Shown here one piece after another: positions 1 through 64,000 of a DNA stretch of 64,000 nt. How positions within the stretch are numbered: position 1 is the stretch's first letter; every line of letters begins with the position of its first letter. Position numbers and translations under genes: made by a program. The DNA lies in assembly GCF_004293625.1 (NCBI RefSeq), contig NZ_CP033040.1:2046001-2110000 (forward strand), in the 5' to 3' direction. The stretch is from Thiomicrorhabdus indica (GTDB lineage Bacteria > Pseudomonadota > Gammaproteobacteria > Thiomicrospirales > Thiomicrospiraceae). The notes under the pieces were generated by a model, which saw nothing but the letters and a program-made list of their open reading frames with translations, had not been told where the DNA came from and did no database searches.

Positions 1-537
1 AATGGAGTTAAAAATGCTTTCATAGCCAAAAATGGATTGTTCTGTCGCCTCAATATACCTAGCTTGATTCTCAATTAAGACGTTAAAAAGCTTAGGATGG
101 GAGGAGTTTTTTGATTTTTCTTCTAAAATGCGTTGAGCTACAACAGGATTTAAAGGTCCATCACCGATTGACAAATCAGTCGCACTATTTATTAATGTAT
201 CTAAAGAACTTTGGTGTAGAACAAGCAAAGCATGGTTATTAAGAACATCAGCGTCCGGTTTTGTTGAGTCCCTTAAATTTGAAATGAAGTTTTCATTCAT
301 TTCACCTTCAACATCATTAACAAAAATTAAATCTACTCCAGAGATATGAACAACAGGTAATTTTATTCCAGAAAACTCGACAGAAGATTGGCTCATTACT
401 TTTAATGAGTCTAATAAACCGACAATTTGCTTTTTATTATCAGAAAAAAAACGATAGCGATAACCTGCTTGAATATATTTTTCCAGCCATGAAACCATAT
501 TATTAACTAAAAAATCATTAAATGGTTGATTTGACAT
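1..537 (-). CDS. dptH: DptH-like phosphorothioation-dependent restriction protein, N-terminal part
   Basis: An open frame of 179 codons starts at an ATG at 537 and runs off the left edge, so only the N-terminus is visible. It overlaps the end of the upstream dptG-like gene by 20 bp, which fits translational coupling. In Dnd systems DptF, DptG and DptH form the restriction module that attacks DNA lacking phosphorothioate marks, and the genes usually lie in this order. The assignment rests mainly on position after dptF/dptG and on general resemblance of the N-terminus. The ATPase motifs expected in DptH would lie outside the window. No frameshift is seen in the visible part. Confidence 0.62.
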   Translation of the reverse strand, partial: MSNQPFNDFLVNNMVSWLEKYIQAGYRYRFFSDNKKQIVGLLDSLKVMSQSSVEFSGIKLPVVHISGVDLIFVNDVEGEMNENFISNLRDSTKPDADVLNNHALLVLHQSSLDTLINSATDLSIGDGPLNPVVAQRILEEKSKNSSHPKLFNVLIENQARYIEATEQSIFGYESIFNSI

Positions 538-1825
538 ATACAGCATCTCCACTATCACTTTTTCTATCAATATTCCCTACTTTCTCAAATAAATCTAATA
601 ATGCCATTTTGGATTTTTGATCAAAATAAACACCTCTTGCTTCAAACTTTGAAATTAACTCTTGAAAACGAATCTGTCCCTTATCAGCAATAGCAATATT
701 GGTTAGCAACACAATATAATCTTGATCAAATACAAGAATTTTCCCGAAACCTTGTCTAGCTTGAGTAAATGGACTACATATCTGTCTGTCGAATGCACGA
801 CGATATTTTTCAAAGACATCACCACGAGTACTTTGATCTTTAAACTGCTCGTAACATGAGTTCATAAGTTCATTTAAAGATTGATTTAAACTCATTGAAC
901 TGAAATCTTTTTCTGGTAGTTTTCTAGCTAGCCTAAACTCTTTGTTGAATTGATCAACAGCATTAATAGCGGACTGAGAGTCTCCTACCTGCTCTGGAAG
1001 CTCGTACAACCTCAAATCCTCTTGCTCAGTTACTTTTTGTAATGTTTCTAGTAAAGACAAATAAGGGAAAATGTACTTGGCATGCTCATATAACGTCTTA
1101 TAACCGTTATGAACGAGTTTTGACCTCTCCTTACTTGCCTTTTCATAGTTCAGCATAAAATACAGGGGTCTAGACACAGGTCTCTCAAATGTATGAGGAT
1201 GTAGGTTTAAAGCCAGCTGAGACACATACAAGAACAGATATAACTGTAAAAACTTTTCTGCATTCTCTTTAAAGAAAGTCGGGGTTCTCGACAAAAACGC
1301 GATGTCTTGGGTAAATAAATCATCTAAAAACGGTAAGTACGAGACCGTTTGATCATTGTGATTATTAACTTCCAGAGTTTCTAAAAAATAGTCCTCAACT
1401 CTCTGTTCAAGAAAATTAAGTTTAGTACTTAACTTAATCTGATAATCGTCTTGTTTCATCAAAAGCTTGAAAACTTGAAAAAACTTTCGTGATTTTTCGC
1501 TCGCAGTGTGTGCCTGAAACAAAGCAATAGAAAATGTAGGTATTTTATTTTCTGGAAAGAAAACAGCTTCTATTACATCTATGGCAGTAGGATCACTTAA
1601 GTCTTTTTTCAAATCCGATAACAATGAAGCTTTAAACTCATCATAATCAAACTTGTAAGGCAATTTTTTTTCCGATACATAAGAGACTAAAAGTCCCATG
1701 ATTTCTTTAAGGTCATAAACAGGGGTTTTACTTACATCTTTGGCAGTTAACGGATAATAACTTTCTGGAGGAACGTTTTTGATCCCTATTAACTCTACAG
1801 AAGCAGACTCTAATTTATGAAGCAT
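518..1825 (-). CDS. dptG: DptG-like phosphorothioation-dependent restriction protein
   Basis: A 435-residue soluble protein with no signal peptide or membrane segment and no catalytic motif that I can recognise. Its start ATG at 1825 has a good AGGTGAG ribosome site and lies inside the end of the upstream dptF-like gene (11-bp overlap). Its length suits DptG, the least characterised partner of the DptFGH restriction complex. The identification is mostly by operon context: an ATPase of DptF type in front, a DptH-like frame behind. It is probably needed for restriction of DNA that lacks phosphorothioate modification. The dndBCDE modification genes are not in the window and would have to lie to the left or elsewhere. 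Confidence 0.68.
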   Translation of the reverse strand: MLHKLESASVELIGIKNVPPESYYPLTAKDVSKTPVYDLKEIMGLLVSYVSEKKLPYKFDYDEFKASLLSDLKKDLSDPTAIDVIEAVFFPENKIPTFSIALFQAHTASEKSRKFFQVFKLLMKQDDYQIKLSTKLNFLEQRVEDYFLETLEVNNHNDQTVSYLPFLDDLFTQDIAFLSRTPTFFKENAEKFLQLYLFLYVSQLALNLHPHTFERPVSRPLYFMLNYEKASKERSKLVHNGYKTLYEHAKYIFPYLSLLETLQKVTEQEDLRLYELPEQVGDSQSAINAVDQFNKEFRLARKLPEKDFSSMSLNQSLNELMNSCYEQFKDQSTRGDVFEKYRRAFDRQICSPFTQARQGFGKILVFDQDYIVLLTNIAIADKGQIRFQELISKFEARGVYFDQKSKMALLDLFEKVGNIDRKSDSGDAVYVKSTI

Positions 1826-3398
1826 GTTTACTCACCTTGATTTTATGTCCACTATTTTTAAACTCATATGCAGTTGAATCTTTTACAATGACAATTTTGT
1901 TAGAGCTTTTAGCTTTATCAATAATATGTTCAATTAATTCTTCGAAGATAATAACCGTATTCCTATCATGCTTATTTGGCCGATAGCCTTTATTGATTGA
2001 ATTAATTAAATTGCAAACCTCCAAGGAAAAATCAAACTTTGAGAGAGGCTCATCATTTATTTTCAAGCAACATGGAAAGTTGTGAAGTGATTTTTGTTCG
2101 TGAGAAGCAATAGCATCCCAGTCCACATCAAATTCCACATTAGAGCACAGAGCATGATCGTTAATCTCTGTTAGAACAACTAAGTTTCTATCGGTAAGTG
2201 TTGGAAAGCTCTTATTTGCATAAGACATAACAGCACTTTCTAAAGCAGAGTAGAAGTCTTGAATAACTCTGTCATTTTCTTCCCTGTGCGCATCAATAAT
2301 TTCCAAGAAGTCGATGACATCCCTTCTATCAAATATTTTTTTATATCTTTCTATATAACTTGATTCAAAAGAATATTCTTTGAACAAATACATTGTTCGT
2401 ATAATAGTTGCAACATCCTCTCTAGCTAGAAACTCAGCCCCCAAAACATCATTTAACTCTCTTAAAAAAAATTCTAATTCAGGAAGTTTTTTATTACTTC
2501 TTGCTTCTAAAATGAGAGTGTCTATCTGCTCTTCACGAATTAAGCAAGGGTCCTCTTTACGGAGATTTTCAAATATCGCACTTTCAGAAGATTCAAATAA
2601 TGTTGTTGAAGGTATACGAGGCGAAACTAAAAGACCATATAAAAAATCCAGCAAGCTTCTAGCTGTCAAGAACTGTTCGTATTTCAGGTGAATATCAATT
2701 AATAACTCAACAATTAATTTTTGAACACATTCAAACGAAAGCATCCTAAAATTTTTGTGAACTTGACTATCTTCACCATTATTCACATCATTCAAATATG
2801 CTGAATAGAAAGGGTTACTTTCATTCTTATCAAACACCTTTTGAAATAAATCTCGGATAAACTTAGATTGAACAGTCCCATTGGAAAAACTGAACTTGGA
2901 ATAATCCTCAAAGTTTATAAAGCTAGCAATACCCTTTGCTACGCCTTTATCAACAAAGTCATTAATATCTTTTCTTATATCCAGGTGAGAATCAGCACCT
3001 TCTTTAGCATAGTTTAGAAGTATTCCGATATTAATACCTACCACCAAAGATCGATTATTCGCTTTAAATTCATCAAACCTTTGATCCAAGGCTTCAATTG
3101 CCGATTGAGTTGGGCTAAAACTATGCGTTGCATCAATGTGAAAATCACAAAATGACTCAAAATTATTGATATTTCTTCCAATAAGCGCAGACTTTCCATC
3201 TCCACTACTTCCACAAAGAAATATAACTTTCTTTTTGGCTCTTGAGCCTTCAAGCAACCTAATAAAATCTGATTCTATTTCTGTTTCGATATATAGATAA
3301 TCGTGAATTGATCTTTCACTCAATGAATTTGAGTTGGCTGTAAAAACTGCATTGGGTGAAGACTTTGAGAGTTGATCAACTAGATTTTGTAATTTCAT
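1815..3398 (-). CDS. dptF: DptF-like phosphorothioation-dependent restriction ATPase
   Basis: About 527 residues. The Walker A motif GSSGDGKS lies near residues 63-70 and is followed by the THSF segment that I associate with DptF. I chose the ATG at 3398 because a GGAA ribosome site lies 2-6 bases before it; a TTG three codons upstream is possible. It is the first gene of a three-gene overlapping operon (dptF-dptG-dptH). Known role of the family: NTPase component of the complex that restricts DNA not protected by sulfur modification. An IS3-family element and a gene remnant lie directly upstream, so the original promoter region may have been altered. Confidence 0.75.
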   Translation of the reverse strand: MKLQNLVDQLSKSSPNAVFTANSNSLSERSIHDYLYIETEIESDFIRLLEGSRAKKKVIFLCGSSGDGKSALIGRNINNFESFCDFHIDATHSFSPTQSAIEALDQRFDEFKANNRSLVVGINIGILLNYAKEGADSHLDIRKDINDFVDKGVAKGIASFINFEDYSKFSFSNGTVQSKFIRDLFQKVFDKNESNPFYSAYLNDVNNGEDSQVHKNFRMLSFECVQKLIVELLIDIHLKYEQFLTARSLLDFLYGLLVSPRIPSTTLFESSESAIFENLRKEDPCLIREEQIDTLILEARSNKKLPELEFFLRELNDVLGAEFLAREDVATIIRTMYLFKEYSFESSYIERYKKIFDRRDVIDFLEIIDAHREENDRVIQDFYSALESAVMSYANKSFPTLTDRNLVVLTEINDHALCSNVEFDVDWDAIASHEQKSLHNFPCCLKINDEPLSKFDFSLEVCNLINSINKGYRPNKHDRNTVIIFEELIEHIIDKAKSSNKIVIVKDSTAYEFKNSGHKIKVSKHAS

Positions 3399-3438
3399 AA
3401 TTTCCAACTAGTTTAATGAAACCGTGTCATAAAAAGCA

Positions 3439-3630
3439 TCATGTTACTGCATTTTGCTTTAGGAAGGCGGTGATTTTCTGTTTCAGCACTTCAAAGATTT
3501 GCAGTGCTTGCTGCAATTTGGATAAGTCAACTTATGGCTGCTCTTCTCGAATTGTTCTCACTGCATAAGAAGAGGATTTTGAAAGAATGTTCAAAGCCTG
3601 TATCTCTAACCTTTCAATGAAACTGTAGTT
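3439..3630 (-). pseudogene. Remnant of an unrecognised gene, one in-frame stop
   Basis: Read on the minus strand, one frame stays open from 3630 to a TGA at 3439 apart from a single TAA near the middle. The translation is protein-like, with an amphipathic helix rich in Leu, Lys and Gln at the end (LSKLQQALQIFEVLKQKIT). There is no start codon, and the frame closes on a TAA just before the left end of the IS3-type element. It looks like the 3' part of a gene degraded before or by IS insertion. I do not recognise the family. Confidence 0.35.
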
Positions 3631-3730
3631 TTATTGCGTAATAATTCTACACATTAAACAAAATGAACTGGTCTAATAGCAGTGGACACTTTTATAAGAG
3701 ACAATAGATGTTGTCGAACTAGGAGTGATC

Positions 3731-4021
3731 ATGAGTCAAAAGAGAACGTATAAAACTTACACCGATGAGTTTAAAAAAGAAGCGGTCGCGTTGGTAACGG
3801 ATCAAGGTTACAGTGTGGCAGAAGCGGCTGAATCCTTAGGTGTCAGAACGAATTTGATTTACAAGTGGAAAGAGAAGTTTGAAGCCCAAGCCAATGGGTC
3901 AGCACTGAGTCAAGATGAACGTGCCGAGTTGAAACAGTTACGTGCTGAAAACAAACGCTTAAAGCTCGAAAAAGAGATCTTAAAAAAAGCTTCAGCCCTT
4001 CTGGCGCAAGACATCCGATAA
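3731..4021 (+). CDS. IS3-family transposase OrfA (helix-turn-helix)
   Basis: About 96 residues: an N-terminal helix-turn-helix (residues about 5-55) followed by a Lys/Glu/Leu-rich leucine-zipper helix, the standard OrfA plan. It binds the IS ends and dimerises. The ATG at 3731 follows an AGGAG ribosome site (3721-3725); a GTG two codons earlier is unlikely because it overlaps that site. Near the end the frame crosses a run of seven A residues and G, where a -1 shift leads into the downstream frame. Confidence 0.9.
   Translation: MSQKRTYKTYTDEFKKEAVALVTDQGYSVAEAAESLGVRTNLIYKWKEKFEAQANGSALSQDERAELKQLRAENKRLKLEKEILKKASALLAQDIR
3982..3989 (+). promoter_or_regulatory. Probable -1 programmed frameshift site of the IS
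   Basis: Seven A residues followed by G, inside orfA. The -1 frame has no stop codon between this run and the orfB start at 4033, so slippage would give an OrfAB fusion transposase, as is known for IS3-family elements. I did not look for a stimulatory RNA structure. Confidence 0.7.
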
Positions 4022-4032
4022 CGTTTTCCTTC

Positions 4033-4893
4033 ATGGATGAATTGATTCAGGAGGGCTTACCCGTTAAGCCTGTGAGCCAGGTGTTAAAACTCAGTCGTTC
4101 AGGCTATTACGCATGGAAAAAGCGGCCTAAAAAAGTGCTCAAGGCAGAACAACTTGAACTCTATTGTGTCGCCAAACAGCTTTTCAAAGAGAGCCGTGAC
4201 AGTTTGGGCTCTCGTGAACTCGCTAAAGCCTTACGTAAAGCGGGCTTCCCTGTCAGTCGAGAGAAAACACGTCAGCTCATGAAAACGCTGGGGTTAGTCG
4301 TCAAGCAGCGTCGAGCTTATAAAGTAACGACTAAGCATAACTTGACACATCGAGTGGCGGATAACTTGGTCAAGATGAAGTTCAATCCAAGCGCGATGAA
4401 TCAAGTTTGGGCAGGCGATATCACCTACTTGAAAACACCAGAAGGCTGGCTGTATTTAAGTGTTGTGATGGACCTGTATTCCCGCCGTATTATCGGTTGG
4501 GCCGTGAGTGAAAGAATGACGGTCGAACTCGTCATGCAATCCTTACAGCAAGCGTATTGGCTACGAGGGCATCCCAAAGGCGTGATTTTTCACAGTGATC
4601 GTGGCTCTCAATACACCAGCAAACGGTTTGCCTCGCTACTCGCCAAGCAAAATATGACGGCTTCTATGGGTGATGTCGGAGCATGTTGGGATAATGCCGT
4701 TGTTGAACGATTCTTTGGCAGCTTAAAACACGATTGGCTGTTTAAAGCTTACCATCCAACACGCGAGAGCATGAAACAAGACGTAGCGGATTACATGCGC
4801 TACTACAACTTAAAAAGGCTTCATACTGCGAACGGTGATTTGACGCCAATAGAGTATGAAAATTGTAAAAACCAAGTGTCCCAAAAAGCTTGA
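4033..4893 (+). CDS. IS3-family transposase OrfB, DDE catalytic domain
   Basis: 286 residues: an HTH_21-like N-terminal segment (about 40-100) and an rve integrase core. The DDE residues are visible as the Asp of WAGDITYL, the Asp of FHSDRGSQYTS and the Glu of DNAVVERFF, and the family's C-terminal tail with HxANG is present. It catalyses cut-out and re-insertion of the element, normally as the OrfAB fusion made by frameshifting. The frame is complete and shows no damage. Confidence 0.92.
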   Translation: MDELIQEGLPVKPVSQVLKLSRSGYYAWKKRPKKVLKAEQLELYCVAKQLFKESRDSLGSRELAKALRKAGFPVSREKTRQLMKTLGLVVKQRRAYKVTTKHNLTHRVADNLVKMKFNPSAMNQVWAGDITYLKTPEGWLYLSVVMDLYSRRIIGWAVSERMTVELVMQSLQQAYWLRGHPKGVIFHSDRGSQYTSKRFASLLAKQNMTASMGDVGACWDNAVVERFFGSLKHDWLFKAYHPTRESMKQDVADYMRYYNLKRLHTANGDLTPIEYENCKNQVSQKA

Positions 4894-4950
4894 CCAGAAC
4901 GTATTAAGATATGCATTTACACTGGATTTAACGTTACTAAAAGAGCACAC

Positions 4951-4983
4951 AAAAAAGGCCAGCCATTTCTGGCCAGCCTTTAA
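4951..4983. terminator. Bidirectional intrinsic terminator
   Basis: A stem of GGCCAG and CTGGCC (4957-4962 with 4969-4974) is flanked by an A run on the left and a CTTT stretch on the right. It lies between the IS element and the end of the minus-strand DUF927 gene and can serve that gene. Confidence 0.75.
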
Positions 4984-5004
4984 GTTCACTACTATTTATT
5001 TTAA

Positions 5005-6660
5005 TCAGCTAAGTTGATCGAGCATTGAATAGTCAAAACAATAGCATCTTGGTTTTTGATTACCGATCATAATCTGATGGGTATTCCTCCCTTCTGAATT
5101 TTTTACAATTGCATCAGACCAATCTGGTTGAGCCCATAGCTCTTTAAAATCCTTTGAAGTTGCAGCACCTTTAATCTCTTTGGATGGAATTGCTATGACC
5201 AGTTTACCCTTCACTTTTGTTTTAAATGCTTTTCCACTTTCAAAGTCTACAGCATCTGAACCGGAGGTAAGATCAATAACCAATTCATCGTCAAAATACA
5301 TTTTGAAAGCCTTCTTGAGTGCTTTAACCTTTTTAGTTTCATAAACTTCAAACCTACTATTAACCGCATCATCGAAGCACTTTTTGATCCCCTCAAAAAC
5401 CTCCTCTTCAGTCAGTTCTAGAATCCTAAACTTAATCGCCATCACACCAGCTACATAAGCCAAAGCAAATCGATCAGCAATTCGCTTTTGCTGTCCATTC
5501 ACTTCAACGCCTTCCAAAACTCTGTCTAGGAATTTCTTCTGCGATCGGGCAATTCTCTTTTTTATAAAATCTTCCCCATGATCTTGCAAGAGCTCAACAA
5601 AACGTTTTCTAAACCGATTCTTAGCGTGACCATTATGTTTATTGATTAGCTCTTTAATCCCATCAATTGCCATAGCAGAACTGGTATAGCCATAAGGAAT
5701 CGTCTCAAATATTCCAAGCTCTTCACCGGCATCAGCAGGAATATCAATAACCCTTACCTGTTCTCCTGCCATCTGATTCAGACCGCTTTGCTTTGCATGA
5801 TTGTTAAGGCTTAACTCACCAGCACTAATCATCACTAAATGCCACTTTCTATTAAAGCTTTGATAGGCCTTGCTTCTGCACTTACCCCTTCCCTCTGAAA
5901 GGTTGTAAATAATTTGCGAAGCAATTTCAACTGCCTTAACAGGACTGGAATGTAATAATTTCAATTCATCTAAGACCAACAATGAGTCAGAAGCCCCTTC
6001 TGCCAACTCTTCAGCTCCAGTTTCAGTCATATTCCAATCTCGGACAAAATCCCTATTTCCATAGACTGATGCGGCCACAAGAAGCATAGTACTTTTACCA
6101 ATTGAGCTATCACCATAAAAATGAAAGCCACCTGTCTGAACATTCGAATATCGAATCAACACACCTGATAATCCTGAGCAAACTGCAAGCATTAATCTTG
6201 AACTGCTTTGCATAAAACTAGATACATGAGCTTTCCATTCATTACCAGAACCATTTTTAGATTCTCTTGGCAACTGACAATCTAAATCTGGGGCAAGCAT
6301 AGGCCCTAACTGGTTACTTAATGTCCCTATGACCTCATTGCTAGAAGATAAGTAAACGCCACCATGCCACCCTGGACGTCTTACCACCAATACACGGGCA
6401 ATCGCATTCTCATTGATCAATTGCATAATCTGATCAAGTCTGCCTTTATCATGGATAGACGCAGAGGGAAAGCCGTTACTTAGTAAAAATTCCTTGCATC
6501 TGGTTGGCGAAGAATAGTCCACATGACTAATTAACTCTCCAACCATTTCGCCATCTCTGTTATGGAATTCAATCAGCTTATAGGTTTTATTACATTTATC
6601 TGACTCAGGTACATCTATACTTGATTCAGCGATTAGCTTTACAGAAGTGTATATTTCCAT
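5005..6660 (-). CDS. DUF927-type ATPase of an integrative element
   Basis: 551 residues of the DUF927 type, found on phages, plasmids and integrative elements and thought to be helicase-like ATPases in element replication. The central region carries a Walker A motif, GDSSIGKS (about 183-190), and a Walker B segment, LLVLDE (about 228-232). The start ATG at 6660 has an AAGGAAA ribosome site. It lies downstream of the HUH-type replication protein and AlpA regulator on the same strand, so it probably forms the replication module with them. No damage is seen. The function is inferred from family and context. Confidence 0.8.
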   Translation of the reverse strand: MEIYTSVKLIAESSIDVPESDKCNKTYKLIEFHNRDGEMVGELISHVDYSSPTRCKEFLLSNGFPSASIHDKGRLDQIMQLINENAIARVLVVRRPGWHGGVYLSSSNEVIGTLSNQLGPMLAPDLDCQLPRESKNGSGNEWKAHVSSFMQSSSRLMLAVCSGLSGVLIRYSNVQTGGFHFYGDSSIGKSTMLLVAASVYGNRDFVRDWNMTETGAEELAEGASDSLLVLDELKLLHSSPVKAVEIASQIIYNLSEGRGKCRSKAYQSFNRKWHLVMISAGELSLNNHAKQSGLNQMAGEQVRVIDIPADAGEELGIFETIPYGYTSSAMAIDGIKELINKHNGHAKNRFRKRFVELLQDHGEDFIKKRIARSQKKFLDRVLEGVEVNGQQKRIADRFALAYVAGVMAIKFRILELTEEEVFEGIKKCFDDAVNSRFEVYETKKVKALKKAFKMYFDDELVIDLTSGSDAVDFESGKAFKTKVKGKLVIAIPSKEIKGAATSKDFKELWAQPDWSDAIVKNSEGRNTHQIMIGNQKPRCYCFDYSMLDQLS

Positions 6661-6860
6661 GAAAATTTCCTTATATTTGTTTAATTCACTAAATCACCAA
6701 ATCACTTTTTAAATTGGTGTTTAGCGCTAGCTGACAAACTTGCAGTGGGGCTAAGTAGTGTTGTTTAACAAACTTACTCAAACCCCTCTCTATAAAGATC
6801 TACAAGTAATGTCCTCTATTGATTTACAGTCTTCTTTAATGATTCCTAATGACAAAACAG

Positions 6861-7616
6861 TTAGAGAAGGTTCTTTCGAACACCAAACTTGAGTGTCATT
6901 TCTGAGGGTTTAGTACGGTTCAATTTCACATATGCTAAGGCTGCTTCTGGATCTCTTAACCGATACTTTCCAGTCATTCTTTTACCATTGGAATTCACGT
7001 AATAGAGGACTCTCATAGGGGAGATTTTGAGACAATATGTAGATACCTTGATCGGTGAATTAATCACCTTAACAACCATTGGTCGGTCTACAACATCATC
7101 CCTAGTGTTGATATTTTTATCTTCTTTTAAACGACGGCGAAGCTCTTTAAAAGCATCTGGCTGATAGGTCATAATCAAGTGAATGTGCGGTAACCAAAGC
7201 TGCAATTGCTCGTGAAAATCAAACTCAATATTTCCAATAGCAATGCCAGTAAACCCTGAATCTTCTAGGTTTCTTATAACGGCACGTTTAAAGCTGCTAA
7301 TCTTCCATTTGTAGAACGCTTTACTAGTCATCGCAAACTTGTAATAAATCAGAGTTACAAACCGGAATTCTTTTTGGCTACACCCTATAAGGTCGACTAA
7401 GTATTCAACCTCCTGTAATCTGCGATTTCGATTACAAATTGGGCAGGCTAGACTTCCACATGGCAGAGCTTCTAGAAAACACCTTTCAAGAGTGTCCGCT
7501 AGGATTTGGCTCTTCTTATGGTGATCACTTTTTAGTTGAGACTGGCGCTCGGCTGTCTCATTTTCACAATCTTGTTCAGACTCAATCATTGAACTTATCT
7601 TTATGCGGCTCATCAT
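6861..7616 (-). CDS. HUH-type replication initiator or nicking protein with Cys cluster
   Basis: About 251 residues. Four cysteines in the first third (including CGSLACPIC) look like a small zinc site, and LPHIHLIM near residues 142-149 is a good HUH metal-binding motif of rolling-circle initiators and relaxases. The catalytic tyrosine is not certain; a TYCLK segment further on is a candidate. I prefer the ATG at 7616, which overlaps the alpA stop as ATGA with GGGAG five bases upstream, over the ATG at 7628. Inferred role: nicking at the element's origin, possibly the palindromic iterons at 7930-7986, with the DUF927 ATPase as motor. Confidence 0.65.
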   Translation of the reverse strand: MMSRIKISSMIESEQDCENETAERQSQLKSDHHKKSQILADTLERCFLEALPCGSLACPICNRNRRLQEVEYLVDLIGCSQKEFRFVTLIYYKFAMTSKAFYKWKISSFKRAVIRNLEDSGFTGIAIGNIEFDFHEQLQLWLPHIHLIMTYQPDAFKELRRRLKEDKNINTRDDVVDRPMVVKVINSPIKVSTYCLKISPMRVLYYVNSNGKRMTGKYRLRDPEAALAYVKLNRTKPSEMTLKFGVRKNLL

Positions 7617-7822
7617 TTCATCTCCCATTGCTTAACTGATACTCGACTTTCAATCCATGCTTCGACTTCGCGGTAACGCCATGCAACAGATCGCTTACCA
7701 CTCAACTGAACAGGGTTGGGAAACCCACCTTCATTAACCAAGCGGTATAGGGTGGTTTTTGAAATCGCACAAAGGTTTAAAACCTCAGGTAATTTAATTA
7801 ACTTAAGATTTTTATTAATCAT
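7613..7822 (-). CDS. AlpA-family regulator/excisionase
   Basis: 69 residues forming a single MerR-like winged helix-turn-helix of the AlpA family (ISKTTLYRLVNEGGFPNPVQ, then AWRYREVEAWI). These small proteins switch on integrase or excision functions of prophages and integrative elements. The start at 7822 has a clear GGAG ribosome site seven bases upstream. Its stop overlaps the start of the HUH-protein gene, so the two are translated together. The three palindromic iterons lie about 110 bp upstream and may control it. Confidence 0.85.
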   Translation of the reverse strand: MINKNLKLIKLPEVLNLCAISKTTLYRLVNEGGFPNPVQLSGKRSVAWRYREVEAWIESRVSVKQWEMK

Positions 7823-7929
7823 CGGATGTCTCCAAAATATATGACGAATCCAGCACCATTGCTTTCATCCGACGTTTCTTTACAAGACCTTAAAACCACC
7901 CTAAAACCAGCCATTCAGAGCTTAAATCC

Positions 7930-7986
7930 GTGACGGTCACAAATAACTAACTGTGACGGTCACACACCCATATTTGTGACGGTCAC
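7930..7986. repeat. Three palindromic iterons at exact 23-bp spacing
   Basis: The 11-bp palindrome GTGACGGTCAC occurs at 7930-7940, 7953-7963 and 7976-7986, each followed by A. The start-to-start distance is 23 bp both times. The array lies in the gap between the minus-strand alpA-rep-DUF927 operon and the plus-strand gene at 8041. It could be a replication origin with iterons for the HUH protein, or an operator bound by a dimer of AlpA or of the 163-residue protein. Confidence 0.85.
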
Positions 7987-8040
7987 ATTTCATCTTGATA
8001 AAATAGAGAATCACTATGACTACAGAAGAGCATCACAATC

Positions 8041-8532
8041 ATGGCTACAAATAAAAAACTTACCCAAAAAGCAGGCAGCGCTAAAAGACAGGAAACTCGC
8101 CGTAAGAAATTCACAGATGCCGGCTTTAAACGCCTTGAAATGTTTATTAGCGATTCAACAGAAGAGTTGCTCTTTGAACTAATGAAAAATTGCGGTTATC
8201 AGGATTACGCTATAGAGGGCTCAAGTAAGGGAAAAACCTTGGATGTTTCAAACTTCCTTACATTCTTGATAAAAGATGCCGCAATCAATGAAAGTGAGTA
8301 CAACTTGTTCAATAAAGAACTACACAATTTACTCATGATTTCAGATATACATAACCACCTGAAATCTCAAGAAGGCTATGAGGATGGAAAACTTCGACAG
8401 TTTTTGCATGACAATAACTTTGCCATTCCTGACTCAATGGAAGATAAAAAACTCAAAGGAAAATCAGCCGAAGGACGTATTAGAAGGGCTTTAAAAACAC
8501 ATGACGCTGAAGAGTTCTCAGAGCTGCTCTAA
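8041..8532 (+). CDS. Basic small protein of the integrative element, unknown function
   Basis: 163 residues. The first 30 are strongly basic (RRKKF, FKRLEMF) and could include a ribbon-helix-helix-like DNA-binding part; the rest is mixed helical with no known motif. There is no signal peptide. It starts 54 bp after the last of three palindromic iterons and faces away from the alpA-rep operon. A role as autoregulator or copy-control protein binding those sites is plausible but is inference. No strong ribosome site is seen before the ATG. Confidence 0.6.
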   Translation: MATNKKLTQKAGSAKRQETRRKKFTDAGFKRLEMFISDSTEELLFELMKNCGYQDYAIEGSSKGKTLDVSNFLTFLIKDAAINESEYNLFNKELHNLLMISDIHNHLKSQEGYEDGKLRQFLHDNNFAIPDSMEDKKLKGKSAEGRIRRALKTHDAEEFSELL

Positions 8533-8543
8533 TTCACCAAATA

Positions 8544-9455
8544 CTAAAAATTCAAGCAGTTAGCGGCAACTGACTTCTGGCTGTGCATATCCCTATAATC
8601 ATACTGGATGGTAGTTGATATATCGCTATGCCCGGCCATTTGGCGCACGGTATTCAAATCAACATTATGTTCCAACAACTGTGTAATAAATGTTCGTCTT
8701 AAGTCATGTGGACTAAAACTAGCGACTTCCGCGTTTCGCTGAAGCATCTTCAAAATACTAGCAACTCCGGCACTACTTAGCCCTGTACTTAAAACAGAGC
8801 CTGACTTACTGATTCTAGTAAAAATTATGTCATTCAGCGGCAGTAACTGAATCCATGAATTTAGGGCACGAATAGCTTTGGGCGGTAATAGTACCTCTCG
8901 ATTCTTGCGCCCTTTACCCTGTCTTACCATTAGAGAACCTGTTTGTGCGTTAAAGTCAGATACAGACAATGCCGTGATTTCAGACACCCTCAAACCACCG
9001 CAAACAGCCACATAGACAAGGGCTTTATCACGGTATTGCTGGGTTTTAAACGATGCTTCTTGTGTTGCAGCAATCAGCTGTTGAATCTCATCTTTGGACA
9101 AACTCCGCTTTTCTCTGACAGCATCGCCACGGACTCGCTTAATCGCGCGAATACGCTCAAGATCTTCCGCATCCAACAAGTACATATTAAATGCCGTTCT
9201 AGCTAACCCCTTCATGGCAGACAGAGCTAAATTCACCGACGACACCGCATACCCTTGCTCCAACAGGGATGCTTTGAGCATTGATACTTCGGCAAAACGA
9301 ATCTTTTGCCACTTATAAGCTTCAGCCGCCTTCTTACCTTCAGATAACAGCCCTGCACACTTGTTAAGTAGACTAACCACCCCTTTCCTGCCACTGGGCG
9401 CAAGGGTGTTGATGTATGTTGTAAATACTTTATTTTGTTTAGCTGTTTTTGCCAT
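8544..9455 (-). CDS. Tyrosine recombinase (XerC/D-like integrase)
   Basis: About 303 residues with an N-terminal SAM-like core-binding region (to about residue 110) and a C-terminal catalytic domain. The catalytic residues are visible as the Arg in GGLRVSE, the HDLRRT box, the GHSDISTT His and the YDYRD Tyr region. I chose the ATG at 9455, which has GGAG nine bases upstream; an ATG five codons earlier is also in frame. It converges on the gene at 8041 and probably integrates and excises the element carrying the DUF927 and HUH genes. Confidence 0.85.
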   Translation of the reverse strand: MAKTAKQNKVFTTYINTLAPSGRKGVVSLLNKCAGLLSEGKKAAEAYKWQKIRFAEVSMLKASLLEQGYAVSSVNLALSAMKGLARTAFNMYLLDAEDLERIRAIKRVRGDAVREKRSLSKDEIQQLIAATQEASFKTQQYRDKALVYVAVCGGLRVSEITALSVSDFNAQTGSLMVRQGKGRKNREVLLPPKAIRALNSWIQLLPLNDIIFTRISKSGSVLSTGLSSAGVASILKMLQRNAEVASFSPHDLRRTFITQLLEHNVDLNTVRQMAGHSDISTTIQYDYRDMHSQKSVAANCLNF

Positions 9456-9593
9456 ATCTATGAACTCCATATAATGCGTATTAAACCAAGTAATGTTTTC
9501 TCACCGCACAACCAACCCTCAGCCGCTTATCAGCTGATTACAGTAAACCTTGGGTGATTTGGTGAAATTGTGATTTGAGAGTGAATGCTTGAA

Positions 9594-9613
9594 GGCCTGC
9601 AAGAACACAGGCC
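9594..9613. terminator. Hairpin downstream of hipA
   Basis: GGCCTG and CAGGCC pair across an 8-base loop just past the end of hipA (minus strand). There is no clear T run, so terminator function is only possible. Confidence 0.35.
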
Positions 9614-9651
9614 ATTGATTACTTGAACGGTGGTTTGTTTGTTTGGGTGAA

Positions 9652-10899
9652 TTAGAGCCGCTGCGCCATGAAAGCAGGTGCCATTATCTCTTGCTCTTGG
9701 CGACTGATTTTGAGTTGATTAGCGACTTCGCGCCATTGATCAACGGCATCAATCACTTCGCGGTAGATTGTTTCAGCATCTTCTCTACTGAGCTGAAAGT
9801 AATCGATAACAGAGAAGGCTAATTCGAAGTCTAGGCGGTTATCCATTTCATCAATGTTTAGATGCAATCCCATGCCATCTGGTACTGGGTTAATGTCATA
9901 GGCAGGTGATAATATCCAACCCTTTTCGGTATGGATAAAACCGTGATTTCGGAGGTGGTCATCGGTGTTAGAAACCGAGATATAAAACACAATACGCCGC
10001 CATAGCTGGGCCAGATCCGCTTTAGTGTTAGCGCCATTTGCTATCAAGAATTCCGCCAATTCTAGGTAACTCGCTCCTTCCTCACCATCAAAGTACGCTA
10101 ACTGCGTCATGGCCGAAGAAAAGTGCAATCGAGCGCCAGAATCACGGTCAAAACGCTTGGTTAGGAAGGTATGATGTTGGCTGTTTAACTGCTTAATCTC
10201 GCACTTAGCCATGTTGATACCGGCTTTTAGAGCTAGCTGATAAACGACCATTTCCCATGCAGCAATATCGTAATCATCGTAGCGACTGGGAAACTTGGCG
10301 ATCCAAAGCTCACTCGCATCATCAATCACACTCGCCTTAGGTCTTGCGCCACCTAATGAAGACCCCGGAGAAATCAGCATATTAAGCCACTTTGTATACT
10401 CAGGGGTAGCATCCACACCGGACTTTTCAACTTCTACTGCCGCCTGTTCTAACTCGCGTAAAGACGACATTGGCGGTGCAGCGAGCTCACTATTATCATC
10501 TAAAAATGGACCGTCTTCAGATAACTTAAAGCGCAAAGCGCCCATCCGATGCATATCATGCACACCGAGTAGATAGTCTGTTTCGGTCAATTTCTTGGGC
10601 TTTCTCCCCTCTTGCCTCGCCCAAACCGCCTCTCTACGCTGCATAATCAACCGGCCCCATCGATCTGGGCAGGAGTCTAAAAACGCTCTAAAATTTCGGT
10701 CATTCTGGCTATGTTGCTCCCCTTGAAATAAGTGGAGATCAGGGTCGATTTGTTGTGCGAATTTGGAGGTTAACCAAGCTGTGTCGTAGGTAAAGCTAAA
10801 GTGCTCACCGCCACGCACATTATCCGCTCGCAAAACACCCACTTTAAGCGGTTCGGCGATTCCCTGCCAATGGGCATAAACGAATATTTCTCGACTCAT
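9652..10899 (-). CDS. hipA: HipA-family serine/threonine kinase toxin
   Basis: 415 residues. An N-terminal HipA domain is followed by the kinase core with the family's SSLGGARPKA loop (about residues 175-185), the catalytic NTDDHLRNHGF loop (about 310-320) and the SPAYDINP metal-binding segment. E. coli HipA phosphorylates glutamyl-tRNA synthetase and causes growth arrest; the target here is unknown. The start overlaps the end of the upstream Xre gene by 4 bp, the usual hipBA arrangement with the antitoxin first. All core motifs are present, so it should be active. Confidence 0.92.
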   Translation of the reverse strand: MSREIFVYAHWQGIAEPLKVGVLRADNVRGGEHFSFTYDTAWLTSKFAQQIDPDLHLFQGEQHSQNDRNFRAFLDSCPDRWGRLIMQRREAVWARQEGRKPKKLTETDYLLGVHDMHRMGALRFKLSEDGPFLDDNSELAAPPMSSLRELEQAAVEVEKSGVDATPEYTKWLNMLISPGSSLGGARPKASVIDDASELWIAKFPSRYDDYDIAAWEMVVYQLALKAGINMAKCEIKQLNSQHHTFLTKRFDRDSGARLHFSSAMTQLAYFDGEEGASYLELAEFLIANGANTKADLAQLWRRIVFYISVSNTDDHLRNHGFIHTEKGWILSPAYDINPVPDGMGLHLNIDEMDNRLDFELAFSVIDYFQLSREDAETIYREVIDAVDQWREVANQLKISRQEQEIMAPAFMAQRL

Positions 10900-11201
10900 G
10901 ATGACTTACCTTTCAACAGTTCAATATCCTGCAATTTACGCCCTAAGACATCATCTGCCGCAACTTGAGCAACATCTTCGGCTAAACCCAATACTGACAA
11001 AACCAGCATATAATGACCAATTGAGACAGATCCCTCTCCTCTCTCAATCTTGCGTAAAGTAGGTTTAGACAACCCTGTTCTTTCTGCCAACTGGGTCTGC
11101 GTAAGCTTTCTACGCTTGGTTGCCAGACGAATATTTTCACCCAACTGCTCCAATAGCTTTACCTGCTTAGGAAAAAGAGTCGCTGTTCTCTTATCAGCCA
11201 T
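10896..11201 (-). CDS. hipB: HipB-like Xre-family antitoxin
   Basis: About 101 residues with a standard Xre helix-turn-helix (LTQTQLAERTGLSKPTLRKI, about residues 33-52). It should bind HipA and repress its own operon. I chose the ATG at 11201, preceded by AGGTGGT; a GTG three codons earlier lies inside that ribosome site. The AT-rich 110-bp gap upstream would carry promoter and operator. Confidence 0.88.
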   Translation of the reverse strand: MADKRTATLFPKQVKLLEQLGENIRLATKRRKLTQTQLAERTGLSKPTLRKIERGEGSVSIGHYMLVLSVLGLAEDVAQVAADDVLGRKLQDIELLKGKSS

Positions 11202-11312
11202 AACCACCACCTAATTTAATACATAACAACACAATACACTAAAACCCATTAAAGTGAAACTATATTTACATTTTAAACAAAATATGAAAAACACAACTTC
11301 ACTTTATAAGCT

Positions 11313-11798
11313 CTACATCAATCCTTTCTCCGCAAACGACGTGTATTCACCTCCACCAATAATCAAGTGATCGAGTAGACGGACATCCACCAGATCTAAC
11401 GAGTCTTGTAGAGTTTTAGTTAAAGACTTATCTGACTCACTTGGCGTAGTATCGCCACTTGGATGATTGTGAACACAAATCATTGCCGCAGCATTTAATG
11501 AAAGTGCCATTTTGACAATCTCTCTAGGGTAGACGTTGGCGGCATTAATCGTACCCTTAAACATCTCCTCAAACTTGATCACCCTATGCTGATTATCAAG
11601 AAAAAGGCATGCAAATACTTCATGCTCATATCCAGCCAGTCTATGCATAAAATAATGATGCGTCATGGATGGCGAGGTTAATGCGTCACCACGCTTAAAT
11701 TTCTCAGCAATCAAAGACTGTGCAAAACTTAAAATCTCAGCTTCTGACACTTCCCCTCTAACTCGATAAGCCCCATCTGTTTTAATAAAATTGGTCAT
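11313..11798 (-). CDS. RadC-like JAMM-domain protein
   Basis: 161 residues covering the RadC/JAB fold without the N-terminal helix-hairpin-helix of chromosomal RadC, which is the form common on mobile elements. The JAMM metal site is complete: HNHPSGDTTPSESD with His 110, His 112 and Asp 123. The name RadC is historical; such proteins are probably metallopeptidases or isopeptidases, and their role on mobile elements is unsettled. The start overlaps the stop of the upstream papain-like gene as ATGA, so the two are made together. Confidence 0.85.
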   Translation of the reverse strand: MTNFIKTDGAYRVRGEVSEAEILSFAQSLIAEKFKRGDALTSPSMTHHYFMHRLAGYEHEVFACLFLDNQHRVIKFEEMFKGTINAANVYPREIVKMALSLNAAAMICVHNHPSGDTTPSESDKSLTKTLQDSLDLVDVRLLDHLIIGGGEYTSFAEKGLM

Positions 11799-12340
11799 TT
11801 CAACTTCTCCAAAAAATAAATCTCATCTTTTAACAACTCCAACCGCCCTTCTTCCTCGAAGCGAAAGGAACTTCTAAATGCAGTATTCAACGTGCTGCTA
11901 TCAATAAAATAGACCCGCTTTTTGTCAATTTTTCTCACCAGTGTCCAGTGATATGGAGTACCGATAATCACTACTCTTTTAGCCCCCAGTTTTGATAAAA
12001 AACGTTGAATCTCATTGAGAATGGCATTCGCTGTTCGAAATCGTTTTTCCTTAAAAGGTTGGTTAAACTTGATAGGAAAGTGCTCTGCATACTTACCTCT
12101 CATTAACCCTTGCTGAATCATGTGCTCAAGTTGCTCAGTTTCTGTTCCAAAAAACATCAAGTCGCGCAGAGGCCATTTTTGGTCATAGAGCTTCAATAAA
12201 TGCTGCTTTAATCTATAACGTTGCTTAAACTCCCCTTCAAACAGATAAGCCACCGCATTGACCAAGCAATAAACTCCACACAAATTATCCAAACTTCCTT
12301 GTTTTGATGGCACAAAGCCACCTGTATGACGCGCATACAT
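11795..12340 (-). CDS. Papain/C39-like cysteine hydrolase fold, putative
   Basis: 181 residues from the ATG at 12340, which has a GGGGCAGG ribosome-site stretch; a GTG at 12376 is an alternative. The layout resembles cysteine peptidases of the C39/papain type: LCGVYCLVNAV near residue 21-31 (candidate Cys 21 or Cys 25), HWTLV with His 131, and YFIDSS with Asp 147. There is no signal peptide. It is translationally coupled to a JAMM protein. Substrate and activity are unknown; a deamidase, transglutaminase or peptidase role is equally possible. Confidence 0.55.
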   Translation of the reverse strand: MYARHTGGFVPSKQGSLDNLCGVYCLVNAVAYLFEGEFKQRYRLKQHLLKLYDQKWPLRDLMFFGTETEQLEHMIQQGLMRGKYAEHFPIKFNQPFKEKRFRTANAILNEIQRFLSKLGAKRVVIIGTPYHWTLVRKIDKKRVYFIDSSTLNTAFRSSFRFEEEGRLELLKDEIYFLEKLK

Positions 12341-12551
12341 AACCTGCCCCTTTAAACCTAAAAACTTTAAATACACCGACCCCTTGCAATGAAATATTGC
12401 TCAAAATAAACAATCAGGGGTGGTATTGAATAGTGATAACTATGCTGAATAGCCAGTCAAAGCCAATTAAATAATTGACTTAAATGCAGTATAAAACGCC
12501 ACTACAAAAAGGTCAAACTATTGAATTGAAAGGAGTTTTTAAAATTATTTA

Positions 12552-12929
12552 TTAGAACTGATCAAGAAGATTGATTACCGATCTTTGCTGCTCAATGGTC
12601 AAATCAGACCAAATCTGTTGCATACGGGTGAATAGATCGCTTTCACTCACACCAACGTAAATTTCAGGGGATTCTTGAATCAAGCCGCCGGTATCAAGAG
12701 GCTTGCAGTCAGTAAAAAACCAACCAATCGGAGTTTGGGTAAAAGCAGCGATACTAACGAGGTGAGTAATATTGATTTTATTTTCTCCCCGTTCATATCG
12801 GGAAAGCTGTTGCTGTGAAATGCCAATACTTTCAGACAGTTGAGCTGCGGTCAAATTCAATTCCTTCCGACGAATCTGAATCTTTCGACCCACACTTTTA
12901 TCAACATCGGTTACCGAGAGCTTGGACAT
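12552..12929 (-). CDS. Xre-family transcriptional regulator
   Basis: About 125 residues with an Xre helix-turn-helix (LTAAQLSESIGISQQQLSRY, residues about 25-45) and a C-terminal dimerisation-type tail. It resembles the repressors of integrative elements and prophages. The ATG at 12929 is chosen because the upstream codons overlap its AAGTGGT ribosome site. It is divergent from the GIY-YIG-like gene at 13040, so the short gap between them is a likely operator. Confidence 0.85.
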   Translation of the reverse strand: MSKLSVTDVDKSVGRKIQIRRKELNLTAAQLSESIGISQQQLSRYERGENKINITHLVSIAAFTQTPIGWFFTDCKPLDTGGLIQESPEIYVGVSESDLFTRMQQIWSDLTIEQQRSVINLLDQF

Positions 12930-13039
12930 AACAACCACTTAGAATTATGAATAAGTGGAATTTTCAGGTCATTTCACTCTTGTATAAACATCACTAGCTA
13001 ACTAGAATCATGGTTTTACTCTTTTATGGACAAATCACA

Positions 13040-13549
13040 ATGGGCGATATTTTAATTAGCTGGGACGGTCCTTACGATCTTGACACCATTAAAGAAAAAA
13101 ACAGTGATAATGATTACGGCGTTTATCAAATCTATGGACACCACCCTGTCTATGGTAATGACGTACTTTTATACATTGGAAAAGCCGAGCGCCAAACATT
13201 TGGTAAACGGATTTCTCAAGAAATAAGTTGGCTTTACAACTCTGATTCAAATAACGTAGAAATATACATTGGCAAGCTATTTGGAGAATCGCACCCAACG
13301 CCTGAAGAATGGAACTCTCAAATCGATATTGCGGAAAGAATACTTATTTACACACATTGGCCTGCAGGCAATTCAAGTAATATAAATTCCATTACTTCAA
13401 ATACTGAATTCTTAAAAGAGATCAAACGATTTACGGTTGTTAATTACGACAATTATCGTTCGCTTAACTCAGTTATCTCCGCACAACATGAACTCAATGA
13501 GCTCGAATGGTTCGATGAAGAGCATTCATATTATTCGGTAAAAAACTAA
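13040..13549 (+). CDS. GIY-YIG-like nuclease-fold protein
   Basis: 169 residues. GVYQIYG (about 27-33) and LLYIGKA (about 43-49) match the paired strands that name the GIY-YIG fold, and the Arg in GKRI (about 57) sits where the catalytic Arg is expected. A catalytic Glu is less obvious, so activity is not certain. The ATG at 13040 gives an N-terminus (MGDILISWDGPY) that leads straight into the domain; an ATG at 13010 is possible. The next gene starts directly after its stop, and a WYL regulator follows. Confidence 0.65.
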   Translation: MGDILISWDGPYDLDTIKEKNSDNDYGVYQIYGHHPVYGNDVLLYIGKAERQTFGKRISQEISWLYNSDSNNVEIYIGKLFGESHPTPEEWNSQIDIAERILIYTHWPAGNSSNINSITSNTEFLKEIKRFTVVNYDNYRSLNSVISAQHELNELEWFDEEHSYYSVKN

Positions 13550-13894
13550 ATGCATAGAATAACAGCAAAATATATAGAGGATAACGACGATTTTATCGTA
13601 TTGGACATATCCATTGATTCAGAACTTAAGCCCAAAAAAATGTTTTTATTTGGATATGCTAACGAAGGTATTAAAGGACAAAAATGGCCTCTTATTATTG
13701 AACAGCACGGATGTAGTTCAAATGCTCAAATCACTTGGGGTGCATATGAAGAAAACACCGTGAAATCTACTATAAATATTTTCGATAAAAAAATATCTAT
13801 TAACGAAATGTTCACACGATTTGACCATGACACCGTAGATAATACCCAAACAGAGTATGTTTACCGCATAACTAAAATTGAAAAACTCGACTAA
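13550..13894 (+). CDS. Small protein of unknown function coupled to the GIY-YIG-like gene
   Basis: 114 residues, mostly predicted beta strand by eye, with no signal peptide and no motif I know. Its ATG follows the stop of the GIY-YIG-like gene with no gap, and its end overlaps the likely start of the WYL gene, so the three are almost certainly one operon. It could be an inhibitor, chaperone or second subunit of the nuclease-fold protein. That is inference from position only. Confidence 0.55.
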   Translation: MHRITAKYIEDNDDFIVLDISIDSELKPKKMFLFGYANEGIKGQKWPLIIEQHGCSSNAQITWGAYEENTVKSTINIFDKKISINEMFTRFDHDTVDNTQTEYVYRITKIEKLD

Positions 13895-14903
13895 TTCAGT
13901 GAGTACAAATTTCTACCGCAAACTGCAAACCCTCAGCTTACTTCCAAGTTATCCAAGCCGAGTAAGCACAGCGGCTCTATTGACTGCTTTAAAGGCACAA
14001 GGGTTTACGGTAGAAATTCGGCAGTTGCAGCGTGACTTGAACAGTCTTGCTCAATTGTTTGAAATCGAAACTGACGGGAATAAAGATATTCCCGGTTGGT
14101 ATTGGAAATCGGATGCCAAAAAGCTTGAATTACCACAGATGGCGCTGCCAACGGCATTGAGTTTTGAGCTCTCCAAAAAATACTTAAGCCAATTATTTCC
14201 TGAAGGCGTGCTGCATCACCTTGCACCTTACTTTGCTCACGCACAAGAGTTACTGGAAAACAGCGGCTCCTCTCTTGCTAACTGGTCAAACAAAGTTGCC
14301 ACCGTTTCACGCAACCAACCGCTGATTCCTCCAGAGGTTGATCAAAGCATCCTCAATGCAGCCTATCTGGCATTACTTTCTGAGACACGAATTGACGCTT
14401 TTTACCGGCCGGTATTAAAGAAAGAATCAGCTTATCAACTTGACCCTAAAGGCATCGTTATTGTTGACCAAATCATTTATTTGGTTGCTGAGAATATTGA
14501 ATCGAAAACAGTGCAGCAGTTTGCTTTACATCGGTTCTCAGGTATCAAAAATACAGAACAAAACATCGACCAGAATGATGACTTTGATTTAACGGCCTAC
14601 CTTGAACAAGGCAACTTGCTTTATCCTTATCACTCTCCAAAAGAGATCAAACTTAAACTGCAAGTCAGTGAGCGTGCCGCTTTCTATCTCAACGAAATGC
14701 GACTCTCTACAGACCAGATAATCACTCCGTCAGAAAACGATGACGAATACCTTGTCACCGCGACAGTTCAAAACACTGAACAGTTGAGATGGTGGCTGCA
14801 AAGTTATAGCTTTTATATAGAGGTCATAGAACCTGAAAGTTTGCGTGAAGAATTTGCCGAAGCGGTGGAGATTCTTCACGAAATGTATCAGGCTTGGGCT
14901 TAA
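13878..14903 (+). CDS. WYL-domain transcriptional regulator
   Basis: 341 residues: an N-terminal winged helix (about 10-75), a WYL domain in the middle (about 165-225) and a WCX-type C-terminal domain. There is no ATG. The frame can start at TTG 13878, overlapping the upstream gene by 17 bp, or at GTG 13899; neither has a good ribosome site. WYL regulators often govern defence operons and bind a small ligand or nucleic acid. It carries the first copy, from the left, of the genome's repeated palindrome (14404-14413). Confidence 0.8.
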   Translation: MKNSTNSVSTNFYRKLQTLSLLPSYPSRVSTAALLTALKAQGFTVEIRQLQRDLNSLAQLFEIETDGNKDIPGWYWKSDAKKLELPQMALPTALSFELSKKYLSQLFPEGVLHHLAPYFAHAQELLENSGSSLANWSNKVATVSRNQPLIPPEVDQSILNAAYLALLSETRIDAFYRPVLKKESAYQLDPKGIVIVDQIIYLVAENIESKTVQQFALHRFSGIKNTEQNIDQNDDFDLTAYLEQGNLLYPYHSPKEIKLKLQVSERAAFYLNEMRLSTDQIITPSENDDEYLVTATVQNTEQLRWWLQSYSFYIEVIEPESLREEFAEAVEILHEMYQAWA

Positions 14904-14928
14904 ATTAAAAATTAAAAGCACTAAATTT

Positions 14929-16098
14929 CTAACAACCACCATTCAAACGGTAGTAAGTTTCATTTTCAGAAGGTTCTGCAATCACCACACCCACTTCCTG
15001 CATCTGGTCAAGGATTCTATGAGTCTTGTTAAACCCTGTCCGCAATTCTCTTTGCAGCATGATAAAAGAAACCTGCTTGTGAGCAAATATAAACTCGACC
15101 ACTGATTCAAAATAACTCGTCATTTCTTGATAATACGGTTGGGGTTCCGGCGGTGGCGCAATAACAGCCGGTACATAATCAGGTGATTTCCCCTCAATCT
15201 GTATCGAGTTTAAAACCTCAATCACTTCCGTCGACATTACACTTGTTGGCAATAGCTCCAAAGGTTTCATTTTTCCACTAGGCAAGAACAATAAATTTTC
15301 CCAACCAACCTTTTCGACATCATCAACGTCAAAAATAAACTTTGAAGCTTGAGGGCTGGCAGTTTGTAAAACGATTCTGGATGGCATATAAGCTTTAAGT
15401 TTTTCAGTGATCACCTCCTCAGATAGCCACTTGGTTGCGACAATTAAATGAATGCCTGTCGCTCTTGAAATTCTAGCGGTTTGCGAAATCATTAGATCTC
15501 GTAAATCTGGGGACAATTCAGCAAGCTCTCGAACGCCCATCACAATGTATGGCAATGGCTGAAGATCGGCATTTTCTGCAATCACCTTTCGATTATAAGC
15601 CTCAATATCTCTCACCTTGAGCGCATCCATAACTTGTCTACGTTTGAATGCCTCATTGAGACACCAATTCAATGCATTCATGGCATGATCAGGGCGGGTA
15701 ATGACCGGTGTTAGTAAATGAGGAACCTGATCAAACTCTGTCAACGTTTTGCGCTTTGCATCAATTAAAACCATTCTCAGGTTTGACACCGAAGAGCCTT
15801 TTAAAAGACTCAGCAAAGCAAGCTTGAAAACATCATTCTCAGGCGCAGACTTACCCGCAATTAGCAAACTGTGTATTTGAACTAAATCATAAGAATAATT
15901 TTCACCAGTACGCTCTCTGCCAATAACAACAGGAAGTGAAAATTCAGACTGTTCTAGGTTACTCGATGAAAGCACCTCCTTTAATGGATTACCTAGTGTT
16001 GTAACCGGAGCATCAAATTCAAACATGCTTGGTCTTATTAGTAATTCGTTGTTTGAAGACCGACTCCACCAACTGAAAATTGACTTGAAATTAACCAT
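14929..16098 (-). CDS. FtsK-like protein with degenerate ATPase motifs
   Basis: 389 residues that follow the FtsK/SpoIIIE motor domain (about 55-290) and end in a gamma-type winged helix (about 325-389). There is no membrane domain. The Walker A region reads AGKSAPEND (81-89), where FtsK has a GxTGSGKS loop, so the Lys and Ser are Asn 88 and Asp 89. Walker B reads VRELAEL (189-195), with Arg in place of the first Asp. Most other core segments are well kept (LLTPVIT, ARATGIHLI-type, FLPSG). It probably binds DNA but cannot hydrolyse ATP in the usual way. Start ATG 16098 has GAGGAG. It converges on the WYL gene. Confidence 0.8.
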   Translation of the reverse strand: MVNFKSIFSWWSRSSNNELLIRPSMFEFDAPVTTLGNPLKEVLSSSNLEQSEFSLPVVIGRERTGENYSYDLVQIHSLLIAGKSAPENDVFKLALLSLLKGSSVSNLRMVLIDAKRKTLTEFDQVPHLLTPVITRPDHAMNALNWCLNEAFKRRQVMDALKVRDIEAYNRKVIAENADLQPLPYIVMGVRELAELSPDLRDLMISQTARISRATGIHLIVATKWLSEEVITEKLKAYMPSRIVLQTASPQASKFIFDVDDVEKVGWENLLFLPSGKMKPLELLPTSVMSTEVIEVLNSIQIEGKSPDYVPAVIAPPPEPQPYYQEMTSYFESVVEFIFAHKQVSFIMLQRELRTGFNKTHRILDQMQEVGVVIAEPSENETYYRLNGGC

Positions 16099-16299
16099 GT
16101 AAAGACTCCTCTAATAAATAAAACATGCAAGCATCACATCATGAGTTTTATTTTGACAAAGAGTTCAAACACCCTAAAGTCCTCCTCAGCACAGTCACGT
16201 CATAAATTGACGCCACCAAGCCCCTGCCCTATTCGCAGAGAATCAAAGTGATCATAGAATTGACCTGCAAAAACTTTGAACTTAAATTAAGGATTAACA

Positions 16300-16575
16300 A
16301 TGAAAGGACTTAAAGCTACTCTGGTTGCAGGGCTTATAGTAACAAGCTCTACTGCTAATGCCGGTAAATGGTTGAGTGTTGGAGAAATTATTAGCGTCAA
16401 CTTAGATCATTACGGATTAATAACCCCAACCATAATTGTCGATTGGGTTACTCTTGATTGCCCAAACAATATCAGGATAAACCCTGCACTAAAGTTGGGA
16501 GTAGATAAGGTAATACTTGGAACTGGAACCTGCGCAAAATCTGAAAATGACGTTGACGCAAAAAACAGGCCATGA
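16300..16575 (+). CDS. Small exported protein of unknown function
   Basis: 91 residues with a clear signal peptide (MKGLKATLVAGLIVTSSTANA, cleavage after about 21). The mature part of about 70 residues has two cysteines that could form one disulfide. The start at 16300 has AAGGA eight bases upstream. It is not recognised as a family. It overlaps a 25-codon frame by 4 bp at its end. Confidence 0.55.
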   Translation: MKGLKATLVAGLIVTSSTANAGKWLSVGEIISVNLDHYGLITPTIIVDWVTLDCPNNIRINPALKLGVDKVILGTGTCAKSENDVDAKNRP

Positions 16576-16649
16576 AATTGGCACTCGACTATTTTGAAGA
16601 TATTACAGACTTTCTTGAAGATAGTGATCGCTTCTACCAACTTAAATAG
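16572..16649 (+). CDS. Possible 25-residue acidic peptide
   Basis: ATG overlaps the stop of the small exported protein as ATGA and the frame ends in TAG at 16647. The peptide is acidic and amphipathic (YFEDITDFLEDSDRFY). Two hairpins follow. Length alone cannot prove it is translated. Confidence 0.3.
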   Translation: MKLALDYFEDITDFLEDSDRFYQLK

Positions 16650-16656
16650 CTCTTGA

Positions 16657-16721
16657 AACGCTCAGCCGAGGGCGTTCAAAATTCTGTGTCAGCCGAGGGT
16701 GCTAAATATCGAGCACCTTTT
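16657..16721 (+). terminator. Two hairpins sharing a repeated loop, second with T run
   Basis: The first hairpin pairs AACGC with GCGTT (16657-16676). The second pairs GGTGCT with AGCACC (16698-16717) and is followed by TTTT, a fair terminator for the plus-strand gene. The sequence TCAGCCGAGGG occurs in both hairpin regions. Confidence 0.5.
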
Positions 16722-16742
16722 GTTGTCAGAGTGCATGTGGTT

Positions 16743-16749
16743 GTTAGGC
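16743..16749 (-). other. Integron-type core site (attC-like half) at the GNAT gene end
   Basis: GTTAGGC on the plus strand, GCCTAAC on the minus strand, holding the TAA stop of the GNAT gene exactly as gene cassettes often do. On the minus strand it continues AACCACATGCACTC, but the matching second half of an attC site is not found downstream. Confidence 0.4.
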
Positions 16750-17232
16750 ATTTATATCCACCTTCAGCTTTCTTCCACCAGTTATTTCAAAACCATTGCC
16801 CTGATAAAAAGCCAATGTTCTATCAAATGCTGGTAGCGGTGGTGTTGTTACCTCAATTCTCTGCCAGCCTTTTTCTTTGGCGAATTTCATAACTTCATTC
16901 AATAGCATTTGACCTACGCACTTTGAACGCCAGGTTTTCGTTACATATAGTTCAGGCATTGTTCCATAAGCACCTTCTGAATACAGTGCATAGCTTTCAT
17001 ATAATGAGACAAACCCAATGACGTTATTTGTTGCTGCTTCTCTTGCAACAAATACCCAATATTTTCCATCAGATATTAGGCTTGCAGCTCTTGCCTCTGT
17101 TTCTTCACGATTATAATTGAAAACATTGATACCTATTTTTTCCATTATTTCATTAAGAAGCTCACCAACCAAAACGGATAGAAATTGGTATTCGGTTTCT
17201 TGGATTGGCCCAATTTGTATATTTAGTGACAT
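16744..17232 (-). CDS. GNAT-family N-acetyltransferase
   Basis: 162 residues with the GNAT fold. The acetyl-CoA-binding region is the stretch around LYVTKTWRSKCVGQMLLNEV (about 97-116), with the later GNGFEITGG strand. The substrate is unknown; cassette-borne GNATs include antibiotic- and toxin-modifying enzymes. It starts 6 bp after the upstream C39-like gene and its stop codon lies in an integron-type core sequence, so both genes may have arrived as one cassette. Confidence 0.82.
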   Translation of the reverse strand: MSLNIQIGPIQETEYQFLSVLVGELLNEIMEKIGINVFNYNREETEARAASLISDGKYWVFVAREAATNNVIGFVSLYESYALYSEGAYGTMPELYVTKTWRSKCVGQMLLNEVMKFAKEKGWQRIEVTTPPLPAFDRTLAFYQGNGFEITGGRKLKVDINA

Positions 17233-17237
17233 GAATT

Positions 17238-17648
17238 TCAGACCTTTACCTCAATAAACCACTTTGGCTTTATTCGACCAAAATCTGTTCTTTTGTTTGT
17301 TTTTAACGATTTTTTTGAATCTAAGATGTATGACTCACTTTCTTCTCTAACAAAAACTACCCAATGCCAATAAGCCTTGCCTTTTTCCATGTGCCATTTA
17401 GTGGATAATAAGGCCACATCAGGAACTGATTCCCAAGTATCAAATGCCGATTCAATATTTGCGGCTTCTATGCCGAGCTTTGCCAGCAAATTACGGATGT
17501 AGATTGTTTCCGACCAAAGCTTACTATCATCAGCATAAATTCCGATGCTGTTTGCGATTTTCTTTGTTTCTGAATAAGTCATCCCAGCTATCGCTGCTGC
17601 ACTTGCAATAGCGCAACCGGTTATTTCTTCTTGTATAACTGGTTTCAT
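17238..17648 (-). CDS. C39-like cysteine peptidase fold, putative
   Basis: 136 residues from the ATG at 17648, preceded by AGAGAAA. The fold is suggested by QEEITGCAIASAAAIAG (Cys 12 after a Gln/Glu pair), WHWVVFV (His 95) and YILDSKK (Asp 110), the Cys-His-Asp order of peptidase C39-like proteins. It lacks a transporter partner or signal peptide. A core sequence of integron type lies 10 bases upstream of the ATG. A second papain-like protein of this island (11795-12340) has the same Cys-His-Asp layout but is not obviously related in sequence. Confidence 0.55.
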   Translation of the reverse strand: MKPVIQEEITGCAIASAAAIAGMTYSETKKIANSIGIYADDSKLWSETIYIRNLLAKLGIEAANIESAFDTWESVPDVALLSTKWHMEKGKAYWHWVVFVREESESYILDSKKSLKTNKRTDFGRIKPKWFIEVKV

Positions 17649-17657
17649 TTTCTCTAT

Positions 17658-17664
17658 GCCTAAC
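17658..17664 (-). other. Integron-type core site upstream of the C39-like gene
   Basis: On the minus strand this reads TTGTTAGGC followed by ATAGAG and the gene, the way a cassette begins after its recombination point. Read with the site at 16743-16749 it would bound a 0.9-kb two-gene cassette. Confidence 0.4.
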
Positions 17665-17666
17665 AA

Positions 17667-18023
17667 TTATTATACATCCTAATATTACTTACATTTCATG
17701 TGTAAATCATTGTATTTGTCGCCGCTTTATATAACTATTTCGTATTTTAATATACAGTAAACTACTGATTTTTAAGTTATAAAAATATACCAGCACTTTT
17801 TTATGCTGCATAAACTATAGCTCCTAAATCTAGATTTTAAGGCTTAGTTAAAATAATAGCCTTAAAATCATCCAGTAAGAAAAATAAGAACGACTGATTA
17901 ATTAGTTTTGGTAAATTGCAAGAACGGACTAGTCATTTGATTCATGTGATAATTTTCATTTCTTCTCAATGCTCAATTTATGAATCTATAAATATCAATC
18001 TTCAATCTCTTGACTGCCTTCAT
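17667..18023. other. AT-rich intergenic region with one hairpin
   Basis: No coding frame can be supported here. The only clear structure is TTTTAAGGC pairing with GCCTTAAAA (17835-17843 with 17859-17867), a possible bidirectional terminator. The stretch lies downstream of the P4-type integrase gene (minus strand) and upstream of the cassette-like pair. Confidence 0.5.
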
Positions 18024-19346
18024 TCATTGACAAATAACAATTTCATCGAGACGATCACACCATTTTTGCAGCCATTCCTTGGCTTCTTCTTCATAGTGAT
18101 GTAAATCGTAAGTACCTTCGATACCTTTTTTCGAGTGCCCTAAAATAGCTTCACTTACTTCTCTAGGACAGCGAAGCTTTGCCAGCTGAGTTCGAACTGT
18201 CCGTCGCAGGTCATGAGGCGTCCAAGAGTCAATATCTGGATGATCGTTATTTTTTCTGGAATAGTACAGTTGCTGAGTCAGCTGTTTTTGATCAAGCGGT
18301 CGGTCCGTTAAATTTCCACTTCTATTTTTTGCCCTGAATACATACTTTCCAGATACGTGAATATCTGCCAAGAATTTAATCGCCTGCACAGAGAGCTGAA
18401 CATACCGGGAGGCACCGGTCTTTGTCTCTTTTAGAAAAATAGTTCCTTCTTTCAAATTTACATCCGACCACTGAACAACACATACCTCACCTGTACGCAT
18501 CCCAGTTAGTAAGGTAAATTTCAGTACATCTTTAACCGTTGGGGATAAAAACTGAGTCGTTGGCAACCATTGCCATAGCTTTTGCAATTCGAGTTCAGTT
18601 AGCACCCTTTGACGCTTGCCATTTGAAATTTTGACACCAGAATCTTTGATTCTAGTTTTAATCTCCGGACAAGGGTTTTGAAAGTTAGGCGGTAATCGAT
18701 CATTCGAAATCGCAAAACGATAAGCAAGATTCAATTCTCGTAAAACATTACCTGCCTGAACATTTGCTCCTCTGGCAATAATCTGATCAACCATAACCTT
18801 TACTTCAATTAATGGTGTTTCAGATACAGGCTTATCGCCCAACACTCGAACGACATCTCCATATAGCGTCCGTCTGACTTCTTTCTGGCCTTTCTCTTTA
18901 CGGCTACCGAGAATAATTTTTCGATTTCCTTTTCGATCAGGCTCAGAGTAACGATCTTCAACTTTTTCAGTAAGGTACAAGTCAACCATCGCCTTAAAGG
19001 TAAAGCCCAGCTTCTCAGAGGCAAGCCTTGCTTCTAACTCCGCTGCTTTAAGTCTAGACTCTTGATCTATCAAATACTGCTGAGGGTCGTAACCACTTGC
19101 TCTAAGCGCTTTAAATTCTTGCAGCTTTGTACGAGCATCCGCGAGACCAATTTCGGGGTATACTCCCAACATAATCTGCTTCATTTTGCCTTCAAAGTTT
19201 TTATACCTATAAATAAATGAAGTCGCTCGAGATGTCTTTTTAACCCTTAAACCGGTGTTATCACCAATGTCGGTAAGGACATCACCGCTTTTCATTTTGG
19301 TAACAGCAATCGCAGTGATAGGTTTTTTGGTAGAATTAGCAGCCAA
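18024..19346 (-). CDS. P4-type tyrosine integrase (DUF4102 plus catalytic domain)
   Basis: 440 residues: an N-terminal DUF4102 arm-binding domain (to about 95, with KQIMLGVYPEIGLADAR), a SAM-like region, and a phage-integrase catalytic domain with Arg in GMRTGEVC, the HDLRRT box, GHSKKGIEGTYD and the Tyr near LHHY. These integrases usually insert genomic islands. The frame begins with TTG at 19346, with GAGGG a short way upstream. It sits at the border to core mutS and next to four 12-bp tandem repeats, so it probably marks the island's right end. Confidence 0.9.
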   Translation of the reverse strand: MAANSTKKPITAIAVTKMKSGDVLTDIGDNTGLRVKKTSRATSFIYRYKNFEGKMKQIMLGVYPEIGLADARTKLQEFKALRASGYDPQQYLIDQESRLKAAELEARLASEKLGFTFKAMVDLYLTEKVEDRYSEPDRKGNRKIILGSRKEKGQKEVRRTLYGDVVRVLGDKPVSETPLIEVKVMVDQIIARGANVQAGNVLRELNLAYRFAISNDRLPPNFQNPCPEIKTRIKDSGVKISNGKRQRVLTELELQKLWQWLPTTQFLSPTVKDVLKFTLLTGMRTGEVCVVQWSDVNLKEGTIFLKETKTGASRYVQLSVQAIKFLADIHVSGKYVFRAKNRSGNLTDRPLDQKQLTQQLYYSRKNNDHPDIDSWTPHDLRRTVRTQLAKLRCPREVSEAILGHSKKGIEGTYDLHHYEEEAKEWLQKWCDRLDEIVICQ

Positions 19347-19436
19347 TTTTGATGCCCTCTAGAATAAAAGCTTTCAAATAAATAAGTTCTGATAGCGTCA
19401 ATGGATAACGTTTTTACATAAATCATTATACGATAT

Positions 19437-19484
19437 TGTTACGCCAACTGTTACGCCAACTGTTACGCCAACAGTTACGCCAAA
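19437..19484. repeat. Four tandem 12-bp repeats beside the integrase
   Basis: TGTTACGCCAAC occurs three times in a row (19437-19472), followed by a fourth copy, AGTTACGCCAAA. They lie about 90 bp upstream of the integrase start. They may be arm-type integrase sites, part of the attachment site, or a promoter operator. Confidence 0.85.
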
Positions 19485-19574
19485 TAGCTGAATTTTATGA
19501 TTTTTGGTGGAACCTTATGAAACTAACTGGATGTTTATATATAAACAAATAATAACAAAATCAACAAGTTACAT

Positions 19575-22187
19575 ATGAAGAATACCGAAAAATCAAGCAC
19601 TAAGAAAACACAGCATACTCCAATGATGCAACAGTATTTAAAGATTAAAGCAGACCACCCTAATCGCTTGCTGTTTTATCGGATGGGAGATTTCTATGAG
19701 TTGTTTTACGAAGATGCACAAAAAGCAGCTGAGCTTTTGGATATCACCTTAACCGCTCGTGGCAAATCAAATGGCGCGCCAATTCCGATGGCCGGCATCC
19801 CACATCATTCTGCTGAAGGTTATTTGGCAAAACTCGCCAAGATGGGCGAATCGGTTGCAATATGCGAGCAAGTTGGTGACCCTGCTAATTCCAAAGGGCC
19901 GGTAGAACGTAAAGTTGTGCGTGTCATTACACCCGGCACACTGGTAGAAGAGGCATTGCTTGAAGAAAAAAGCGACAGTTTATTGGTGGCAATCAGTCAT
20001 GGAAAAACTGGGTTTGGCCTCGCCTTTTTGGATGTTGCCAGTGGCCGTTTTGAAACCACTCAACTGAAATCTGAAACGCAATTGGTTGCTGAAGTCGAAA
20101 GGTTGAAACCGGCAGAACTTTTAATACCGCAGCTCGACAACCTCACAGAAAGCTTTCCCGAAGTACTCTTGCTACACAAAAACGCCGTGCAATACCCTGC
20201 TTGGCATTTTGAACCTCAAGCCGCACGACAGCTTTTACTTCAACATTTTGGTACTCAAGATCTAATCGCTTATGGCTGTGAACAAACACCCCTAAGCACT
20301 TCTGCTTGTGGCGCAATTTTGCACTATGCCCAAGGCATGCTTCAAGACAACCTGAATCACATTCACAGCCTTCACAGCTACCAACTGGATGATAGCTTAG
20401 TCTTAGATGCCATTAGTCGTCGTAATTTAGAAATAGATACCAACCTAAGCGGCGGTACTCACGCCACTTTAGCTTGGATTCTCGATAAAACCTCAACCGC
20501 TATGGGTTCAAGATTGCTAAAACGCTGGCTGAACCAGCCTTTACGCAATCAAGACATTCTAAACTTGCGATTGAATGCAATTGAAAGCTTAATCCATCAA
20601 CAAAGTTTTGATGAGTTCAAGATTCAATTAAAAAACATTGGTGACATGGAACGTATTTTGAGCCGCGTTGCCATGTACACCGCAAGACCTCGTGATTTAC
20701 TTCAGCTTGGACGCGGTTTAAACAGTCTTCCTCAGATTCAAACACAACTCGGTGAGCACTCAGATCCTCGCCTGTTAGAAATTGCTAAAGCCATTCGTGA
20801 ATTCCCGATACTTGCGAAACAACTGGAGCAAGCGATTGAGGAAAACCCACCAGTATTAATTCGTGACGGTGGCGTTCTAAAAGCCGGCTTTGACCCCGAA
20901 CTGGATGAGTTACGTAACTTAAAACAACAAGCCGGCGACTTCCTGCTACAAATGGAAGCACGAGAAAAAGAACGAACCGGCATTTCGACGCTAAAAGTTG
21001 GCTTTAATAAAGTACACGGCTACTACATTGAAGTCAGTAAACTTCAATCCGACAAAGTTCCGGCAGATTACGTACGTCGCCAAACCCTAAAAGGCCAAGA
21101 GCGCTACATCACGCCCGAGTTAAAAGCTTTTGAAGACAAAATCCTAAGTGCAGGCGAAAAAGCCCTTGCGCGAGAAAAATGGTTATATCAACGATTGCTT
21201 GAGACACTCAATGAGTCATTGACTGAGCTGCAAATCAGCGCTCGTCATTTAGCAGAGCTAGACGTTCTTTTAAATCTGGCAAAACAATCGATTGAATTAA
21301 ATCTATGCCGCCCTATTTTATCTCAAGAACCTAGCATTGATATTGAACAAGGTCGTCATTTAACCGTTGAAGCCCTTAGTGACCAAGCGTTTATCGCCAA
21401 TGACAGCCAGTTTGATGACAAAAGTCGCTTACAAATCATCACAGGCCCTAATATGGGCGGTAAAAGCACCTATATGCGCCAAACAGCTTTGATTGTGTTA
21501 CTGGCGCATATTGGCAGTTTTGTCCCAGCACAATCCGCAACCATTGGTCCAATTGATCGAATTTTTACTCGAATTGGCGCCTCGGATGACCTAACCTCCG
21601 GCCGGTCAACTTTTATGGTGGAAATGACAGAGACCGCAAACATCTTGCATCATGCTTCCGATCAGTCTTTGATTTTAATGGATGAAGTTGGCCGAGGCAC
21701 TTCAACATTTGACGGTCTAGCTTTAGCTTGGGCAATTGCTGAACAGATGGCAACACAGATTAATGGGTTTTGTCTATTTGCCACGCACTATTTTGAATTA
21801 ACAAGCCTGAGTGATCAATTTGACAATACAGTAAACAAACATCTTGATGCGATAGAACACCAAGACAAAATCGTATTTTTGCATCAAATCCAAGACGGCC
21901 CTGCCTCACAAAGTTATGGTCTACAAGTGGCATCGCTTGCCGGGGTTCCAAAAGATGTCATTCAGACGGCTAAGAAACGACTGCACGACCTAGAAGAGCA
22001 AAGCGTATCAAACCAAACAACTCAAGAAAAGGCGGTGCAACAATTTGATTTATTTCAAATGGCACCAGACCCTGAATGTGATAGTTTGAAACAATTGAAA
22101 ACCGAACTACAAAGTATCACCCCCGATGAACTGACACCTAAACAAGCACTTGATTTGCTCTACGAATTAAAAAAAATCGTACAATAA
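19575..22187 (+). CDS. mutS: DNA mismatch repair protein MutS
   Basis: 870 residues, the usual bacterial length. The mismatch-reading Phe-x-Glu is in GDFYELFY (about residue 37-44). The ATPase domain has Walker [10 protein letters not shown] (about 623-631) and Walker [12 protein letters not shown] (about 697-707). The C-terminal helix-turn-helix region with [13 protein letters not shown] is present. It recognises mispairs and recruits MutL. It is the first core gene after the island, and it carries one 9-bp version of the repeated palindrome (21598-21606) inside the ATPase domain. Confidence 0.98.
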
Positions 22188-22216
22188 ATCCAACCATATT
22201 AGAATGAGATGTCACT

Positions 22217-23134
22217 ATGCCGGCCGGTAAAAAACCACTTATTTTAACCATTCAAAATTCTCAAGAGTTTGAACAACTGGTTCAACTATCGAAAAAATCA
22301 CCTGTATTTTTACTCGGTTGGCAAAACGACTGTCCAGAGTCCATCGAAGCCAAATATATTTGGGAAAACTTTGCTCAGGACGAAAAATATCACCATAAAT
22401 TCGTGTTGGCAAAAGTCAATGTTTCACACTCTATCGAATTAGCAAAACGACTTGGTCTAACAAATACGCCAAAAATCAAAGTCATAGAAAACCAACATCA
22501 AATTGCCGAATTACAAGGCCACTACAGTCATGACGAATATCTGGAATTTTTAGAAAACCATATTCAGGGTGATGCAGAAAGACAACTACTCACTCAAGCT
22601 AAAGCCCTTAAGAAGAATGGTCAGCACGACAAAGCAATAGAAGTCTTAACGAAATTTATTGACGAACACAGCAAGCAAGAACTTGCATCATTAAAATTCG
22701 AGAGAATCGAGTGCCACCTGAACCTTGGTGAACTTGGTCAAGCCAACCATTTCTTCGAACAACTTTCTGTCATTTCGCGAACGCTTCCTAAAGCAAAATA
22801 CCTTGAAGCCCTTCTCTACTTTTACAAACAACACTTTCTATCGGAAAGCTCTGAAGAATCAAAAGAAGCGTTTAGTTTTTTTGAGGCTGAAGAAATTCCT
22901 CATCCCCTTCAGCAAGCGATTCTAGAAATACCGATTCCTTTTCTCAATGGTCAAATAAACAAGGCAATGATCAATCTGCTCGACATCATTTCCCAGTGCC
23001 AAGCAAATCACCATTGGCACCAAACTCATGACTACTTAGAAACTGCCTCCAAACACGCTTTAAACCTAATTAGCCTACCCTCAGCCGAACTGGCAAAACA
23101 GTACCGGCGTAAAATAAAACAGCTCCTTCATTAA
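22217..23134 (+). CDS. CnoX/YbbN-like thioredoxin-fold and TPR protein
   Basis: 305 residues: thioredoxin fold (about 8-115), then TPR-like helices. The active-site position reads WQNDCPES, so only one Cys remains of CxxC. E. coli CnoX (YbbN) also has an atypical site and works as a holdase partner of chaperonins under hypochlorous stress; that role here is inference. The start codon is followed at once by the 9-bp palindrome core CCGGCCGGT, giving the N-terminus MPAGKK. A paralogue lies 104 bp downstream. Confidence 0.72.
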   Translation: MPAGKKPLILTIQNSQEFEQLVQLSKKSPVFLLGWQNDCPESIEAKYIWENFAQDEKYHHKFVLAKVNVSHSIELAKRLGLTNTPKIKVIENQHQIAELQGHYSHDEYLEFLENHIQGDAERQLLTQAKALKKNGQHDKAIEVLTKFIDEHSKQELASLKFERIECHLNLGELGQANHFFEQLSVISRTLPKAKYLEALLYFYKQHFLSESSEESKEAFSFFEAEEIPHPLQQAILEIPIPFLNGQINKAMINLLDIISQCQANHHWHQTHDYLETASKHALNLISLPSAELAKQYRRKIKQLLH

Positions 23135-23238
23135 CTTTCACGTCCAATCACGTAAAATACCCACAATTAATTTCTAAGCCGTGGACGATCGTTGTTAGCG
23201 AATTCACGGTCACACTAAAAACTCAAAAGGATTTTTAT

Positions 23239-24129
23239 ATGTCAGAAGCCATGATTGCAGATATTGATGATATCAACTTTCAAGCCCTTGTCGTTGAGGC
23301 CTCAATTCGAATTCCAGTTCTAGTGATTTTCTGGCACCCTAGCAACCCTGAATCTCAAGAAAATGTCGAGCTATGGATGTCACTGGCAGAAAAATATTCA
23401 GGCAAATTTATTGTTGGCAAACTCAATATCGAAGATCAAGTCATGTTGGCCTCGCAGTTTAGTGTCGATGACAACTCTCTGCCTTATGCAAAACTGATTC
23501 GTAACGGCGCTGCTCATGGCATTATCAACGAAACCATGACAGAGGAGTTGTGTGAAAAGTTTATCCAACCTCATATTGACAACGAAATTGATACCCTAAG
23601 AGACGTTGCTAAACAACTCATTCAACAAGGGGATTACGATAAAGCCTTTGACGCACTGAAAGAAGCGAATCGTCTTGAGCCTGAAAACTACAATATCTTG
23701 TTTGATATGATTGATTACTATCTCAAAATGGGCAAACCTGAAAACGCGCGAGAAATTTTTGATGGTTTAGGTGAACACATCCAACAATCGGTGCATGGGA
23801 AACAGATTGCTGCCGTGTTCTATTTTTCTGAACTGGCAAATCAAGGCCCAGACATCCAAACCGTTCAAAAAACACTGCAAGAAAAAGGTGTGCAATCCTC
23901 GGAAGGTTTAGAAGCCTTATTCCAACTCTCCTCAATCCTAATTTTGCATGGTCAAGAAGATGCCGGTGCGGAAGCACTCACAAAAATCTTACAAATTTCA
24001 CAAACCGTTCCGAATGACATTAAACCTAAAGCGGCTGAATCTTTCCGAAAGCTCATTGCTATTTTTGAACTTAAAGCCCCTGAAAAAGCACCTGATTACC
24101 GTCGACAAATGCAAAATCTTCTATTCTAA
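23239..24129 (+). CDS. CnoX/YbbN-like thioredoxin-fold and TPR protein, second paralogue
   Basis: 296 residues with the same plan as the preceding gene: thioredoxin fold (about 10-115) and TPR-like repeats (GDYDKAFDALKEANRLEPEN). The active-site position reads WHPSNPES and holds no Cys, so it cannot be a redox enzyme at that site. A good ribosome site (AAAAGGA) precedes the start. A chaperone or co-chaperone role is the likeliest guess. The gap before it suggests its own promoter. Confidence 0.75.
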   Translation: MSEAMIADIDDINFQALVVEASIRIPVLVIFWHPSNPESQENVELWMSLAEKYSGKFIVGKLNIEDQVMLASQFSVDDNSLPYAKLIRNGAAHGIINETMTEELCEKFIQPHIDNEIDTLRDVAKQLIQQGDYDKAFDALKEANRLEPENYNILFDMIDYYLKMGKPENAREIFDGLGEHIQQSVHGKQIAAVFYFSELANQGPDIQTVQKTLQEKGVQSSEGLEALFQLSSILILHGQEDAGAEALTKILQISQTVPNDIKPKAAESFRKLIAIFELKAPEKAPDYRRQMQNLLF

Positions 24130-24176
24130 AAAAACGTTATGATCAAAGCCCAAAATAATAACCAAGGAAGAAAAGC

Positions 24177-25046
24177 ATGACCATTAATCACACTGAAGCT
24201 AGCGAACTGAACGCAGAGAACTTGCATCATGTCATGGGATTAGGCATTGCAGGTAACTTCGCTGGCCATTTAGAACAAGCAGGCGAAACACCTGATTTTG
24301 TCGAGGTCGAATGTGAATCTGACATCGCGCCCAAAGGATTGTTCCCGTATTTTATACCTGAACAACACGCCCAAATTGGTGTCTATCCATTTTCAGCTTC
24401 ACAAATCAAATACCCTGAAAACTTGCAAAACGATGCACACTTACAAGCAGAACCCGAGGTCTGCGTTTTGTTTGATATGAAATACGAATTTGGAAAAGTT
24501 GCTCGAATGCAACCGATTGCGTTTGCCGCTTTTAATGACTGCTCCATTCGCAAACCTGGAGCAAAAAAAATCAGCGAAAAGAAAAACTGGGGGCCAGAAA
24601 CCAAAGGGATTTCAAACCAGTTCTTACCTGTTAGCCATTTGGATCTGGGCAGTGAACTTGATGAATATCGGATTATTGCCTACTTCAAACGCGATGCAGA
24701 TTGGCAGCTATATGGCAACGACAGTCCGATTAGTAGCTATTCTTATTTCCATCAAAAACTGATGGATTGGATGCAAGACAAACTTAATCATCAAGCAGAC
24801 TTTGGCCCACTGGAAAACTTGAATCAATGGATTCACCAAGCAAACTTCCCAAAACAACTTTTAATTAGTTTGGGTGCAACCACTTACACAGAGCTGGGAG
24901 AGAACACTTTTCTGCAATCTGGTGATGAAATCGCTATTTTCGTTTATCATCAATCTATCACTAAAGCCACCATCGAAAACGGCATAGATACCCCTGAAAG
25001 TTTACCGGCCGGTAAAGTTTCAGTACTTAAGCAAAAGATTGTGTAA
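24177..25046 (+). CDS. DUF5718-like protein
   Basis: 289 residues, cytoplasmic by sequence. The start at 24177 has AAGGAAG. The segments GLGIAGNFAGHLEQAGE near the start and FDMKYEF with FNDCSIRK in the middle recall the DUF5718 family; I rely on memory for that. The middle part resembles the fumarylacetoacetate-hydrolase-like fold with acidic residues, but no activity can be claimed. It holds a full palindrome copy near its end (25004-25013), coding for LPAGK. Confidence 0.55.
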   Translation: MTINHTEASELNAENLHHVMGLGIAGNFAGHLEQAGETPDFVEVECESDIAPKGLFPYFIPEQHAQIGVYPFSASQIKYPENLQNDAHLQAEPEVCVLFDMKYEFGKVARMQPIAFAAFNDCSIRKPGAKKISEKKNWGPETKGISNQFLPVSHLDLGSELDEYRIIAYFKRDADWQLYGNDSPISSYSYFHQKLMDWMQDKLNHQADFGPLENLNQWIHQANFPKQLLISLGATTYTELGENTFLQSGDEIAIFVYHQSITKATIENGIDTPESLPAGKVSVLKQKIV

Positions 25047-25072
25047 CGAGAACTCAGCAAAGAAAACTAGAT

Positions 25073-25636
25073 ATGCAGCAAACTGACGAGAAAATCATTC
25101 AAACTGTCGACAAATGGCTTCAAGATGTCGTCATTGGATTAAACCTCTGTCCGTTTGCTCAGCACCCGTATCAACTTAAGCGTGTACATCTCACGGTAAG
25201 TCACGCCAACACGGAAAAAGCATTACTAGAAGATTTGGCCTCGCAAGCCTCTGAACTATTAACCATGCCGGTTTCAGAGCGTGAGACGACCGTTATTGTG
25301 GTCACAGACCTACTCGAAGAATTCTACGATTACAATCAATTTTTAGATCTAGCCGACTGGCTGTTGGAAGAAAATAATTGGCAAGAATCACTACAAATTG
25401 CCAGTTTTCATCCTGACTATCAATTTGCAGGTACAGCACCTCAAGATGCTCAAAACCTTACCAACCGCTCACCATTCCCATTGCTTCACTTAATTCGACA
25501 AGACAGCATCGAGACAGCGCTGCAACACTTCCCCACTTCTCCTGAGAGTATTTTTGAAACCAATATTGAAACGGTAGAAAACTTAACAGACCAAGAGAAA
25601 CGACAATTGTTCCCATTTCTCAAAAACGATTATTAG
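25073..25636 (+). CDS. DUF1415 family protein
   Basis: 187 residues matching the DUF1415 family of uncharacterised proteobacterial proteins. Diagnostic segments are GLNLCPFA near residue 24-31, IASFHPDYQFAGT and NRSPFPLLHLIR. The conserved Cys, His and Arg suggest a metal or cofactor site, but no function is established. It starts 26 bp after the DUF5718-like gene and is probably cotranscribed with it. Confidence 0.85.
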   Translation: MQQTDEKIIQTVDKWLQDVVIGLNLCPFAQHPYQLKRVHLTVSHANTEKALLEDLASQASELLTMPVSERETTVIVVTDLLEEFYDYNQFLDLADWLLEENNWQESLQIASFHPDYQFAGTAPQDAQNLTNRSPFPLLHLIRQDSIETALQHFPTSPESIFETNIETVENLTDQEKRQLFPFLKNDY

Positions 25637-25662
25637 TCACAGAAGATGAGTAGGCCTTTAGT

Positions 25663-26451
25663 TTAGAGATCTTCCAAAGCTGGAAATTTTGCTCGATAAG
25701 TGCTGACCTCACTCAGCATTTCCTGCAGATTAAGATCATATTCATAGACTGGCGATTGCTTAGCATCAAACACTAATTCACCTTTGGGACTAAAAAGCAT
25801 CGACCCGCCCGAATAGAGAACACCGTTGCCATCCGATCCGATTCGATTAACTCCCAAAACCCACATTTGGTTTTCAATCGCCCTTGCTTGCAATAAAACC
25901 TGCCAATGAATTTGACGACTTTGCGGCCAATTGGCAATAATCACAGCTATTTGCGATTGTTTTGCGACTTTTCGAAACAATTCAGGAAATCGTAAGTCAT
26001 AGCAAATAAACAGACTTGCCTGCAAATAATCAAACAGCGAAGCCAACACCGGCTTTTTTCCCGGCCGGTAAACTTTATGCTCATCCGCAAAACGAAACAT
26101 TTTTTGTTTTTGGTAATTTGCCTTCAACTCACCATTGGCATCAAACCACAATGCACAATTTTTAAATTCTTGATTTTGCTTTTGCGCAACTCCGGCAATA
26201 ATTTCCAGATGGTAATCCTTAGCCAATTGAGAAATATGGCAACTAATCTCACCATCAACCGCTTCTGCAAATTTCTCGGGTTGCATTGAAAAACCACTAG
26301 AAAAGAGTTCGGGCAAAACTACTAAACAAGAGCTCGACCTCACCTCTGTTAACCTCATTGCAAATCGCTTTGCAAATTGTTCAGTCAACCGCTGTAAACT
26401 GATCTGAGGCTCTTGCCAGCTAGGTTCAAATTGAAATATCACCAACTTCAT
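25663..26451 (-). CDS. Carbon-nitrogen hydrolase, omega-amidase type
   Basis: 262 residues of the nitrilase superfamily. The catalytic triad is visible: Glu in LPELFSSGF, Lys in YQKQKMF and Cys in FICYDLRFPELFR. The closest known type is the NIT2/YafV omega-amidase, which removes ammonia from alpha-ketoglutaramate and similar products of methionine salvage. It converges on the DUF1415 gene, and a palindrome core (26061-26069) lies within it. Confidence 0.85.
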   Translation of the reverse strand: MKLVIFQFEPSWQEPQISLQRLTEQFAKRFAMRLTEVRSSSCLVVLPELFSSGFSMQPEKFAEAVDGEISCHISQLAKDYHLEIIAGVAQKQNQEFKNCALWFDANGELKANYQKQKMFRFADEHKVYRPGKKPVLASLFDYLQASLFICYDLRFPELFRKVAKQSQIAVIIANWPQSRQIHWQVLLQARAIENQMWVLGVNRIGSDGNGVLYSGGSMLFSPKGELVFDAKQSPVYEYDLNLQEMLSEVSTYRAKFPALEDL

Positions 26452-26475
26452 AACGACTTATATCCTATGTTCTAT

Positions 26476-26744
26476 TAGGGTCTGTTGACAATTCATAATT
26501 AGGCTCTGCTCAAACCATTTTTCGTTCCAGCAAGGCAGAAAGAGCGTGGAATAGTTATTCTATTTGAGCGAATTTCTAACACTGCTGGGGCAAAAATGGC
26601 TTGAGCCCTACGGGTTGCGCTTAAAAATGTCGCACTCTTTGTTGCTCATCGCTTATTTGGAATAACCAAACTGCGCTCTGAGCGTCGTGATTGCTGCATT
26701 TTTAAGCAGCAACAGAGTCAAGTCTGAATTGTCAACAGACCCTA
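26476..26744. mobile_element. Fold-back MITE, copy A
   Basis: A 265-bp element (26478-26742) between TA dinucleotides on both sides. Its ends are perfect 18-bp inverted repeats beginning GGGTCTGTTGACAATTCA. Inside are two long imperfect inverted repeats (CAAACCATTTTTCG with CAAAAATGGCTTG; GTTGCGCTTAAAAATG with its counterpart near the other end). It has no coding frame of its own. TA duplication fits movement by a Tc1/mariner or IS630-type transposase. Confidence 0.9.
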
Positions 26745-26926
26745 GCACTTCCTCAAATAAAACATTAAAACACAACGTTATAAATTCAGTGACTAAAGAA
26801 AATTGATGAAGAAAATTGATGAAGAAAATTGACACTAGGCAAACTCACCAATTTTATATGCTCGTTGACTGAAAAATATGCTAGTCTTGAAAGCCTGTTA
26901 AATACCTATTTTTTATGAGGTAAAGC

Positions 26927-27487
26927 ATGAAAGGCATTGTATTTTCAGAGTTTATTGAATTGGTTGAAGACAAATTCGGAATCGAAATTGCCGATACTAT
27001 TATCGAAAAATCCAATTTACCCAATCAAGGCGCTTACACTCAAGTCGGCACCTATGATCACAAGGAAATGCTCACACTGGTGACGCATTTGAGCAAAGAA
27101 ACAGGAATAGAAGTACCTGTTCTAGTACAGGCTTTTGGCGAACATTTACTCGATCGTTTCACACAGATGTATCCTCAATTCTTCACTGAAGTAAATAGTT
27201 GCTTTGCCTTCCTAGATACTATCGAAAACAAGGTCCATGTCGAAGTCAAAAAGCTCTACCCCGATGCGGAACTCCCTACATTTGATTCCAGTATTCATTC
27301 TGACTCACATATGGAATTACTGTACCAATCCAAGCGCCCTTTTTCGGCTTTAGCTTATGGTTTGATTTTAGGAAGTGCCAAATATTACGGTGAACAAATT
27401 TCGGTTGAAATGGAAGATATGTCAACCGACAATCAGACCAGAGTCTGTTTTCAACTCCGTAAAGAAGCCGTTAACACTTTGGAATAA
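26927..27487 (+). CDS. H-NOX heme nitric-oxide sensor
   Basis: 186 residues of the H-NOX (HNOB) family. The proximal heme ligand is His 104 (NKVHVEV) and the heme-propionate motif Y-x-S-x-R is Tyr 133, Ser 135, Arg 137 (LYQSKRPF). Such stand-alone bacterial H-NOX proteins bind NO and control a partner kinase coded next door, as seen here with 10 bp between the genes. It probably reports NO to metabolism, biofilm or motility circuits. The start has GAGG about 10 bases upstream. Confidence 0.93.
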   Translation: MKGIVFSEFIELVEDKFGIEIADTIIEKSNLPNQGAYTQVGTYDHKEMLTLVTHLSKETGIEVPVLVQAFGEHLLDRFTQMYPQFFTEVNSCFAFLDTIENKVHVEVKKLYPDAELPTFDSSIHSDSHMELLYQSKRPFSALAYGLILGSAKYYGEQISVEMEDMSTDNQTRVCFQLRKEAVNTLE

Positions 27488-27497
27488 CCGCTGACTT

Positions 27498-28880
27498 ATG
27501 AGCGAAAAAGACAACGTCACACTCATTTCAATTCATGAACATCAAGCCGAGATTGAAAAAATAAAAGGCTTGTATGAGCGTCGTTTTATGCGAGAAAAAA
27601 ATGCTCGCAAAGAAGCAGAAAAACTCTTAGAAAATAAATCCCTTGAACTCCACCAACGAAATGTTGAACTAGAAAACCTTGCTACTGAATTAGAAGCTCG
27701 CGTACAAGCACGCACCGAAGAATTAGAAGCTGAAAAAAATCATGCACTCGAATTATCTCGTGCGAAAAGCGATTTTGTTGCTACGATGAGTCATGAAATC
27801 CGAACACCTATCAATGGCATTATCGGAATTCTTAAACTCCTTGAAGAAGACCTTTCACAAGAAAGTGAACAGCATAACCTTGTTAATATTGCTCAGTATT
27901 CTTCCCATACTTTATTGCATATCATCAATGATATTTTGGATTTTTCTAAAATTGAATCCGGTAAATTACGCCTTGAAAACATTCCTTTTAATCTTAGGGA
28001 AACGCTTACAAAACTGATATACCCCTTTGAAAAACTAGCTTACGAAAAAAAGATTGAACTGATTTTCAAATTAGACTCCCAAATAAAAACACAAGTCATC
28101 GGAGATCCATTCAGATTAACGCAAGTACTCAATAATTTTTTAAGTAATGCGTTCAAGTTCACCGAACAAGGCAAAATTGAACTCAACATTCAGCTACAAC
28201 AGGACTGGTTAATTTTTTCGGTAGCAGACACTGGCATCGGAATCCCCGAAGAAAAACAATCAAAACTGTTTAAAGACTTCTCTCAGGTCGACACCTCAAC
28301 TTCTCGTAAATATGGCGGAACAGGTCTGGGGCTAGTCATTACCCAGCGAATTATTGAACTCATGGGTGGAGAAGTTGAGTTTGAAAGTCAAGAAGGCATG
28401 GGATCACGCTTTTTTATGCAAATTCCTTACCGGCCGGTAGAAAATAAAAAACTTCAGAACTCTGAACACTCGCCTGAAAACAGTCATCATCAAACCAATA
28501 AACCGCTACGATTATTGCTAGTGGATGACAATCAAGTAAATCGTTTAGTCGGCCAAAAGCTTCTCTCTCGCCTTGGCCATCATGTAGATTGCGCAGAAGA
28601 CGGTTTTTCGGCGATTGATATAATGAAAAGTCAAAATACATTTTATGATTTGATTTTTATGGATATCCAAATGCCTGACCTCAATGGCTATGAAACCACA
28701 CAAATCCTTCGCAAAGAAAATATTCAAATTCCAATTATTGCACTGACTGCCAACACCTCAAATGAAGACAGACAGATGGCGAAAGAATCTGGAATGGATG
28801 ATTTTCTGAGCAAACCTTTTCAACTGAAAGATATTGAAAACTTGCTGAATGAAAAGTACCCACGTAACTTAAACAGTTAA
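27498..28880 (+). CDS. Hybrid histidine kinase paired with H-NOX (HnoK-like)
   Basis: 460 residues. There is no membrane segment or sensor domain; residues about 12-88 form a coiled coil. The HisKA box has His 99 (ATMSHEIRTP), followed by an HATPase domain with its N box (LNNFLSNAFKF), DTGIGIP and GGTGLGL, and a C-terminal receiver domain with phospho-Asp 389 (IFMDIQMP). H-NOX bound to NO usually inhibits such kinases. The final output protein is not encoded nearby. A full palindrome copy codes for the YRPVE linker between kinase and receiver. Confidence 0.93.
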   Translation: MSEKDNVTLISIHEHQAEIEKIKGLYERRFMREKNARKEAEKLLENKSLELHQRNVELENLATELEARVQARTEELEAEKNHALELSRAKSDFVATMSHEIRTPINGIIGILKLLEEDLSQESEQHNLVNIAQYSSHTLLHIINDILDFSKIESGKLRLENIPFNLRETLTKLIYPFEKLAYEKKIELIFKLDSQIKTQVIGDPFRLTQVLNNFLSNAFKFTEQGKIELNIQLQQDWLIFSVADTGIGIPEEKQSKLFKDFSQVDTSTSRKYGGTGLGLVITQRIIELMGGEVEFESQEGMGSRFFMQIPYRPVENKKLQNSEHSPENSHHQTNKPLRLLLVDDNQVNRLVGQKLLSRLGHHVDCAEDGFSAIDIMKSQNTFYDLIFMDIQMPDLNGYETTQILRKENIQIPIIALTANTSNEDRQMAKESGMDDFLSKPFQLKDIENLLNEKYPRNLNS

Positions 28881-29163
28881 CCTTCTATTTGCTGAACGCA
28901 TCCTTTATTCAGGAACCACACTTCTTCGGAATACCTAAAAAGCATAAACAGATCCTACAGCATCAATAGTGAACAAGATGCTTACCACCGATGAATCTAT
29001 CCACAGCCTTTGAAGATACTAATTATCACAAATACTGTAACAATGAATTTCAATCTACTCTGATTATCTGTGCGTTTCAAACGTTTAACATTTACTAATT
29101 CATTTGAAAATGATATTCAAGAATTACGCCTTCAACAACTAACCCCAAAAGAGTTAATTAAAA

Positions 29164-29988
29164 ATGACAGAGAAAACTACCCGGCCGGTAAAACGCCAGC
29201 CCGTCTTATTTATTCCGCACGGTGCTGGTCCATGCTTTTTTATGGACTGGAATCCTCCTCACATTTGGTACGGCATGGCAGACTTTCTTCGAAATATCGC
29301 CAACACATTAACTGAAAAACCCAAGGCAATTTTAATCGTTTCTGGTCACTGGCAGAGTGCTGACTTCCGCATTACAGCCAGCTCAAATATGGAATTGATT
29401 TATGATTATTTTGGATTTCCTGCGCACACTTACGAGTTAACCTACCCTGCCTCGGGTGACCCCTTGTTAGCCAAAAAAGTCAAAAATTGTCTCAATCAAG
29501 CGGGTATAAAAAATGAATTGTATAATCAGAGAGGTTTTGATCATGGGGTATTTATTCCATTGAAACTGATGTTCCCAGACGCTGAAATACCAGTGGTGCA
29601 ATTATCGCTAAAGAACGACCTAGACCCATCTGCTCACTTTGAAGCTGGTTCTGCTTTAAGCAAATTACGCGATGAAGGAGTATTAATTATCGGGAGTGGC
29701 ATGAGCTTTCATAATATGGCTGGCTATGGAGACGATCGTTTCAGCAGACCTTCTGAATTATTTGATGATTGGCTGACGCAAACTCTAAATAGCCCAGAAT
29801 TACAGCGTCAAGACGCGCTAAAAAATTGGACACAAGCACCGCATGCTCGTGATTGTCACCCCTTACATGCTGAAGAACATCTACTCCCTCTGATGGTCGT
29901 TGCAGGTGCTGCCGGACAAGACACTGGAAAAAAGATTTTCTCTGAACAAATACTGAAAACTCAACTCTCAGCCTTTCAGTTTGGTTAA
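29164..29988 (+). CDS. LigB-type extradiol dioxygenase, DODA/YgiD-like
   Basis: 274 residues of the class III extradiol dioxygenase family. Metal-site and catalytic histidines are seen in PHGAGPCFF, VSGHWQS, FDHGVFIPL and HAEEHLLPL. YgiD of E. coli opens the ring of DOPA; the real substrate here is unknown. The 9-bp palindrome core lies six codons after the start, giving TRPVKR. The gene stands alone, 280 bp from the kinase gene. Confidence 0.88.
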   Translation: MTEKTTRPVKRQPVLFIPHGAGPCFFMDWNPPHIWYGMADFLRNIANTLTEKPKAILIVSGHWQSADFRITASSNMELIYDYFGFPAHTYELTYPASGDPLLAKKVKNCLNQAGIKNELYNQRGFDHGVFIPLKLMFPDAEIPVVQLSLKNDLDPSAHFEAGSALSKLRDEGVLIIGSGMSFHNMAGYGDDRFSRPSELFDDWLTQTLNSPELQRQDALKNWTQAPHARDCHPLHAEEHLLPLMVVAGAAGQDTGKKIFSEQILKTQLSAFQFG

Positions 29989-30196
29989 AACCCATTAAGA
30001 GCTAGACTTGAGAATTAAAAAAACAACATGCCGTTAAGCTTTCTAATCACCAATCACTATTAAACTATCGCTTACATTGACTTCACAATCTCTGATGCAA
30101 TTGTGATTCCAGTTATCCTAGAGCTTTAAAATTGTCCTGAATTTCTTAATCAACGTTGCGTTATTGACTGACAAATCATTAAAAACGACTCTAACT

Positions 30197-30820
30197 TTAT
30201 TTGTTTAATTGAATCTCAACTTCCTTATCACCGTAGTAAATATAAGCACGGTTATAAGGTAGTGGAGATTTTTCATGGCAATTTAACACTACCCAAGAAT
30301 GAAAATTAGGCCTAGCAAAGCCGCACCAGTGATGACGTTGTTCAAAATCATCAGCCGGGTCTGGATTAGGGATATACTTACAAGGATTTCGAATTGACTC
30401 TATGAGCAAAGTATTTAATTCTGAGTCTTGCTCAATTTCAGGGTGAACTTCTAAAGCAATGCACCTTTCATTATCACTGCATGGGTGAGCATTAAGAACA
30501 TACTTATAACTTACCGGTCTACAAATGCTCGTAACCATCGTAGGTGTTAGCAATCGGGATTGTTTAGCGTCACACAACTCCCCTTTTTTCGGTACTTTTG
30601 CAGGACAGGAATGCCATTTTTGGTCAAAAATACCCGAGTTATTAACTTCAACATTGCGCTGAAACCTGTCAACGAGAGCATATTTGTATGCATCAGCAGT
30701 ACAAGCTCTAACTTCGTTTGGCCATTGCAATAATGTCGGTGTATCAATAAATGCAGGAAAGTTAGCCGCATGAATTGCATGAGATAACAACATCATTCCT
30801 AAAACATTGAAGGTTTTCAT
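30197..30820 (-). CDS. Exported cysteine-rich protein of unknown function
   Basis: 207 residues with a short signal peptide (cleavage after about AIHA). The mature part holds nine cysteines, enough for four disulfides plus one, and ends in a beta-rich stretch. I do not recognise the family. The segment beginning PWPNEV-like near the start and CRPVSYKYV in the middle are its best search handles. It is probably periplasmic or secreted. There are no operon partners. Confidence 0.6.
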   Translation of the reverse strand: MKTFNVLGMMLLSHAIHAANFPAFIDTPTLLQWPNEVRACTADAYKYALVDRFQRNVEVNNSGIFDQKWHSCPAKVPKKGELCDAKQSRLLTPTMVTSICRPVSYKYVLNAHPCSDNERCIALEVHPEIEQDSELNTLLIESIRNPCKYIPNPDPADDFEQRHHWCGFARPNFHSWVVLNCHEKSPLPYNRAYIYYGDKEVEIQLNK

Positions 30821-31262
30821 TGATCGCTCACTCTCTATGACAGAGTTTAAGAATTATTTTGTTAGATCGTAACTTACTGATTTTCTGATGAGTCAATTTA
30901 ACAAATGATTAAGCTAGTAAGTAGATTGCAGATGAACGAGATCCATTATTGAATGCACAAAAATTCAGTAAACTCAAAAATTAGAAAGGATGCTCTTCTT
31001 CACAGAAGAACGGATAATGATAAGTTTGCCCGTAAAATAGACAGAAATTGAAAGCTCAGAAACAAAAAAGCCGGACTTTAAGCGTTTGATTTTTGTATTG
31101 TTTAACATCGAAACACGATACTCATTGTGATATTCAAAGAATACTCATTAGGATACTCAAAAAATACTCACAATCAACATTATTAGCTGTTTGTGTCTCT
31201 TTGTTTAAATTGGCATAAAAGACAGGCAAAACCCAGTAAGCACGCGGATTTCAGGCATAAAA
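30821..31262. other. Long intergenic region with a phased heptamer array
   Basis: No coding frame is supported. Five copies of ATAYTCA begin at 31118, 31130, 31141, 31153 and 31164, so they alternate 12 and 11 bp apart; two complete 23-bp units and part of a third make this a tandem repeat. The array lies downstream of tRNA-Ser and upstream of the exported Cys-rich gene. Confidence 0.7.
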
Positions 31263-31287
31263 AAAGGGTTCCGATTTGGAACCCTTT
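31263..31287 (-). terminator. Terminator of tRNA-Ser
   Basis: AAAGGGTTCC pairs with GGAACCCTTT (10 bp) across a 5-base loop, followed on the minus strand by a T run. It directly follows the tRNA gene. Confidence 0.88.
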
Positions 31288-31295
31288 GTAAATAG

Positions 31296-31386
31296 TGGCG
31301 GATAGCGAGGGATTCGAACCCTCGAAGGGCGATTAACCCTTACACACTTTCCAGGCGTGCGCCTTCAACCGCTCAGCCAGCTATCC
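31296..31386 (-). tRNA. tRNA-Ser (anticodon GGA)
   Basis: A 91-base tRNA of the long-variable-arm type on the minus strand. The acceptor stem pairs GGATAGC with GCTATCC, the anticodon loop reads CTGGAAA giving anticodon GGA (codons UCC/UCU), the variable arm forms its own hairpin, the T arm has GGTTCGAATCC, and CCA is encoded at the 3' end. No integrase lies beside it. Confidence 0.97.
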
Positions 31387-31530
31387 TTTAATTGTGGCGG
31401 ATTATAAAGGCTTAAAGCGCAGGTGTCTAGTTCAAAGATAAATTTCACGAACGATATTCATTTTAGCCTCTTGGAAAACCCTCAACTGCCCCTCTATAAC
31501 CCTACCGGCCGGTAAATATCTTGGAGATAA

Positions 31531-31555
31531 AAAAACCGGCTTTAAAGCCGGTTTT
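31531..31555 (-). terminator. Terminator downstream of the GlcG/HbpS-like gene
   Basis: AAACCGGCTT pairs with AAGCCGGTTT, followed on the minus strand by a run of T. It lies 25 bp past the gene's stop. Confidence 0.85.
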
Positions 31556-31580
31556 AATAAAGCATGGCTAATAGAAATTC

Positions 31581-32078
31581 TTACATCATTTCTAAATCAT
31601 CTTGAACCGATTCAATTCCTTTAATCGCACAAGCTTCATCATCCATACCATCGGGTGCTCCACTGACACCGACGGCACCATACAATTTACCGCCTGCTTG
31701 AATCGGAGCAGAACCTGCCATAAAGGCTAAACCTTCTCCCATTGTCTGCAATGGACTGTTTGCACGATCACCCAATTGTGAACCTTTTACGTTGAACATC
31801 ACTGAGGTGTAAGCTTTTTTCGCACTGATTGAGTAGGAAACTGGAGGTGCAATGGTGTCACGCATTTGCACTTGAGGAATTCCGTTGCGATCCACGACTG
31901 TGACGCTGATTGGAATCCCTTTTTCACGGCACGCTTCAATGGTTGCTTTTGCAATGGTATTTGCAACATCCATACTGAGACGGGCAACATTAACCGCCAT
32001 TGGTTCTTCCGCATAGACAGGCATAGCACTCGCTGCCATTAAAACTGAAGCCATCAAGGTTTTTTTCATTGCTTTCAT
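31581..32078 (-). CDS. Exported GlcG/HbpS-family protein
   Basis: 165 residues with a signal peptide (cleavage near VYAEE, about residue 24) and one GlcG/HbpS domain (about 30-160; SVTVVDRNG and GAVGVSGA are typical). HbpS of Streptomyces binds heme and degraded heme; other members are of unknown role. Start ATG 32078 has AGGAG. It stands next to the efflux operon but has its own terminator, so it is likely a separate unit. Confidence 0.85.
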   Translation of the reverse strand: MKAMKKTLMASVLMAASAMPVYAEEPMAVNVARLSMDVANTIAKATIEACREKGIPISVTVVDRNGIPQVQMRDTIAPPVSYSISAKKAYTSVMFNVKGSQLGDRANSPLQTMGEGLAFMAGSAPIQAGGKLYGAVGVSGAPDGMDDEACAIKGIESVQDDLEMM

Positions 32079-32233
32079 CCTAATTCTCCTAGGAAAGTTT
32101 CATAGAGAGTTTTTACAGGTGCATAAACTTTGCACAGGTTCGAGTATAAGAAATTTACCGGCCGGTAGGGATTGGAGTATTTAATTTATTGATTAACTAA
32201 ATTTATTGAAAGCCATAAATAATAGGTATAAAA

Positions 32234-32261
32234 AAACCGAGACAATGATTTGCCTCGGTTT
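32234..32261 (-). terminator. Terminator of the RND efflux operon
   Basis: AAACCGAG pairs with CTCGGTTT, with a T run on the minus-strand side. It lies about 65 bp after the stop of the RND permease gene. Confidence 0.82.
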
Positions 32262-32324
32262 CAACGTTCACCTCGCCAGTAAAAATTCGTTACCGGCCGG
32301 TGAAGTTTCAATGATTTATCTTAA

Positions 32325-35300
32325 TCAATTTTCTCGATTAAAGACCGCTTGCTGCCGAGCACGCTCTTCTTCTTGTTTAACACCGCCATGCCACTGCCAG
32401 ATGTAGTACATCAATGGAATGACTAACAAGGTTAGAACCGTTGAAGACAAAGTTCCAAAAATCAGTGCAACGGCCAGACCACCAAATACTGGGTCGGTAA
32501 TCATAATCATTGACCCGAAAATAATCGCCAATGCCGTCAATAATATTGGACGGAAACGAACTTTTCCTGCCTCAATGACCGCATCTTTAAGTGAACGCCC
32601 TTCAGCGCGATACTCAAGAATAAAGTCAATCAATAGCAGTGAGTTCCGCACCACAATCCCAGCCAAGGCAATCACCCCTATCATCGAGGTGGCCGTAAAG
32701 GCTTGTTCAGTCACCCAGTGTCCAGGGAACACTCCTATCATTGTGAGAGGAATTGCCCCCATAACGATCACCGGCATCATGAAGGATTTATAGTATCCAA
32801 CCAAAATCAGGTAGATGAAAATCAAAGCAACGATGAAAGCCGATCCCATATCGCGGAATACATCCAAAGTCAGGCGCATTTCACCGCCCCATAACAAGGT
32901 GTAATCCATCACGTCTTTTGGCTGCGCTTCAACAAAACCAAGGTTTGCGGTATGGAAGGTCACACCGGAGTTTTCCAGCTTAACACCATCCAACATTGAA
33001 TCCAAAGTTAGAACAGAGTACACCGGACTTGATTGGAGCAATTCACCACCCACCATCACCATGCGGTGCTGGTCACGGGAAATGACAGGCTTGGATTGAG
33101 CCTTCTGTTCTATGGTCGCAATCGCAGATAGTGGAACAGGAGAACCTGAGCGCGATTTAACACGAAGCGACATGAGCTGCTCAGCTACTGTACGCTCACT
33201 TCTAGGGAGGCGTACAATAATGTCCACAGGTTCTTTCACATTATCTAAATGCATGTAACCTAGCTCAAAGCCATTAATGTAATCACGAAGCATTTTGCTG
33301 ACATGCGCAGGAACCACACCCAACAAGTTCGCCTGTTCACGATCGATATTGATTTCATAAATCGTGGCATCTTCAGTCACAGAATCATCAACATTAATCA
33401 AGCCATAAACTTGGTCAAACTTGGTACGGACTTCTAAGGCAGCTTCACGTAACTTGTCATAGTCCGGACCATAAAGTTCCGCCATGATTTGCGTTGTTAC
33501 TGGAGGTCCTGGAGGCGTTTCATACAATTTAATATTCGCATCCGGAAAAGACTTTCGGATCTTCATGAGTGCTTGGTTAAAATTCTGGACAATCTCATGT
33601 GAAGAAACCGAACGCTGAGCTTTATTGACCAAGTTCACGCGAATTTGCGCAAAGTTTGCCCCCTGTTTAATCAAATCACCACGAACTAAAGCGGCAAAAT
33701 CAATTGGCGCATGATCACCCAAATAAACACTGTAATCAGTCACAAATTGCGTTTCAGACAACATGGCTCCCACATGACGCACTACGCGGTCCGTTGCTTC
33801 AAGTGCCGTGCCTTCAGGCATATCAACTTGAACCAAGAAGGTGGATGTATTGTCGTAAGGCAACATCTTAACTTCAACACCGGCTGGGTGAAGAGGATTG
33901 TTCATGCCGTCATCACGCATAAACTGCAATGCGGGTTGCATCATCGATGCAATCAAAGTTCCTAGAACCACTAACAGGAAAATATTACGTTTGGTCCGTG
34001 ATTCAATTAATGGAACAATCGATTTCACATAAAGTTTTTGCATCCAATCTTCTTTATGAACATGAACAGATTCCATGCTCTGGCGCGCTTGCATTTCTTT
34101 AATGGCTTTTTTGCCCAAGAATCGATACGCAACATAAGGCACCAAAATATAGGCAATCACCAAAGAAGCAATCATTGCAACGGGCACGTTAAATGGAATC
34201 GGTGCCATGAACGGTCCCATCATTCCCGTTACGAACAGCATTGGAATAAATGCCAAAATAACCGCAATGGTCGCGACATTCGTTGGATTACCAATTTCGT
34301 TGGTTGCGTTTATCAACACTTCATCAAACTTTTCTGGGTCAAATCCATCATGAATATGTCGGTGAATGTTCTCAATAACAACAATCGCAGCATCCACCAA
34401 AAGTCCGAGCGATAAAATAAGAGCAAACAACGTGATTCGGTTAATGGTTTGTTCGGCAATTAAACCAATGAACAACACCACAAACAGAATCAAAGGAACC
34501 GTCAAGGTCACAATGCTTGCTTCGCGCCAACCAAGAAACAGTACCAAAATAATAATGACGGAACCCACAGCGATGCCTAAATGCTCAACCAACAGATTCA
34601 CAGCAGCATTCGCTTTTTCACCATCATTACGGGTGACGACAACATCGACATTAGCAGGCAAAACAGAACGCTTAAGCTCTTCCATTTGCGAAAGAACTAA
34701 GTTGGCAACTTCAACCGCATTTGTTCCTGGTTTTTTTGCCAAGGTAATGGTGACAGCCGCTTGCTCGCCATGACTTCTTTCAGCTGCATTAGGTCCAAAA
34801 CCGATTCGCGTAAAGCTTTCTGATTCTTTTGGCCCGTCTTCAATCGTTGCAATATCTTTTAGATAAAGCAAACGACCATTCTCAGAACCGATGACAATGT
34901 CACCGACTTCTTTGGCATTACCTAAAAAGCCATTGACGCGTACCAAACGGTTTTCGTTGTTATTGACCAAAGCACCGACTGGAACAGAAACGTTTGACCC
35001 TTCGAGCATATCGCTAATCTGATCTAGCGAAAGCCCAGTCAAAGCAATTTTCTGAGCATCCAGCCAAACATTAATCGCACGCTCTTTACCTCCGACTACC
35101 TCTGTAAAAGAAACACCAGGGATATTGCGCAAATTCTCAACTAAACGGAGAGAAATATCGCGTAAATCATAGCCTGAAATTTCACTTGAGGTCACCGACA
35201 AAGTCATGATCGGTACATCATCAACATTGATAGGTTTTACCAGAGGTTGTTGCGTTCCCGGCGGCATCTTATCCATGTTCTGCATCAGCTGGTTATAGAC

Positions 35301-35678
35301 CTTCACCAAAGAATCCACTTGGTTTTGCCCTACATCAAACTGTACCGTCACCACCCCAAAATCATTCGCTGCATAACCAAAAGTATGTTTCACTCCCGGC
35401 AAGGCAGACATAATGGTTTCAAGTGGCTTAACCACCATGTTTTCCACTTCTTGAGGTGTTGCACCACCTTTTGGAACAATAATATTGGCCGCTGGCACAA
35501 CAATTTGTGGGTTATATTCACGTGGGGTAATTAAATACGACAGAATCCCTGCAAGTGTTACCGCAATCATAATCATCATCGTGATTTTTGAATGGATAAA
35601 CACTTTGGCAAGTTTTCCAGCAATATTCAGTTTCGCCTCTTTATTTTCAGGCATATCAGGAGATTGCTGCATAGACAT
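32325..35678 (-). CDS. RND-family efflux permease
   Basis: 1117 residues with the RND plan: one N-terminal membrane helix (about 28-50), two large periplasmic loops, and two bundles of membrane helices (about 365-560 and 945-1100). The TM4 acidic motif reads LLVDAAIVVIENI, so the proton-relay Asp is present. It is the inner-membrane pump of a tripartite system whose other two parts are encoded upstream. Substrate is not predictable: HAE-type or a related branch rather than clearly a metal exporter. It begins 6 bp after the fusion-protein gene, with GGGAG as ribosome site. Confidence 0.92.
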   Translation of the reverse strand: MSMQQSPDMPENKEAKLNIAGKLAKVFIHSKITMMIMIAVTLAGILSYLITPREYNPQIVVPAANIIVPKGGATPQEVENMVVKPLETIMSALPGVKHTFGYAANDFGVVTVQFDVGQNQVDSLVKVYNQLMQNMDKMPPGTQQPLVKPINVDDVPIMTLSVTSSEISGYDLRDISLRLVENLRNIPGVSFTEVVGGKERAINVWLDAQKIALTGLSLDQISDMLEGSNVSVPVGALVNNNENRLVRVNGFLGNAKEVGDIVIGSENGRLLYLKDIATIEDGPKESESFTRIGFGPNAAERSHGEQAAVTITLAKKPGTNAVEVANLVLSQMEELKRSVLPANVDVVVTRNDGEKANAAVNLLVEHLGIAVGSVIIILVLFLGWREASIVTLTVPLILFVVLFIGLIAEQTINRITLFALILSLGLLVDAAIVVIENIHRHIHDGFDPEKFDEVLINATNEIGNPTNVATIAVILAFIPMLFVTGMMGPFMAPIPFNVPVAMIASLVIAYILVPYVAYRFLGKKAIKEMQARQSMESVHVHKEDWMQKLYVKSIVPLIESRTKRNIFLLVVLGTLIASMMQPALQFMRDDGMNNPLHPAGVEVKMLPYDNTSTFLVQVDMPEGTALEATDRVVRHVGAMLSETQFVTDYSVYLGDHAPIDFAALVRGDLIKQGANFAQIRVNLVNKAQRSVSSHEIVQNFNQALMKIRKSFPDANIKLYETPPGPPVTTQIMAELYGPDYDKLREAALEVRTKFDQVYGLINVDDSVTEDATIYEINIDREQANLLGVVPAHVSKMLRDYINGFELGYMHLDNVKEPVDIIVRLPRSERTVAEQLMSLRVKSRSGSPVPLSAIATIEQKAQSKPVISRDQHRMVMVGGELLQSSPVYSVLTLDSMLDGVKLENSGVTFHTANLGFVEAQPKDVMDYTLLWGGEMRLTLDVFRDMGSAFIVALIFIYLILVGYYKSFMMPVIVMGAIPLTMIGVFPGHWVTEQAFTATSMIGVIALAGIVVRNSLLLIDFILEYRAEGRSLKDAVIEAGKVRFRPILLTALAIIFGSMIMITDPVFGGLAVALIFGTLSSTVLTLLVIPLMYYIWQWHGGVKQEEERARQQAVFNREN

Positions 35679-35683
35679 CCGGC

Positions 35684-36793
35684 TTAAGCTCCCTGTTCAG
35701 TTGATGCATTTTCTGACGAGTTATTGGTCGTTTTGACTGTATCGCCATTTAAAAGACTTTGGTTGTTATCAATCACAATTTTGTCACCCAGAGCAAGACC
35801 GGATTGAACTTCAATATCGCCATTAATCTCAACACCGGTTCTCACCATATGGAAAAACGCTTTACCTTCATCCACTACAAACACACCATCGATACCTGCA
35901 CGAGTGACGACTGCTGATTTAGGGATCATCAAAGTTTGACGCTCACCACGAGTAAAACTCACACGTGCAAAGGTACCTGAATTAATCGTACTCACCGCTG
36001 GCAAACTTAGTTTCACAGTATGCGTGCGTGAACGAGGATCCGCTGCACCTACCAAAGTATAAATTGTGCCAACCATTGCTTCTGGTTGCCCATCGACCAA
36101 GACTTTGGCTGTATCGCCATTGCGCAATTTCGCAAACAGTTCACCAGAAACTTCTGTCTGTACACTCAAGGAACTCAAGTTCTCAATTGAAAGAATTGGA
36201 TTTCCGGGTGCAGCCAAATCCCCCGCAACCGCCATTTTTTCAACAACTACACCACTAAACGGAGCTGTAACATTGGCATATCTCAATTGGGAGCGTGCTT
36301 GATCCAAACCTGATTTAGCGGCTGCTAAGTTCTCTTGCGCAACCGAATATTGCAAACGAATTTTATCGAATTGCTGTTTTGAGACAGAATCATCCTTAAA
36401 GAGTTTTTCAAATCGATCGAAATCAAGCTTTGCATCCGTTAGCGCGGCCTGAGCTTGTTGATAACCAGCTTGTGCTTGAGTAATTTGACTGCGAATATCG
36501 GACGAATCAATTTTAAACAATACTTCGCCACGCTTAACACTTTGGCCAACTTCCACTCGTAAATCTTTTATGTACCCCATCAGACGAGACGCAATACGAG
36601 CTCTTTGATCCGGCACAACCGTTCCTGGTACGACAGCCGTTAAAGGAATGGTTCCTAACTGAACTTCATCCACTTGTGCTTGAATGACTTGTGCCTTTGG
36701 CTTTTCTGAAACTTGCGCTTCCTGTTGACATCCACTTATTCCTAAAGCAGCAGCCATAAAGGCAACAGCAAACAATGCTTTTAACTTTTTCAT
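35684..36793 (-). CDS. RND periplasmic adaptor (membrane fusion) lipoprotein
   Basis: 369 residues with a lipoprotein signal (lipobox GISGC at about residue 22), a biotinyl-lipoyl-like domain with SRLMGYIKDLRVEVGQSVKRG-type sequence (about 67-90), a coiled-coil hairpin (about 95-165) and beta-barrel domains. It links the permease to the TolC-like channel. It is the middle gene of the operon outer-membrane factor, adaptor, pump. Confidence 0.93.
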   Translation of the reverse strand: MKKLKALFAVAFMAAALGISGCQQEAQVSEKPKAQVIQAQVDEVQLGTIPLTAVVPGTVVPDQRARIASRLMGYIKDLRVEVGQSVKRGEVLFKIDSSDIRSQITQAQAGYQQAQAALTDAKLDFDRFEKLFKDDSVSKQQFDKIRLQYSVAQENLAAAKSGLDQARSQLRYANVTAPFSGVVVEKMAVAGDLAAPGNPILSIENLSSLSVQTEVSGELFAKLRNGDTAKVLVDGQPEAMVGTIYTLVGAADPRSRTHTVKLSLPAVSTINSGTFARVSFTRGERQTLMIPKSAVVTRAGIDGVFVVDEGKAFFHMVRTGVEINGDIEVQSGLALGDKIVIDNNQSLLNGDTVKTTNNSSENASTEQGA

Positions 36794-36847
36794 AAAACTT
36801 TTCCCTTAAAAACTTAAATCATCGCCATTTGAATAGCATTAAATCGC

Positions 36848-38251
36848 TTAAATTGTCTGAATATCAATCATGCCAGCCAGCATTCGTAATTGTGCTTGCT
36901 GAATCTTGACGTCATATTGCGCCTGAACCAAGTCAGCATTGGCTTTGTCTAATTGCGTTTGGCTTGCCAATACCTCAGTAATCGTCGCCACACCACCTTC
37001 AAATCGACGTTTAATCAGTTCTTGAGCTTTTGTCGCCTGCTCTACCGCCAACTGAGTTGAATTGACCTGTGTTTTCGCAATATTTAGAGAACGCCAAGCC
37101 TTGTATATGTTCATACGAACGTCATTTTCCTTAGCTTGAAGCTGAGCTTTTTTTTCATCTGTCGCAGCACGAGCCATTTCAACTGCGCTTTTTGTCACAC
37201 CAAAATCAGTAAGCGTCCAAGCTGCAACCCCTGCAACAGTATAACTGGATGAACCCAGACCTATATTTTCGTCATTCCAATCTTGGCGAACCATTACATT
37301 AAAGCTTGGCAGGTTCTCCGATTGTGCCACTTTGATTGATTTCTTCTCCGCTTCAATCTGTTCACGCATGGCCAACAGTTCAGGATTTTGTGATAGAGCT
37401 TTTTGTACAATCTGTTCGATTGTCATTCCCGTTACATCAAAGTCGGTTGACTCACCAACATCCAAAGGTTCCGACAAATCCATATTCATAAGGATCTTTA
37501 AAGCATCCAAGGCCATTTGCTCTTGTTCTTGCGCTTTCATCAGTGCGACATTCGCATTGGCTTGATTCACTTGTGCAGACAAAAGCTCTGAACGTACAAT
37601 GACACCTTGCTCAACCAAGTTGCTGGTCATTCGAACAAATTCATCAGCCGTTTTCTTGGCTTGCTTCGCTACCGCAATATAAGCTCTGGCAGCATGGACA
37701 GCTTCATAGGCTTGGTAATTGTTAAAGACCAAAAACTGTTTAGTGGCTTCTTCACCGCCTTGTGCCGCACGGATCATTGATCTGGCCTGCTCTTGATAAA
37801 GACCAATTCTGCCACCATTCCAAACAGGTACCATCACCTCAAGACGGGTATTTAAATCAGTGTGAGAACTTGGTTCGTTTAGATTATCAGGAGCTTCATG
37901 AACATTTTGGTTTTGCATGAATGAGCCTGCGCCAAAGTCATTGAAGGTAGCTTGACGCTGCTGTAGTTTCATACCAAATACATTAAGTGGGTTATTGGAT
38001 AGAGAGCCTATGACACTCAATTTAACCTGCGGCATACGAGAATTTTCGGCTTTAGCAAGTGCTGCCTGAGCTCTTGAGATTTGAGCCTGGCTAACCGTCA
38101 TATTCGGGTTTTGGCTCAAAGTCCTTTCAACAACTTGCTTAAAAGTCATTGTCTGCGAATGAGCCACGCCACCAAACGTAAAACTTGTCAAACTTGCCAT
38201 GGCAAGTATCAGTATTTTATGTCGAGGATATCGACGAGAAGGCTTTTGCAT
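36848..38251 (-). CDS. TolC-family outer-membrane efflux protein
   Basis: About 467 residues with an N-terminal signal peptide (after the basic start, ending near VAHSQ) and two OEP repeats of long helices. The ATG at 38251 is chosen because GGGAG lies six bases upstream; a TTG four codons earlier overlaps that site. It forms the exit channel of the tripartite pump and is the first gene of the operon. Confidence 0.92.
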   Translation of the reverse strand: MQKPSRRYPRHKILILAMASLTSFTFGGVAHSQTMTFKQVVERTLSQNPNMTVSQAQISRAQAALAKAENSRMPQVKLSVIGSLSNNPLNVFGMKLQQRQATFNDFGAGSFMQNQNVHEAPDNLNEPSSHTDLNTRLEVMVPVWNGGRIGLYQEQARSMIRAAQGGEEATKQFLVFNNYQAYEAVHAARAYIAVAKQAKKTADEFVRMTSNLVEQGVIVRSELLSAQVNQANANVALMKAQEQEQMALDALKILMNMDLSEPLDVGESTDFDVTGMTIEQIVQKALSQNPELLAMREQIEAEKKSIKVAQSENLPSFNVMVRQDWNDENIGLGSSSYTVAGVAAWTLTDFGVTKSAVEMARAATDEKKAQLQAKENDVRMNIYKAWRSLNIAKTQVNSTQLAVEQATKAQELIKRRFEGGVATITEVLASQTQLDKANADLVQAQYDVKIQQAQLRMLAGMIDIQTI

Positions 38252-38319
38252 AACTGCTCCCAAATTTAAAAAATTTTTTGATGTTATTTGACGCTACAAC
38301 AAACTTGGCATACGAACAC

Positions 38320-38348
38320 AAAAAAAGGATGTCAAACATCCTTTTTTT
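38320..38348. terminator. Bidirectional terminator before the efflux operon
   Basis: AAAAAAAGGATGT pairs with ACATCCTTTTTTT, a strong stem with T runs both ways. It can end the hydrolase transcript on the minus strand and isolates the efflux operon promoter. Confidence 0.85.
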
Positions 38349-38500
38349 GAGCCCAAACTAAGCCCGACATGGAAGATAAATCAACCATACTCATGAATTA
38401 TGTGGAACTCAAACACATTAACATATAAGAATTTGCTGATATTATAGGGATTTTCCTTACATTATAAAAGCTTACTTATTCAAACTTATGGGTGAACTCA

Positions 38501-39166
38501 TCAATAAATCACTTGAATAACCTTTCTTAACCAAATTAATTCACCATGAAAGAAATGGCTAGCATTTTCTCGCCAGTAGACATCAGGCTTTTTGGCGACC
38601 TGCCTTGCCCAATCCAACACCTCTTGAGCGCAGATGACTTCATCTTGCCCACCCTGAATCATCGTCCAACAAAAACCTTCCGATTGAGCAAACTCAGGCC
38701 AGACAATCGTTGAAAAATCATATATTCCAACCGGTGGCGCCACCGTCAACAAAGAGTCAACTTGAAGATGCTCAAGTGCTTTCAATGAAACAAAGCTTCC
38801 AAAGGAGAAGCCTCCTAAATGAATTTTGTCAAAACCTTGGTCAAATTTTGCCCACTCAACCACCGCTAATAAATCTTCAACCTCACCGACACCTTGATCG
38901 TATTCCCCTTCACTTTTTCCAACACCGCGAAAGTTGTAGCAAATAGTAGAAAACCCTTGTTTTTGAAAGGCACGCTCCATTGTCGTAATAACTTTATTAT
39001 TCATAGTGCCGCCATACAGTGGATGAGGATGACTTAAAACGATCAACTTCTTAACACTACCGGCCGGTGATTTTTCACTATCAACGGCATGAAATCGAAT
39101 CTCTAAATCGCCAACGCTTCCCTGAATCATCAATGTTTCCGCATTCGCTTGTGTTTTAACTTTCAT
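38501..39166 (-). CDS. Alpha/beta hydrolase, Tex30/YcjY-like
   Basis: 221 residues with the alpha/beta-hydrolase fold: oxyanion region HPHPLYGGTMNN (about 48-59), FRGVGKSEG, nucleophile elbow GFSFG (Ser about 127), and a late His in ENASHFFHG. The family is related to dienelactone hydrolases and serine aminopeptidases but has no fixed substrate. Start at 39166 has AGGAAA. A full palindrome copy (39059-39068) codes for SPAGS near the N-terminus. Confidence 0.83.
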   Translation of the reverse strand: MKVKTQANAETLMIQGSVGDLEIRFHAVDSEKSPAGSVKKLIVLSHPHPLYGGTMNNKVITTMERAFQKQGFSTICYNFRGVGKSEGEYDQGVGEVEDLLAVVEWAKFDQGFDKIHLGGFSFGSFVSLKALEHLQVDSLLTVAPPVGIYDFSTIVWPEFAQSEGFCWTMIQGGQDEVICAQEVLDWARQVAKKPDVYWRENASHFFHGELIWLRKVIQVIY

Positions 39167-39374
39167 AAATATTTCCTAAATTTTAGTGCGAATTTTACCG
39201 AAAACCTTAGGTGAAACACATATTTCGGTAAAATCAAACAAGGTTCAATTTATTTAGGATTTATTGGATATTCATCATTCTGTTCTGGCCATGCAGATCT
39301 TATTTTTCAGCAAAAACAGAATCCAATCTTAATTTCCCAAAGATCCGACTCAACTTCTTACTAAAAGGCTTGTT

Positions 39375-40547
39375 ATGTCCCAAACTGTTCTTAAAAAAAT
39401 CGTCATCGATGACGCAGTTCCTTTTGCACAAGAAATTTTTGGTCATTTAGGTAAATTACACCTTCTTCCAGGAAAAGCGATTCAAGCAGATGATGTCAAA
39501 GATGCGCAAGCACTGATTATTCGCTCTAGAACGCAAATCAATAAAGCTCTTCTTGAAAATAGTGATGTGAAATTTGTCGGCAGCACGGTCGTCGGTCTGG
39601 ATCATGTTGACCAAAACTACTTACAAACGGCCGGCATTAAGTTTTACTCCGCGCAAGGCTGTAATGCGAATTCAGTTGCTGAATTCGTTATCAATGCTTT
39701 ATTCGAATTGGCTGAAGCGAAAGGGTTTGATTTAAGTCAAAAAACATTGGGCATTATCGGTGTCGGGAATGTCGGTAGTCGTCTATTCACAAAAGCGGAG
39801 CAGCTTAACATCAAGTGTCTAGTGAATGATCCACCAAAACAGCTCAATGAACCGGAGGCTTATGAGTATCGGACACTCGATGAGGTCTTAAAAGCTGACA
39901 TTATCAGCGTCCATACACCACTCACAACAGAAGGCCTGTTTGCGACCCAAAATTTAATTAGCGCTCAAAAACTAAGTCAAATACAGCCACATCAAATTAT
40001 AGTCAATGCAGCTCGAGGCGGAATTATTGATGAACACGCTTGGATAAACACCCAAACTCTTGCGAACATTATTGATTGTTGGGTAAATGAACCACATATC
40101 CATTCAGAGCTGTATAAAACAGCTTTTTTTGCGACACCACATATTGCTGGCCATAGCTTTGAAGCCAAACTTGCTGGAAGTGAAATGGTTTATCAAGCAC
40201 TTTGTGATTTTCAAAAAACATCACCTAAAACAGATTGGAAGAAAATTTTACCGGCCCCTTCAACCCCAATCGAGCAGAAAAATTTATGTTTAGAAAACTC
40301 TCAATTAGCAAAATTTAAACAAACTTTACTGAGAGATATCTTTCGAAAATGCCATGATATTTTTTCAGATCACAATGGCATTTCTGCCAAAACACATCAG
40401 GAAATTGAAAAAAAATACGAATTTTTTCGAAGAAATTATCCAATTTATCATGAATGGCACCAACATAAAGTCGTTTCCCTTAAAAACAAAGAACTCGACA
40501 ACCTATTGAAATCACTTGGTTTTCAAATAATTCAAAACAAAAAATAA
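39375..40547 (+). CDS. pdxB: Erythronate-4-phosphate dehydrogenase
   Basis: 390 residues of the D-2-hydroxyacid dehydrogenase family with the PdxB C-terminal extension (after about 290). NAD-binding GVGNVGSRL lies at about 134-142. Catalytic Arg is in NAARGGIID, and the His in HIAGHS. It makes 2-oxo-3-hydroxy-4-phosphobutanoate for pyridoxal-phosphate synthesis. The start has AAGG 8 bases upstream. It is a single gene, divergent from the hydrolase. Confidence 0.93.
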   Translation: MSQTVLKKIVIDDAVPFAQEIFGHLGKLHLLPGKAIQADDVKDAQALIIRSRTQINKALLENSDVKFVGSTVVGLDHVDQNYLQTAGIKFYSAQGCNANSVAEFVINALFELAEAKGFDLSQKTLGIIGVGNVGSRLFTKAEQLNIKCLVNDPPKQLNEPEAYEYRTLDEVLKADIISVHTPLTTEGLFATQNLISAQKLSQIQPHQIIVNAARGGIIDEHAWINTQTLANIIDCWVNEPHIHSELYKTAFFATPHIAGHSFEAKLAGSEMVYQALCDFQKTSPKTDWKKILPAPSTPIEQKNLCLENSQLAKFKQTLLRDIFRKCHDIFSDHNGISAKTHQEIEKKYEFFRRNYPIYHEWHQHKVVSLKNKELDNLLKSLGFQIIQNKK

Positions 40548-40686
40548 ACTTTATTAGCATTTCATAATAAAAGATTATTATTAACTGCTAAAAAAATTTA
40601 GATTTGATTTTGCTCCATGGTGCTTTAACCTAGTTTTTGAAAATTTGACTCATTCAAAATTTTTGCCAACTCATTGGAGATACTAC

Positions 40687-41256
40687 ATGAAAATAAAAAA
40701 TCTATTCAAAGCCGCAATTTTAGCGGTATCTGTCACAGCTCTTTCTGGTTGTGGAACTATGAACGCAATCAGCAATCTAAATGATGGTGCCGGTGAAACC
40801 TTTATGCAAATCTGGGACAAGTGGGTCGAAGCAGAAGGTGATATCGCTGAAGCAACTATGTGGGAAGTGAAAGTTGAAGAAGGCGTTGAACTAGAAGATG
40901 TTATTGATGCAATCAACAATGTGGGAATCAACCGCAACATCAAAAACGTTGGCGAGCTTCCTCTTTCAGAAGAACTAAAAGCTCGTGGTGTTGAATCAGG
41001 CGTTGTTCACGTAATGTCATTCTGTAACCCAGATACTGCACGTAAGATGATCGACTTCTCACCAGCAATGGGTGGTTTCTTACCATGTCGTGTTAACATC
41101 ATTGAAAAAGAAGATGGTCTTTACATCTACACAATGAACATGGATATGGCAATCAAAATGGGTCGTAAAATGCCTCCAGAACTTTACGAAGCAACGATGC
41201 AAGTTCGTAACACTATGTGGGAAATGTTGGACAAAGGCTCTAAAGGCGAATTCTAA
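40687..41256 (+). CDS. DUF302-domain lipoprotein
   Basis: 189 residues from the ATG at 40687, preceded by TTGGAGA; the upstream in-frame ATG has no such site. The lipobox LSGC puts the acylated Cys at about residue 22. The C-terminal two thirds match the DUF302 fold (MSFCNPDTARKMIDFSPAMG and PCRVNIIEKEDG). Codon use looks more biased than in its neighbours, which suggests strong expression. Function of the family is unknown; in sulfur oxidisers such proteins are abundant in the envelope. Confidence 0.8.
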   Translation: MKIKNLFKAAILAVSVTALSGCGTMNAISNLNDGAGETFMQIWDKWVEAEGDIAEATMWEVKVEEGVELEDVIDAINNVGINRNIKNVGELPLSEELKARGVESGVVHVMSFCNPDTARKMIDFSPAMGGFLPCRVNIIEKEDGLYIYTMNMDMAIKMGRKMPPELYEATMQVRNTMWEMLDKGSKGEF

Positions 41257-41308
41257 TCCCTCTCCTATAGAAATCACATAAAAATCAAGAATTGAAAATC
41301 CCCCTCCG

Positions 41309-41342
41309 ACCGCGCTTAGCCCCCTTTTAAGCGCGGTTTTTT
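41309..41342 (+). terminator. Terminator of the DUF302 gene
   Basis: ACCGCGCTTA pairs with TAAGCGCGGT, followed by seven T residues. It lies 50 bp after the stop. Confidence 0.9.
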
Positions 41343-41440
41343 TATATAAGATTTACCGGCCGGTGTTTATACCCAAATGAGTTCTTGTGCCCGAATAGGT
41401 GCTTATACCTGTAAAGGTAAACTTTTCTAATTTAAGACAA

Positions 41441-41476
41441 TAAAAAACCCGATTAAGATAAACCTAACCGGGCTTT
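41441..41476 (-). terminator. Terminator of the fccAB operon
   Basis: On the minus strand AGCCCGGTTA pairs with TAATCGGGTT (one mismatch), followed by T residues, about 30 bp past the fccB stop. Confidence 0.75.
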
Positions 41477-41505
41477 AAACTTCAAGCTAATTTTGATTGG
41501 TCAAA

Positions 41506-42801
41506 TTAGCTGTGCCAAATATCTTTGGTAATTGATTGATACCAAGAGAAAGCATAGTTGGCTTCTTGTTTACGCTCTTCAAGACTTGCCGCACCTTTGC
41601 TCACACCACCAGCACCCTCAACACCTTTCAACACACCGTCAACCGGTTCATAAACACCCACTACACTAATTCCGTATTCAGAACCTACTAAGCTGTAACA
41701 GGTGTTTACCGTGCGAATTGCTGGCATATCCAAACCATTAAGGTCAGTAACAACGGCTGCCGCACAATGTTTACCCTGAACAGATGCTGAATGACCCGAT
41801 TTCGGCATCGCACCTGCAATACATGAATCTCCGACCACATAAATACCTTTATGCAGTTTGGATTCAAACGTGCCTTGATGCACCGGGCACCAACCTGAAT
41901 CATCTGTCAAACCGATATCAAACGCAATCTTTCCGGCTTTTTGAGCAGGGATCACATTGATGACATCAGCAGTAATGGTATCGAATTCGCTGTAAACCGT
42001 TTTGTTTTCCACATCGATCTTGGTGACTGTAGCGCCATCAATCGCACCATACCACTCAATCATTTGGCCATAAAGCTCACGCCAACCGCCCATAAACAAT
42101 GACTGTTTTGAGAACTTATTCTTGGGATCCAAACACATAATGGTGGCCGTTGGATTATGGCGTTTGAAATAATCCGCAACCATTGAAAGACGTTCATAAG
42201 GTCCTGGTCCACAACGGAATGGATTAGGAGGAGCAACCATTAAGAACCTTCCACCCTGTGGCATTTCTTTGATTTGCTTCGCCAACAACTCTGTTTGTGG
42301 TCCCGCTTTCCATGCGTGTGGAAGGATCTCAGAAGCTTCTTCTGAATAGCCTTCAATAGCATCCCAGCGGAAGTCAATCCCAGGTGAAACCACCAAACGA
42401 TCATAAGCCAACACTTGACCATCATCCAAAGTGACTGTTTGCTTAGCCTTATCGACTGAAGTAGCCATTTGGTGAATCACATTAATATCATGCTCACTTT
42501 TCAATGACTCATAATCATGAGTTAAATATTCAACATCAACTAATCCAGCTAAATACCAGTTTGAACCTGGGCATGTCATATAAGTCTTCTTTGGCTCAAT
42601 GATGGTGACATCAACACTTGAGTCATAACGCTTGATGTATTTTGCAACGGTTGAGCCACCGAAACCTCCACCAATAACCACGACTTTTTTGCCTGAAGTA
42701 CTGCGCACATTATTGGAACATGCTTGCAAACCGAATGCAGAACCTGCCACACCAGCAGCTGCCATTGCCTTAATTAAACTTCTACGATTAAACATTTTCA
42801 T
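41506..42801 (-). CDS. fccB: Flavocytochrome c sulfide dehydrogenase, flavoprotein subunit
   Basis: 431 residues: twin-arginine signal (NRRSLIKAM), FAD-binding GGGFGGSTVAKYI (about 43-55), and FCSD flavin-binding C-terminal domain. The Cys of YMTCPGSN sits where FccB binds FAD covalently; CGPGPYERL and VGDSCIAG hold the other two cysteines expected near the flavin. It oxidises sulfide in the periplasm and passes electrons to the c-type subunit, encoded just upstream. Start at 42801 has GGGGGAG. Confidence 0.92.
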   Translation of the reverse strand: MKMFNRRSLIKAMAAAGVAGSAFGLQACSNNVRSTSGKKVVVIGGGFGGSTVAKYIKRYDSSVDVTIIEPKKTYMTCPGSNWYLAGLVDVEYLTHDYESLKSEHDINVIHQMATSVDKAKQTVTLDDGQVLAYDRLVVSPGIDFRWDAIEGYSEEASEILPHAWKAGPQTELLAKQIKEMPQGGRFLMVAPPNPFRCGPGPYERLSMVADYFKRHNPTATIMCLDPKNKFSKQSLFMGGWRELYGQMIEWYGAIDGATVTKIDVENKTVYSEFDTITADVINVIPAQKAGKIAFDIGLTDDSGWCPVHQGTFESKLHKGIYVVGDSCIAGAMPKSGHSASVQGKHCAAAVVTDLNGLDMPAIRTVNTCYSLVGSEYGISVVGVYEPVDGVLKGVEGAGGVSKGAASLEERKQEANYAFSWYQSITKDIWHS

Positions 42802-42812
42802 TGATCTCCCCC

Positions 42813-43148
42813 TTAAGGCTTTAAGCTACCTAAATAATCCGCAATGGCTTTCAACTCATCATTTGAGTAACCTTTTACATGGCGTTGCATAATCGTATTA
42901 GGACGTTCGCCAGACTTGAAGCTCAACAATTGTTGATACATGACATCCGCCGGATAACCTGCCAAAGGTGGAATCGTATTACCATCAACATATTTCCCTT
43001 CAGGACCATGACACTGGAAACATGTTGTTGCATGCAATTCTCCAGTACTGATATTAACGGTTCTTTCAGCTTGAACAGTAGAAGGCAATGCTGCAACAAA
43101 ACCTGCCATAGCGATACCCTTTACTAACAGAGGGAGTTTTTTAAACAT
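42813..43148 (-). CDS. fccA: Flavocytochrome c sulfide dehydrogenase, monoheme cytochrome subunit
   Basis: 111 residues with a signal peptide (cleavage near VQAER, residue 27) and a single heme c motif CFQCH (Cys 43, Cys 46, His 47). Met 87 is the likely distal ligand. Its size fits a one-heme FccA, as opposed to the two-heme form of purple sulfur bacteria. It receives electrons from FccB, 11 bp downstream in the same operon, and passes them to the respiratory chain. Confidence 0.9.
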   Translation of the reverse strand: MFKKLPLLVKGIAMAGFVAALPSTVQAERTVNISTGELHATTCFQCHGPEGKYVDGNTIPPLAGYPADVMYQQLLSFKSGERPNTIMQRHVKGYSNDELKAIADYLGSLKP

Positions 43149-43582
43149 AATAGATGCCCTTATTTAAATGACGCACTTACTTGAAAACAAATACCTTTTT
43201 CATTACCTAAATAAAATTCGCAAACGTAAGTCCTTAAAATCATTATGGAAATGAAATGGTATAAATTTTTCAATATGCTTTTATAAAATAAATCTGGGGT
43301 ATTCTGCAAAGTTCCTAGGCAATTGGTAATTATTTATTTTTATAAATTAGACAAGATTTTATTTATACCTATAGAAAAACAATTATGTTTTATTTTCAAA
43401 GCCTATAAGAAGCATTTTCAATACGAAATAGTATTAAATAATTCACAATTCATAAATTTAATTTATGTATAAATAACTATTTAAAATAATTAAAACACTT
43501 TTAAGCAGCTTACCAAAGATGTTTTCCAAGACGATTTTACTCTAAACCCACTACTGAAAATCCGGAGAACCATAAGTCAAAG
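43149..43582. other. AT-rich intergenic region upstream of fccAB
   Basis: About 430 bp, strikingly AT-rich between 43260 and 43500, with no coding frame I can support. It should contain the fccAB promoter (minus strand). I see no clear operator repeats. Confidence 0.5.
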
Positions 43583-43819
43583 TTAGGGAAAGTTCTCCAG
43601 ATCAGCAGATTTAGGAGCTTGCTGTTGATAAATCAAAAGCCGTATAGTTTTTTGGAATTTTGCATTAACCAAGCCAGAAACTTCTCGGCCGACTGGCACC
43701 GCTAAATCAACCTTTAAACCCTGCCACTGCAACACATTATCAATCACTAAAGCGTCACACACATTTGGACGAAAATCATCTGGTAAGTGAGAAGCAGATC
43801 TGACCTGAGCACATTCAAA
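43583..43819 (-). pseudogene. Remnant of an unrecognised gene (78-codon open frame without a start)
   Basis: The minus strand stays open for 78 codons between a TAG and a TAA, with protein-like composition (PDDFRPNVCDALVIDNV, then DLAVPVGREVSGLVNAKF). There is no ATG and no ribosome site, so it looks like the end of a gene that lost its 5' part. I cannot name the family. It could be a real short gene with a GTG start. Confidence 0.4.
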
Positions 43820-43880
43820 CTACTGGCTAGGATTAACCTGTCGAAGAAAAATTAAATGAATATAAAAATTTTAGGCAACA

Positions 43881-43912
43881 AAAAACCCCAGGCTTTGAAA
43901 CCCGGGGTTTTC
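43881..43912. terminator. Terminator of the porin gene
   Basis: AAAACCCC pairs with GGGGTTTT around GGCTTTGAAACCC; T residues follow on the minus strand. It lies about 40 bp after the porin stop. Confidence 0.8.
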
Positions 43913-43952
43913 GCATCAAGCTAATTTAAACTGACTTGCGTCAGTAGTTAAA

Positions 43953-44876
43953 TTAGAACTTGTGTAGGATACCAGCAATGTAGTTAGAGTTGCTGTCAGT
44001 ACCTTTGATGTCTTCTTTGTCTACAGTGTAGATGTAAGCAGTCGTTTTCTTACCTAGAGAGTAGTTTAGACCGATAGACCATGCAGACTCATCACCACCG
44101 TTGTCGTAGTCATCCATTGAGTACTTAACTTTAGGCATGAACTTACCAATTTTGTATGCTGCTTGAGCTTGGAAGTTTTCACCGATGTCGTTCTCTTGGT
44201 ACATACCGTTTACAGTTAGACCAGAAGCTTTGTATTGTGCAGAAAGACGAACTAGCTCTTCACCAGCATTATCTAACCAGTCACCACCGTCCATAGCAAG
44301 TGCTAGGTATAGACCTTCTTTAGTTGAACCGTACATTGCAGCAACAGAATAACCATCGTCTTTTTCAACGTTATCTTCAGCTTCACCCATTACAGCAGCC
44401 GCTACAATTTTGATACCACCGAAAGATGGAGAAACATATGCTAGAACGTCATCTGCACGGTTCTCACCACCGTTAGCACCGATCTCAGTCATTTTACCAA
44501 GGTCAGCTGCACCATCGTTGAAAAGGTCAGAAGGCTGAGACATTTTCAATGGAGTGTCGTGACGACCCATAAGAACTGTACCGAAACCACCAGCAAGACC
44601 AACATAAGCATTACGTTGTGAAAGTACATCGTTATTTTTAGAATCAGCAATAGAATCTAGACCGAATTCAACTTTATATACTGCTTTAAGACCGTTACCT
44701 AGATCTTCAGAACCTTTAACACCTAAGCGAGAAGCGGTAGAGTTTACAGAAGTATCTTTACCATCCGTGTCATTGATATTTAGGTTTAGTTGACCGTAAA
44801 CAGTAGGAGCATCAGCCATTGCTACTGGAGCAGCGATTACAGAAGCGATTGCTAGAGCAATAATATTCTTTTTCAT
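43953..44876 (-). CDS. General (Gram-negative) outer-membrane porin
   Basis: 307 residues with a signal peptide (cleavage after VAMA, about residue 21), then repeated amphipathic beta strands and the typical porin stretches VYGQLNLNIND, GLKAVYKVEFGLD and MGRHDTPLK. It ends in an aromatic residue (ILHKF), the outer-membrane sorting signal. Codon use is strongly biased, fitting high expression. It should be a trimeric pore for small solutes. Confidence 0.92.
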   Translation of the reverse strand: MKKNIIALAIASVIAAPVAMADAPTVYGQLNLNINDTDGKDTSVNSTASRLGVKGSEDLGNGLKAVYKVEFGLDSIADSKNNDVLSQRNAYVGLAGGFGTVLMGRHDTPLKMSQPSDLFNDGAADLGKMTEIGANGGENRADDVLAYVSPSFGGIKIVAAAVMGEAEDNVEKDDGYSVAAMYGSTKEGLYLALAMDGGDWLDNAGEELVRLSAQYKASGLTVNGMYQENDIGENFQAQAAYKIGKFMPKVKYSMDDYDNGGDESAWSIGLNYSLGKKTTAYIYTVDKEDIKGTDSNSNYIAGILHKF

Positions 44877-45123
44877 GTTTCATTCCTTAAGTTGTTTTTA
44901 TACACCGAGTTTGTCGGCTTGCTGCGTACTTTAGCCAAGCACTTTTGACATTGCAAACCTTTTTTCAAAAAAAAACGACATCAATTTTAAATTGTTGCAT
45001 TTTTACAACAATAAGCATACTCACCCAACAACAAAACAAGCAACAAACTTACCGGCCAGTATCTCTGAAGCCTTCTCCTATAAACGGCTCGACTGAGTGA
45101 AAAATTTTCAACCCATAAAAAAC
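44877..45123. other. Porin upstream region
   Basis: Non-coding. It must hold the porin promoter. TTGTTG and CAACAA form a small hairpin at about 44992-45011, and an imperfect copy of the repeated palindrome, ACCGGCCAGT, lies at 45051-45060. Confidence 0.45.
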
Positions 45124-45158
45124 AAAAAACCCGCTTGAGAATTTCTCGAAGCGGGTTT
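45124..45158 (-). terminator. Terminator of the rplM-rpsI operon
   Basis: AAAACCCGCTT pairs with AAGCGGGTTTT; the stem continues inward as GAGAA with TTCTC. T residues follow on the minus strand, about 50 bp after the rpsI stop. Confidence 0.9.
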
Positions 45159-45204
45159 TGCAGGCAACCATATAAATATGGTCGCATAAACGATAATCGA
45201 AAGA

Positions 45205-45594
45205 TTAACGTTTTGAGAACTGTGGACGACGACGTGCTTTGCGAAGACCAACTTTCTTACGTTCAACTTGACGCGCATCACGAGTCAATAGACCACGTGT
45301 ACGAAGTGCTGAACGGTTTTCTTCAGAGAAGTTAACCAATGCACGTGCCAGACCGTGACGTACTGCACCAGCTTGACCAGTAGTACCACCACCAACAACG
45401 GTGATGTTCGCGTCAAACTTTTCTAGGTTTTCAGTCGCTTCTAGCGGCTGATTGATTACCATAAGATCTGTTTCACGTGCAAAGTAGTCAGCGATATCAC
45501 GACCGTTAACTGTCATTTTGCCAGAACCCGCTTTCAAGAAAACGCGAGCAACTGAGCTTTTACGACGACCTGTTCCGTAGTATTGTTCTGCCAT
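45205..45594 (-). CDS. rpsI: Small ribosomal subunit protein uS9
   Basis: 129 residues, full length. [14 protein letters not shown] at the start and the basic C-terminus ending QFSKR are diagnostic; the last Lys-Arg contacts the P-site tRNA. It follows rplM by 13 bp in the conserved order. Confidence 0.98.
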
Positions 45595-45607
45595 TTTTCG
45601 AATCCTC

Positions 45608-46036
45608 TTAAATGTCTAGTGCTTGTGGTTGTTGAGCTGTGTGTGGGTGATCAGTTCCCGCATACACTTTTAGCTTTTTCATCATCGCACGACCCAAAGG
45701 ACCTTTTGGCATCATCCCTTTTACTGCGTACTCAAGCGGACGGTTAGGCGCTTTCGCCATCAACTTTTCAAAGTTAGTTGACTTCAAGTTACCCACGTAA
45801 CCGGTTACATGATGGTACATTTTGTCTTTACGCTTGTTACCTGTGACAGCAATTTTTTCAGCGTTAACAACAACAATGTAATCACCACAATCCGCATGCG
45901 GAGTGTATTCTGGTTTATGCTTACCACGTAGACGTGACGCAATTTCTGAAGCCAAACGACCTAGCGTTTTACCTTCAGCGTCAACAACATACCAGTCGCG
46001 CTTGATTTCTGCAGGTTTTGCAACAAATGTTTTCAT
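45608..46036 (-). CDS. rplM: Large ribosomal subunit protein uL13
   Basis: 142 residues, full length, with [15 protein letters not shown] and the MLPKGPLG-type segment (here [16 protein letters not shown]). It is an early-assembly protein of the 50S subunit and the first gene of the rplM-rpsI operon. Confidence 0.98.
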
Positions 46037-46249
46037 AATTTGTTCCTAATAAACTAAATTTAATCCAAATCCAAAGGATAAAAACTCAAAAATTTTAAGA
46101 TTTTCATCCACTTACTGTTTAACGGGCAATAAGGGGAAGGATTATTAAGCGCGCAATTATACAGATTCGCCGGCCGGTTGCAATTGCTAAATCCGTGAAA
46201 TTGCAAACTTTTTTGCGATTTAAGAAGGTTGGCTTTTAACCATAAAAAA
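46037..46249. other. rplM upstream region
   Basis: About 210 bp without a coding frame; holds the rplM-rpsI promoter and leader. A 9-bp palindrome core (CCGGCCGGT) lies at 46170-46178. No autoregulatory leader structure was identified. Confidence 0.45.
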
Positions 46250-46285
46250 ACCGGCCGGTAGAAACTCTACCGGCCGGTAAAAACC
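46250..46285 (-). terminator. Terminator built from two copies of the repeated palindrome
   Basis: Two ACCGGCCGGT copies at 46250-46259 and 46269-46278 are joined by TAG-AAACT-CT-type sequence, so the minus strand forms a 12-bp stem (ACCGGCCGGTAG with CTACCGGCCGGT) and a 5-base loop, followed by seven T. It lies 55 bp after the end of the TorF-like gene. Confidence 0.88.
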
Positions 46286-46340
46286 AACTCAAGGAATGTT
46301 GAGTTAACTCATCCTCCTCATGAGATAACTCGGGACCTAA

Positions 46341-47012
46341 TTACATTAGGTCAAAAGATTTTGAAATGCTTAACACAACAAATTGATCTTCTTCAGGGTT
46401 ACCATCTGTATCAGAGTAAATATAATTAACGCCGCCGTCTAAACCTTCAGCTAGCGAGAAAGAATAACCAAGATCTAAGTATTTAACATCTGTGTCATCA
46501 GTATCCACATCACCATCTAGAATACCGTAAGTTCCAGAGAAGTCGCCATAACCAAGAGACACATACATATGATCATAATCAATGTCACCATTACCGTAAT
46601 TATCATAAGTACCACGATCATAACCAACTGTAATCATGTCATAACCTAATGAAAAATTTACTTCTTGGTAAGTATCATCAAATGCATCATCTGTGTAGTA
46701 ATAACCAGTTACACCAACACCTGCAGAAATTGGACCTAGGTTACCAGACCAACCTGCGTATAGATCATACTCTAAACCTGCTTCAACATCCGCAGCCCAA
46801 GTACCGATATAAAAACCTGACTCATGCTCATAATCCAATCCTGCTGATGCAGATGCAGACTCAGTTTGTTCAACACCACGAAAAACATAGTTAGATACCA
46901 TGCCTGCGTTTGCAGAAACACCTGCTTGCGCAGTAGCTGGTGCAATAGCCATCATAGAAGAACCTGCAACAACTGCAGAAAGGATTGCTGTTTTTAAAGC
47001 TGTCATTTTCAT
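46341..47012 (-). CDS. TorF-family putative porin
   Basis: 223 residues with a signal peptide (cleavage near AQAG, about residue 30). The mature start (SANAGMVSNYVFRGVEQTES) is the signature of the TorF/Gcw_chp family, and the rest is a run of amphipathic beta strands rich in Asp, Tyr and Gly, ending SFDLM. It is likely an outer-membrane channel; the solute is unknown. The gene ends at a terminator formed from two copies of the genome palindrome. Confidence 0.85.
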   Translation of the reverse strand: MKMTALKTAILSAVVAGSSMMAIAPATAQAGVSANAGMVSNYVFRGVEQTESASASAGLDYEHESGFYIGTWAADVEAGLEYDLYAGWSGNLGPISAGVGVTGYYYTDDAFDDTYQEVNFSLGYDMITVGYDRGTYDNYGNGDIDYDHMYVSLGYGDFSGTYGILDGDVDTDDTDVKYLDLGYSFSLAEGLDGGVNYIYSDTDGNPEEDQFVVLSISKSFDLM

Positions 47013-47206
47013 TTATCAAACTCTCCATTTGTTTGGGATAAATTAAGTCAAAACTCTTCTAGCCTTTATCAATCAAAATGCCACAAACCAAAAACACCTT
47101 TGAAAAACAACAACTTAAATAAATAAACCACCCTTCTCTTATAAACCAAAGCTCCTTACCTCACGACATTGCACCAATAAAACCACACCCTGCACCAATA
47201 AAATTG

Positions 47207-47599
47207 CTAAATTTGCAACAAATCGCTTTCCTGTTGTAAAAAAGCCTCAAAACGTTTTTCAAACAAACGAAAATTCTGAACGACTTGCTGACCTCGCATA
47301 GTTAACACACTTCCACCGCCCGATTTTCCACCTTGAACCTTTTCCACGAGTGGTTGCTGGTACATCTGATTCATCTCATCAACAAGCTTCCAAGCTTTTT
47401 TGTATGACATTCCCATCTCCTTTGCCGCTTTGTTCATAGAGCCTGATACTGCAATATGCTCCAACAGCTGAATTCTTCCCACCCCTAAATAACTCCCTTT
47501 TTCACCGGCCAGCCAGAAACGCGCATGAATCTTTTCTGAGTATGCTCCCCCCGGTATTTTCTCTTCAAAGCTCATTTCCACTTTTTTATGCTCAGTCAC
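47207..47599 (-). CDS. ModE-type winged-helix regulator
   Basis: 130 residues: the LysR-like winged helix of ModE (GRIQLLEHIAVSGSMNKAAK, about 42-61; MSYKKAWKLVDEMN) without the molybdate-binding TOBE domains. Such short forms act in molybdenum or other metal-linked control. Whether it binds molybdate is open because the usual ligand domain is missing. It lies upstream of the TorF-like gene on the same strand, 194 bp away. Confidence 0.83.
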   Translation of the reverse strand: MTEHKKVEMSFEEKIPGGAYSEKIHARFWLAGEKGSYLGVGRIQLLEHIAVSGSMNKAAKEMGMSYKKAWKLVDEMNQMYQQPLVEKVQGGKSGGGSVLTMRGQQVVQNFRLFEKRFEAFLQQESDLLQI

Positions 47600-47832
47600 T
47601 CACAACCCCTTTTTATTGTTTTATCTCTTTCATACCAAAATCTTACAAACTAATCACAAAAATTAACACCTGCTCAAGGATCAATCCATCAACTTAGCGT
47701 CATCCTGAATTCAAAAATGGTTATTTATGAAAAATACCTTACTTTTCAAAATCCGCTAAAATCAATAATGAAAATTTCTTTCAATCCACCCTCAACTAAA
47801 ATGAGCTTCAAGTCATTTTCAGGAGTTTTAGA

Positions 47833-48036
47833 ATGAATGTCGGTCGTTTAGATCAAATTATTCGTATTGTAATTGGTGTTTTCTTTATTTTATTAGCCTA
47901 TTTGGAACTCACTGGCTCATGGGGTTATATTGGAGTAGTCCCTCTTTTCACTGGCTTGGTGCGCTGGTGCCCGATTTACAGCATTTTGGGATTCCAAACC
48001 TGTCCAATCCACTCGCATATTGATTACCACAAATAA
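47833..48036 (+). CDS. DUF2892 membrane protein
   Basis: 67 residues of the DUF2892 family: MNVGRLDQIIRIVIGVF opening, two membrane helices (about 9-28 and 33-48) and two cysteines in RWCPIYSILGFQTCPI. Similar domains are attached to rhodanese in YgaP. A role in sulfur metabolism is plausible but not shown. Ribosome site AGGAG precedes the start. Confidence 0.85.
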   Translation: MNVGRLDQIIRIVIGVFFILLAYLELTGSWGYIGVVPLFTGLVRWCPIYSILGFQTCPIHSHIDYHK

Positions 48037-48278
48037 ATTTTCCTTACCGGCCGGTATCCTTTATCGGTCAGGACTCAGACCATTTCACTCTTTTCCCATT
48101 CAACAAGGCAGATTTGCAATCGGAACACTTCCTGCTTCTTGGTTATTTTTAATGTTTGCAATTTAATGATTCTTTGATGAAGGATTTATAAATTTTGCAC
48201 GCTTAGATATGCAAAATTGCGAATGAATCGTTAGAATGCATAAAACCATAGTCCACATACAATAAAACAGAGTGAAAT

Positions 48279-49154
48279 ATGAAAAAAGTTGTTATCCCTG
48301 TTGCAGGATTAGGAACACGATTCCTGCCTGCAACCAAAGCCATTCCAAAAGAGATGATTACGCTCGTCGACAAACCTCTTATTCAATATGTGGTTGCTGA
48401 GGCCATTCGCGCTGGATTTACGGACATTATTTTGGTCACCCATTCTTCAAAAGGCGCTATCGAAAACCATTTCGATCACAACTATGAGTTAAACAAAACG
48501 CTCGTCGAAAAAAACAAACTTGCTTTGTTAGACATTATTGACAACATTCTTCCCGGTGATGCCAATATTATCTCGGTTCGCCAACCCATTGCTCTTGGGC
48601 TTGGTCACGCAGTTTTATGCGCCGCACCAATTATTGGCGATGATGACTTTGCTGTCATGCTACCAGACGTGATTTTGAACGAAGAATCTTGTGATTTAGC
48701 CAAAATGGTTCAAGCTTTTCAATTAAACCGAAAAAGCCAAATTATGGTGGAACCTGTACCACAGGAAGAAACATACAAATACGGTATCGTCGATATTCAA
48801 GGCAGAGAGCTTGCACCTGCAGAATCCACCGAAATGGTAAACATGGTTGAAAAACCCTCTGTCGATAAAGCACCTTCAAACTTATCGGTTACCGGCCGGT
48901 ATATTTTAGACAATGACATTTTAGGTATTCTTAGAACGACGCCAAAAGGCGCTGGCGGCGAAATTCAATTGACAGATGCAATTGATACCCTAATGAAAGC
49001 ACAAGGCGCAGAAGCTTATCGTTTAGAAGGCAAAAGCTATGACTGTGGTGATAAACTAGGATATCTGCAAGCGACTTATGAATTCGCTTGCCAACATCCA
49101 GAACTAGGACCTTCATTTACTGAATGGCTAGCTACGATAGCTCAGGAGACTTAA
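48279..49154 (+). CDS. galU: UTP-glucose-1-phosphate uridylyltransferase
   Basis: 291 residues. The nucleotide-binding loop AGLGTRFLPATKAIPKEM (residues 9-26) is complete, and FAVMLPDVIL and VEKPS follow as in GalU. It makes UDP-glucose for envelope polysaccharides. It is the first gene of a cluster with pgi, a degenerate UDP-glucose-dehydrogenase-like gene and pmm. A full palindrome copy codes for TGRYI (48891-48900). Its stop overlaps the pgi start as TAATG. Confidence 0.96.
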   Translation: MKKVVIPVAGLGTRFLPATKAIPKEMITLVDKPLIQYVVAEAIRAGFTDIILVTHSSKGAIENHFDHNYELNKTLVEKNKLALLDIIDNILPGDANIISVRQPIALGLGHAVLCAAPIIGDDDFAVMLPDVILNEESCDLAKMVQAFQLNRKSQIMVEPVPQEETYKYGIVDIQGRELAPAESTEMVNMVEKPSVDKAPSNLSVTGRYILDNDILGILRTTPKGAGGEIQLTDAIDTLMKAQGAEAYRLEGKSYDCGDKLGYLQATYEFACQHPELGPSFTEWLATIAQET

Positions 49155-50716
49155 TGAAAAATACTCAGGCCTATTCCCAATTAAGCCAATTGGCTGAAAA
49201 CCTTCAAACGACAGATTTGAAATCTTTATTTGATGACGAAAATCGATTTGAGCAATTTCATGTCACAATGCCTGGAGCAATGCTTGATTTCTCCAAACAA
49301 AAAATTACATCTGAAATCTTTAATCAATTAGTGTCACTGGCAAAAGAAGTCGACCTAAAAGGTTGGATTGACCGCTTAATTTCCGGTGAAAAACTGAATC
49401 ACACAGAAGGCCGTGCCGCATGGCATACAGCGCTTCGAAATCTAAGCGAACCTTTGCCAGAGGTTGAGTTGCAATGGCATAAAATGGCCTACATTGTTCA
49501 TGAACTCCACTCCAAGCAAATGCGAGGATACTCAGGAAAACCGATTTATGATGTGGTCAACATTGGGGTTGGAGGAAGTGATTTAGGTCCATTAATGGTC
49601 ACGCACGCCTTGGAAATGCAGAAAAAACCGGATGCGCCTAACGTACATTTCGTTTCAACACTCGACGGTCGTCAGCTTCAGTCGATTCTGGCTAAACTTA
49701 ATCCTGAAACCACTTTGTTTGTTGTGGCTTCAAAATCCTTCACTACAATTGACACCCTCTCTCTAGCAGAGACAGCCAAAGAATGGATGCTCGACCATTG
49801 CGGTTGCTCGACGACCGTTATGCGCCATTTTATTGGCGTCTCAACCAATGTCCCCAAAATGAGCGAATGGGGTATTCTCCCAGATTACCAATTAGAGTTT
49901 TGGGACTGGGTTGGTGGTCGTTTTTCGCTTTGGTCATCGATCGGTTTAACCATTGCTATCCAACAAGGAATGGAGGGATTCAAAACCCTTCTTCAAGGTG
50001 CTCATGATATGGACACCCATTTCCAAGAAGCACCGATTGAACAAAACCTTCCGGCTTTGGTCGGACTCATTGGTGTATGGAATACCAACTTCTTGAACTT
50101 AGCTGGTCAAGCCATCCTTCCTTATGATTCCCGACTTAAGCATTTTGCAGGCTATCTAGAACAGTTGGAAATGGAATCCAACGGCAAGCACACTCAACGA
50201 GACGGTGAATTTGTTGACTATCGAACTTGCCCGATTTTGTGGGGTGAAGTTGGCCCGAATGCACAACATGCTTTCTATCAGCTGTTACACCAAGGAACGG
50301 AACGTGTCATGTCTGACTTTATTTTATTTAAAGAAGGACAAGGAACTGACGAACGTGCGCAATTCCATCAGAACTTAAATATCGCCAACTGCCTTGCACA
50401 AAGTCGCGCCATGATGGTCGGTCAAGAAAGTGATGACCCACATAAACACTATCCTGGAAATCAAGTTTCGAATACGCTGCTTTTAGACCGAGTAGATGCC
50501 TATCACCTCGGCATGCTAGTCGCCCTATACGAACACAAAGTTTTCACACAATCAGTCGTTTGGAACATCAACCCCTTTGATCAATGGGGCGTGGAACTCG
50601 GTAAAAAAATCGCCTTGAACATTTTAGATTCGATTGAACAAAAACAAGCCGACCATTTAGACGGTTCAACTCAAGGCATTTTGAAACAAATCTGGGAGCA
50701 CACCTATGCAAATTAA
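49154..50716 (+). CDS. pgi: Glucose-6-phosphate isomerase
   Basis: 520 residues from the ATG at 49154, which overlaps the galU stop and has CAGGAG upstream; a longer in-frame start exists but lacks these features. Signatures: VGGSDLGP, the SKSFTTIDT sugar-phosphate loop, catalytic Glu in MESNGK, His in GTDERAQFHQ-type segment, and Lys in GVELGKKIA. It interconverts glucose-6-phosphate and fructose-6-phosphate and links gluconeogenesis from CO2 fixation to sugar-nucleotide supply. Confidence 0.96.
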   Translation: MKNTQAYSQLSQLAENLQTTDLKSLFDDENRFEQFHVTMPGAMLDFSKQKITSEIFNQLVSLAKEVDLKGWIDRLISGEKLNHTEGRAAWHTALRNLSEPLPEVELQWHKMAYIVHELHSKQMRGYSGKPIYDVVNIGVGGSDLGPLMVTHALEMQKKPDAPNVHFVSTLDGRQLQSILAKLNPETTLFVVASKSFTTIDTLSLAETAKEWMLDHCGCSTTVMRHFIGVSTNVPKMSEWGILPDYQLEFWDWVGGRFSLWSSIGLTIAIQQGMEGFKTLLQGAHDMDTHFQEAPIEQNLPALVGLIGVWNTNFLNLAGQAILPYDSRLKHFAGYLEQLEMESNGKHTQRDGEFVDYRTCPILWGEVGPNAQHAFYQLLHQGTERVMSDFILFKEGQGTDERAQFHQNLNIANCLAQSRAMMVGQESDDPHKHYPGNQVSNTLLLDRVDAYHLGMLVALYEHKVFTQSVVWNINPFDQWGVELGKKIALNILDSIEQKQADHLDGSTQGILKQIWEHTYAN

Positions 50717-51953
50717 TGTTTTTGGCTCAACCATTTCTGCACTGGTCACCGCAGGTTGCTTGGCGGAAACCGGTAACCAAGTGACTTTAATTGGAAACAT
50801 TCCAGAATCTATTGCTGAACCGAACCTTTCAAAGCTGCTAAAGAAACAATTGAAAGCCGGTTTTTTGAAGGTTTCTGAGCAGTTTAACCAAGAAGCCAAC
50901 TTCCACTTTATTTCACTGCCTTCTGGTGCCTGTCAAGATGCAGTAGTGATTGCCGAACAGTTAAGCGAAAAAGCCCAAAAAGATAGCTATTTAGTACTTC
51001 GATCCAACTTTGGCTTTCCATTGTCTCATCAAGTCATTGACACAGCTAAACTACCCTTTATTGTGAATCCTGATTTTGCAGCTGACGGGAATGCCATTAA
51101 TGCCTTTACAAGACCTGATCGAATTATTATTGGCAGTGAAGATGAACATGCAACTGAAGACTTTAAACGCTTAATGTCACCCTTCAATCGTAACCGCGAT
51201 GTTTCGATTGTCATGTCTCCAGATTCAGCAATCTTAACTAAATACGCCACAAACGTGTTAATTGCAACTCGCATTAGTCTTATGAATGAACTTGCTCTGG
51301 TTGCGGAAGAAATGGGAGCGGATATTGAACAAGTCCGTCAAGGTCTTGGTTCAGACCAACGCATTGGTTTTTCTTACCTTTATCCTGGGGTTGGCTTCGG
51401 TGGTGAGCACCTCGAAATGGACTTAGAACGTGTCCAAGCGTTAATTGACAAAACGGGATCACAAGAGAATTTGCTACGCTCTGTAGCAAATATCAACCAT
51501 ACCCAAAAAGAACTTCTTTTCCGCAAGCTCTGGAAACATTTCGATTGCCAACTCACCAATAAGCAAATTGCCCTTTGGGGGATTAGCTACAAACCAAACA
51601 GTAGCTCCATAAAAGGTGCACCGAGCTTAGTGATGATTGAAGCCTTATTGCACCAAGGGTGCCAAGTCAATATCTATGACCCAAAGTTAGGAAAGTCATT
51701 CGACCAGTGGTGTCAAACCTATCTATCAGAACAGCAACGTTCGCAGTTGCATATTTTTGATGATCCCTACAACGCACTGGACAACTCTGATGCTTTGTGT
51801 GTTTTGACAGAATGGAAACAATTCTGGTCTCCAGATTTTTCAGAGATGCAACAACGAATGAAGCACTCGGTGATAGCCGACGGCCGAAATCTATATGATC
51901 CTGAGCATTTAAAATCACTTGGTTTTACATACTTTGGTGTGGGTCGAAAATAA
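50706..51953 (+). CDS. UDP-glucose dehydrogenase homologue lacking catalytic residues
   Basis: 415 residues that keep the length and three-domain order of UDP-glucose 6-dehydrogenase. Key residues are lost. The NAD loop GxGxxG reads GSTISA (7-12). The catalytic-Cys motif GFGGSCFPKD reads GFGGEHLEMD (230-239), so Cys is His 235 and Lys is Met 238. The Lys of the ATKIS motif is Arg 189. NAD use and normal oxidation to UDP-glucuronate are therefore unlikely. The frame is intact, starts inside the end of pgi (11-bp overlap) and is followed by pmm, so it is probably kept for a different role such as sugar-nucleotide binding. Confidence 0.85.
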   Translation: MQINVFGSTISALVTAGCLAETGNQVTLIGNIPESIAEPNLSKLLKKQLKAGFLKVSEQFNQEANFHFISLPSGACQDAVVIAEQLSEKAQKDSYLVLRSNFGFPLSHQVIDTAKLPFIVNPDFAADGNAINAFTRPDRIIIGSEDEHATEDFKRLMSPFNRNRDVSIVMSPDSAILTKYATNVLIATRISLMNELALVAEEMGADIEQVRQGLGSDQRIGFSYLYPGVGFGGEHLEMDLERVQALIDKTGSQENLLRSVANINHTQKELLFRKLWKHFDCQLTNKQIALWGISYKPNSSSIKGAPSLVMIEALLHQGCQVNIYDPKLGKSFDQWCQTYLSEQQRSQLHIFDDPYNALDNSDALCVLTEWKQFWSPDFSEMQQRMKHSVIADGRNLYDPEHLKSLGFTYFGVGRK

Positions 51954-52069
51954 CTGACAAACCACTCAACAGCCCATTTATTCTGCTGAAATAAATACCG
52001 GCCGGTATAAATCCGGCCAAAACCGCCCTTTTTTCATACATCCTCTGAATCTCACATCTGGATAATTCA

Positions 52070-53431
52070 ATGACTTATAGTTTAGATTGCATTAAAGCCT
52101 ATGATATTCGCGGTCGCGTACCAGACGTTCTCAATGCCGATTTTGCTTACGATCTTGCACGTGCCTACAGCACAGTTTTCCAACCCAAGACACTTGTTGT
52201 TGGCCATGATATTCGCCAAGAAGGGCCTGAACTGAATGAAGCACTCTGTCGTGGCTTTGCCGAAAGCGGCGTACAAGTACTTCATTTAGGACTTTGTGGC
52301 ACGGAAGAAGTGTATTTTGCAACCTCTCACTATCAAGCCGATGGCGGAATCATGATCACCGCCAGCCACAACCCCAAAGGCTACAACGGCATGAAGTTGG
52401 TTAAAAATGGATCACAGCCCATTGGTCAAGACTCTGGCTTGAAAGACATTAAAACAACAATGGCTTCTCAAAGTTTCTGTGAAACAGTGCCAACACCGAC
52501 ACCACTCGTTGAAATACATGACAAATCCGCTTATATCCAGCATCTACTTGGCTTAATTGATTTAGACGAACTAAAACCCCTGAAAATCCTGGTAAATGCT
52601 GGGAATGGTGCAGCCGGCCCAACATTCGATCAACTAGCCAAACACCTGCCCTTCGAATTTATTCGAATGCAACACGAGCCTGACGGCAATTTCCCGAATG
52701 GCATTCCAAACCCGATGTTATTTGAAAACCGCGAAGTAACGGCAAATGCACTTAAAGAAAATCAAGCCGATTTTGCAGTTGCTTGGGATGGTGATTTTGA
52801 CCGCTGTTTTTTATTTGATGAAACCGGCTATTTTATTGAAGGTTATTATTTAGTCGGTCTTCTGGCGAAAACCCTTCTAGAAAGAAATCCAGGCGAAAAA
52901 ATTATTTACGACCCACGCATGACGTGGAACACCATCGAGCAAGTCACAGAATCTGGTGGAATCCCTTTACAATGCAGAACAGGTCATTCATTTATTAAAG
53001 ACATGATGCGTACAGAAAATGCCATTTACGGCGGTGAAATGTCTGCTCATCACTACTTTCGGGATTTCTTTTACTGCGACAGTGGCATGATTCCTTGGCT
53101 GCTCATAGCAGAACTGATGAGCAAAACGGGGAAAACGTTATCCGATTTAATCGGAGATCGTGCCAAACGATTCCCATGCAGTGGCGAGCTGAACTACAAA
53201 GTCACTAATGCCAAAGCAATCATGCAGGCTGTTGAAGCGGCTTACCTGCCTCTCAACCCTGTAATTGATCCAACCGACGGCATTGGCTATGAATTCAAAG
53301 AATGGCGCATGAATATGCGAACATCAAATACGGAGCCTCTGCTACGCCTAAACGTTGAATCTCGCGGCAATCCTGAATTGGTTGCTGCAAAAGTCAAAGA
53401 GATTGAGGCGATTATCGAACGTATCGGTTAG
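52070..53431 (+). CDS. Phosphomannomutase/phosphoglucomutase
   Basis: 453 residues of the alpha-phosphohexomutase family. Active-site phosphoserine loop ITASHNPKGYNGMK (about 94-107), metal loop DGDFDRCF (about 240-247), sugar-binding GEMSAHH (about 322-328) and phosphate-binding RMSNTEP-type segment (MRTSNTEPLLRL, about 425-436) are complete. It resembles AlgC/ManB and can supply mannose-1- or glucose-1-phosphate to GalU and other pathways. Confidence 0.93.
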   Translation: MTYSLDCIKAYDIRGRVPDVLNADFAYDLARAYSTVFQPKTLVVGHDIRQEGPELNEALCRGFAESGVQVLHLGLCGTEEVYFATSHYQADGGIMITASHNPKGYNGMKLVKNGSQPIGQDSGLKDIKTTMASQSFCETVPTPTPLVEIHDKSAYIQHLLGLIDLDELKPLKILVNAGNGAAGPTFDQLAKHLPFEFIRMQHEPDGNFPNGIPNPMLFENREVTANALKENQADFAVAWDGDFDRCFLFDETGYFIEGYYLVGLLAKTLLERNPGEKIIYDPRMTWNTIEQVTESGGIPLQCRTGHSFIKDMMRTENAIYGGEMSAHHYFRDFFYCDSGMIPWLLIAELMSKTGKTLSDLIGDRAKRFPCSGELNYKVTNAKAIMQAVEAAYLPLNPVIDPTDGIGYEFKEWRMNMRTSNTEPLLRLNVESRGNPELVAAKVKEIEAIIERIG

Positions 53432-53515
53432 TTATTTAATTCTTTGACAAGATTACCGGCCGGTGACTTTTGTTATTGACCGGCACAACAAAATAATTGC
53501 ACTCAATCCACTATT

Positions 53516-53574
53516 TAGTCAATTCTGAATAACTCGTTTAATTTATGGCAAAGCCAGTTATTCAGAGTCGACTA
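53516..53574. mobile_element. 55-bp palindromic element at TA, copy 1
   Basis: A 55-bp sequence (53518-53572) flanked by TA on both sides. Inverted ends match at 15-16 of 17 positions (GTCRAYTCTGAATAACT). It sits between the convergent pmm and lptG genes, 1 bp from the lptG stop, and may double as a hairpin terminator. Confidence 0.8.
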
Positions 53575-53575
53575 T

Positions 53576-54667
53576 TTATCTTTGCAGCCTCAACCAAAGT
53601 AACGCCACAATTAATAAGATACCGGCCGGTATAAATGCGGCCATTACAGCAGGCAATTGATACACCGCACTTAAATTTCCAATTAACTGATTACCAAGAT
53701 GAAATAACAACCCGATCAAAACCCCAATAAATATTCGCTGTCCCATACTCACCTGTCGCTGAGAACCAAAAATTAATGGGAAAACAATCGCAATCATTGC
53801 AAGCACAACCAATGGTGATGCCAATTTATTCCAATAAGCCATTTTCAGCGTACTCGGGTCTCCACCATTGACCTGCAAAAAATCAATCTGTTCTTGAAGC
53901 TGAATCAGATTTAAGCTTGTACTTTTCACCGTCAACTTTTCCAAGTCTGCCGGCAGAAAAGGTAAAGACAATTGAACAGAGTTTAAGTTCTCGTACTGAT
54001 AGTCGATCCACTTTAGCTCAGGAACTTCAGGTTTCACCATCCAATCCAATGTCTTTTTCACGCCATTTCGTCCTATCCATTGTCCACTCTCAAAACGGAC
54101 TTGAGGATAGCTTGCCTGCTTCGTTAACTCTCCTTTCTGGAGGTGATAAATTACAACATCACGTAAATCTTGATTGGAAATCGCTTGACCAATTTCTATA
54201 AATCTTTGATTATTTTTTACCCAAAACCCATTGGACTGTCCAAGCGAAAACTGTTTATTTAATGACTCTGCACGAAGTTTATTGGCATAAGTTTCTGCAT
54301 TAACACCGATCGTCTCACCCATTATGGTCACAAACACCCAAAGCAATAATGCCACTTTAATCACGGCTAAAAAAATTCGCCGAATAGACCAACCGGTAAC
54401 CCTTAAAACCGTTAATTCGGAGTGGTTTGCCAGATTTCCCATCCCCATAAGCGTACCAATCAGCAAGGCAACCGGGAACAATTGCACAATATAATTTGGC
54501 AATTTCAAAAGCACATAAATCGCTGCTAATTCAACAGCATAGTCATCCGTTAAATCATCTAACTGATTCATAAACTCTGTAAAACCGATTAAGGCCAGTA
54601 ACACCAACAAGACCAAAAGAAAATGGACAACTAAAACAGATGACAGATAACGTTCTACGCGATTCAT
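53576..54667 (-). CDS. lptG: LPS export permease LptG
   Basis: 363 residues: membrane helices near the N-terminus (three, to about 120), a periplasmic jellyroll domain (about 130-265) and three C-terminal helices. With LptF and the LptB ATPase it extracts lipopolysaccharide from the inner membrane. It overlaps lptF by 4 bp. A full palindrome copy codes for FIPAG in the last helix (53621-53630). Confidence 0.95.
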   Translation of the reverse strand: MNRVERYLSSVLVVHFLLVLLVLLALIGFTEFMNQLDDLTDDYAVELAAIYVLLKLPNYIVQLFPVALLIGTLMGMGNLANHSELTVLRVTGWSIRRIFLAVIKVALLLWVFVTIMGETIGVNAETYANKLRAESLNKQFSLGQSNGFWVKNNQRFIEIGQAISNQDLRDVVIYHLQKGELTKQASYPQVRFESGQWIGRNGVKKTLDWMVKPEVPELKWIDYQYENLNSVQLSLPFLPADLEKLTVKSTSLNLIQLQEQIDFLQVNGGDPSTLKMAYWNKLASPLVVLAMIAIVFPLIFGSQRQVSMGQRIFIGVLIGLLFHLGNQLIGNLSAVYQLPAVMAAFIPAGILLIVALLWLRLQR

Positions 54668-55818
54668 AATGGATTACCGAATTGATCCTTTGGGCAAGAT
54701 GAACCTCGTTGTTTTTTGGATTGAATGGAATTTCTTTTCCAAATTTTGGCAAACTTCTGATCCCAACCAAGCGCCCAAAGCATAAAAACCGAAGGAATCA
54801 GCCAGAACCAAACAGGTGAACCACCTTCTTTGGCAATATCATCTGCTGACAATACTAACTGGTTGTAAATAATGAATATCAAGAGTGCAATAAACAGTTT
54901 GGCAAAACGCCCCTGTCTAGGCCCTGTTTTTGATAATCGCAAACCAATAAGTCCCAAAACTAAAATTGATAACGGAATGCTCAAACGAGAGTGCAAAAGC
55001 GCTCTTTCTCTTGAAGTTTGATACAGCCAAAGCTCTTCAATCGGTTTCTCATCGATCTTGGCATACCGATAACTGGCGACCGTCTTGGGAAGAATACCCT
55101 CAAAATGTTCAAATTTCTGGACTTCCAATGGCTTGCGATTGGAGGCAAGCTCATCACTCGTCATTACTCGTAAATTAGAATAGCGCCACCCATTCTTTAA
55201 TGACAAAATCACCTCATCTGCATTCCGAATAAACTGGCCTTCTCGTGCGGTCAGAATTAAATCATTTTCAGAAGTTTTCAGTGAAACCCAAACCTGTGAC
55301 ATTCGACCATCATTGGACACCTCTTGTGCATAAATAACCCCTTGGTTATTTACCAATTCATTAAAGGTTGCCGCTTCTATATTGACATAACTATTCTTGC
55401 TCAGGGCATCATTGATTAAAGTACGCTCATTTTGATAGCTCCAAGGAAACACGAAAAGCATCACCCAATAAAGTAAAAGCGTTAGCGGAATTAAAAAAAG
55501 AACCACTGTTTTACGGAAGAAACCCGGACCAATCCCTCCTGTCTGCATGACCACAATTTCTTGATCTTGATGCATTCTGCCAAACGTCAGCATGACCGCG
55601 ATGAGTGCGACCAAAGGTAAAACGACGTCCTGAGCACGAACAAGTTTGAAGATCATTAAATCCATCACAAGGTCAACGGGGATATCTCCCCTTACCGCTT
55701 TTGCAAGAACACGAGTGACCTCTGAACCAAACGTGATCAATAACAAAACCACCAGCACAGCTAGAAAAGTTGCTAGTAATTCTTTTAACAGTGCCCTTTG
55801 CAGAATTCCAAAAAACAA
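54664..55818 (-). CDS. lptF: LPS export permease LptF
   Basis: 384 residues with the same layout as LptG (LKELLATFLAVLVVLLLITF first helix; periplasmic domain about 135-270; three C-terminal helices) and a basic tail. It is the first gene of the lptFG pair and is divergent from pepA, a common gammaproteobacterial order. Confidence 0.94.
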   Translation of the reverse strand: MFFGILQRALLKELLATFLAVLVVLLLITFGSEVTRVLAKAVRGDIPVDLVMDLMIFKLVRAQDVVLPLVALIAVMLTFGRMHQDQEIVVMQTGGIGPGFFRKTVVLFLIPLTLLLYWVMLFVFPWSYQNERTLINDALSKNSYVNIEAATFNELVNNQGVIYAQEVSNDGRMSQVWVSLKTSENDLILTAREGQFIRNADEVILSLKNGWRYSNLRVMTSDELASNRKPLEVQKFEHFEGILPKTVASYRYAKIDEKPIEELWLYQTSRERALLHSRLSIPLSILVLGLIGLRLSKTGPRQGRFAKLFIALLIFIIYNQLVLSADDIAKEGGSPVWFWLIPSVFMLWALGWDQKFAKIWKRNSIQSKKQRGSSCPKDQFGNPL

Positions 55819-56009
55819 AATTGAACCTTTTTTGATCGATACGAAACTTAAAGGCCTGTGAATAATCTTATGTTTACTAGATTACAGCTCTACTTGTTCA
55901 CGACAGACCCGCGCAAAATTATAACGTCATTCTGCATCCCTCACTGAAACTTTACAAAGACGCTAGCAAACGTTTTATTTATGCCCTGTTGAAAATCAAC
56001 CTTAAACTC

Positions 56010-56277
56010 TAGGGTCTGTTGAAAATTCAGACTTGACTCTGTTGCTACTTAAAAATGCAGCAATCGCGACGCTCAGAGCGTAGTTTGGTTATTCCAAATA
56101 AGCGATAAGCAACAAAGAGTGCTACATTTTTAAGTGCAACCCGAGGGCTCAAGCCATTTTTGCCCCAGCAGAGTTAGAAATTCGCTCAAATAGAATAACT
56201 ATTCCGCGCTCTTTCAGCCTTGCTGGAACGAAAAATGGTTTGAGCAGAGCCTAATTATGAATTTTCAACAGACCCTA
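56010..56277. mobile_element. Fold-back MITE, copy B (inverted relative to A and C)
   Basis: 264 bp (56012-56275) between TA dinucleotides, same 18-bp ends with a few substitutions (GAAAATTCA at the tip interior), and the same internal inverted repeats. It lies in the lptF-pepA intergenic promoter region. Confidence 0.9.
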
Positions 56278-56363
56278 GTCCAAAATCTCACTTGCTTGAT
56301 TCCCCTACTATCGCGTAAGATTTCGTGCAAACTATCAACATAATGACAGAACAAGAGAAAATC

Positions 56364-57842
56364 ATGAAAAGAATACAATTCAGGCTAAACACTGCTCACC
56401 AAGACTGCGATACACTTCTTATTGGTGTCGACAATTCCGGTCAATTAATAGGTTCGGACTCAACGTTGAATAGCAATAGTGAACTGACCTCAGCGGTCTC
56501 TACAGCTATCGCTGATAAAGATCTATCGACCAAAGTCGGTAGTCAAATAATGCTGAAAAACCTTGCCGGCTTTACTCGAGTCTGGTTCGTTTCTTTGGGA
56601 GAAACTGAAAAACTGAGCCGAAAAGCCTTTATCGAAACCATGAAAAAAACAATTTCCAGCATTCTGGAAACAGGGACAAATTGGCTTTATCACACCTTAA
56701 GCATTGCCACACAAGACAGCGATGCTGCTTGGGCGCTATATCAAAACGCTCTTATGTTGCAGACTGCACAATATGATTATCAACATCCAAGTCGCGGCGA
56801 TTTCACTGCCAACGAAAATAACTTGGACAAGGTGACGTTTGTAGGAGAAATTGAGAACGCTGAGCAAATTATTGGACAAGCTCAGTCTTCTGCAATTGGC
56901 ATGAGCTTAACCCAAGACCTTGCAAATATGCCAGCCAACTTCTGCACACCGACTTATCTTGCTTCTACAGCGGAAGATTTAGGCCAGCAATATGGCTTCA
57001 CTGTCAACATTCTTGAACGCGCTCAAATGGAAGAATTAGGCATGGGTTCATTTCTTTCCGTCGCCCAAGGCAGTGACCAACCCCCTAAATTAATCTGCTT
57101 AGAGTACAAAGGCGCAAACGCAAACGATGCACCGATTGCATTAGTTGGTAAAGGTGTAACATTTGATACCGGCGGTATTTCACTGAAACCGGGTGCTTCC
57201 ATGGATGAAATGAAATACGATATGGGTGGTGCTGCAACGGTTCTTGGCGTATTTAAGGCGCTCGGAGAACTTAAGCCAGAGATTAATGTCGTTGGGATAA
57301 TTCCATCGACTGAAAATATGCCGGCCGGTAACGCGGTAAAACCAGGAGATGTCGTTACATCTATGTCAGGCCAAACGATTGAAATCCTAAATACAGATGC
57401 AGAAGGCCGCCTGATTCTTTGCGATGCTTTAACCTATGCACAGAAAACCTATCAGCCAAAACAAGTCATCGATATTGCGACTTTGACAGGCGCTTGCATT
57501 ATTGCCTTAGGGCATCATGTGTCAGGTATCATGGGGAACAACCAAACACTGGTTGACGATTTGTTAAGTTCCGGTAATGACACCTATGACCGGTTCTGGC
57601 AACTCCCTTTAGGCGAAGAATGGGATGAGCAACTAAAATCCAACTTTGCAGACATGGCAAATATCGGTGGACGTCCAGGTGGCACAATTACCGCTGCTCA
57701 ATTCTTAGCACGTTTTACAAAAGAGGTTGAATGGGCACACTTAGACATTGCTGGTACAGCTTGGACATCCGGTACCAATAAAGGTGCGACAGGCCGTCCA
57801 GTTCCAGCGCTGGTCGACTTTTTAAAGCATAAGGCCGGATAA
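56364..57842 (+). CDS. pepA: Leucyl aminopeptidase
   Basis: About 492 residues from the ATG at 56364, which gives the usual PepA N-terminus; a GTG at 56325 would add 13 residues. Metal and catalytic residues are in VGKGVTFDTGGISLKPG, MKYDMGGAA and NTDAEGRLIL. In E. coli PepA also binds DNA (XerCD site resolution and carAB control). A 9-bp palindrome core codes for MPAGN (57321-57329). A MITE lies 50-90 bp upstream and may influence its promoter. Confidence 0.96.
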   Translation: MKRIQFRLNTAHQDCDTLLIGVDNSGQLIGSDSTLNSNSELTSAVSTAIADKDLSTKVGSQIMLKNLAGFTRVWFVSLGETEKLSRKAFIETMKKTISSILETGTNWLYHTLSIATQDSDAAWALYQNALMLQTAQYDYQHPSRGDFTANENNLDKVTFVGEIENAEQIIGQAQSSAIGMSLTQDLANMPANFCTPTYLASTAEDLGQQYGFTVNILERAQMEELGMGSFLSVAQGSDQPPKLICLEYKGANANDAPIALVGKGVTFDTGGISLKPGASMDEMKYDMGGAATVLGVFKALGELKPEINVVGIIPSTENMPAGNAVKPGDVVTSMSGQTIEILNTDAEGRLILCDALTYAQKTYQPKQVIDIATLTGACIIALGHHVSGIMGNNQTLVDDLLSSGNDTYDRFWQLPLGEEWDEQLKSNFADMANIGGRPGGTITAAQFLARFTKEVEWAHLDIAGTAWTSGTNKGATGRPVPALVDFLKHKAG

Positions 57843-57936
57843 TCATCTCCTAACGCTTGAGCTTCACAGTACCAATCGCAAGATTACTGGGAAGCTCAAG
57901 TACCTTCTCAATTTCAGTTAAACGTACCTATCTTTC

Positions 57937-58395
57937 ATGACAGAAACCGCTTCACCTCAACCCCCTAAAGATGTTCTTTTTTATGTATTGAACAGTGACA
58001 CAGCAGAAGCTAGAGAAGCTTTTGTCTGCAAACTAATCAACACCATTTATAAAAAGCAACGTAAATCTGTTGTCCGTTTTGGCAGCACTGATGAAGTCAA
58101 TCGTTTTGATCGTCAACTATGGGCTTGGAAACCGACAGCCTTTCTTCCCCATGCCATTGAACAGCAATACCCTGCACCAATTCAGCTTTTTTCCGAGAAG
58201 CCCACCCCCAACAAACTTGATAAGGACGTGTTGATTAATCTTCACCCTGAATTCCCTGAGTTTTTTGGAGAATACCAAAGGACCATTGAAGTATTGGACC
58301 AGTCGGCTTATTTACTACAGATGGGACGAGAACGTTGGAAAGCCTATCGAAAAAGTGGTATTGAACCAACCATTCATAAAATTGGATTTGACTAG
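57937..58395 (+). CDS. holC: DNA polymerase III chi subunit
   Basis: 152 residues of the HolC family (DVLFYVLNS start, FLPHAIEQQ, VLINLHPEFPEFF). Chi joins the clamp loader to SSB. It follows pepA as in other gammaproteobacteria, but valS, often the next gene, is replaced here by pilT. Confidence 0.9.
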   Translation: MTETASPQPPKDVLFYVLNSDTAEAREAFVCKLINTIYKKQRKSVVRFGSTDEVNRFDRQLWAWKPTAFLPHAIEQQYPAPIQLFSEKPTPNKLDKDVLINLHPEFPEFFGEYQRTIEVLDQSAYLLQMGRERWKAYRKSGIEPTIHKIGFD

Positions 58396-58625
58396 AAGCT
58401 TTTGACTTGGGCACTTATCACAACAAATAAGTCTTCATCCCTCACTATTCTTTACCGGCCGGTACTTGTTTATTAATCACCAGAGTCCGGGAAAGTTTGA
58501 TTTCCCGCAAATTTAAACTGTTTTTTTTACATTCCCATAGTAAAACGACCGACTTTTCTGAAACTTCTTCTATAATCATTTGAATATAAATTTGTCGAAA
58601 CCTGATTAATCGTAAAGGAAATCAG

Positions 58626-59663
58626 ATGGATATTACTCAATTATTGGAGTTTGGCGTTCAACAAGGCGCCTCAGATTTGCACCTTTCCAGTGGGCAGCCC
58701 CCTATTTTAAGAATTAACGGTGATATCCAACGGATTGATGCACCTGCCATCGATGGCGAAGAGTTACAAAAAATGATCTACGATGTCATGAGTGATAATC
58801 AACGACGCGACTTTGAAACTAATTTAGAGGCTGACTTCTCATTCGAATTGCCAAATATTGCGCGTTTTCGTGTCAATGTCTTTATGCAGAACCGAGGAAT
58901 TGGCGGAGTTTTTCGTACCATCCCAAGCACCGTTCTCACCTTAGAACAACTGAATGCCCCTGAAATATTTAAAGACATCTCTAGTCTGCCACGAGGTATT
59001 GTCCTAGTGACCGGCCCTACAGGTTCGGGTAAATCCACGACTCTGGCAGCAATGATTGACTACATCAATGATAATTTCTCCTCTCACATCTTAACCATTG
59101 AAGACCCGATTGAGTTCGTTCATACCCCCAAACGCGCCTTGATTAACCAACGTGAAGTTCACCGAGACACTAAAAGTTTTGAAAACTCGCTACGCTCGGC
59201 ACTTCGTGAAGACCCAGATGTGATTCTTGTCGGGGAAATGCGAGACCTTGAAACGATTCGCCTAGCCTTAACTGCAGCCGAAACGGGGCATTTAGTCTTT
59301 GGAACCTTACACACCTCATCAGCAGCAAAAACCATTGACCGTGTTATCGATGTATTCCCTGCTGAAGAAAAAGAGATGGTTCGTTCAATGCTCTCTGAAT
59401 CAATTAAGGCCGTTATTTCACAAACACTTCTAAAGAAGTCAACCGGAGGGCGTGTCGCTGCACATGAAATCATGCTGTCGAACAATGCGATCCGTAACTT
59501 AATTCGTGAAGCCAAAATAGCCCAAATGTATTCAGTCATACAAACCGCTAATGCTCAAGGAATGCAAACGCTTGACCAAAACCTTTTAGAATTGGTTCAA
59601 GATGGCACCATCACTGCCGAAGCAGCGAAACGAAAAGCCGTCAACAAAAACCTATTCAACTAA
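58626..59663 (+). CDS. pilT: Type IV pilus retraction ATPase PilT
   Basis: 345 residues of the GspE/PilT family: N-terminal PAS-like domain (LLEFGVQQGASDLHLSSG), Walker A GPTGSGKST (about 130-138), Asp box, Walker B LVGEMRD and His box GHLVFGTLHT. It powers pilus retraction and twitching. The paralogue pilU follows by 56 bp. Confidence 0.96.
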   Translation: MDITQLLEFGVQQGASDLHLSSGQPPILRINGDIQRIDAPAIDGEELQKMIYDVMSDNQRRDFETNLEADFSFELPNIARFRVNVFMQNRGIGGVFRTIPSTVLTLEQLNAPEIFKDISSLPRGIVLVTGPTGSGKSTTLAAMIDYINDNFSSHILTIEDPIEFVHTPKRALINQREVHRDTKSFENSLRSALREDPDVILVGEMRDLETIRLALTAAETGHLVFGTLHTSSAAKTIDRVIDVFPAEEKEMVRSMLSESIKAVISQTLLKKSTGGRVAAHEIMLSNNAIRNLIREAKIAQMYSVIQTANAQGMQTLDQNLLELVQDGTITAEAAKRKAVNKNLFN

Positions 59664-59719
59664 ACCTTACAGTGAGTAAATTTTGATTGTTAAAACATTC
59701 GCCTTAGTGAGCGTCCATT

Positions 59720-60892
59720 ATGCAAACCATTGATACAGAACAACTTTCAGAACTTCAACAAATCCTTGTCTATTTCTCTCAAAATGGCGGCTCAGACTTG
59801 TTTGTTACTGCAGGCTTGCCAATCACGATGAAGAAAGACGGTAATCTGGTTCAATTAACCGAACACAAGGTCACACCAAAACAAGCAAGTGATCTTTGTG
59901 CTGAGTTAATGAATGCGGAGCAACTTGACGATTTTATTGAACACTCAGAATCTAACTTTGCTTTCCAAATCCCAGGTCATGGGCGTTACCGTGTCAATGT
60001 TTACGTGCAACGTGGCACACCAGGGATGGTTATCCGTAACGTTAAAACAGAAATTCCAGATTTTAACGAACTTAATTTGCCAGAAGTTCTCAAGGAACAA
60101 ATTCTAAAAAAACGTGGGCTAATTCTTTTTGTTGGGGGAACTGGTTCGGGTAAATCCACCAGTTTGGCGACACTCGTTGACATACGTAATACTGAAACCC
60201 ACAACCACATTATTACCATTGAAGACCCAATCGAATTTATGCACCGTCATAAAAGCTCAATTGTGACTCAACGGGAAGTCGGTGTGGATACAGAATCCTA
60301 TGAAGCAGCTTTGAAAAATACCTTGCGACAAGCGCCAGATGTTATCTTGATTGGTGAGATTCGTGCTCAAGAAACCATGGAACACGCTATTGCATTTGCA
60401 GAAACTGGGCATTTATGTCTATCGACATTGCACGCAAACAATACCAACCAAGCACTCGATCGAATCATTAACTTTTTCCCTCCAAATCAGAAAAACCACA
60501 TTCTGTTGGATTTATCCTTGAACTTACGCATGATTGTCTCACAGCGGCTAGTTCCAAAAATTGGCGGCGGATTAATTGCAGCAGTTGAGGTCATGTTAAA
60601 TACCCCTCGCATCTCTCAGTTAATTTTAAAAGGTGAGGTGACAGAAATCAAAGATCAGATTAAAAACTCAACCGCTCAGGGCATGCAAACATTTGACCAG
60701 TCGCTTTTCAATCTGTACGAATCCGGCCAGATCAGCTATGAAGATGCGTTAAAAAATGCCGATGCAATGAATGATTTGCGTCTAGAAATTAAACTAAAAA
60801 GCAAACGCCCACCGCCGAGAAATGAATTTGGCGCCTTTGACGACACCCCTCAATTCAGTATGCAAAAAACAGAGGAAGAGGAACAAGACTAG
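59720..60892 (+). CDS. pilU: Type IV pilus retraction ATPase PilU
   Basis: 390 residues with Walker A GGTGSGKST (about 138-146), Walker B LIGEIRAQE and an acidic C-terminal tail (QKTEEEEQD), as in PilU. It assists PilT-driven retraction. The stop codon TAG is composed of the TA target and the first G of a MITE that begins here; removing the MITE restores a TAG at the same place. Confidence 0.96.
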   Translation: MQTIDTEQLSELQQILVYFSQNGGSDLFVTAGLPITMKKDGNLVQLTEHKVTPKQASDLCAELMNAEQLDDFIEHSESNFAFQIPGHGRYRVNVYVQRGTPGMVIRNVKTEIPDFNELNLPEVLKEQILKKRGLILFVGGTGSGKSTSLATLVDIRNTETHNHIITIEDPIEFMHRHKSSIVTQREVGVDTESYEAALKNTLRQAPDVILIGEIRAQETMEHAIAFAETGHLCLSTLHANNTNQALDRIINFFPPNQKNHILLDLSLNLRMIVSQRLVPKIGGGLIAAVEVMLNTPRISQLILKGEVTEIKDQIKNSTAQGMQTFDQSLFNLYESGQISYEDALKNADAMNDLRLEIKLKSKRPPPRNEFGAFDDTPQFSMQKTEEEEQD

Positions 60893-61150
60893 GGTCTGTT
60901 GACAATTCATAATTGCTCAAACCATTTTTCGTTCCAGCAAGGCAGAAAGAGCGTGGAATAGTTATTCTATTTGAGCGAATTTCTAACACTGCTGGGGCAA
61001 AAATGGCTTGAGCCCTCGGGTTGCGCTTAAAAATGTAGCACTCTTTGTTGCCTATCGCTTATTTGGAATAACCAAACTACGCTCTGAGCGTCGCGATTGC
61101 TGCATTTTTAAGCAGCAACAGAGTCAAGTCTGAATTGTCAACAGACCCTA
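60890..61150. mobile_element. Fold-back MITE, copy C (inside the pilU stop codon)
   Basis: 257 bp (60892-61148) between TA dinucleotides, same orientation as copy A. It lacks a few bases near the left end found in A. The insertion point is the TA of pilU's stop codon. Confidence 0.92.
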
Positions 61151-61173
61151 GAGTAATCCTCAACAAAAACTAT

Positions 61174-61222
61174 GTTCAGTACCTTACTGAACCTAATGCC
61201 GAGAACTTGAAAAATTCTCGGC
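61174..61222. terminator. Two consecutive hairpins after pilU
   Basis: GTTCAGTA pairs with TACTGAAC (61174-61192), and GCCGAGAA with TTCTCGGC (61198-61222). The second is a likely terminator although the T run is weak. The MITE separates them from pilU. Confidence 0.6.
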
Positions 61223-61231
61223 ACTCTTACT

Positions 61232-61290
61232 TAGTCGATTCTGAATAACTCGTTTAATTTATGGCAAAGCCAGTTATTCAGAGTCGACTA
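61232..61290. mobile_element. 55-bp palindromic element at TA, copy 2
   Basis: 55 bp (61234-61288) flanked by TA, nearly identical to the copy at 53516-53574. Its last base and the flanking TA form the TAG stop of the L,D-transpeptidase gene; without it the stop would be TAA at the same codon. Confidence 0.85.
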
Positions 61291-62481
61291 CTTAAATTCA
61301 TACCGAATCTCAATTGGCTCTTGCGCTTGAGCTTCTAACCGCCATTGATAATGATTGACAGAATTCGGACTTTGATGATAACGCCAATATTGATGTTCTA
61401 AAACATTTGTTTGTTTTGTCTTAAGGGTAACTAAATACAGTGATTTCTCATTGGGATATTTATAAATAGATACCGTTTTCCAATCCACTTCTGCCGACTC
61501 ATCGGTGATTTTAGACTTGAGTGATGACAATACCGAGTCATTAGCAACAACTTGGATCCTTGGCTCTCCTCGCTTTTGACTGTCCCACAAAATAACAGGC
61601 GTTGATAAAGGTAAAGAATAGGTTTCCATTAGGGTGGTCATCGCATCATTGGTCAAAACCACACATCCTCGACTCGCATCTGGGTTTCTAGCATAGGTAT
61701 CACTCGGAACACCGTGCAACCAAATTCCAGAACCCGTTCGATTCTGCGTCCGATCCCATAAATTTGGATAGTTTATTGGCAAGGCTCCACTGCCATAAAA
61801 GTCCGGCAACCGTGATGTTTCAATCACATCAGAAATCAGATAAACACCTAACGGCGTTCGTCGATCTCCTTCTTTTAGCTTTCCTGTTCCTTGTGCACCA
61901 ATAGAAATATAAAAATCTTCCAGCTTAACCCAGTGTTTTTCTACCTGACGATATAAATGCAAGCGCCTATGAGCAATATCCACAAACACGACATAAGGTT
62001 GATCGGCACTCTTAAGCAGAAAATTCTCTAACGGCGGAATATAAACAGCGGAGTTCTCCGAAAACTGCCAACGTACACGCGCCTCATTTTTCAAAGCGGC
62101 AATTGTTTTCAGGTAATGCGCGCGAAAGCGTTGCTTGGATAATGACTGTCCAGCTTGAATTGACAACAGATCGGCTTTAAGCATTTTTGCCAATTTGTAG
62201 GAAGGAGCGGTTTCTGAAAGTTCAGAAAACTGTTCAATCGATTGCTCAATCTGTAAATTCTTCAGAGCATAAAAACCTGCAAGCAATTGGCGCTCTGTTT
62301 CTTGAACACTCGAATGCAAATGGTTTGGCTCACTTGACTCAGACTGAGCCCAAGCAACAGGCATAAAAAAGCTCAAAAACAAGACCGAAATATAGCCTAA
62401 AAATTTCTTACCGGCCGGTACTTGCGCCCACTTCTTGGATAGAGATTCCTGTTTGAAGCCTTGAAATGCTAACGTAAACAA
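61288..62481 (-). CDS. L,D-transpeptidase (YkuD domain) with signal peptide
   Basis: 397 residues. A long N-region precedes a hydrophobic signal (LGYISVLFLSFFMPVAWAQ, ending about residue 46). The YkuD domain has its His in WLHGVPSD and nucleophile Cys in ASRGCVVL. It probably cross-links peptidoglycan or attaches lipoproteins; a scaffold role in division site control as in DpaA-like proteins is also possible. No ATG suits the start, so TTG at 62481 with AGG upstream is chosen. A palindrome copy in the N-region codes for VPAGK. Confidence 0.85.
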   Translation of the reverse strand: MFTLAFQGFKQESLSKKWAQVPAGKKFLGYISVLFLSFFMPVAWAQSESSEPNHLHSSVQETERQLLAGFYALKNLQIEQSIEQFSELSETAPSYKLAKMLKADLLSIQAGQSLSKQRFRAHYLKTIAALKNEARVRWQFSENSAVYIPPLENFLLKSADQPYVVFVDIAHRRLHLYRQVEKHWVKLEDFYISIGAQGTGKLKEGDRRTPLGVYLISDVIETSRLPDFYGSGALPINYPNLWDRTQNRTGSGIWLHGVPSDTYARNPDASRGCVVLTNDAMTTLMETYSLPLSTPVILWDSQKRGEPRIQVVANDSVLSSLKSKITDESAEVDWKTVSIYKYPNEKSLYLVTLKTKQTNVLEHQYWRYHQSPNSVNHYQWRLEAQAQEPIEIRYEFK

Positions 62482-62489
62482 AATAAAAC

Positions 62490-63056
62490 CTATTTTCCTT
62501 CAACATTTATTTCAGGTGCAACTTGCTTATTGCTTGAAGACCTTTGATCAGCCTGTGAAGCTCTAGGAGGGGTTCTCAAAAACTCCCCTCTGGGAGTTTG
62601 GACCACTGACTTTTCAAACACCTCCTTGTAAGCTTGTTGCGCTTCGTAGGCATAAAGTTGATTTAAATTTTCCAATGTCGTCGCTACCCATTCCTCTTCA
62701 TTCAAGCTCTTTAACAACCACTCGCGTGCTTCATCATATTGTTTTAAACGAACCAGTAATACGGCCAAATTGTTCATAGCTGCTTTTCTCAGAATTGGTT
62801 CATGCTCAGAGGATTGCTGAAGCGATTGTTTCAACTTTTCAATCGCCTGTTTGGCCAACTTAAGATTTGAGGGGTTCTTTTCGAAAGCTTGAATTAAGTC
62901 ATGTGCTTGGAAAAATGCTTCATTTTGTATCGGTTGCGAGGCTTCTGTTTGAGCACTGTTTACGCCATTCAACGGAGCCGAAACAACTTTACCTGCAGTA
63001 GAAACCTGCCAAACAGACAAACATCCAAGCATCATAAAGAATTGTGCAAACTTCAT
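62490..63056 (-). CDS. Exported TPR-like protein
   Basis: 188 residues with a signal peptide (cleavage after VSTAG, about residue 22) and at least two TPR-like helices (AMNNLAVLLVRLKQYDEARE, about 93-112). The tail is polar and probably disordered. It starts 2 bp after the uvrB stop and ends 8 bp before the L,D-transpeptidase gene, so it is likely a partner of that enzyme in the envelope. Confidence 0.7.
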   Translation of the reverse strand: MKFAQFFMMLGCLSVWQVSTAGKVVSAPLNGVNSAQTEASQPIQNEAFFQAHDLIQAFEKNPSNLKLAKQAIEKLKQSLQQSSEHEPILRKAAMNNLAVLLVRLKQYDEAREWLLKSLNEEEWVATTLENLNQLYAYEAQQAYKEVFEKSVVQTPRGEFLRTPPRASQADQRSSSNKQVAPEINVEGK

Positions 63057-63058
63057 AC

Positions 63059-64000
63059 TTAACCTCCAATCCCTACGACTTGGCTTTTGTAGTGTTTTAC
63101 CTCGTCACGAAGTTGTGCTGCGGTTTCGAAATCAAGATTTTTTGCAGCTTCATACATCTGTTTTTCCAGTTTTTTGATTTTGCGCGCCAATTCTGCAGGC
63201 GATAACTTTTCAGATTTTTGATATTGCGCTGTCTTTTCAGCTGCTTTACCGGCCGGTTGCTTTTTGGACGATTTCGCCACATAAGGTGAGTCTTCCAAAA
63301 TGTCATTGACTTTTTTGTTCAGGGCTTGAGGAACAATGCCGCGTTCTTCGTTATACGCTATCTGCTTTTCACGACGACGCTCAGTCTCTCCAATTGCTTT
63401 CTCCATTGACTTGGTGATTTTATCCGCATACAGGATTGCTCTTCCTTCTGGGTTTCGCGCAGCTCGTCCAATGGTCTGGATTAACGAACGCTCCGAGCGC
63501 AAGAAACCTTCTTTATCCGCATCTAAAATCGCTACCAAAGAAACTTCAGGGATATCCAAGCCTTCTCGAAGCAGATTAATTCCGACCAACACATCAAACT
63601 CTCCCAGACGTAAATCACGAATGATTTCGATACGTTCCACTGTATCAATATCGGAATGCATGTAACGGACACGGACATTGTGATCTTCCAAATATTCCGT
63701 TAGGTTTTCAGCCATTCTTTTCGTTAAGGTGGTCACTAAAATTCGCTGTCCAACCTCGGCACGAATCCGAATTTCACCTAATAAATCATCAACCTGTGTT
63801 GACGCCGGGCGCACTTCAATTTCAGGATCTAGCAGCCCTGTTGGTCTCACTACCTGCTCAACAATTTTTGAACTATGATCTGCTTCATATTGTGCAGGTG
63901 TTGCCGAAACAAAAATTGTTTGTGGCATACGCGCTTCAAACTCTTCAAATTTCATTGGACGGTTATCCAAAGCCGATGGTAGACGAAAACCATAGTTCAC
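63059..64000 (-). CDS. uvrB: UvrABC excision subunit UvrB, C-terminal part
   Basis: 313 codons of the 3' part; the gene runs off the right edge. Helicase motifs V and VI ([22 protein letters not shown]) and the C-terminal UVR domain that binds UvrC ([20 protein letters not shown]) are visible. A palindrome copy (63248-63257) codes for QPAGK in the linker before the UVR domain. Confidence 0.97.

Follow-up and report, generated by a model that had tools for sequence, protein, structure and literature searches.

The window analysed here is a stretch of 64,000 nucleotides from Thiomicrorhabdus indica. The genes of interest run in the order galU-pgi-pseudo-Ugd-pmm (Table 1), where pseudo-Ugd denotes a degenerate homologue of UDP-glucose dehydrogenase (Ugd). 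A reading made from the letters alone (the sequence-only reading) had described this gene as full length and coupled to pgi. Both descriptions were borne out: the open reading frame of 415 codons has no internal stop and the fold model spans the whole length of the 415-residue protein, and pseudo-Ugd starts 11 bases inside the end of pgi, whose stop codon ends at 50716. The true pgi start may instead be the ATG at 49154. Given the hairpin downstream of pseudo-Ugd, the operon may end before pmm. Promoter-like matches were not in excess (12, against a shuffle mean of 13.7). Elsewhere in the window, positions 500-19400 contain two integrase-like ORFs (8544-9470 and 18024-19346), an IS3-like transposase (4033-4893) and a HipA-like ORF (9652-10899); by these names, which were given by eye, the region resembles an integrated element.

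Table 1. Coordinates of the genes and of the lost and retained elements of pseudo-Ugd, in window positions
Feature	Position	Strand	Basis or remark
galU, UTP-glucose-1-phosphate uridylyltransferase	48279..49154	+	TIGR01099 347.7 vs cut-off 326.8
pgi, glucose-6-phosphate isomerase	49124..50716	+	overlaps pseudo-Ugd by 11 bases
pseudo-Ugd, degenerate Ugd homologue	50706..51953	+	415 aa; three-domain Ugd fold
Former dinucleotide-binding motif GxGYVG, now GSTISA (residues 7-12)	50724..50741	+	sequence
Deleted GTPxxxDG loop, place approximate (~residues 72-75)	50919..50930	+	alignment gaps at T86, P87, D91, G92 in 61/61
Former KST motif, now RSN (residues 99-101)	51000..51008	+	residue table
Retained K179 and N183, equivalents of human Lys220 and Asn224	51240..51254	+	Lys 60/61, Asn 42/61
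Retained R219, equivalent of human Arg260	51360..51362	+	61/61
Active-site loop GVGFGGEHLEMD (residues 228-239)	51387..51422	+	glycines and D239 kept; Cys replaced by H235, Lys by M238
Residues 269-276 with E269, R273, W276	51510..51533	+	conserved in degenerate clade, not in canonical Ugd
Retained K296, equivalent of human Lys339	51591..51593	+	61/61
Retained DGRN (residues 392-395) with R394	51879..51890	+	61/61
Hairpin GGCCGG/CCGGCC, between pseudo-Ugd and pmm	51998..52020	.	z -2.67
pmm, pmm/pgm-type phosphomannomutase/phosphoglucomutase	52070..53431	+	domain and NCBIfam models

The arrangement around the gene recurs in other genomes. Among the ORFs listed, pgi lies directly upstream in 54 of the 57 degenerate loci found in the window's GTDB family besides the window itself. 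In the remaining three, the two genes form a joined frame (L074), galU-pgi is found in the named copy (L162), or the contig ends 396 bases from the gene (L061). Beyond the family, galU and/or pgi are near 16 of 18 degenerate loci assigned to the same clade; in two loci of Methylococcales MAGs (L143, L145) both are absent from the available flanking DNA. Moraxellaceae loci have the gene either between galU and pgi or after galU-pgi. The joined frame of L074 (G034:C187, 943 aa) was considered as a natural pgi/pseudo-Ugd fusion and rejected. Its junction is one base off compared with G022, within a run of A in an assembly that is fragmented, and is possibly an assembly error.

Residues lost and kept in pseudo-Ugd

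All three Pfam Ugd domains match pseudo-Ugd, with 37.5 bits for the N domain, 90 for the central domain and 88.1 for the C domain. The N domain, which binds NAD in Ugd, is the eroded part, because its score is far below those of the other two. TIGR03026 ('nucleotide sugar dehydrogenase') is the only model above its own cut-off among the NCBIfam models matched by the protein (241.7 vs 189.8). The nearest sequence with a solved structure is BceC. An AlphaFold2 model (pLDDT 89.8, pTM 0.78) superimposes on BceC (2y0e_B) over 415 residues with a Z score of 47.5 and an rmsd of 1.8, tied with 3gg2_D (Z 47.7); structural neighbours were also searched by Foldseek. Pseudo-Ugd is thus a Ugd homologue in sequence and in predicted fold, and models as a protein that has kept the whole three-domain architecture.

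Its active-site residues were compared with those of true Ugd, as the sequence-only reading had proposed, in a residue table of 61 degenerate and 27 canonical rows chosen by hand from the sequences retrieved. A row was called degenerate if it was without the catalytic Cys or the G.GY motif. The table excludes L195, two outgroup rows and L063, a distant canonical row; four rows from a single Moraxellaceae branch were counted apart. Equivalences to human residues were read from motifs and not from an aligned human sequence. Overall, the NAD elements are kept in 0-2 of the 61 rows and four UDP-sugar contacts in 60-61.

The individual substitutions named in the sequence-only reading were all confirmed: GxGxxG reads G7-S-T-I-S-A12, H235 stands in place of the catalytic Cys, and two lysines of the site, those of FPKD and KST, are M238 and R99. 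Beyond these, the GTPxxxDG loop is deleted, and T9 and G30 occupy the places of a canonical Gly and of the Asp after strand 2. The same losses extend through the degenerate rows. The motif Gly (G9) is present in 0/61 and the acidic residue after strand 2 (D30) in 2/61, T86, P87, D91 and G92 are gaps in every row, and the KST Lys (K119) is found in 0/61. In SCFPKD, C266 and P268 are each kept in 0/61 and the Lys in 4/61; the zeros for Cys and G.GY arise partly by construction, because both served as row-selection criteria. Position 235 is Asn in 23 rows, Ser in 20, His in 7 and Gly in 6, and therefore no replacement nucleophile is conserved there. The idea that it provides a new catalytic His was rejected, as His occurs in just 7/61.

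The sugar side of the site is different. The UDP-sugar contacts are present in the window protein, including two lysines that the sequence-only reading did not mention, K179 and K296. Among the degenerate rows, columns K210, R250, K329 and R421, which correspond to human Lys220, Arg260, Lys339 and the DGRN Arg, are kept in 60/61, 61/61, 61/61 and 61/61, respectively. The DGRN Arg, R394 in the window protein, is presumably a UDP contact, as in Ugd structures. D270, the equivalent of human Asp280 and D239 in the window protein, is kept in 55/61. Retention is poorer for the equivalents of Asn224 (42/61), Thr131 (32/61) and Glu161 (13/61, with Asp in 41). The roles of Lys220, Arg260, Cys276, Asp280 and Thr131 are those described for the human enzyme in the available text of PMC3184952, where Arg260 reaches across the dimer to the sugar. 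Columns conserved in canonical Ugd have a mean retention of 0.40 over the 57 that lie in the N part, 0.74 over the 42 of the middle and 0.80 over the 32 of the C part. Y224, E269, R273, W276 (61/61) and Q317 mark five columns that are conserved among the degenerate rows but not among the canonical ones.

These sequence comparisons indicate that UDP-glucose dehydrogenase activity has very probably been lost. The opposite possibility, a still-active dehydrogenase with an unusual site, could appeal to the TIGR03026 cut-off that the protein passes and to the human C276A mutant, which according to PMC3184952, as far as its text was available, still oxidises the aldehyde intermediate. However, the NAD motif, the strand-2 Asp, the GTPxxxDG loop, the KST Lys and the Cys are absent together, and we regard this possibility as highly improbable.

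Distribution and selection

A match at E<=1e-20 was found in 57 of the 62 genomes of the window's family. After removal of one duplicate locus there are 62 family homologues, of which 58 have neither the Cys nor G.GY and four are canonical. No internal stop interrupts any of the 62 matches. The degeneracy is therefore neither chance nor sequencing error. In a tree of 96 rows, hand-chosen from the sequences retrieved and built on 300 columns of the central and C-terminal domains excluding the active-site loop, 65 degenerate rows form one clade with support 98/100, nested within canonical Ugd. Its members come from the window's family, family f102, two Methylococcales MAGs, Alcanivoracaceae, Pseudomonadaceae (Halopseudomonas), Salinicola, Marinobacterium, Moraxellaceae and one MAG labelled Microbacteriaceae. 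The contig of the last (L215; Actinomycetota by its label) carries pgi, pseudo-Ugd and galU and branches with Marinobacterium in the tree; it may be misbinned or a transfer. A Thiotrichaceae sequence (L195) with SFFPQD for SCFPKD and GSNYIG for GxGYVG falls among live Ugd in the tree and is apparently a separate, independent loss outside the clade.

Wider searches varied in yield. A genome-contig search with the single protein found no relative, and one with alignment A1 gave the best 80 of 466 relatives. Viral contigs gave 97 pattern matches and no relative. In 369 genomes of the class, 26 loci were read, of which L112 and L113 are degenerate and the L114 row proved to be another ORF of its locus. 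A search of the 369 genomes with profile A2, in which the scores of dead and live Ugd overlapped, led to seven further readings, with L287 (beside galU) and L290 (beside pgi) degenerate. In neither of these class-wide searches did score set dead genes apart from live ones.

The gene is under purifying selection in the relatives, a point that the sequence-only reading had suggested examining. Over 25 independent pairs with dS 0.1-2.0, each sequence used once, the median dN/dS of pseudo-Ugd is 0.062, with values from 0.009 to 0.223; for pgi at these loci it is 0.055 (20 pairs). An earlier set of 22 hand-picked pairs, which overlaps this one in part and in which three genomes occur twice, gave medians of 0.053 for pseudo-Ugd and 0.047 for pgi, and is the only source of domain values: dN over whole-gene dS is 0.071 for the N domain, 0.025 for the middle and 0.050 for the C domain. 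In the Methylococcales loci L143 and L145 the N domain is faster (dN over gene dS 0.358). Decay of the gene in relatives, which would have spoken against a pseudoenzyme, was thus not seen among the 62 matches. A decaying pseudogene would account for the lost motifs, but the uninterrupted frames, the low dN/dS and the single well-supported clade leave it next to no probability.

The proposal of a pseudoenzyme is therefore upheld by one clade under purifying selection that has lost the NAD elements and the nucleophile without replacement at position 235 and usually lies beside galU and/or pgi. Fold retained, catalytic residues lost and gene kept by selection, pseudo-Ugd is well supported as an old pseudoenzyme of the Ugd family, forming one clade across several gammaproteobacterial families.

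Moraxellaceae and the Acinetobacter capsule locus

Among Moraxellaceae, 46 of 67 Ugd-like rows, mostly from the top of a longer match list, are without the Cys. One set of these genomes we take to be Acinetobacter-like and another Psychrobacter-like. One locus, L269, carries an itr-like gene, galU, pseudo-Ugd, gpi and an epimerase, followed by pgm on the opposite strand and a permease; its lesser gene names were assigned by resemblance. In A. baumannii, module B/Region 3 of the K locus, beside lldP, is described as galU-ugd-gpi-pgm in the accessible parts of PMC3628348 and PMC9676051. The gene order of L269 is that of module B/Region 3, and Moraxellaceae loci of the L269 type carry clade members; gene order is the basis for equating these with the A. 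baumannii gene.

The capsule-locus ugd is annotated in those papers (PMC3628348, PMC9676051) as making UDP-GlcA, which would favour an active dehydrogenase; it is also stated to occur in every cluster described. On the other side, a database table in PMC9676051 enters D-GlcA under ugd2-ugd5 together with the figure 24, in our own reading a count of K loci. That D-GlcA is assigned to ugd2-ugd5 although ugd is in every cluster fits a dead Region-3 Ugd. An insertion in ugd has been reported among phage-selected capsule-gene mutants of A. baumannii (PMC10904470, text seen in part), and possibly acts through gpi downstream.

In L278-L284, which we take to be Psychrobacter-like, a yet more degenerate version follows galU-pgi at full length. 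In the one Moraxellaceae branch counted apart, K210 and R421 are lost in 4/4 rows and K329 in 3/4, and the gene persists, with dN/dS 0.071 between L278 and L283 at dS 2.62. W276, E269 and R273 are retained in 4/4. Since several UDP-sugar contacts are lost in this branch, sensing should not be assumed for the whole clade.

Proposed role and related systems

The sequence-only reading had raised sensing or channelling of UDP-sugars, which fits the conserved UDP-sugar contacts. The best single reading, tentatively held and given a little under an even chance, is that pseudo-Ugd binds a UDP-sugar without catalysis and serves the UDP-glucose branch as a regulator or scaffold. It would still bind UDP-glucose, the product of GalU, or a related UDP-sugar without turnover. 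By contacting other proteins it would regulate or scaffold, as a subunit, the supply branch formed by Pgi, phosphoglucomutase and GalU, and report the UDP-glucose level. In favour of this reading are the retained pocket residues, the single clade, the strong purifying selection, the linkage to galU and/or pgi, the clade-specific W276, the predicted fold and the reported ugd insertion mutant. Against it stand the less well kept active-site residues, the pocket losses of the one Moraxellaceae branch, and the two Methylococcales loci with neither galU nor pgi in the available DNA and a faster-evolving N domain. The helix around E269, R273 and W276, conserved in the clade alone, would be the first candidate for a new contact. 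The pocket conservation could instead reflect stability of the fold or dimer.

Two other roles are unlikely. Pseudo-Ugd could have become a new enzyme whose pocket carries out a non-redox or otherwise altered reaction on a UDP-sugar; a different ligand might then occupy the site that once held NAD. The retained UDP-sugar contacts and D239 (55/61), an N domain that is predicted to fold and evolves under selection (the median of 0.071 given above), and the human structure 5vr8, recorded with UDP-xylose in the coenzyme site, are consistent with this. However, the Cys has no conserved catalytic substitute, only five columns are specific to the clade, and one Moraxellaceae branch has lost pocket residues, so that we consider a new enzyme rather unlikely. 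Alternatively, the protein could serve Pgi, GalU or a capsule machine purely as structural support or stabiliser, its sugar pocket a relic. The usual position beside pgi or galU and the retention of W276, E269 and R273 in the pocket-losing branch would agree with such a partner, which we also judge unlikely: the pocket K, R, K and R are kept in 60-61 of the other 61 rows, exceeding what a relic would need.

A prozyme-like subunit regulating a live Ugd of the same cell was also considered. At least two TIGR03026 matches (E<=1e-20), some of them fragments, were found in 45 of 60 family genomes, one in 11 and none in four. A Ugd that looks intact is encoded elsewhere in the genome of the window (G000:C1:12811-13962), and a single sugar-nucleotide locus, L286 (G457:C37), holds canonical Ugd, galU, pgi, pseudo-Ugd and pmm. 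In the single-contig genomes G026, G029, G031 and G061, however, the degenerate gene is the only match at that threshold, which makes a prozyme quite improbable.

Returning to the regulator or scaffold, a bolder version is that one old pseudoenzyme clade is a dedicated UDP-glucose-responsive subunit of the Pgi-Pgm-GalU branch, and that the always-present Acinetobacter capsule 'ugd' belongs to it and makes no UDP-glucuronate. This is possible, though on balance doubtful. If true, it would explain the additional ugd2-ugd5 assigned to glucuronate-containing capsules. Metabolic models and capsule predictions that credit clade genes with UDP-glucuronate would be wrong, probably including the gene that PMC9676051 reports in every A. 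baumannii capsule cluster described. The NCBIfam model would name pseudo-Ugd genes dehydrogenases. We recognised no prior report of an inactive Ugd of this type in the open-licence PMC literature, as far as its text was accessible, and earlier notice is possible. Pseudo-Ugd offers a conserved, genetically simple pseudoenzyme for a direct test of a UDP-glucose-responsive, non-catalytic role.

Among known systems, the A. baumannii capsule-locus 'ugd' is alike by gene order, galU-ugd-gpi-pgm being common to the Moraxellaceae loci with clade members, and differs by its printed annotation as a source of UDP-GlcA (PMC3628348, PMC9676051, as available). With UDP-glucose 6-dehydrogenase of the Ugd/BceC type (TIGR03026), pseudo-Ugd shares the full-length three-domain fold, the UDP-sugar contacts and the dimer-crossing Arg; unlike it, pseudo-Ugd has no NAD motif, catalytic Cys or KST Lys, has the GTPxxxDG loop deleted, and usually lies beside galU and/or pgi. 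OpgH and UgtP are cell-size regulators linked to UDP-glucose sensing. Together with GalF, named a GalU regulator in NCBIfam, they have folds unrelated to that of pseudo-Ugd. The likeness of all three lies in their connection with UDP-glucose synthesis or nutrient status and in the discussion of such proteins, as far as the literature was accessible, as regulatory or moonlighting.
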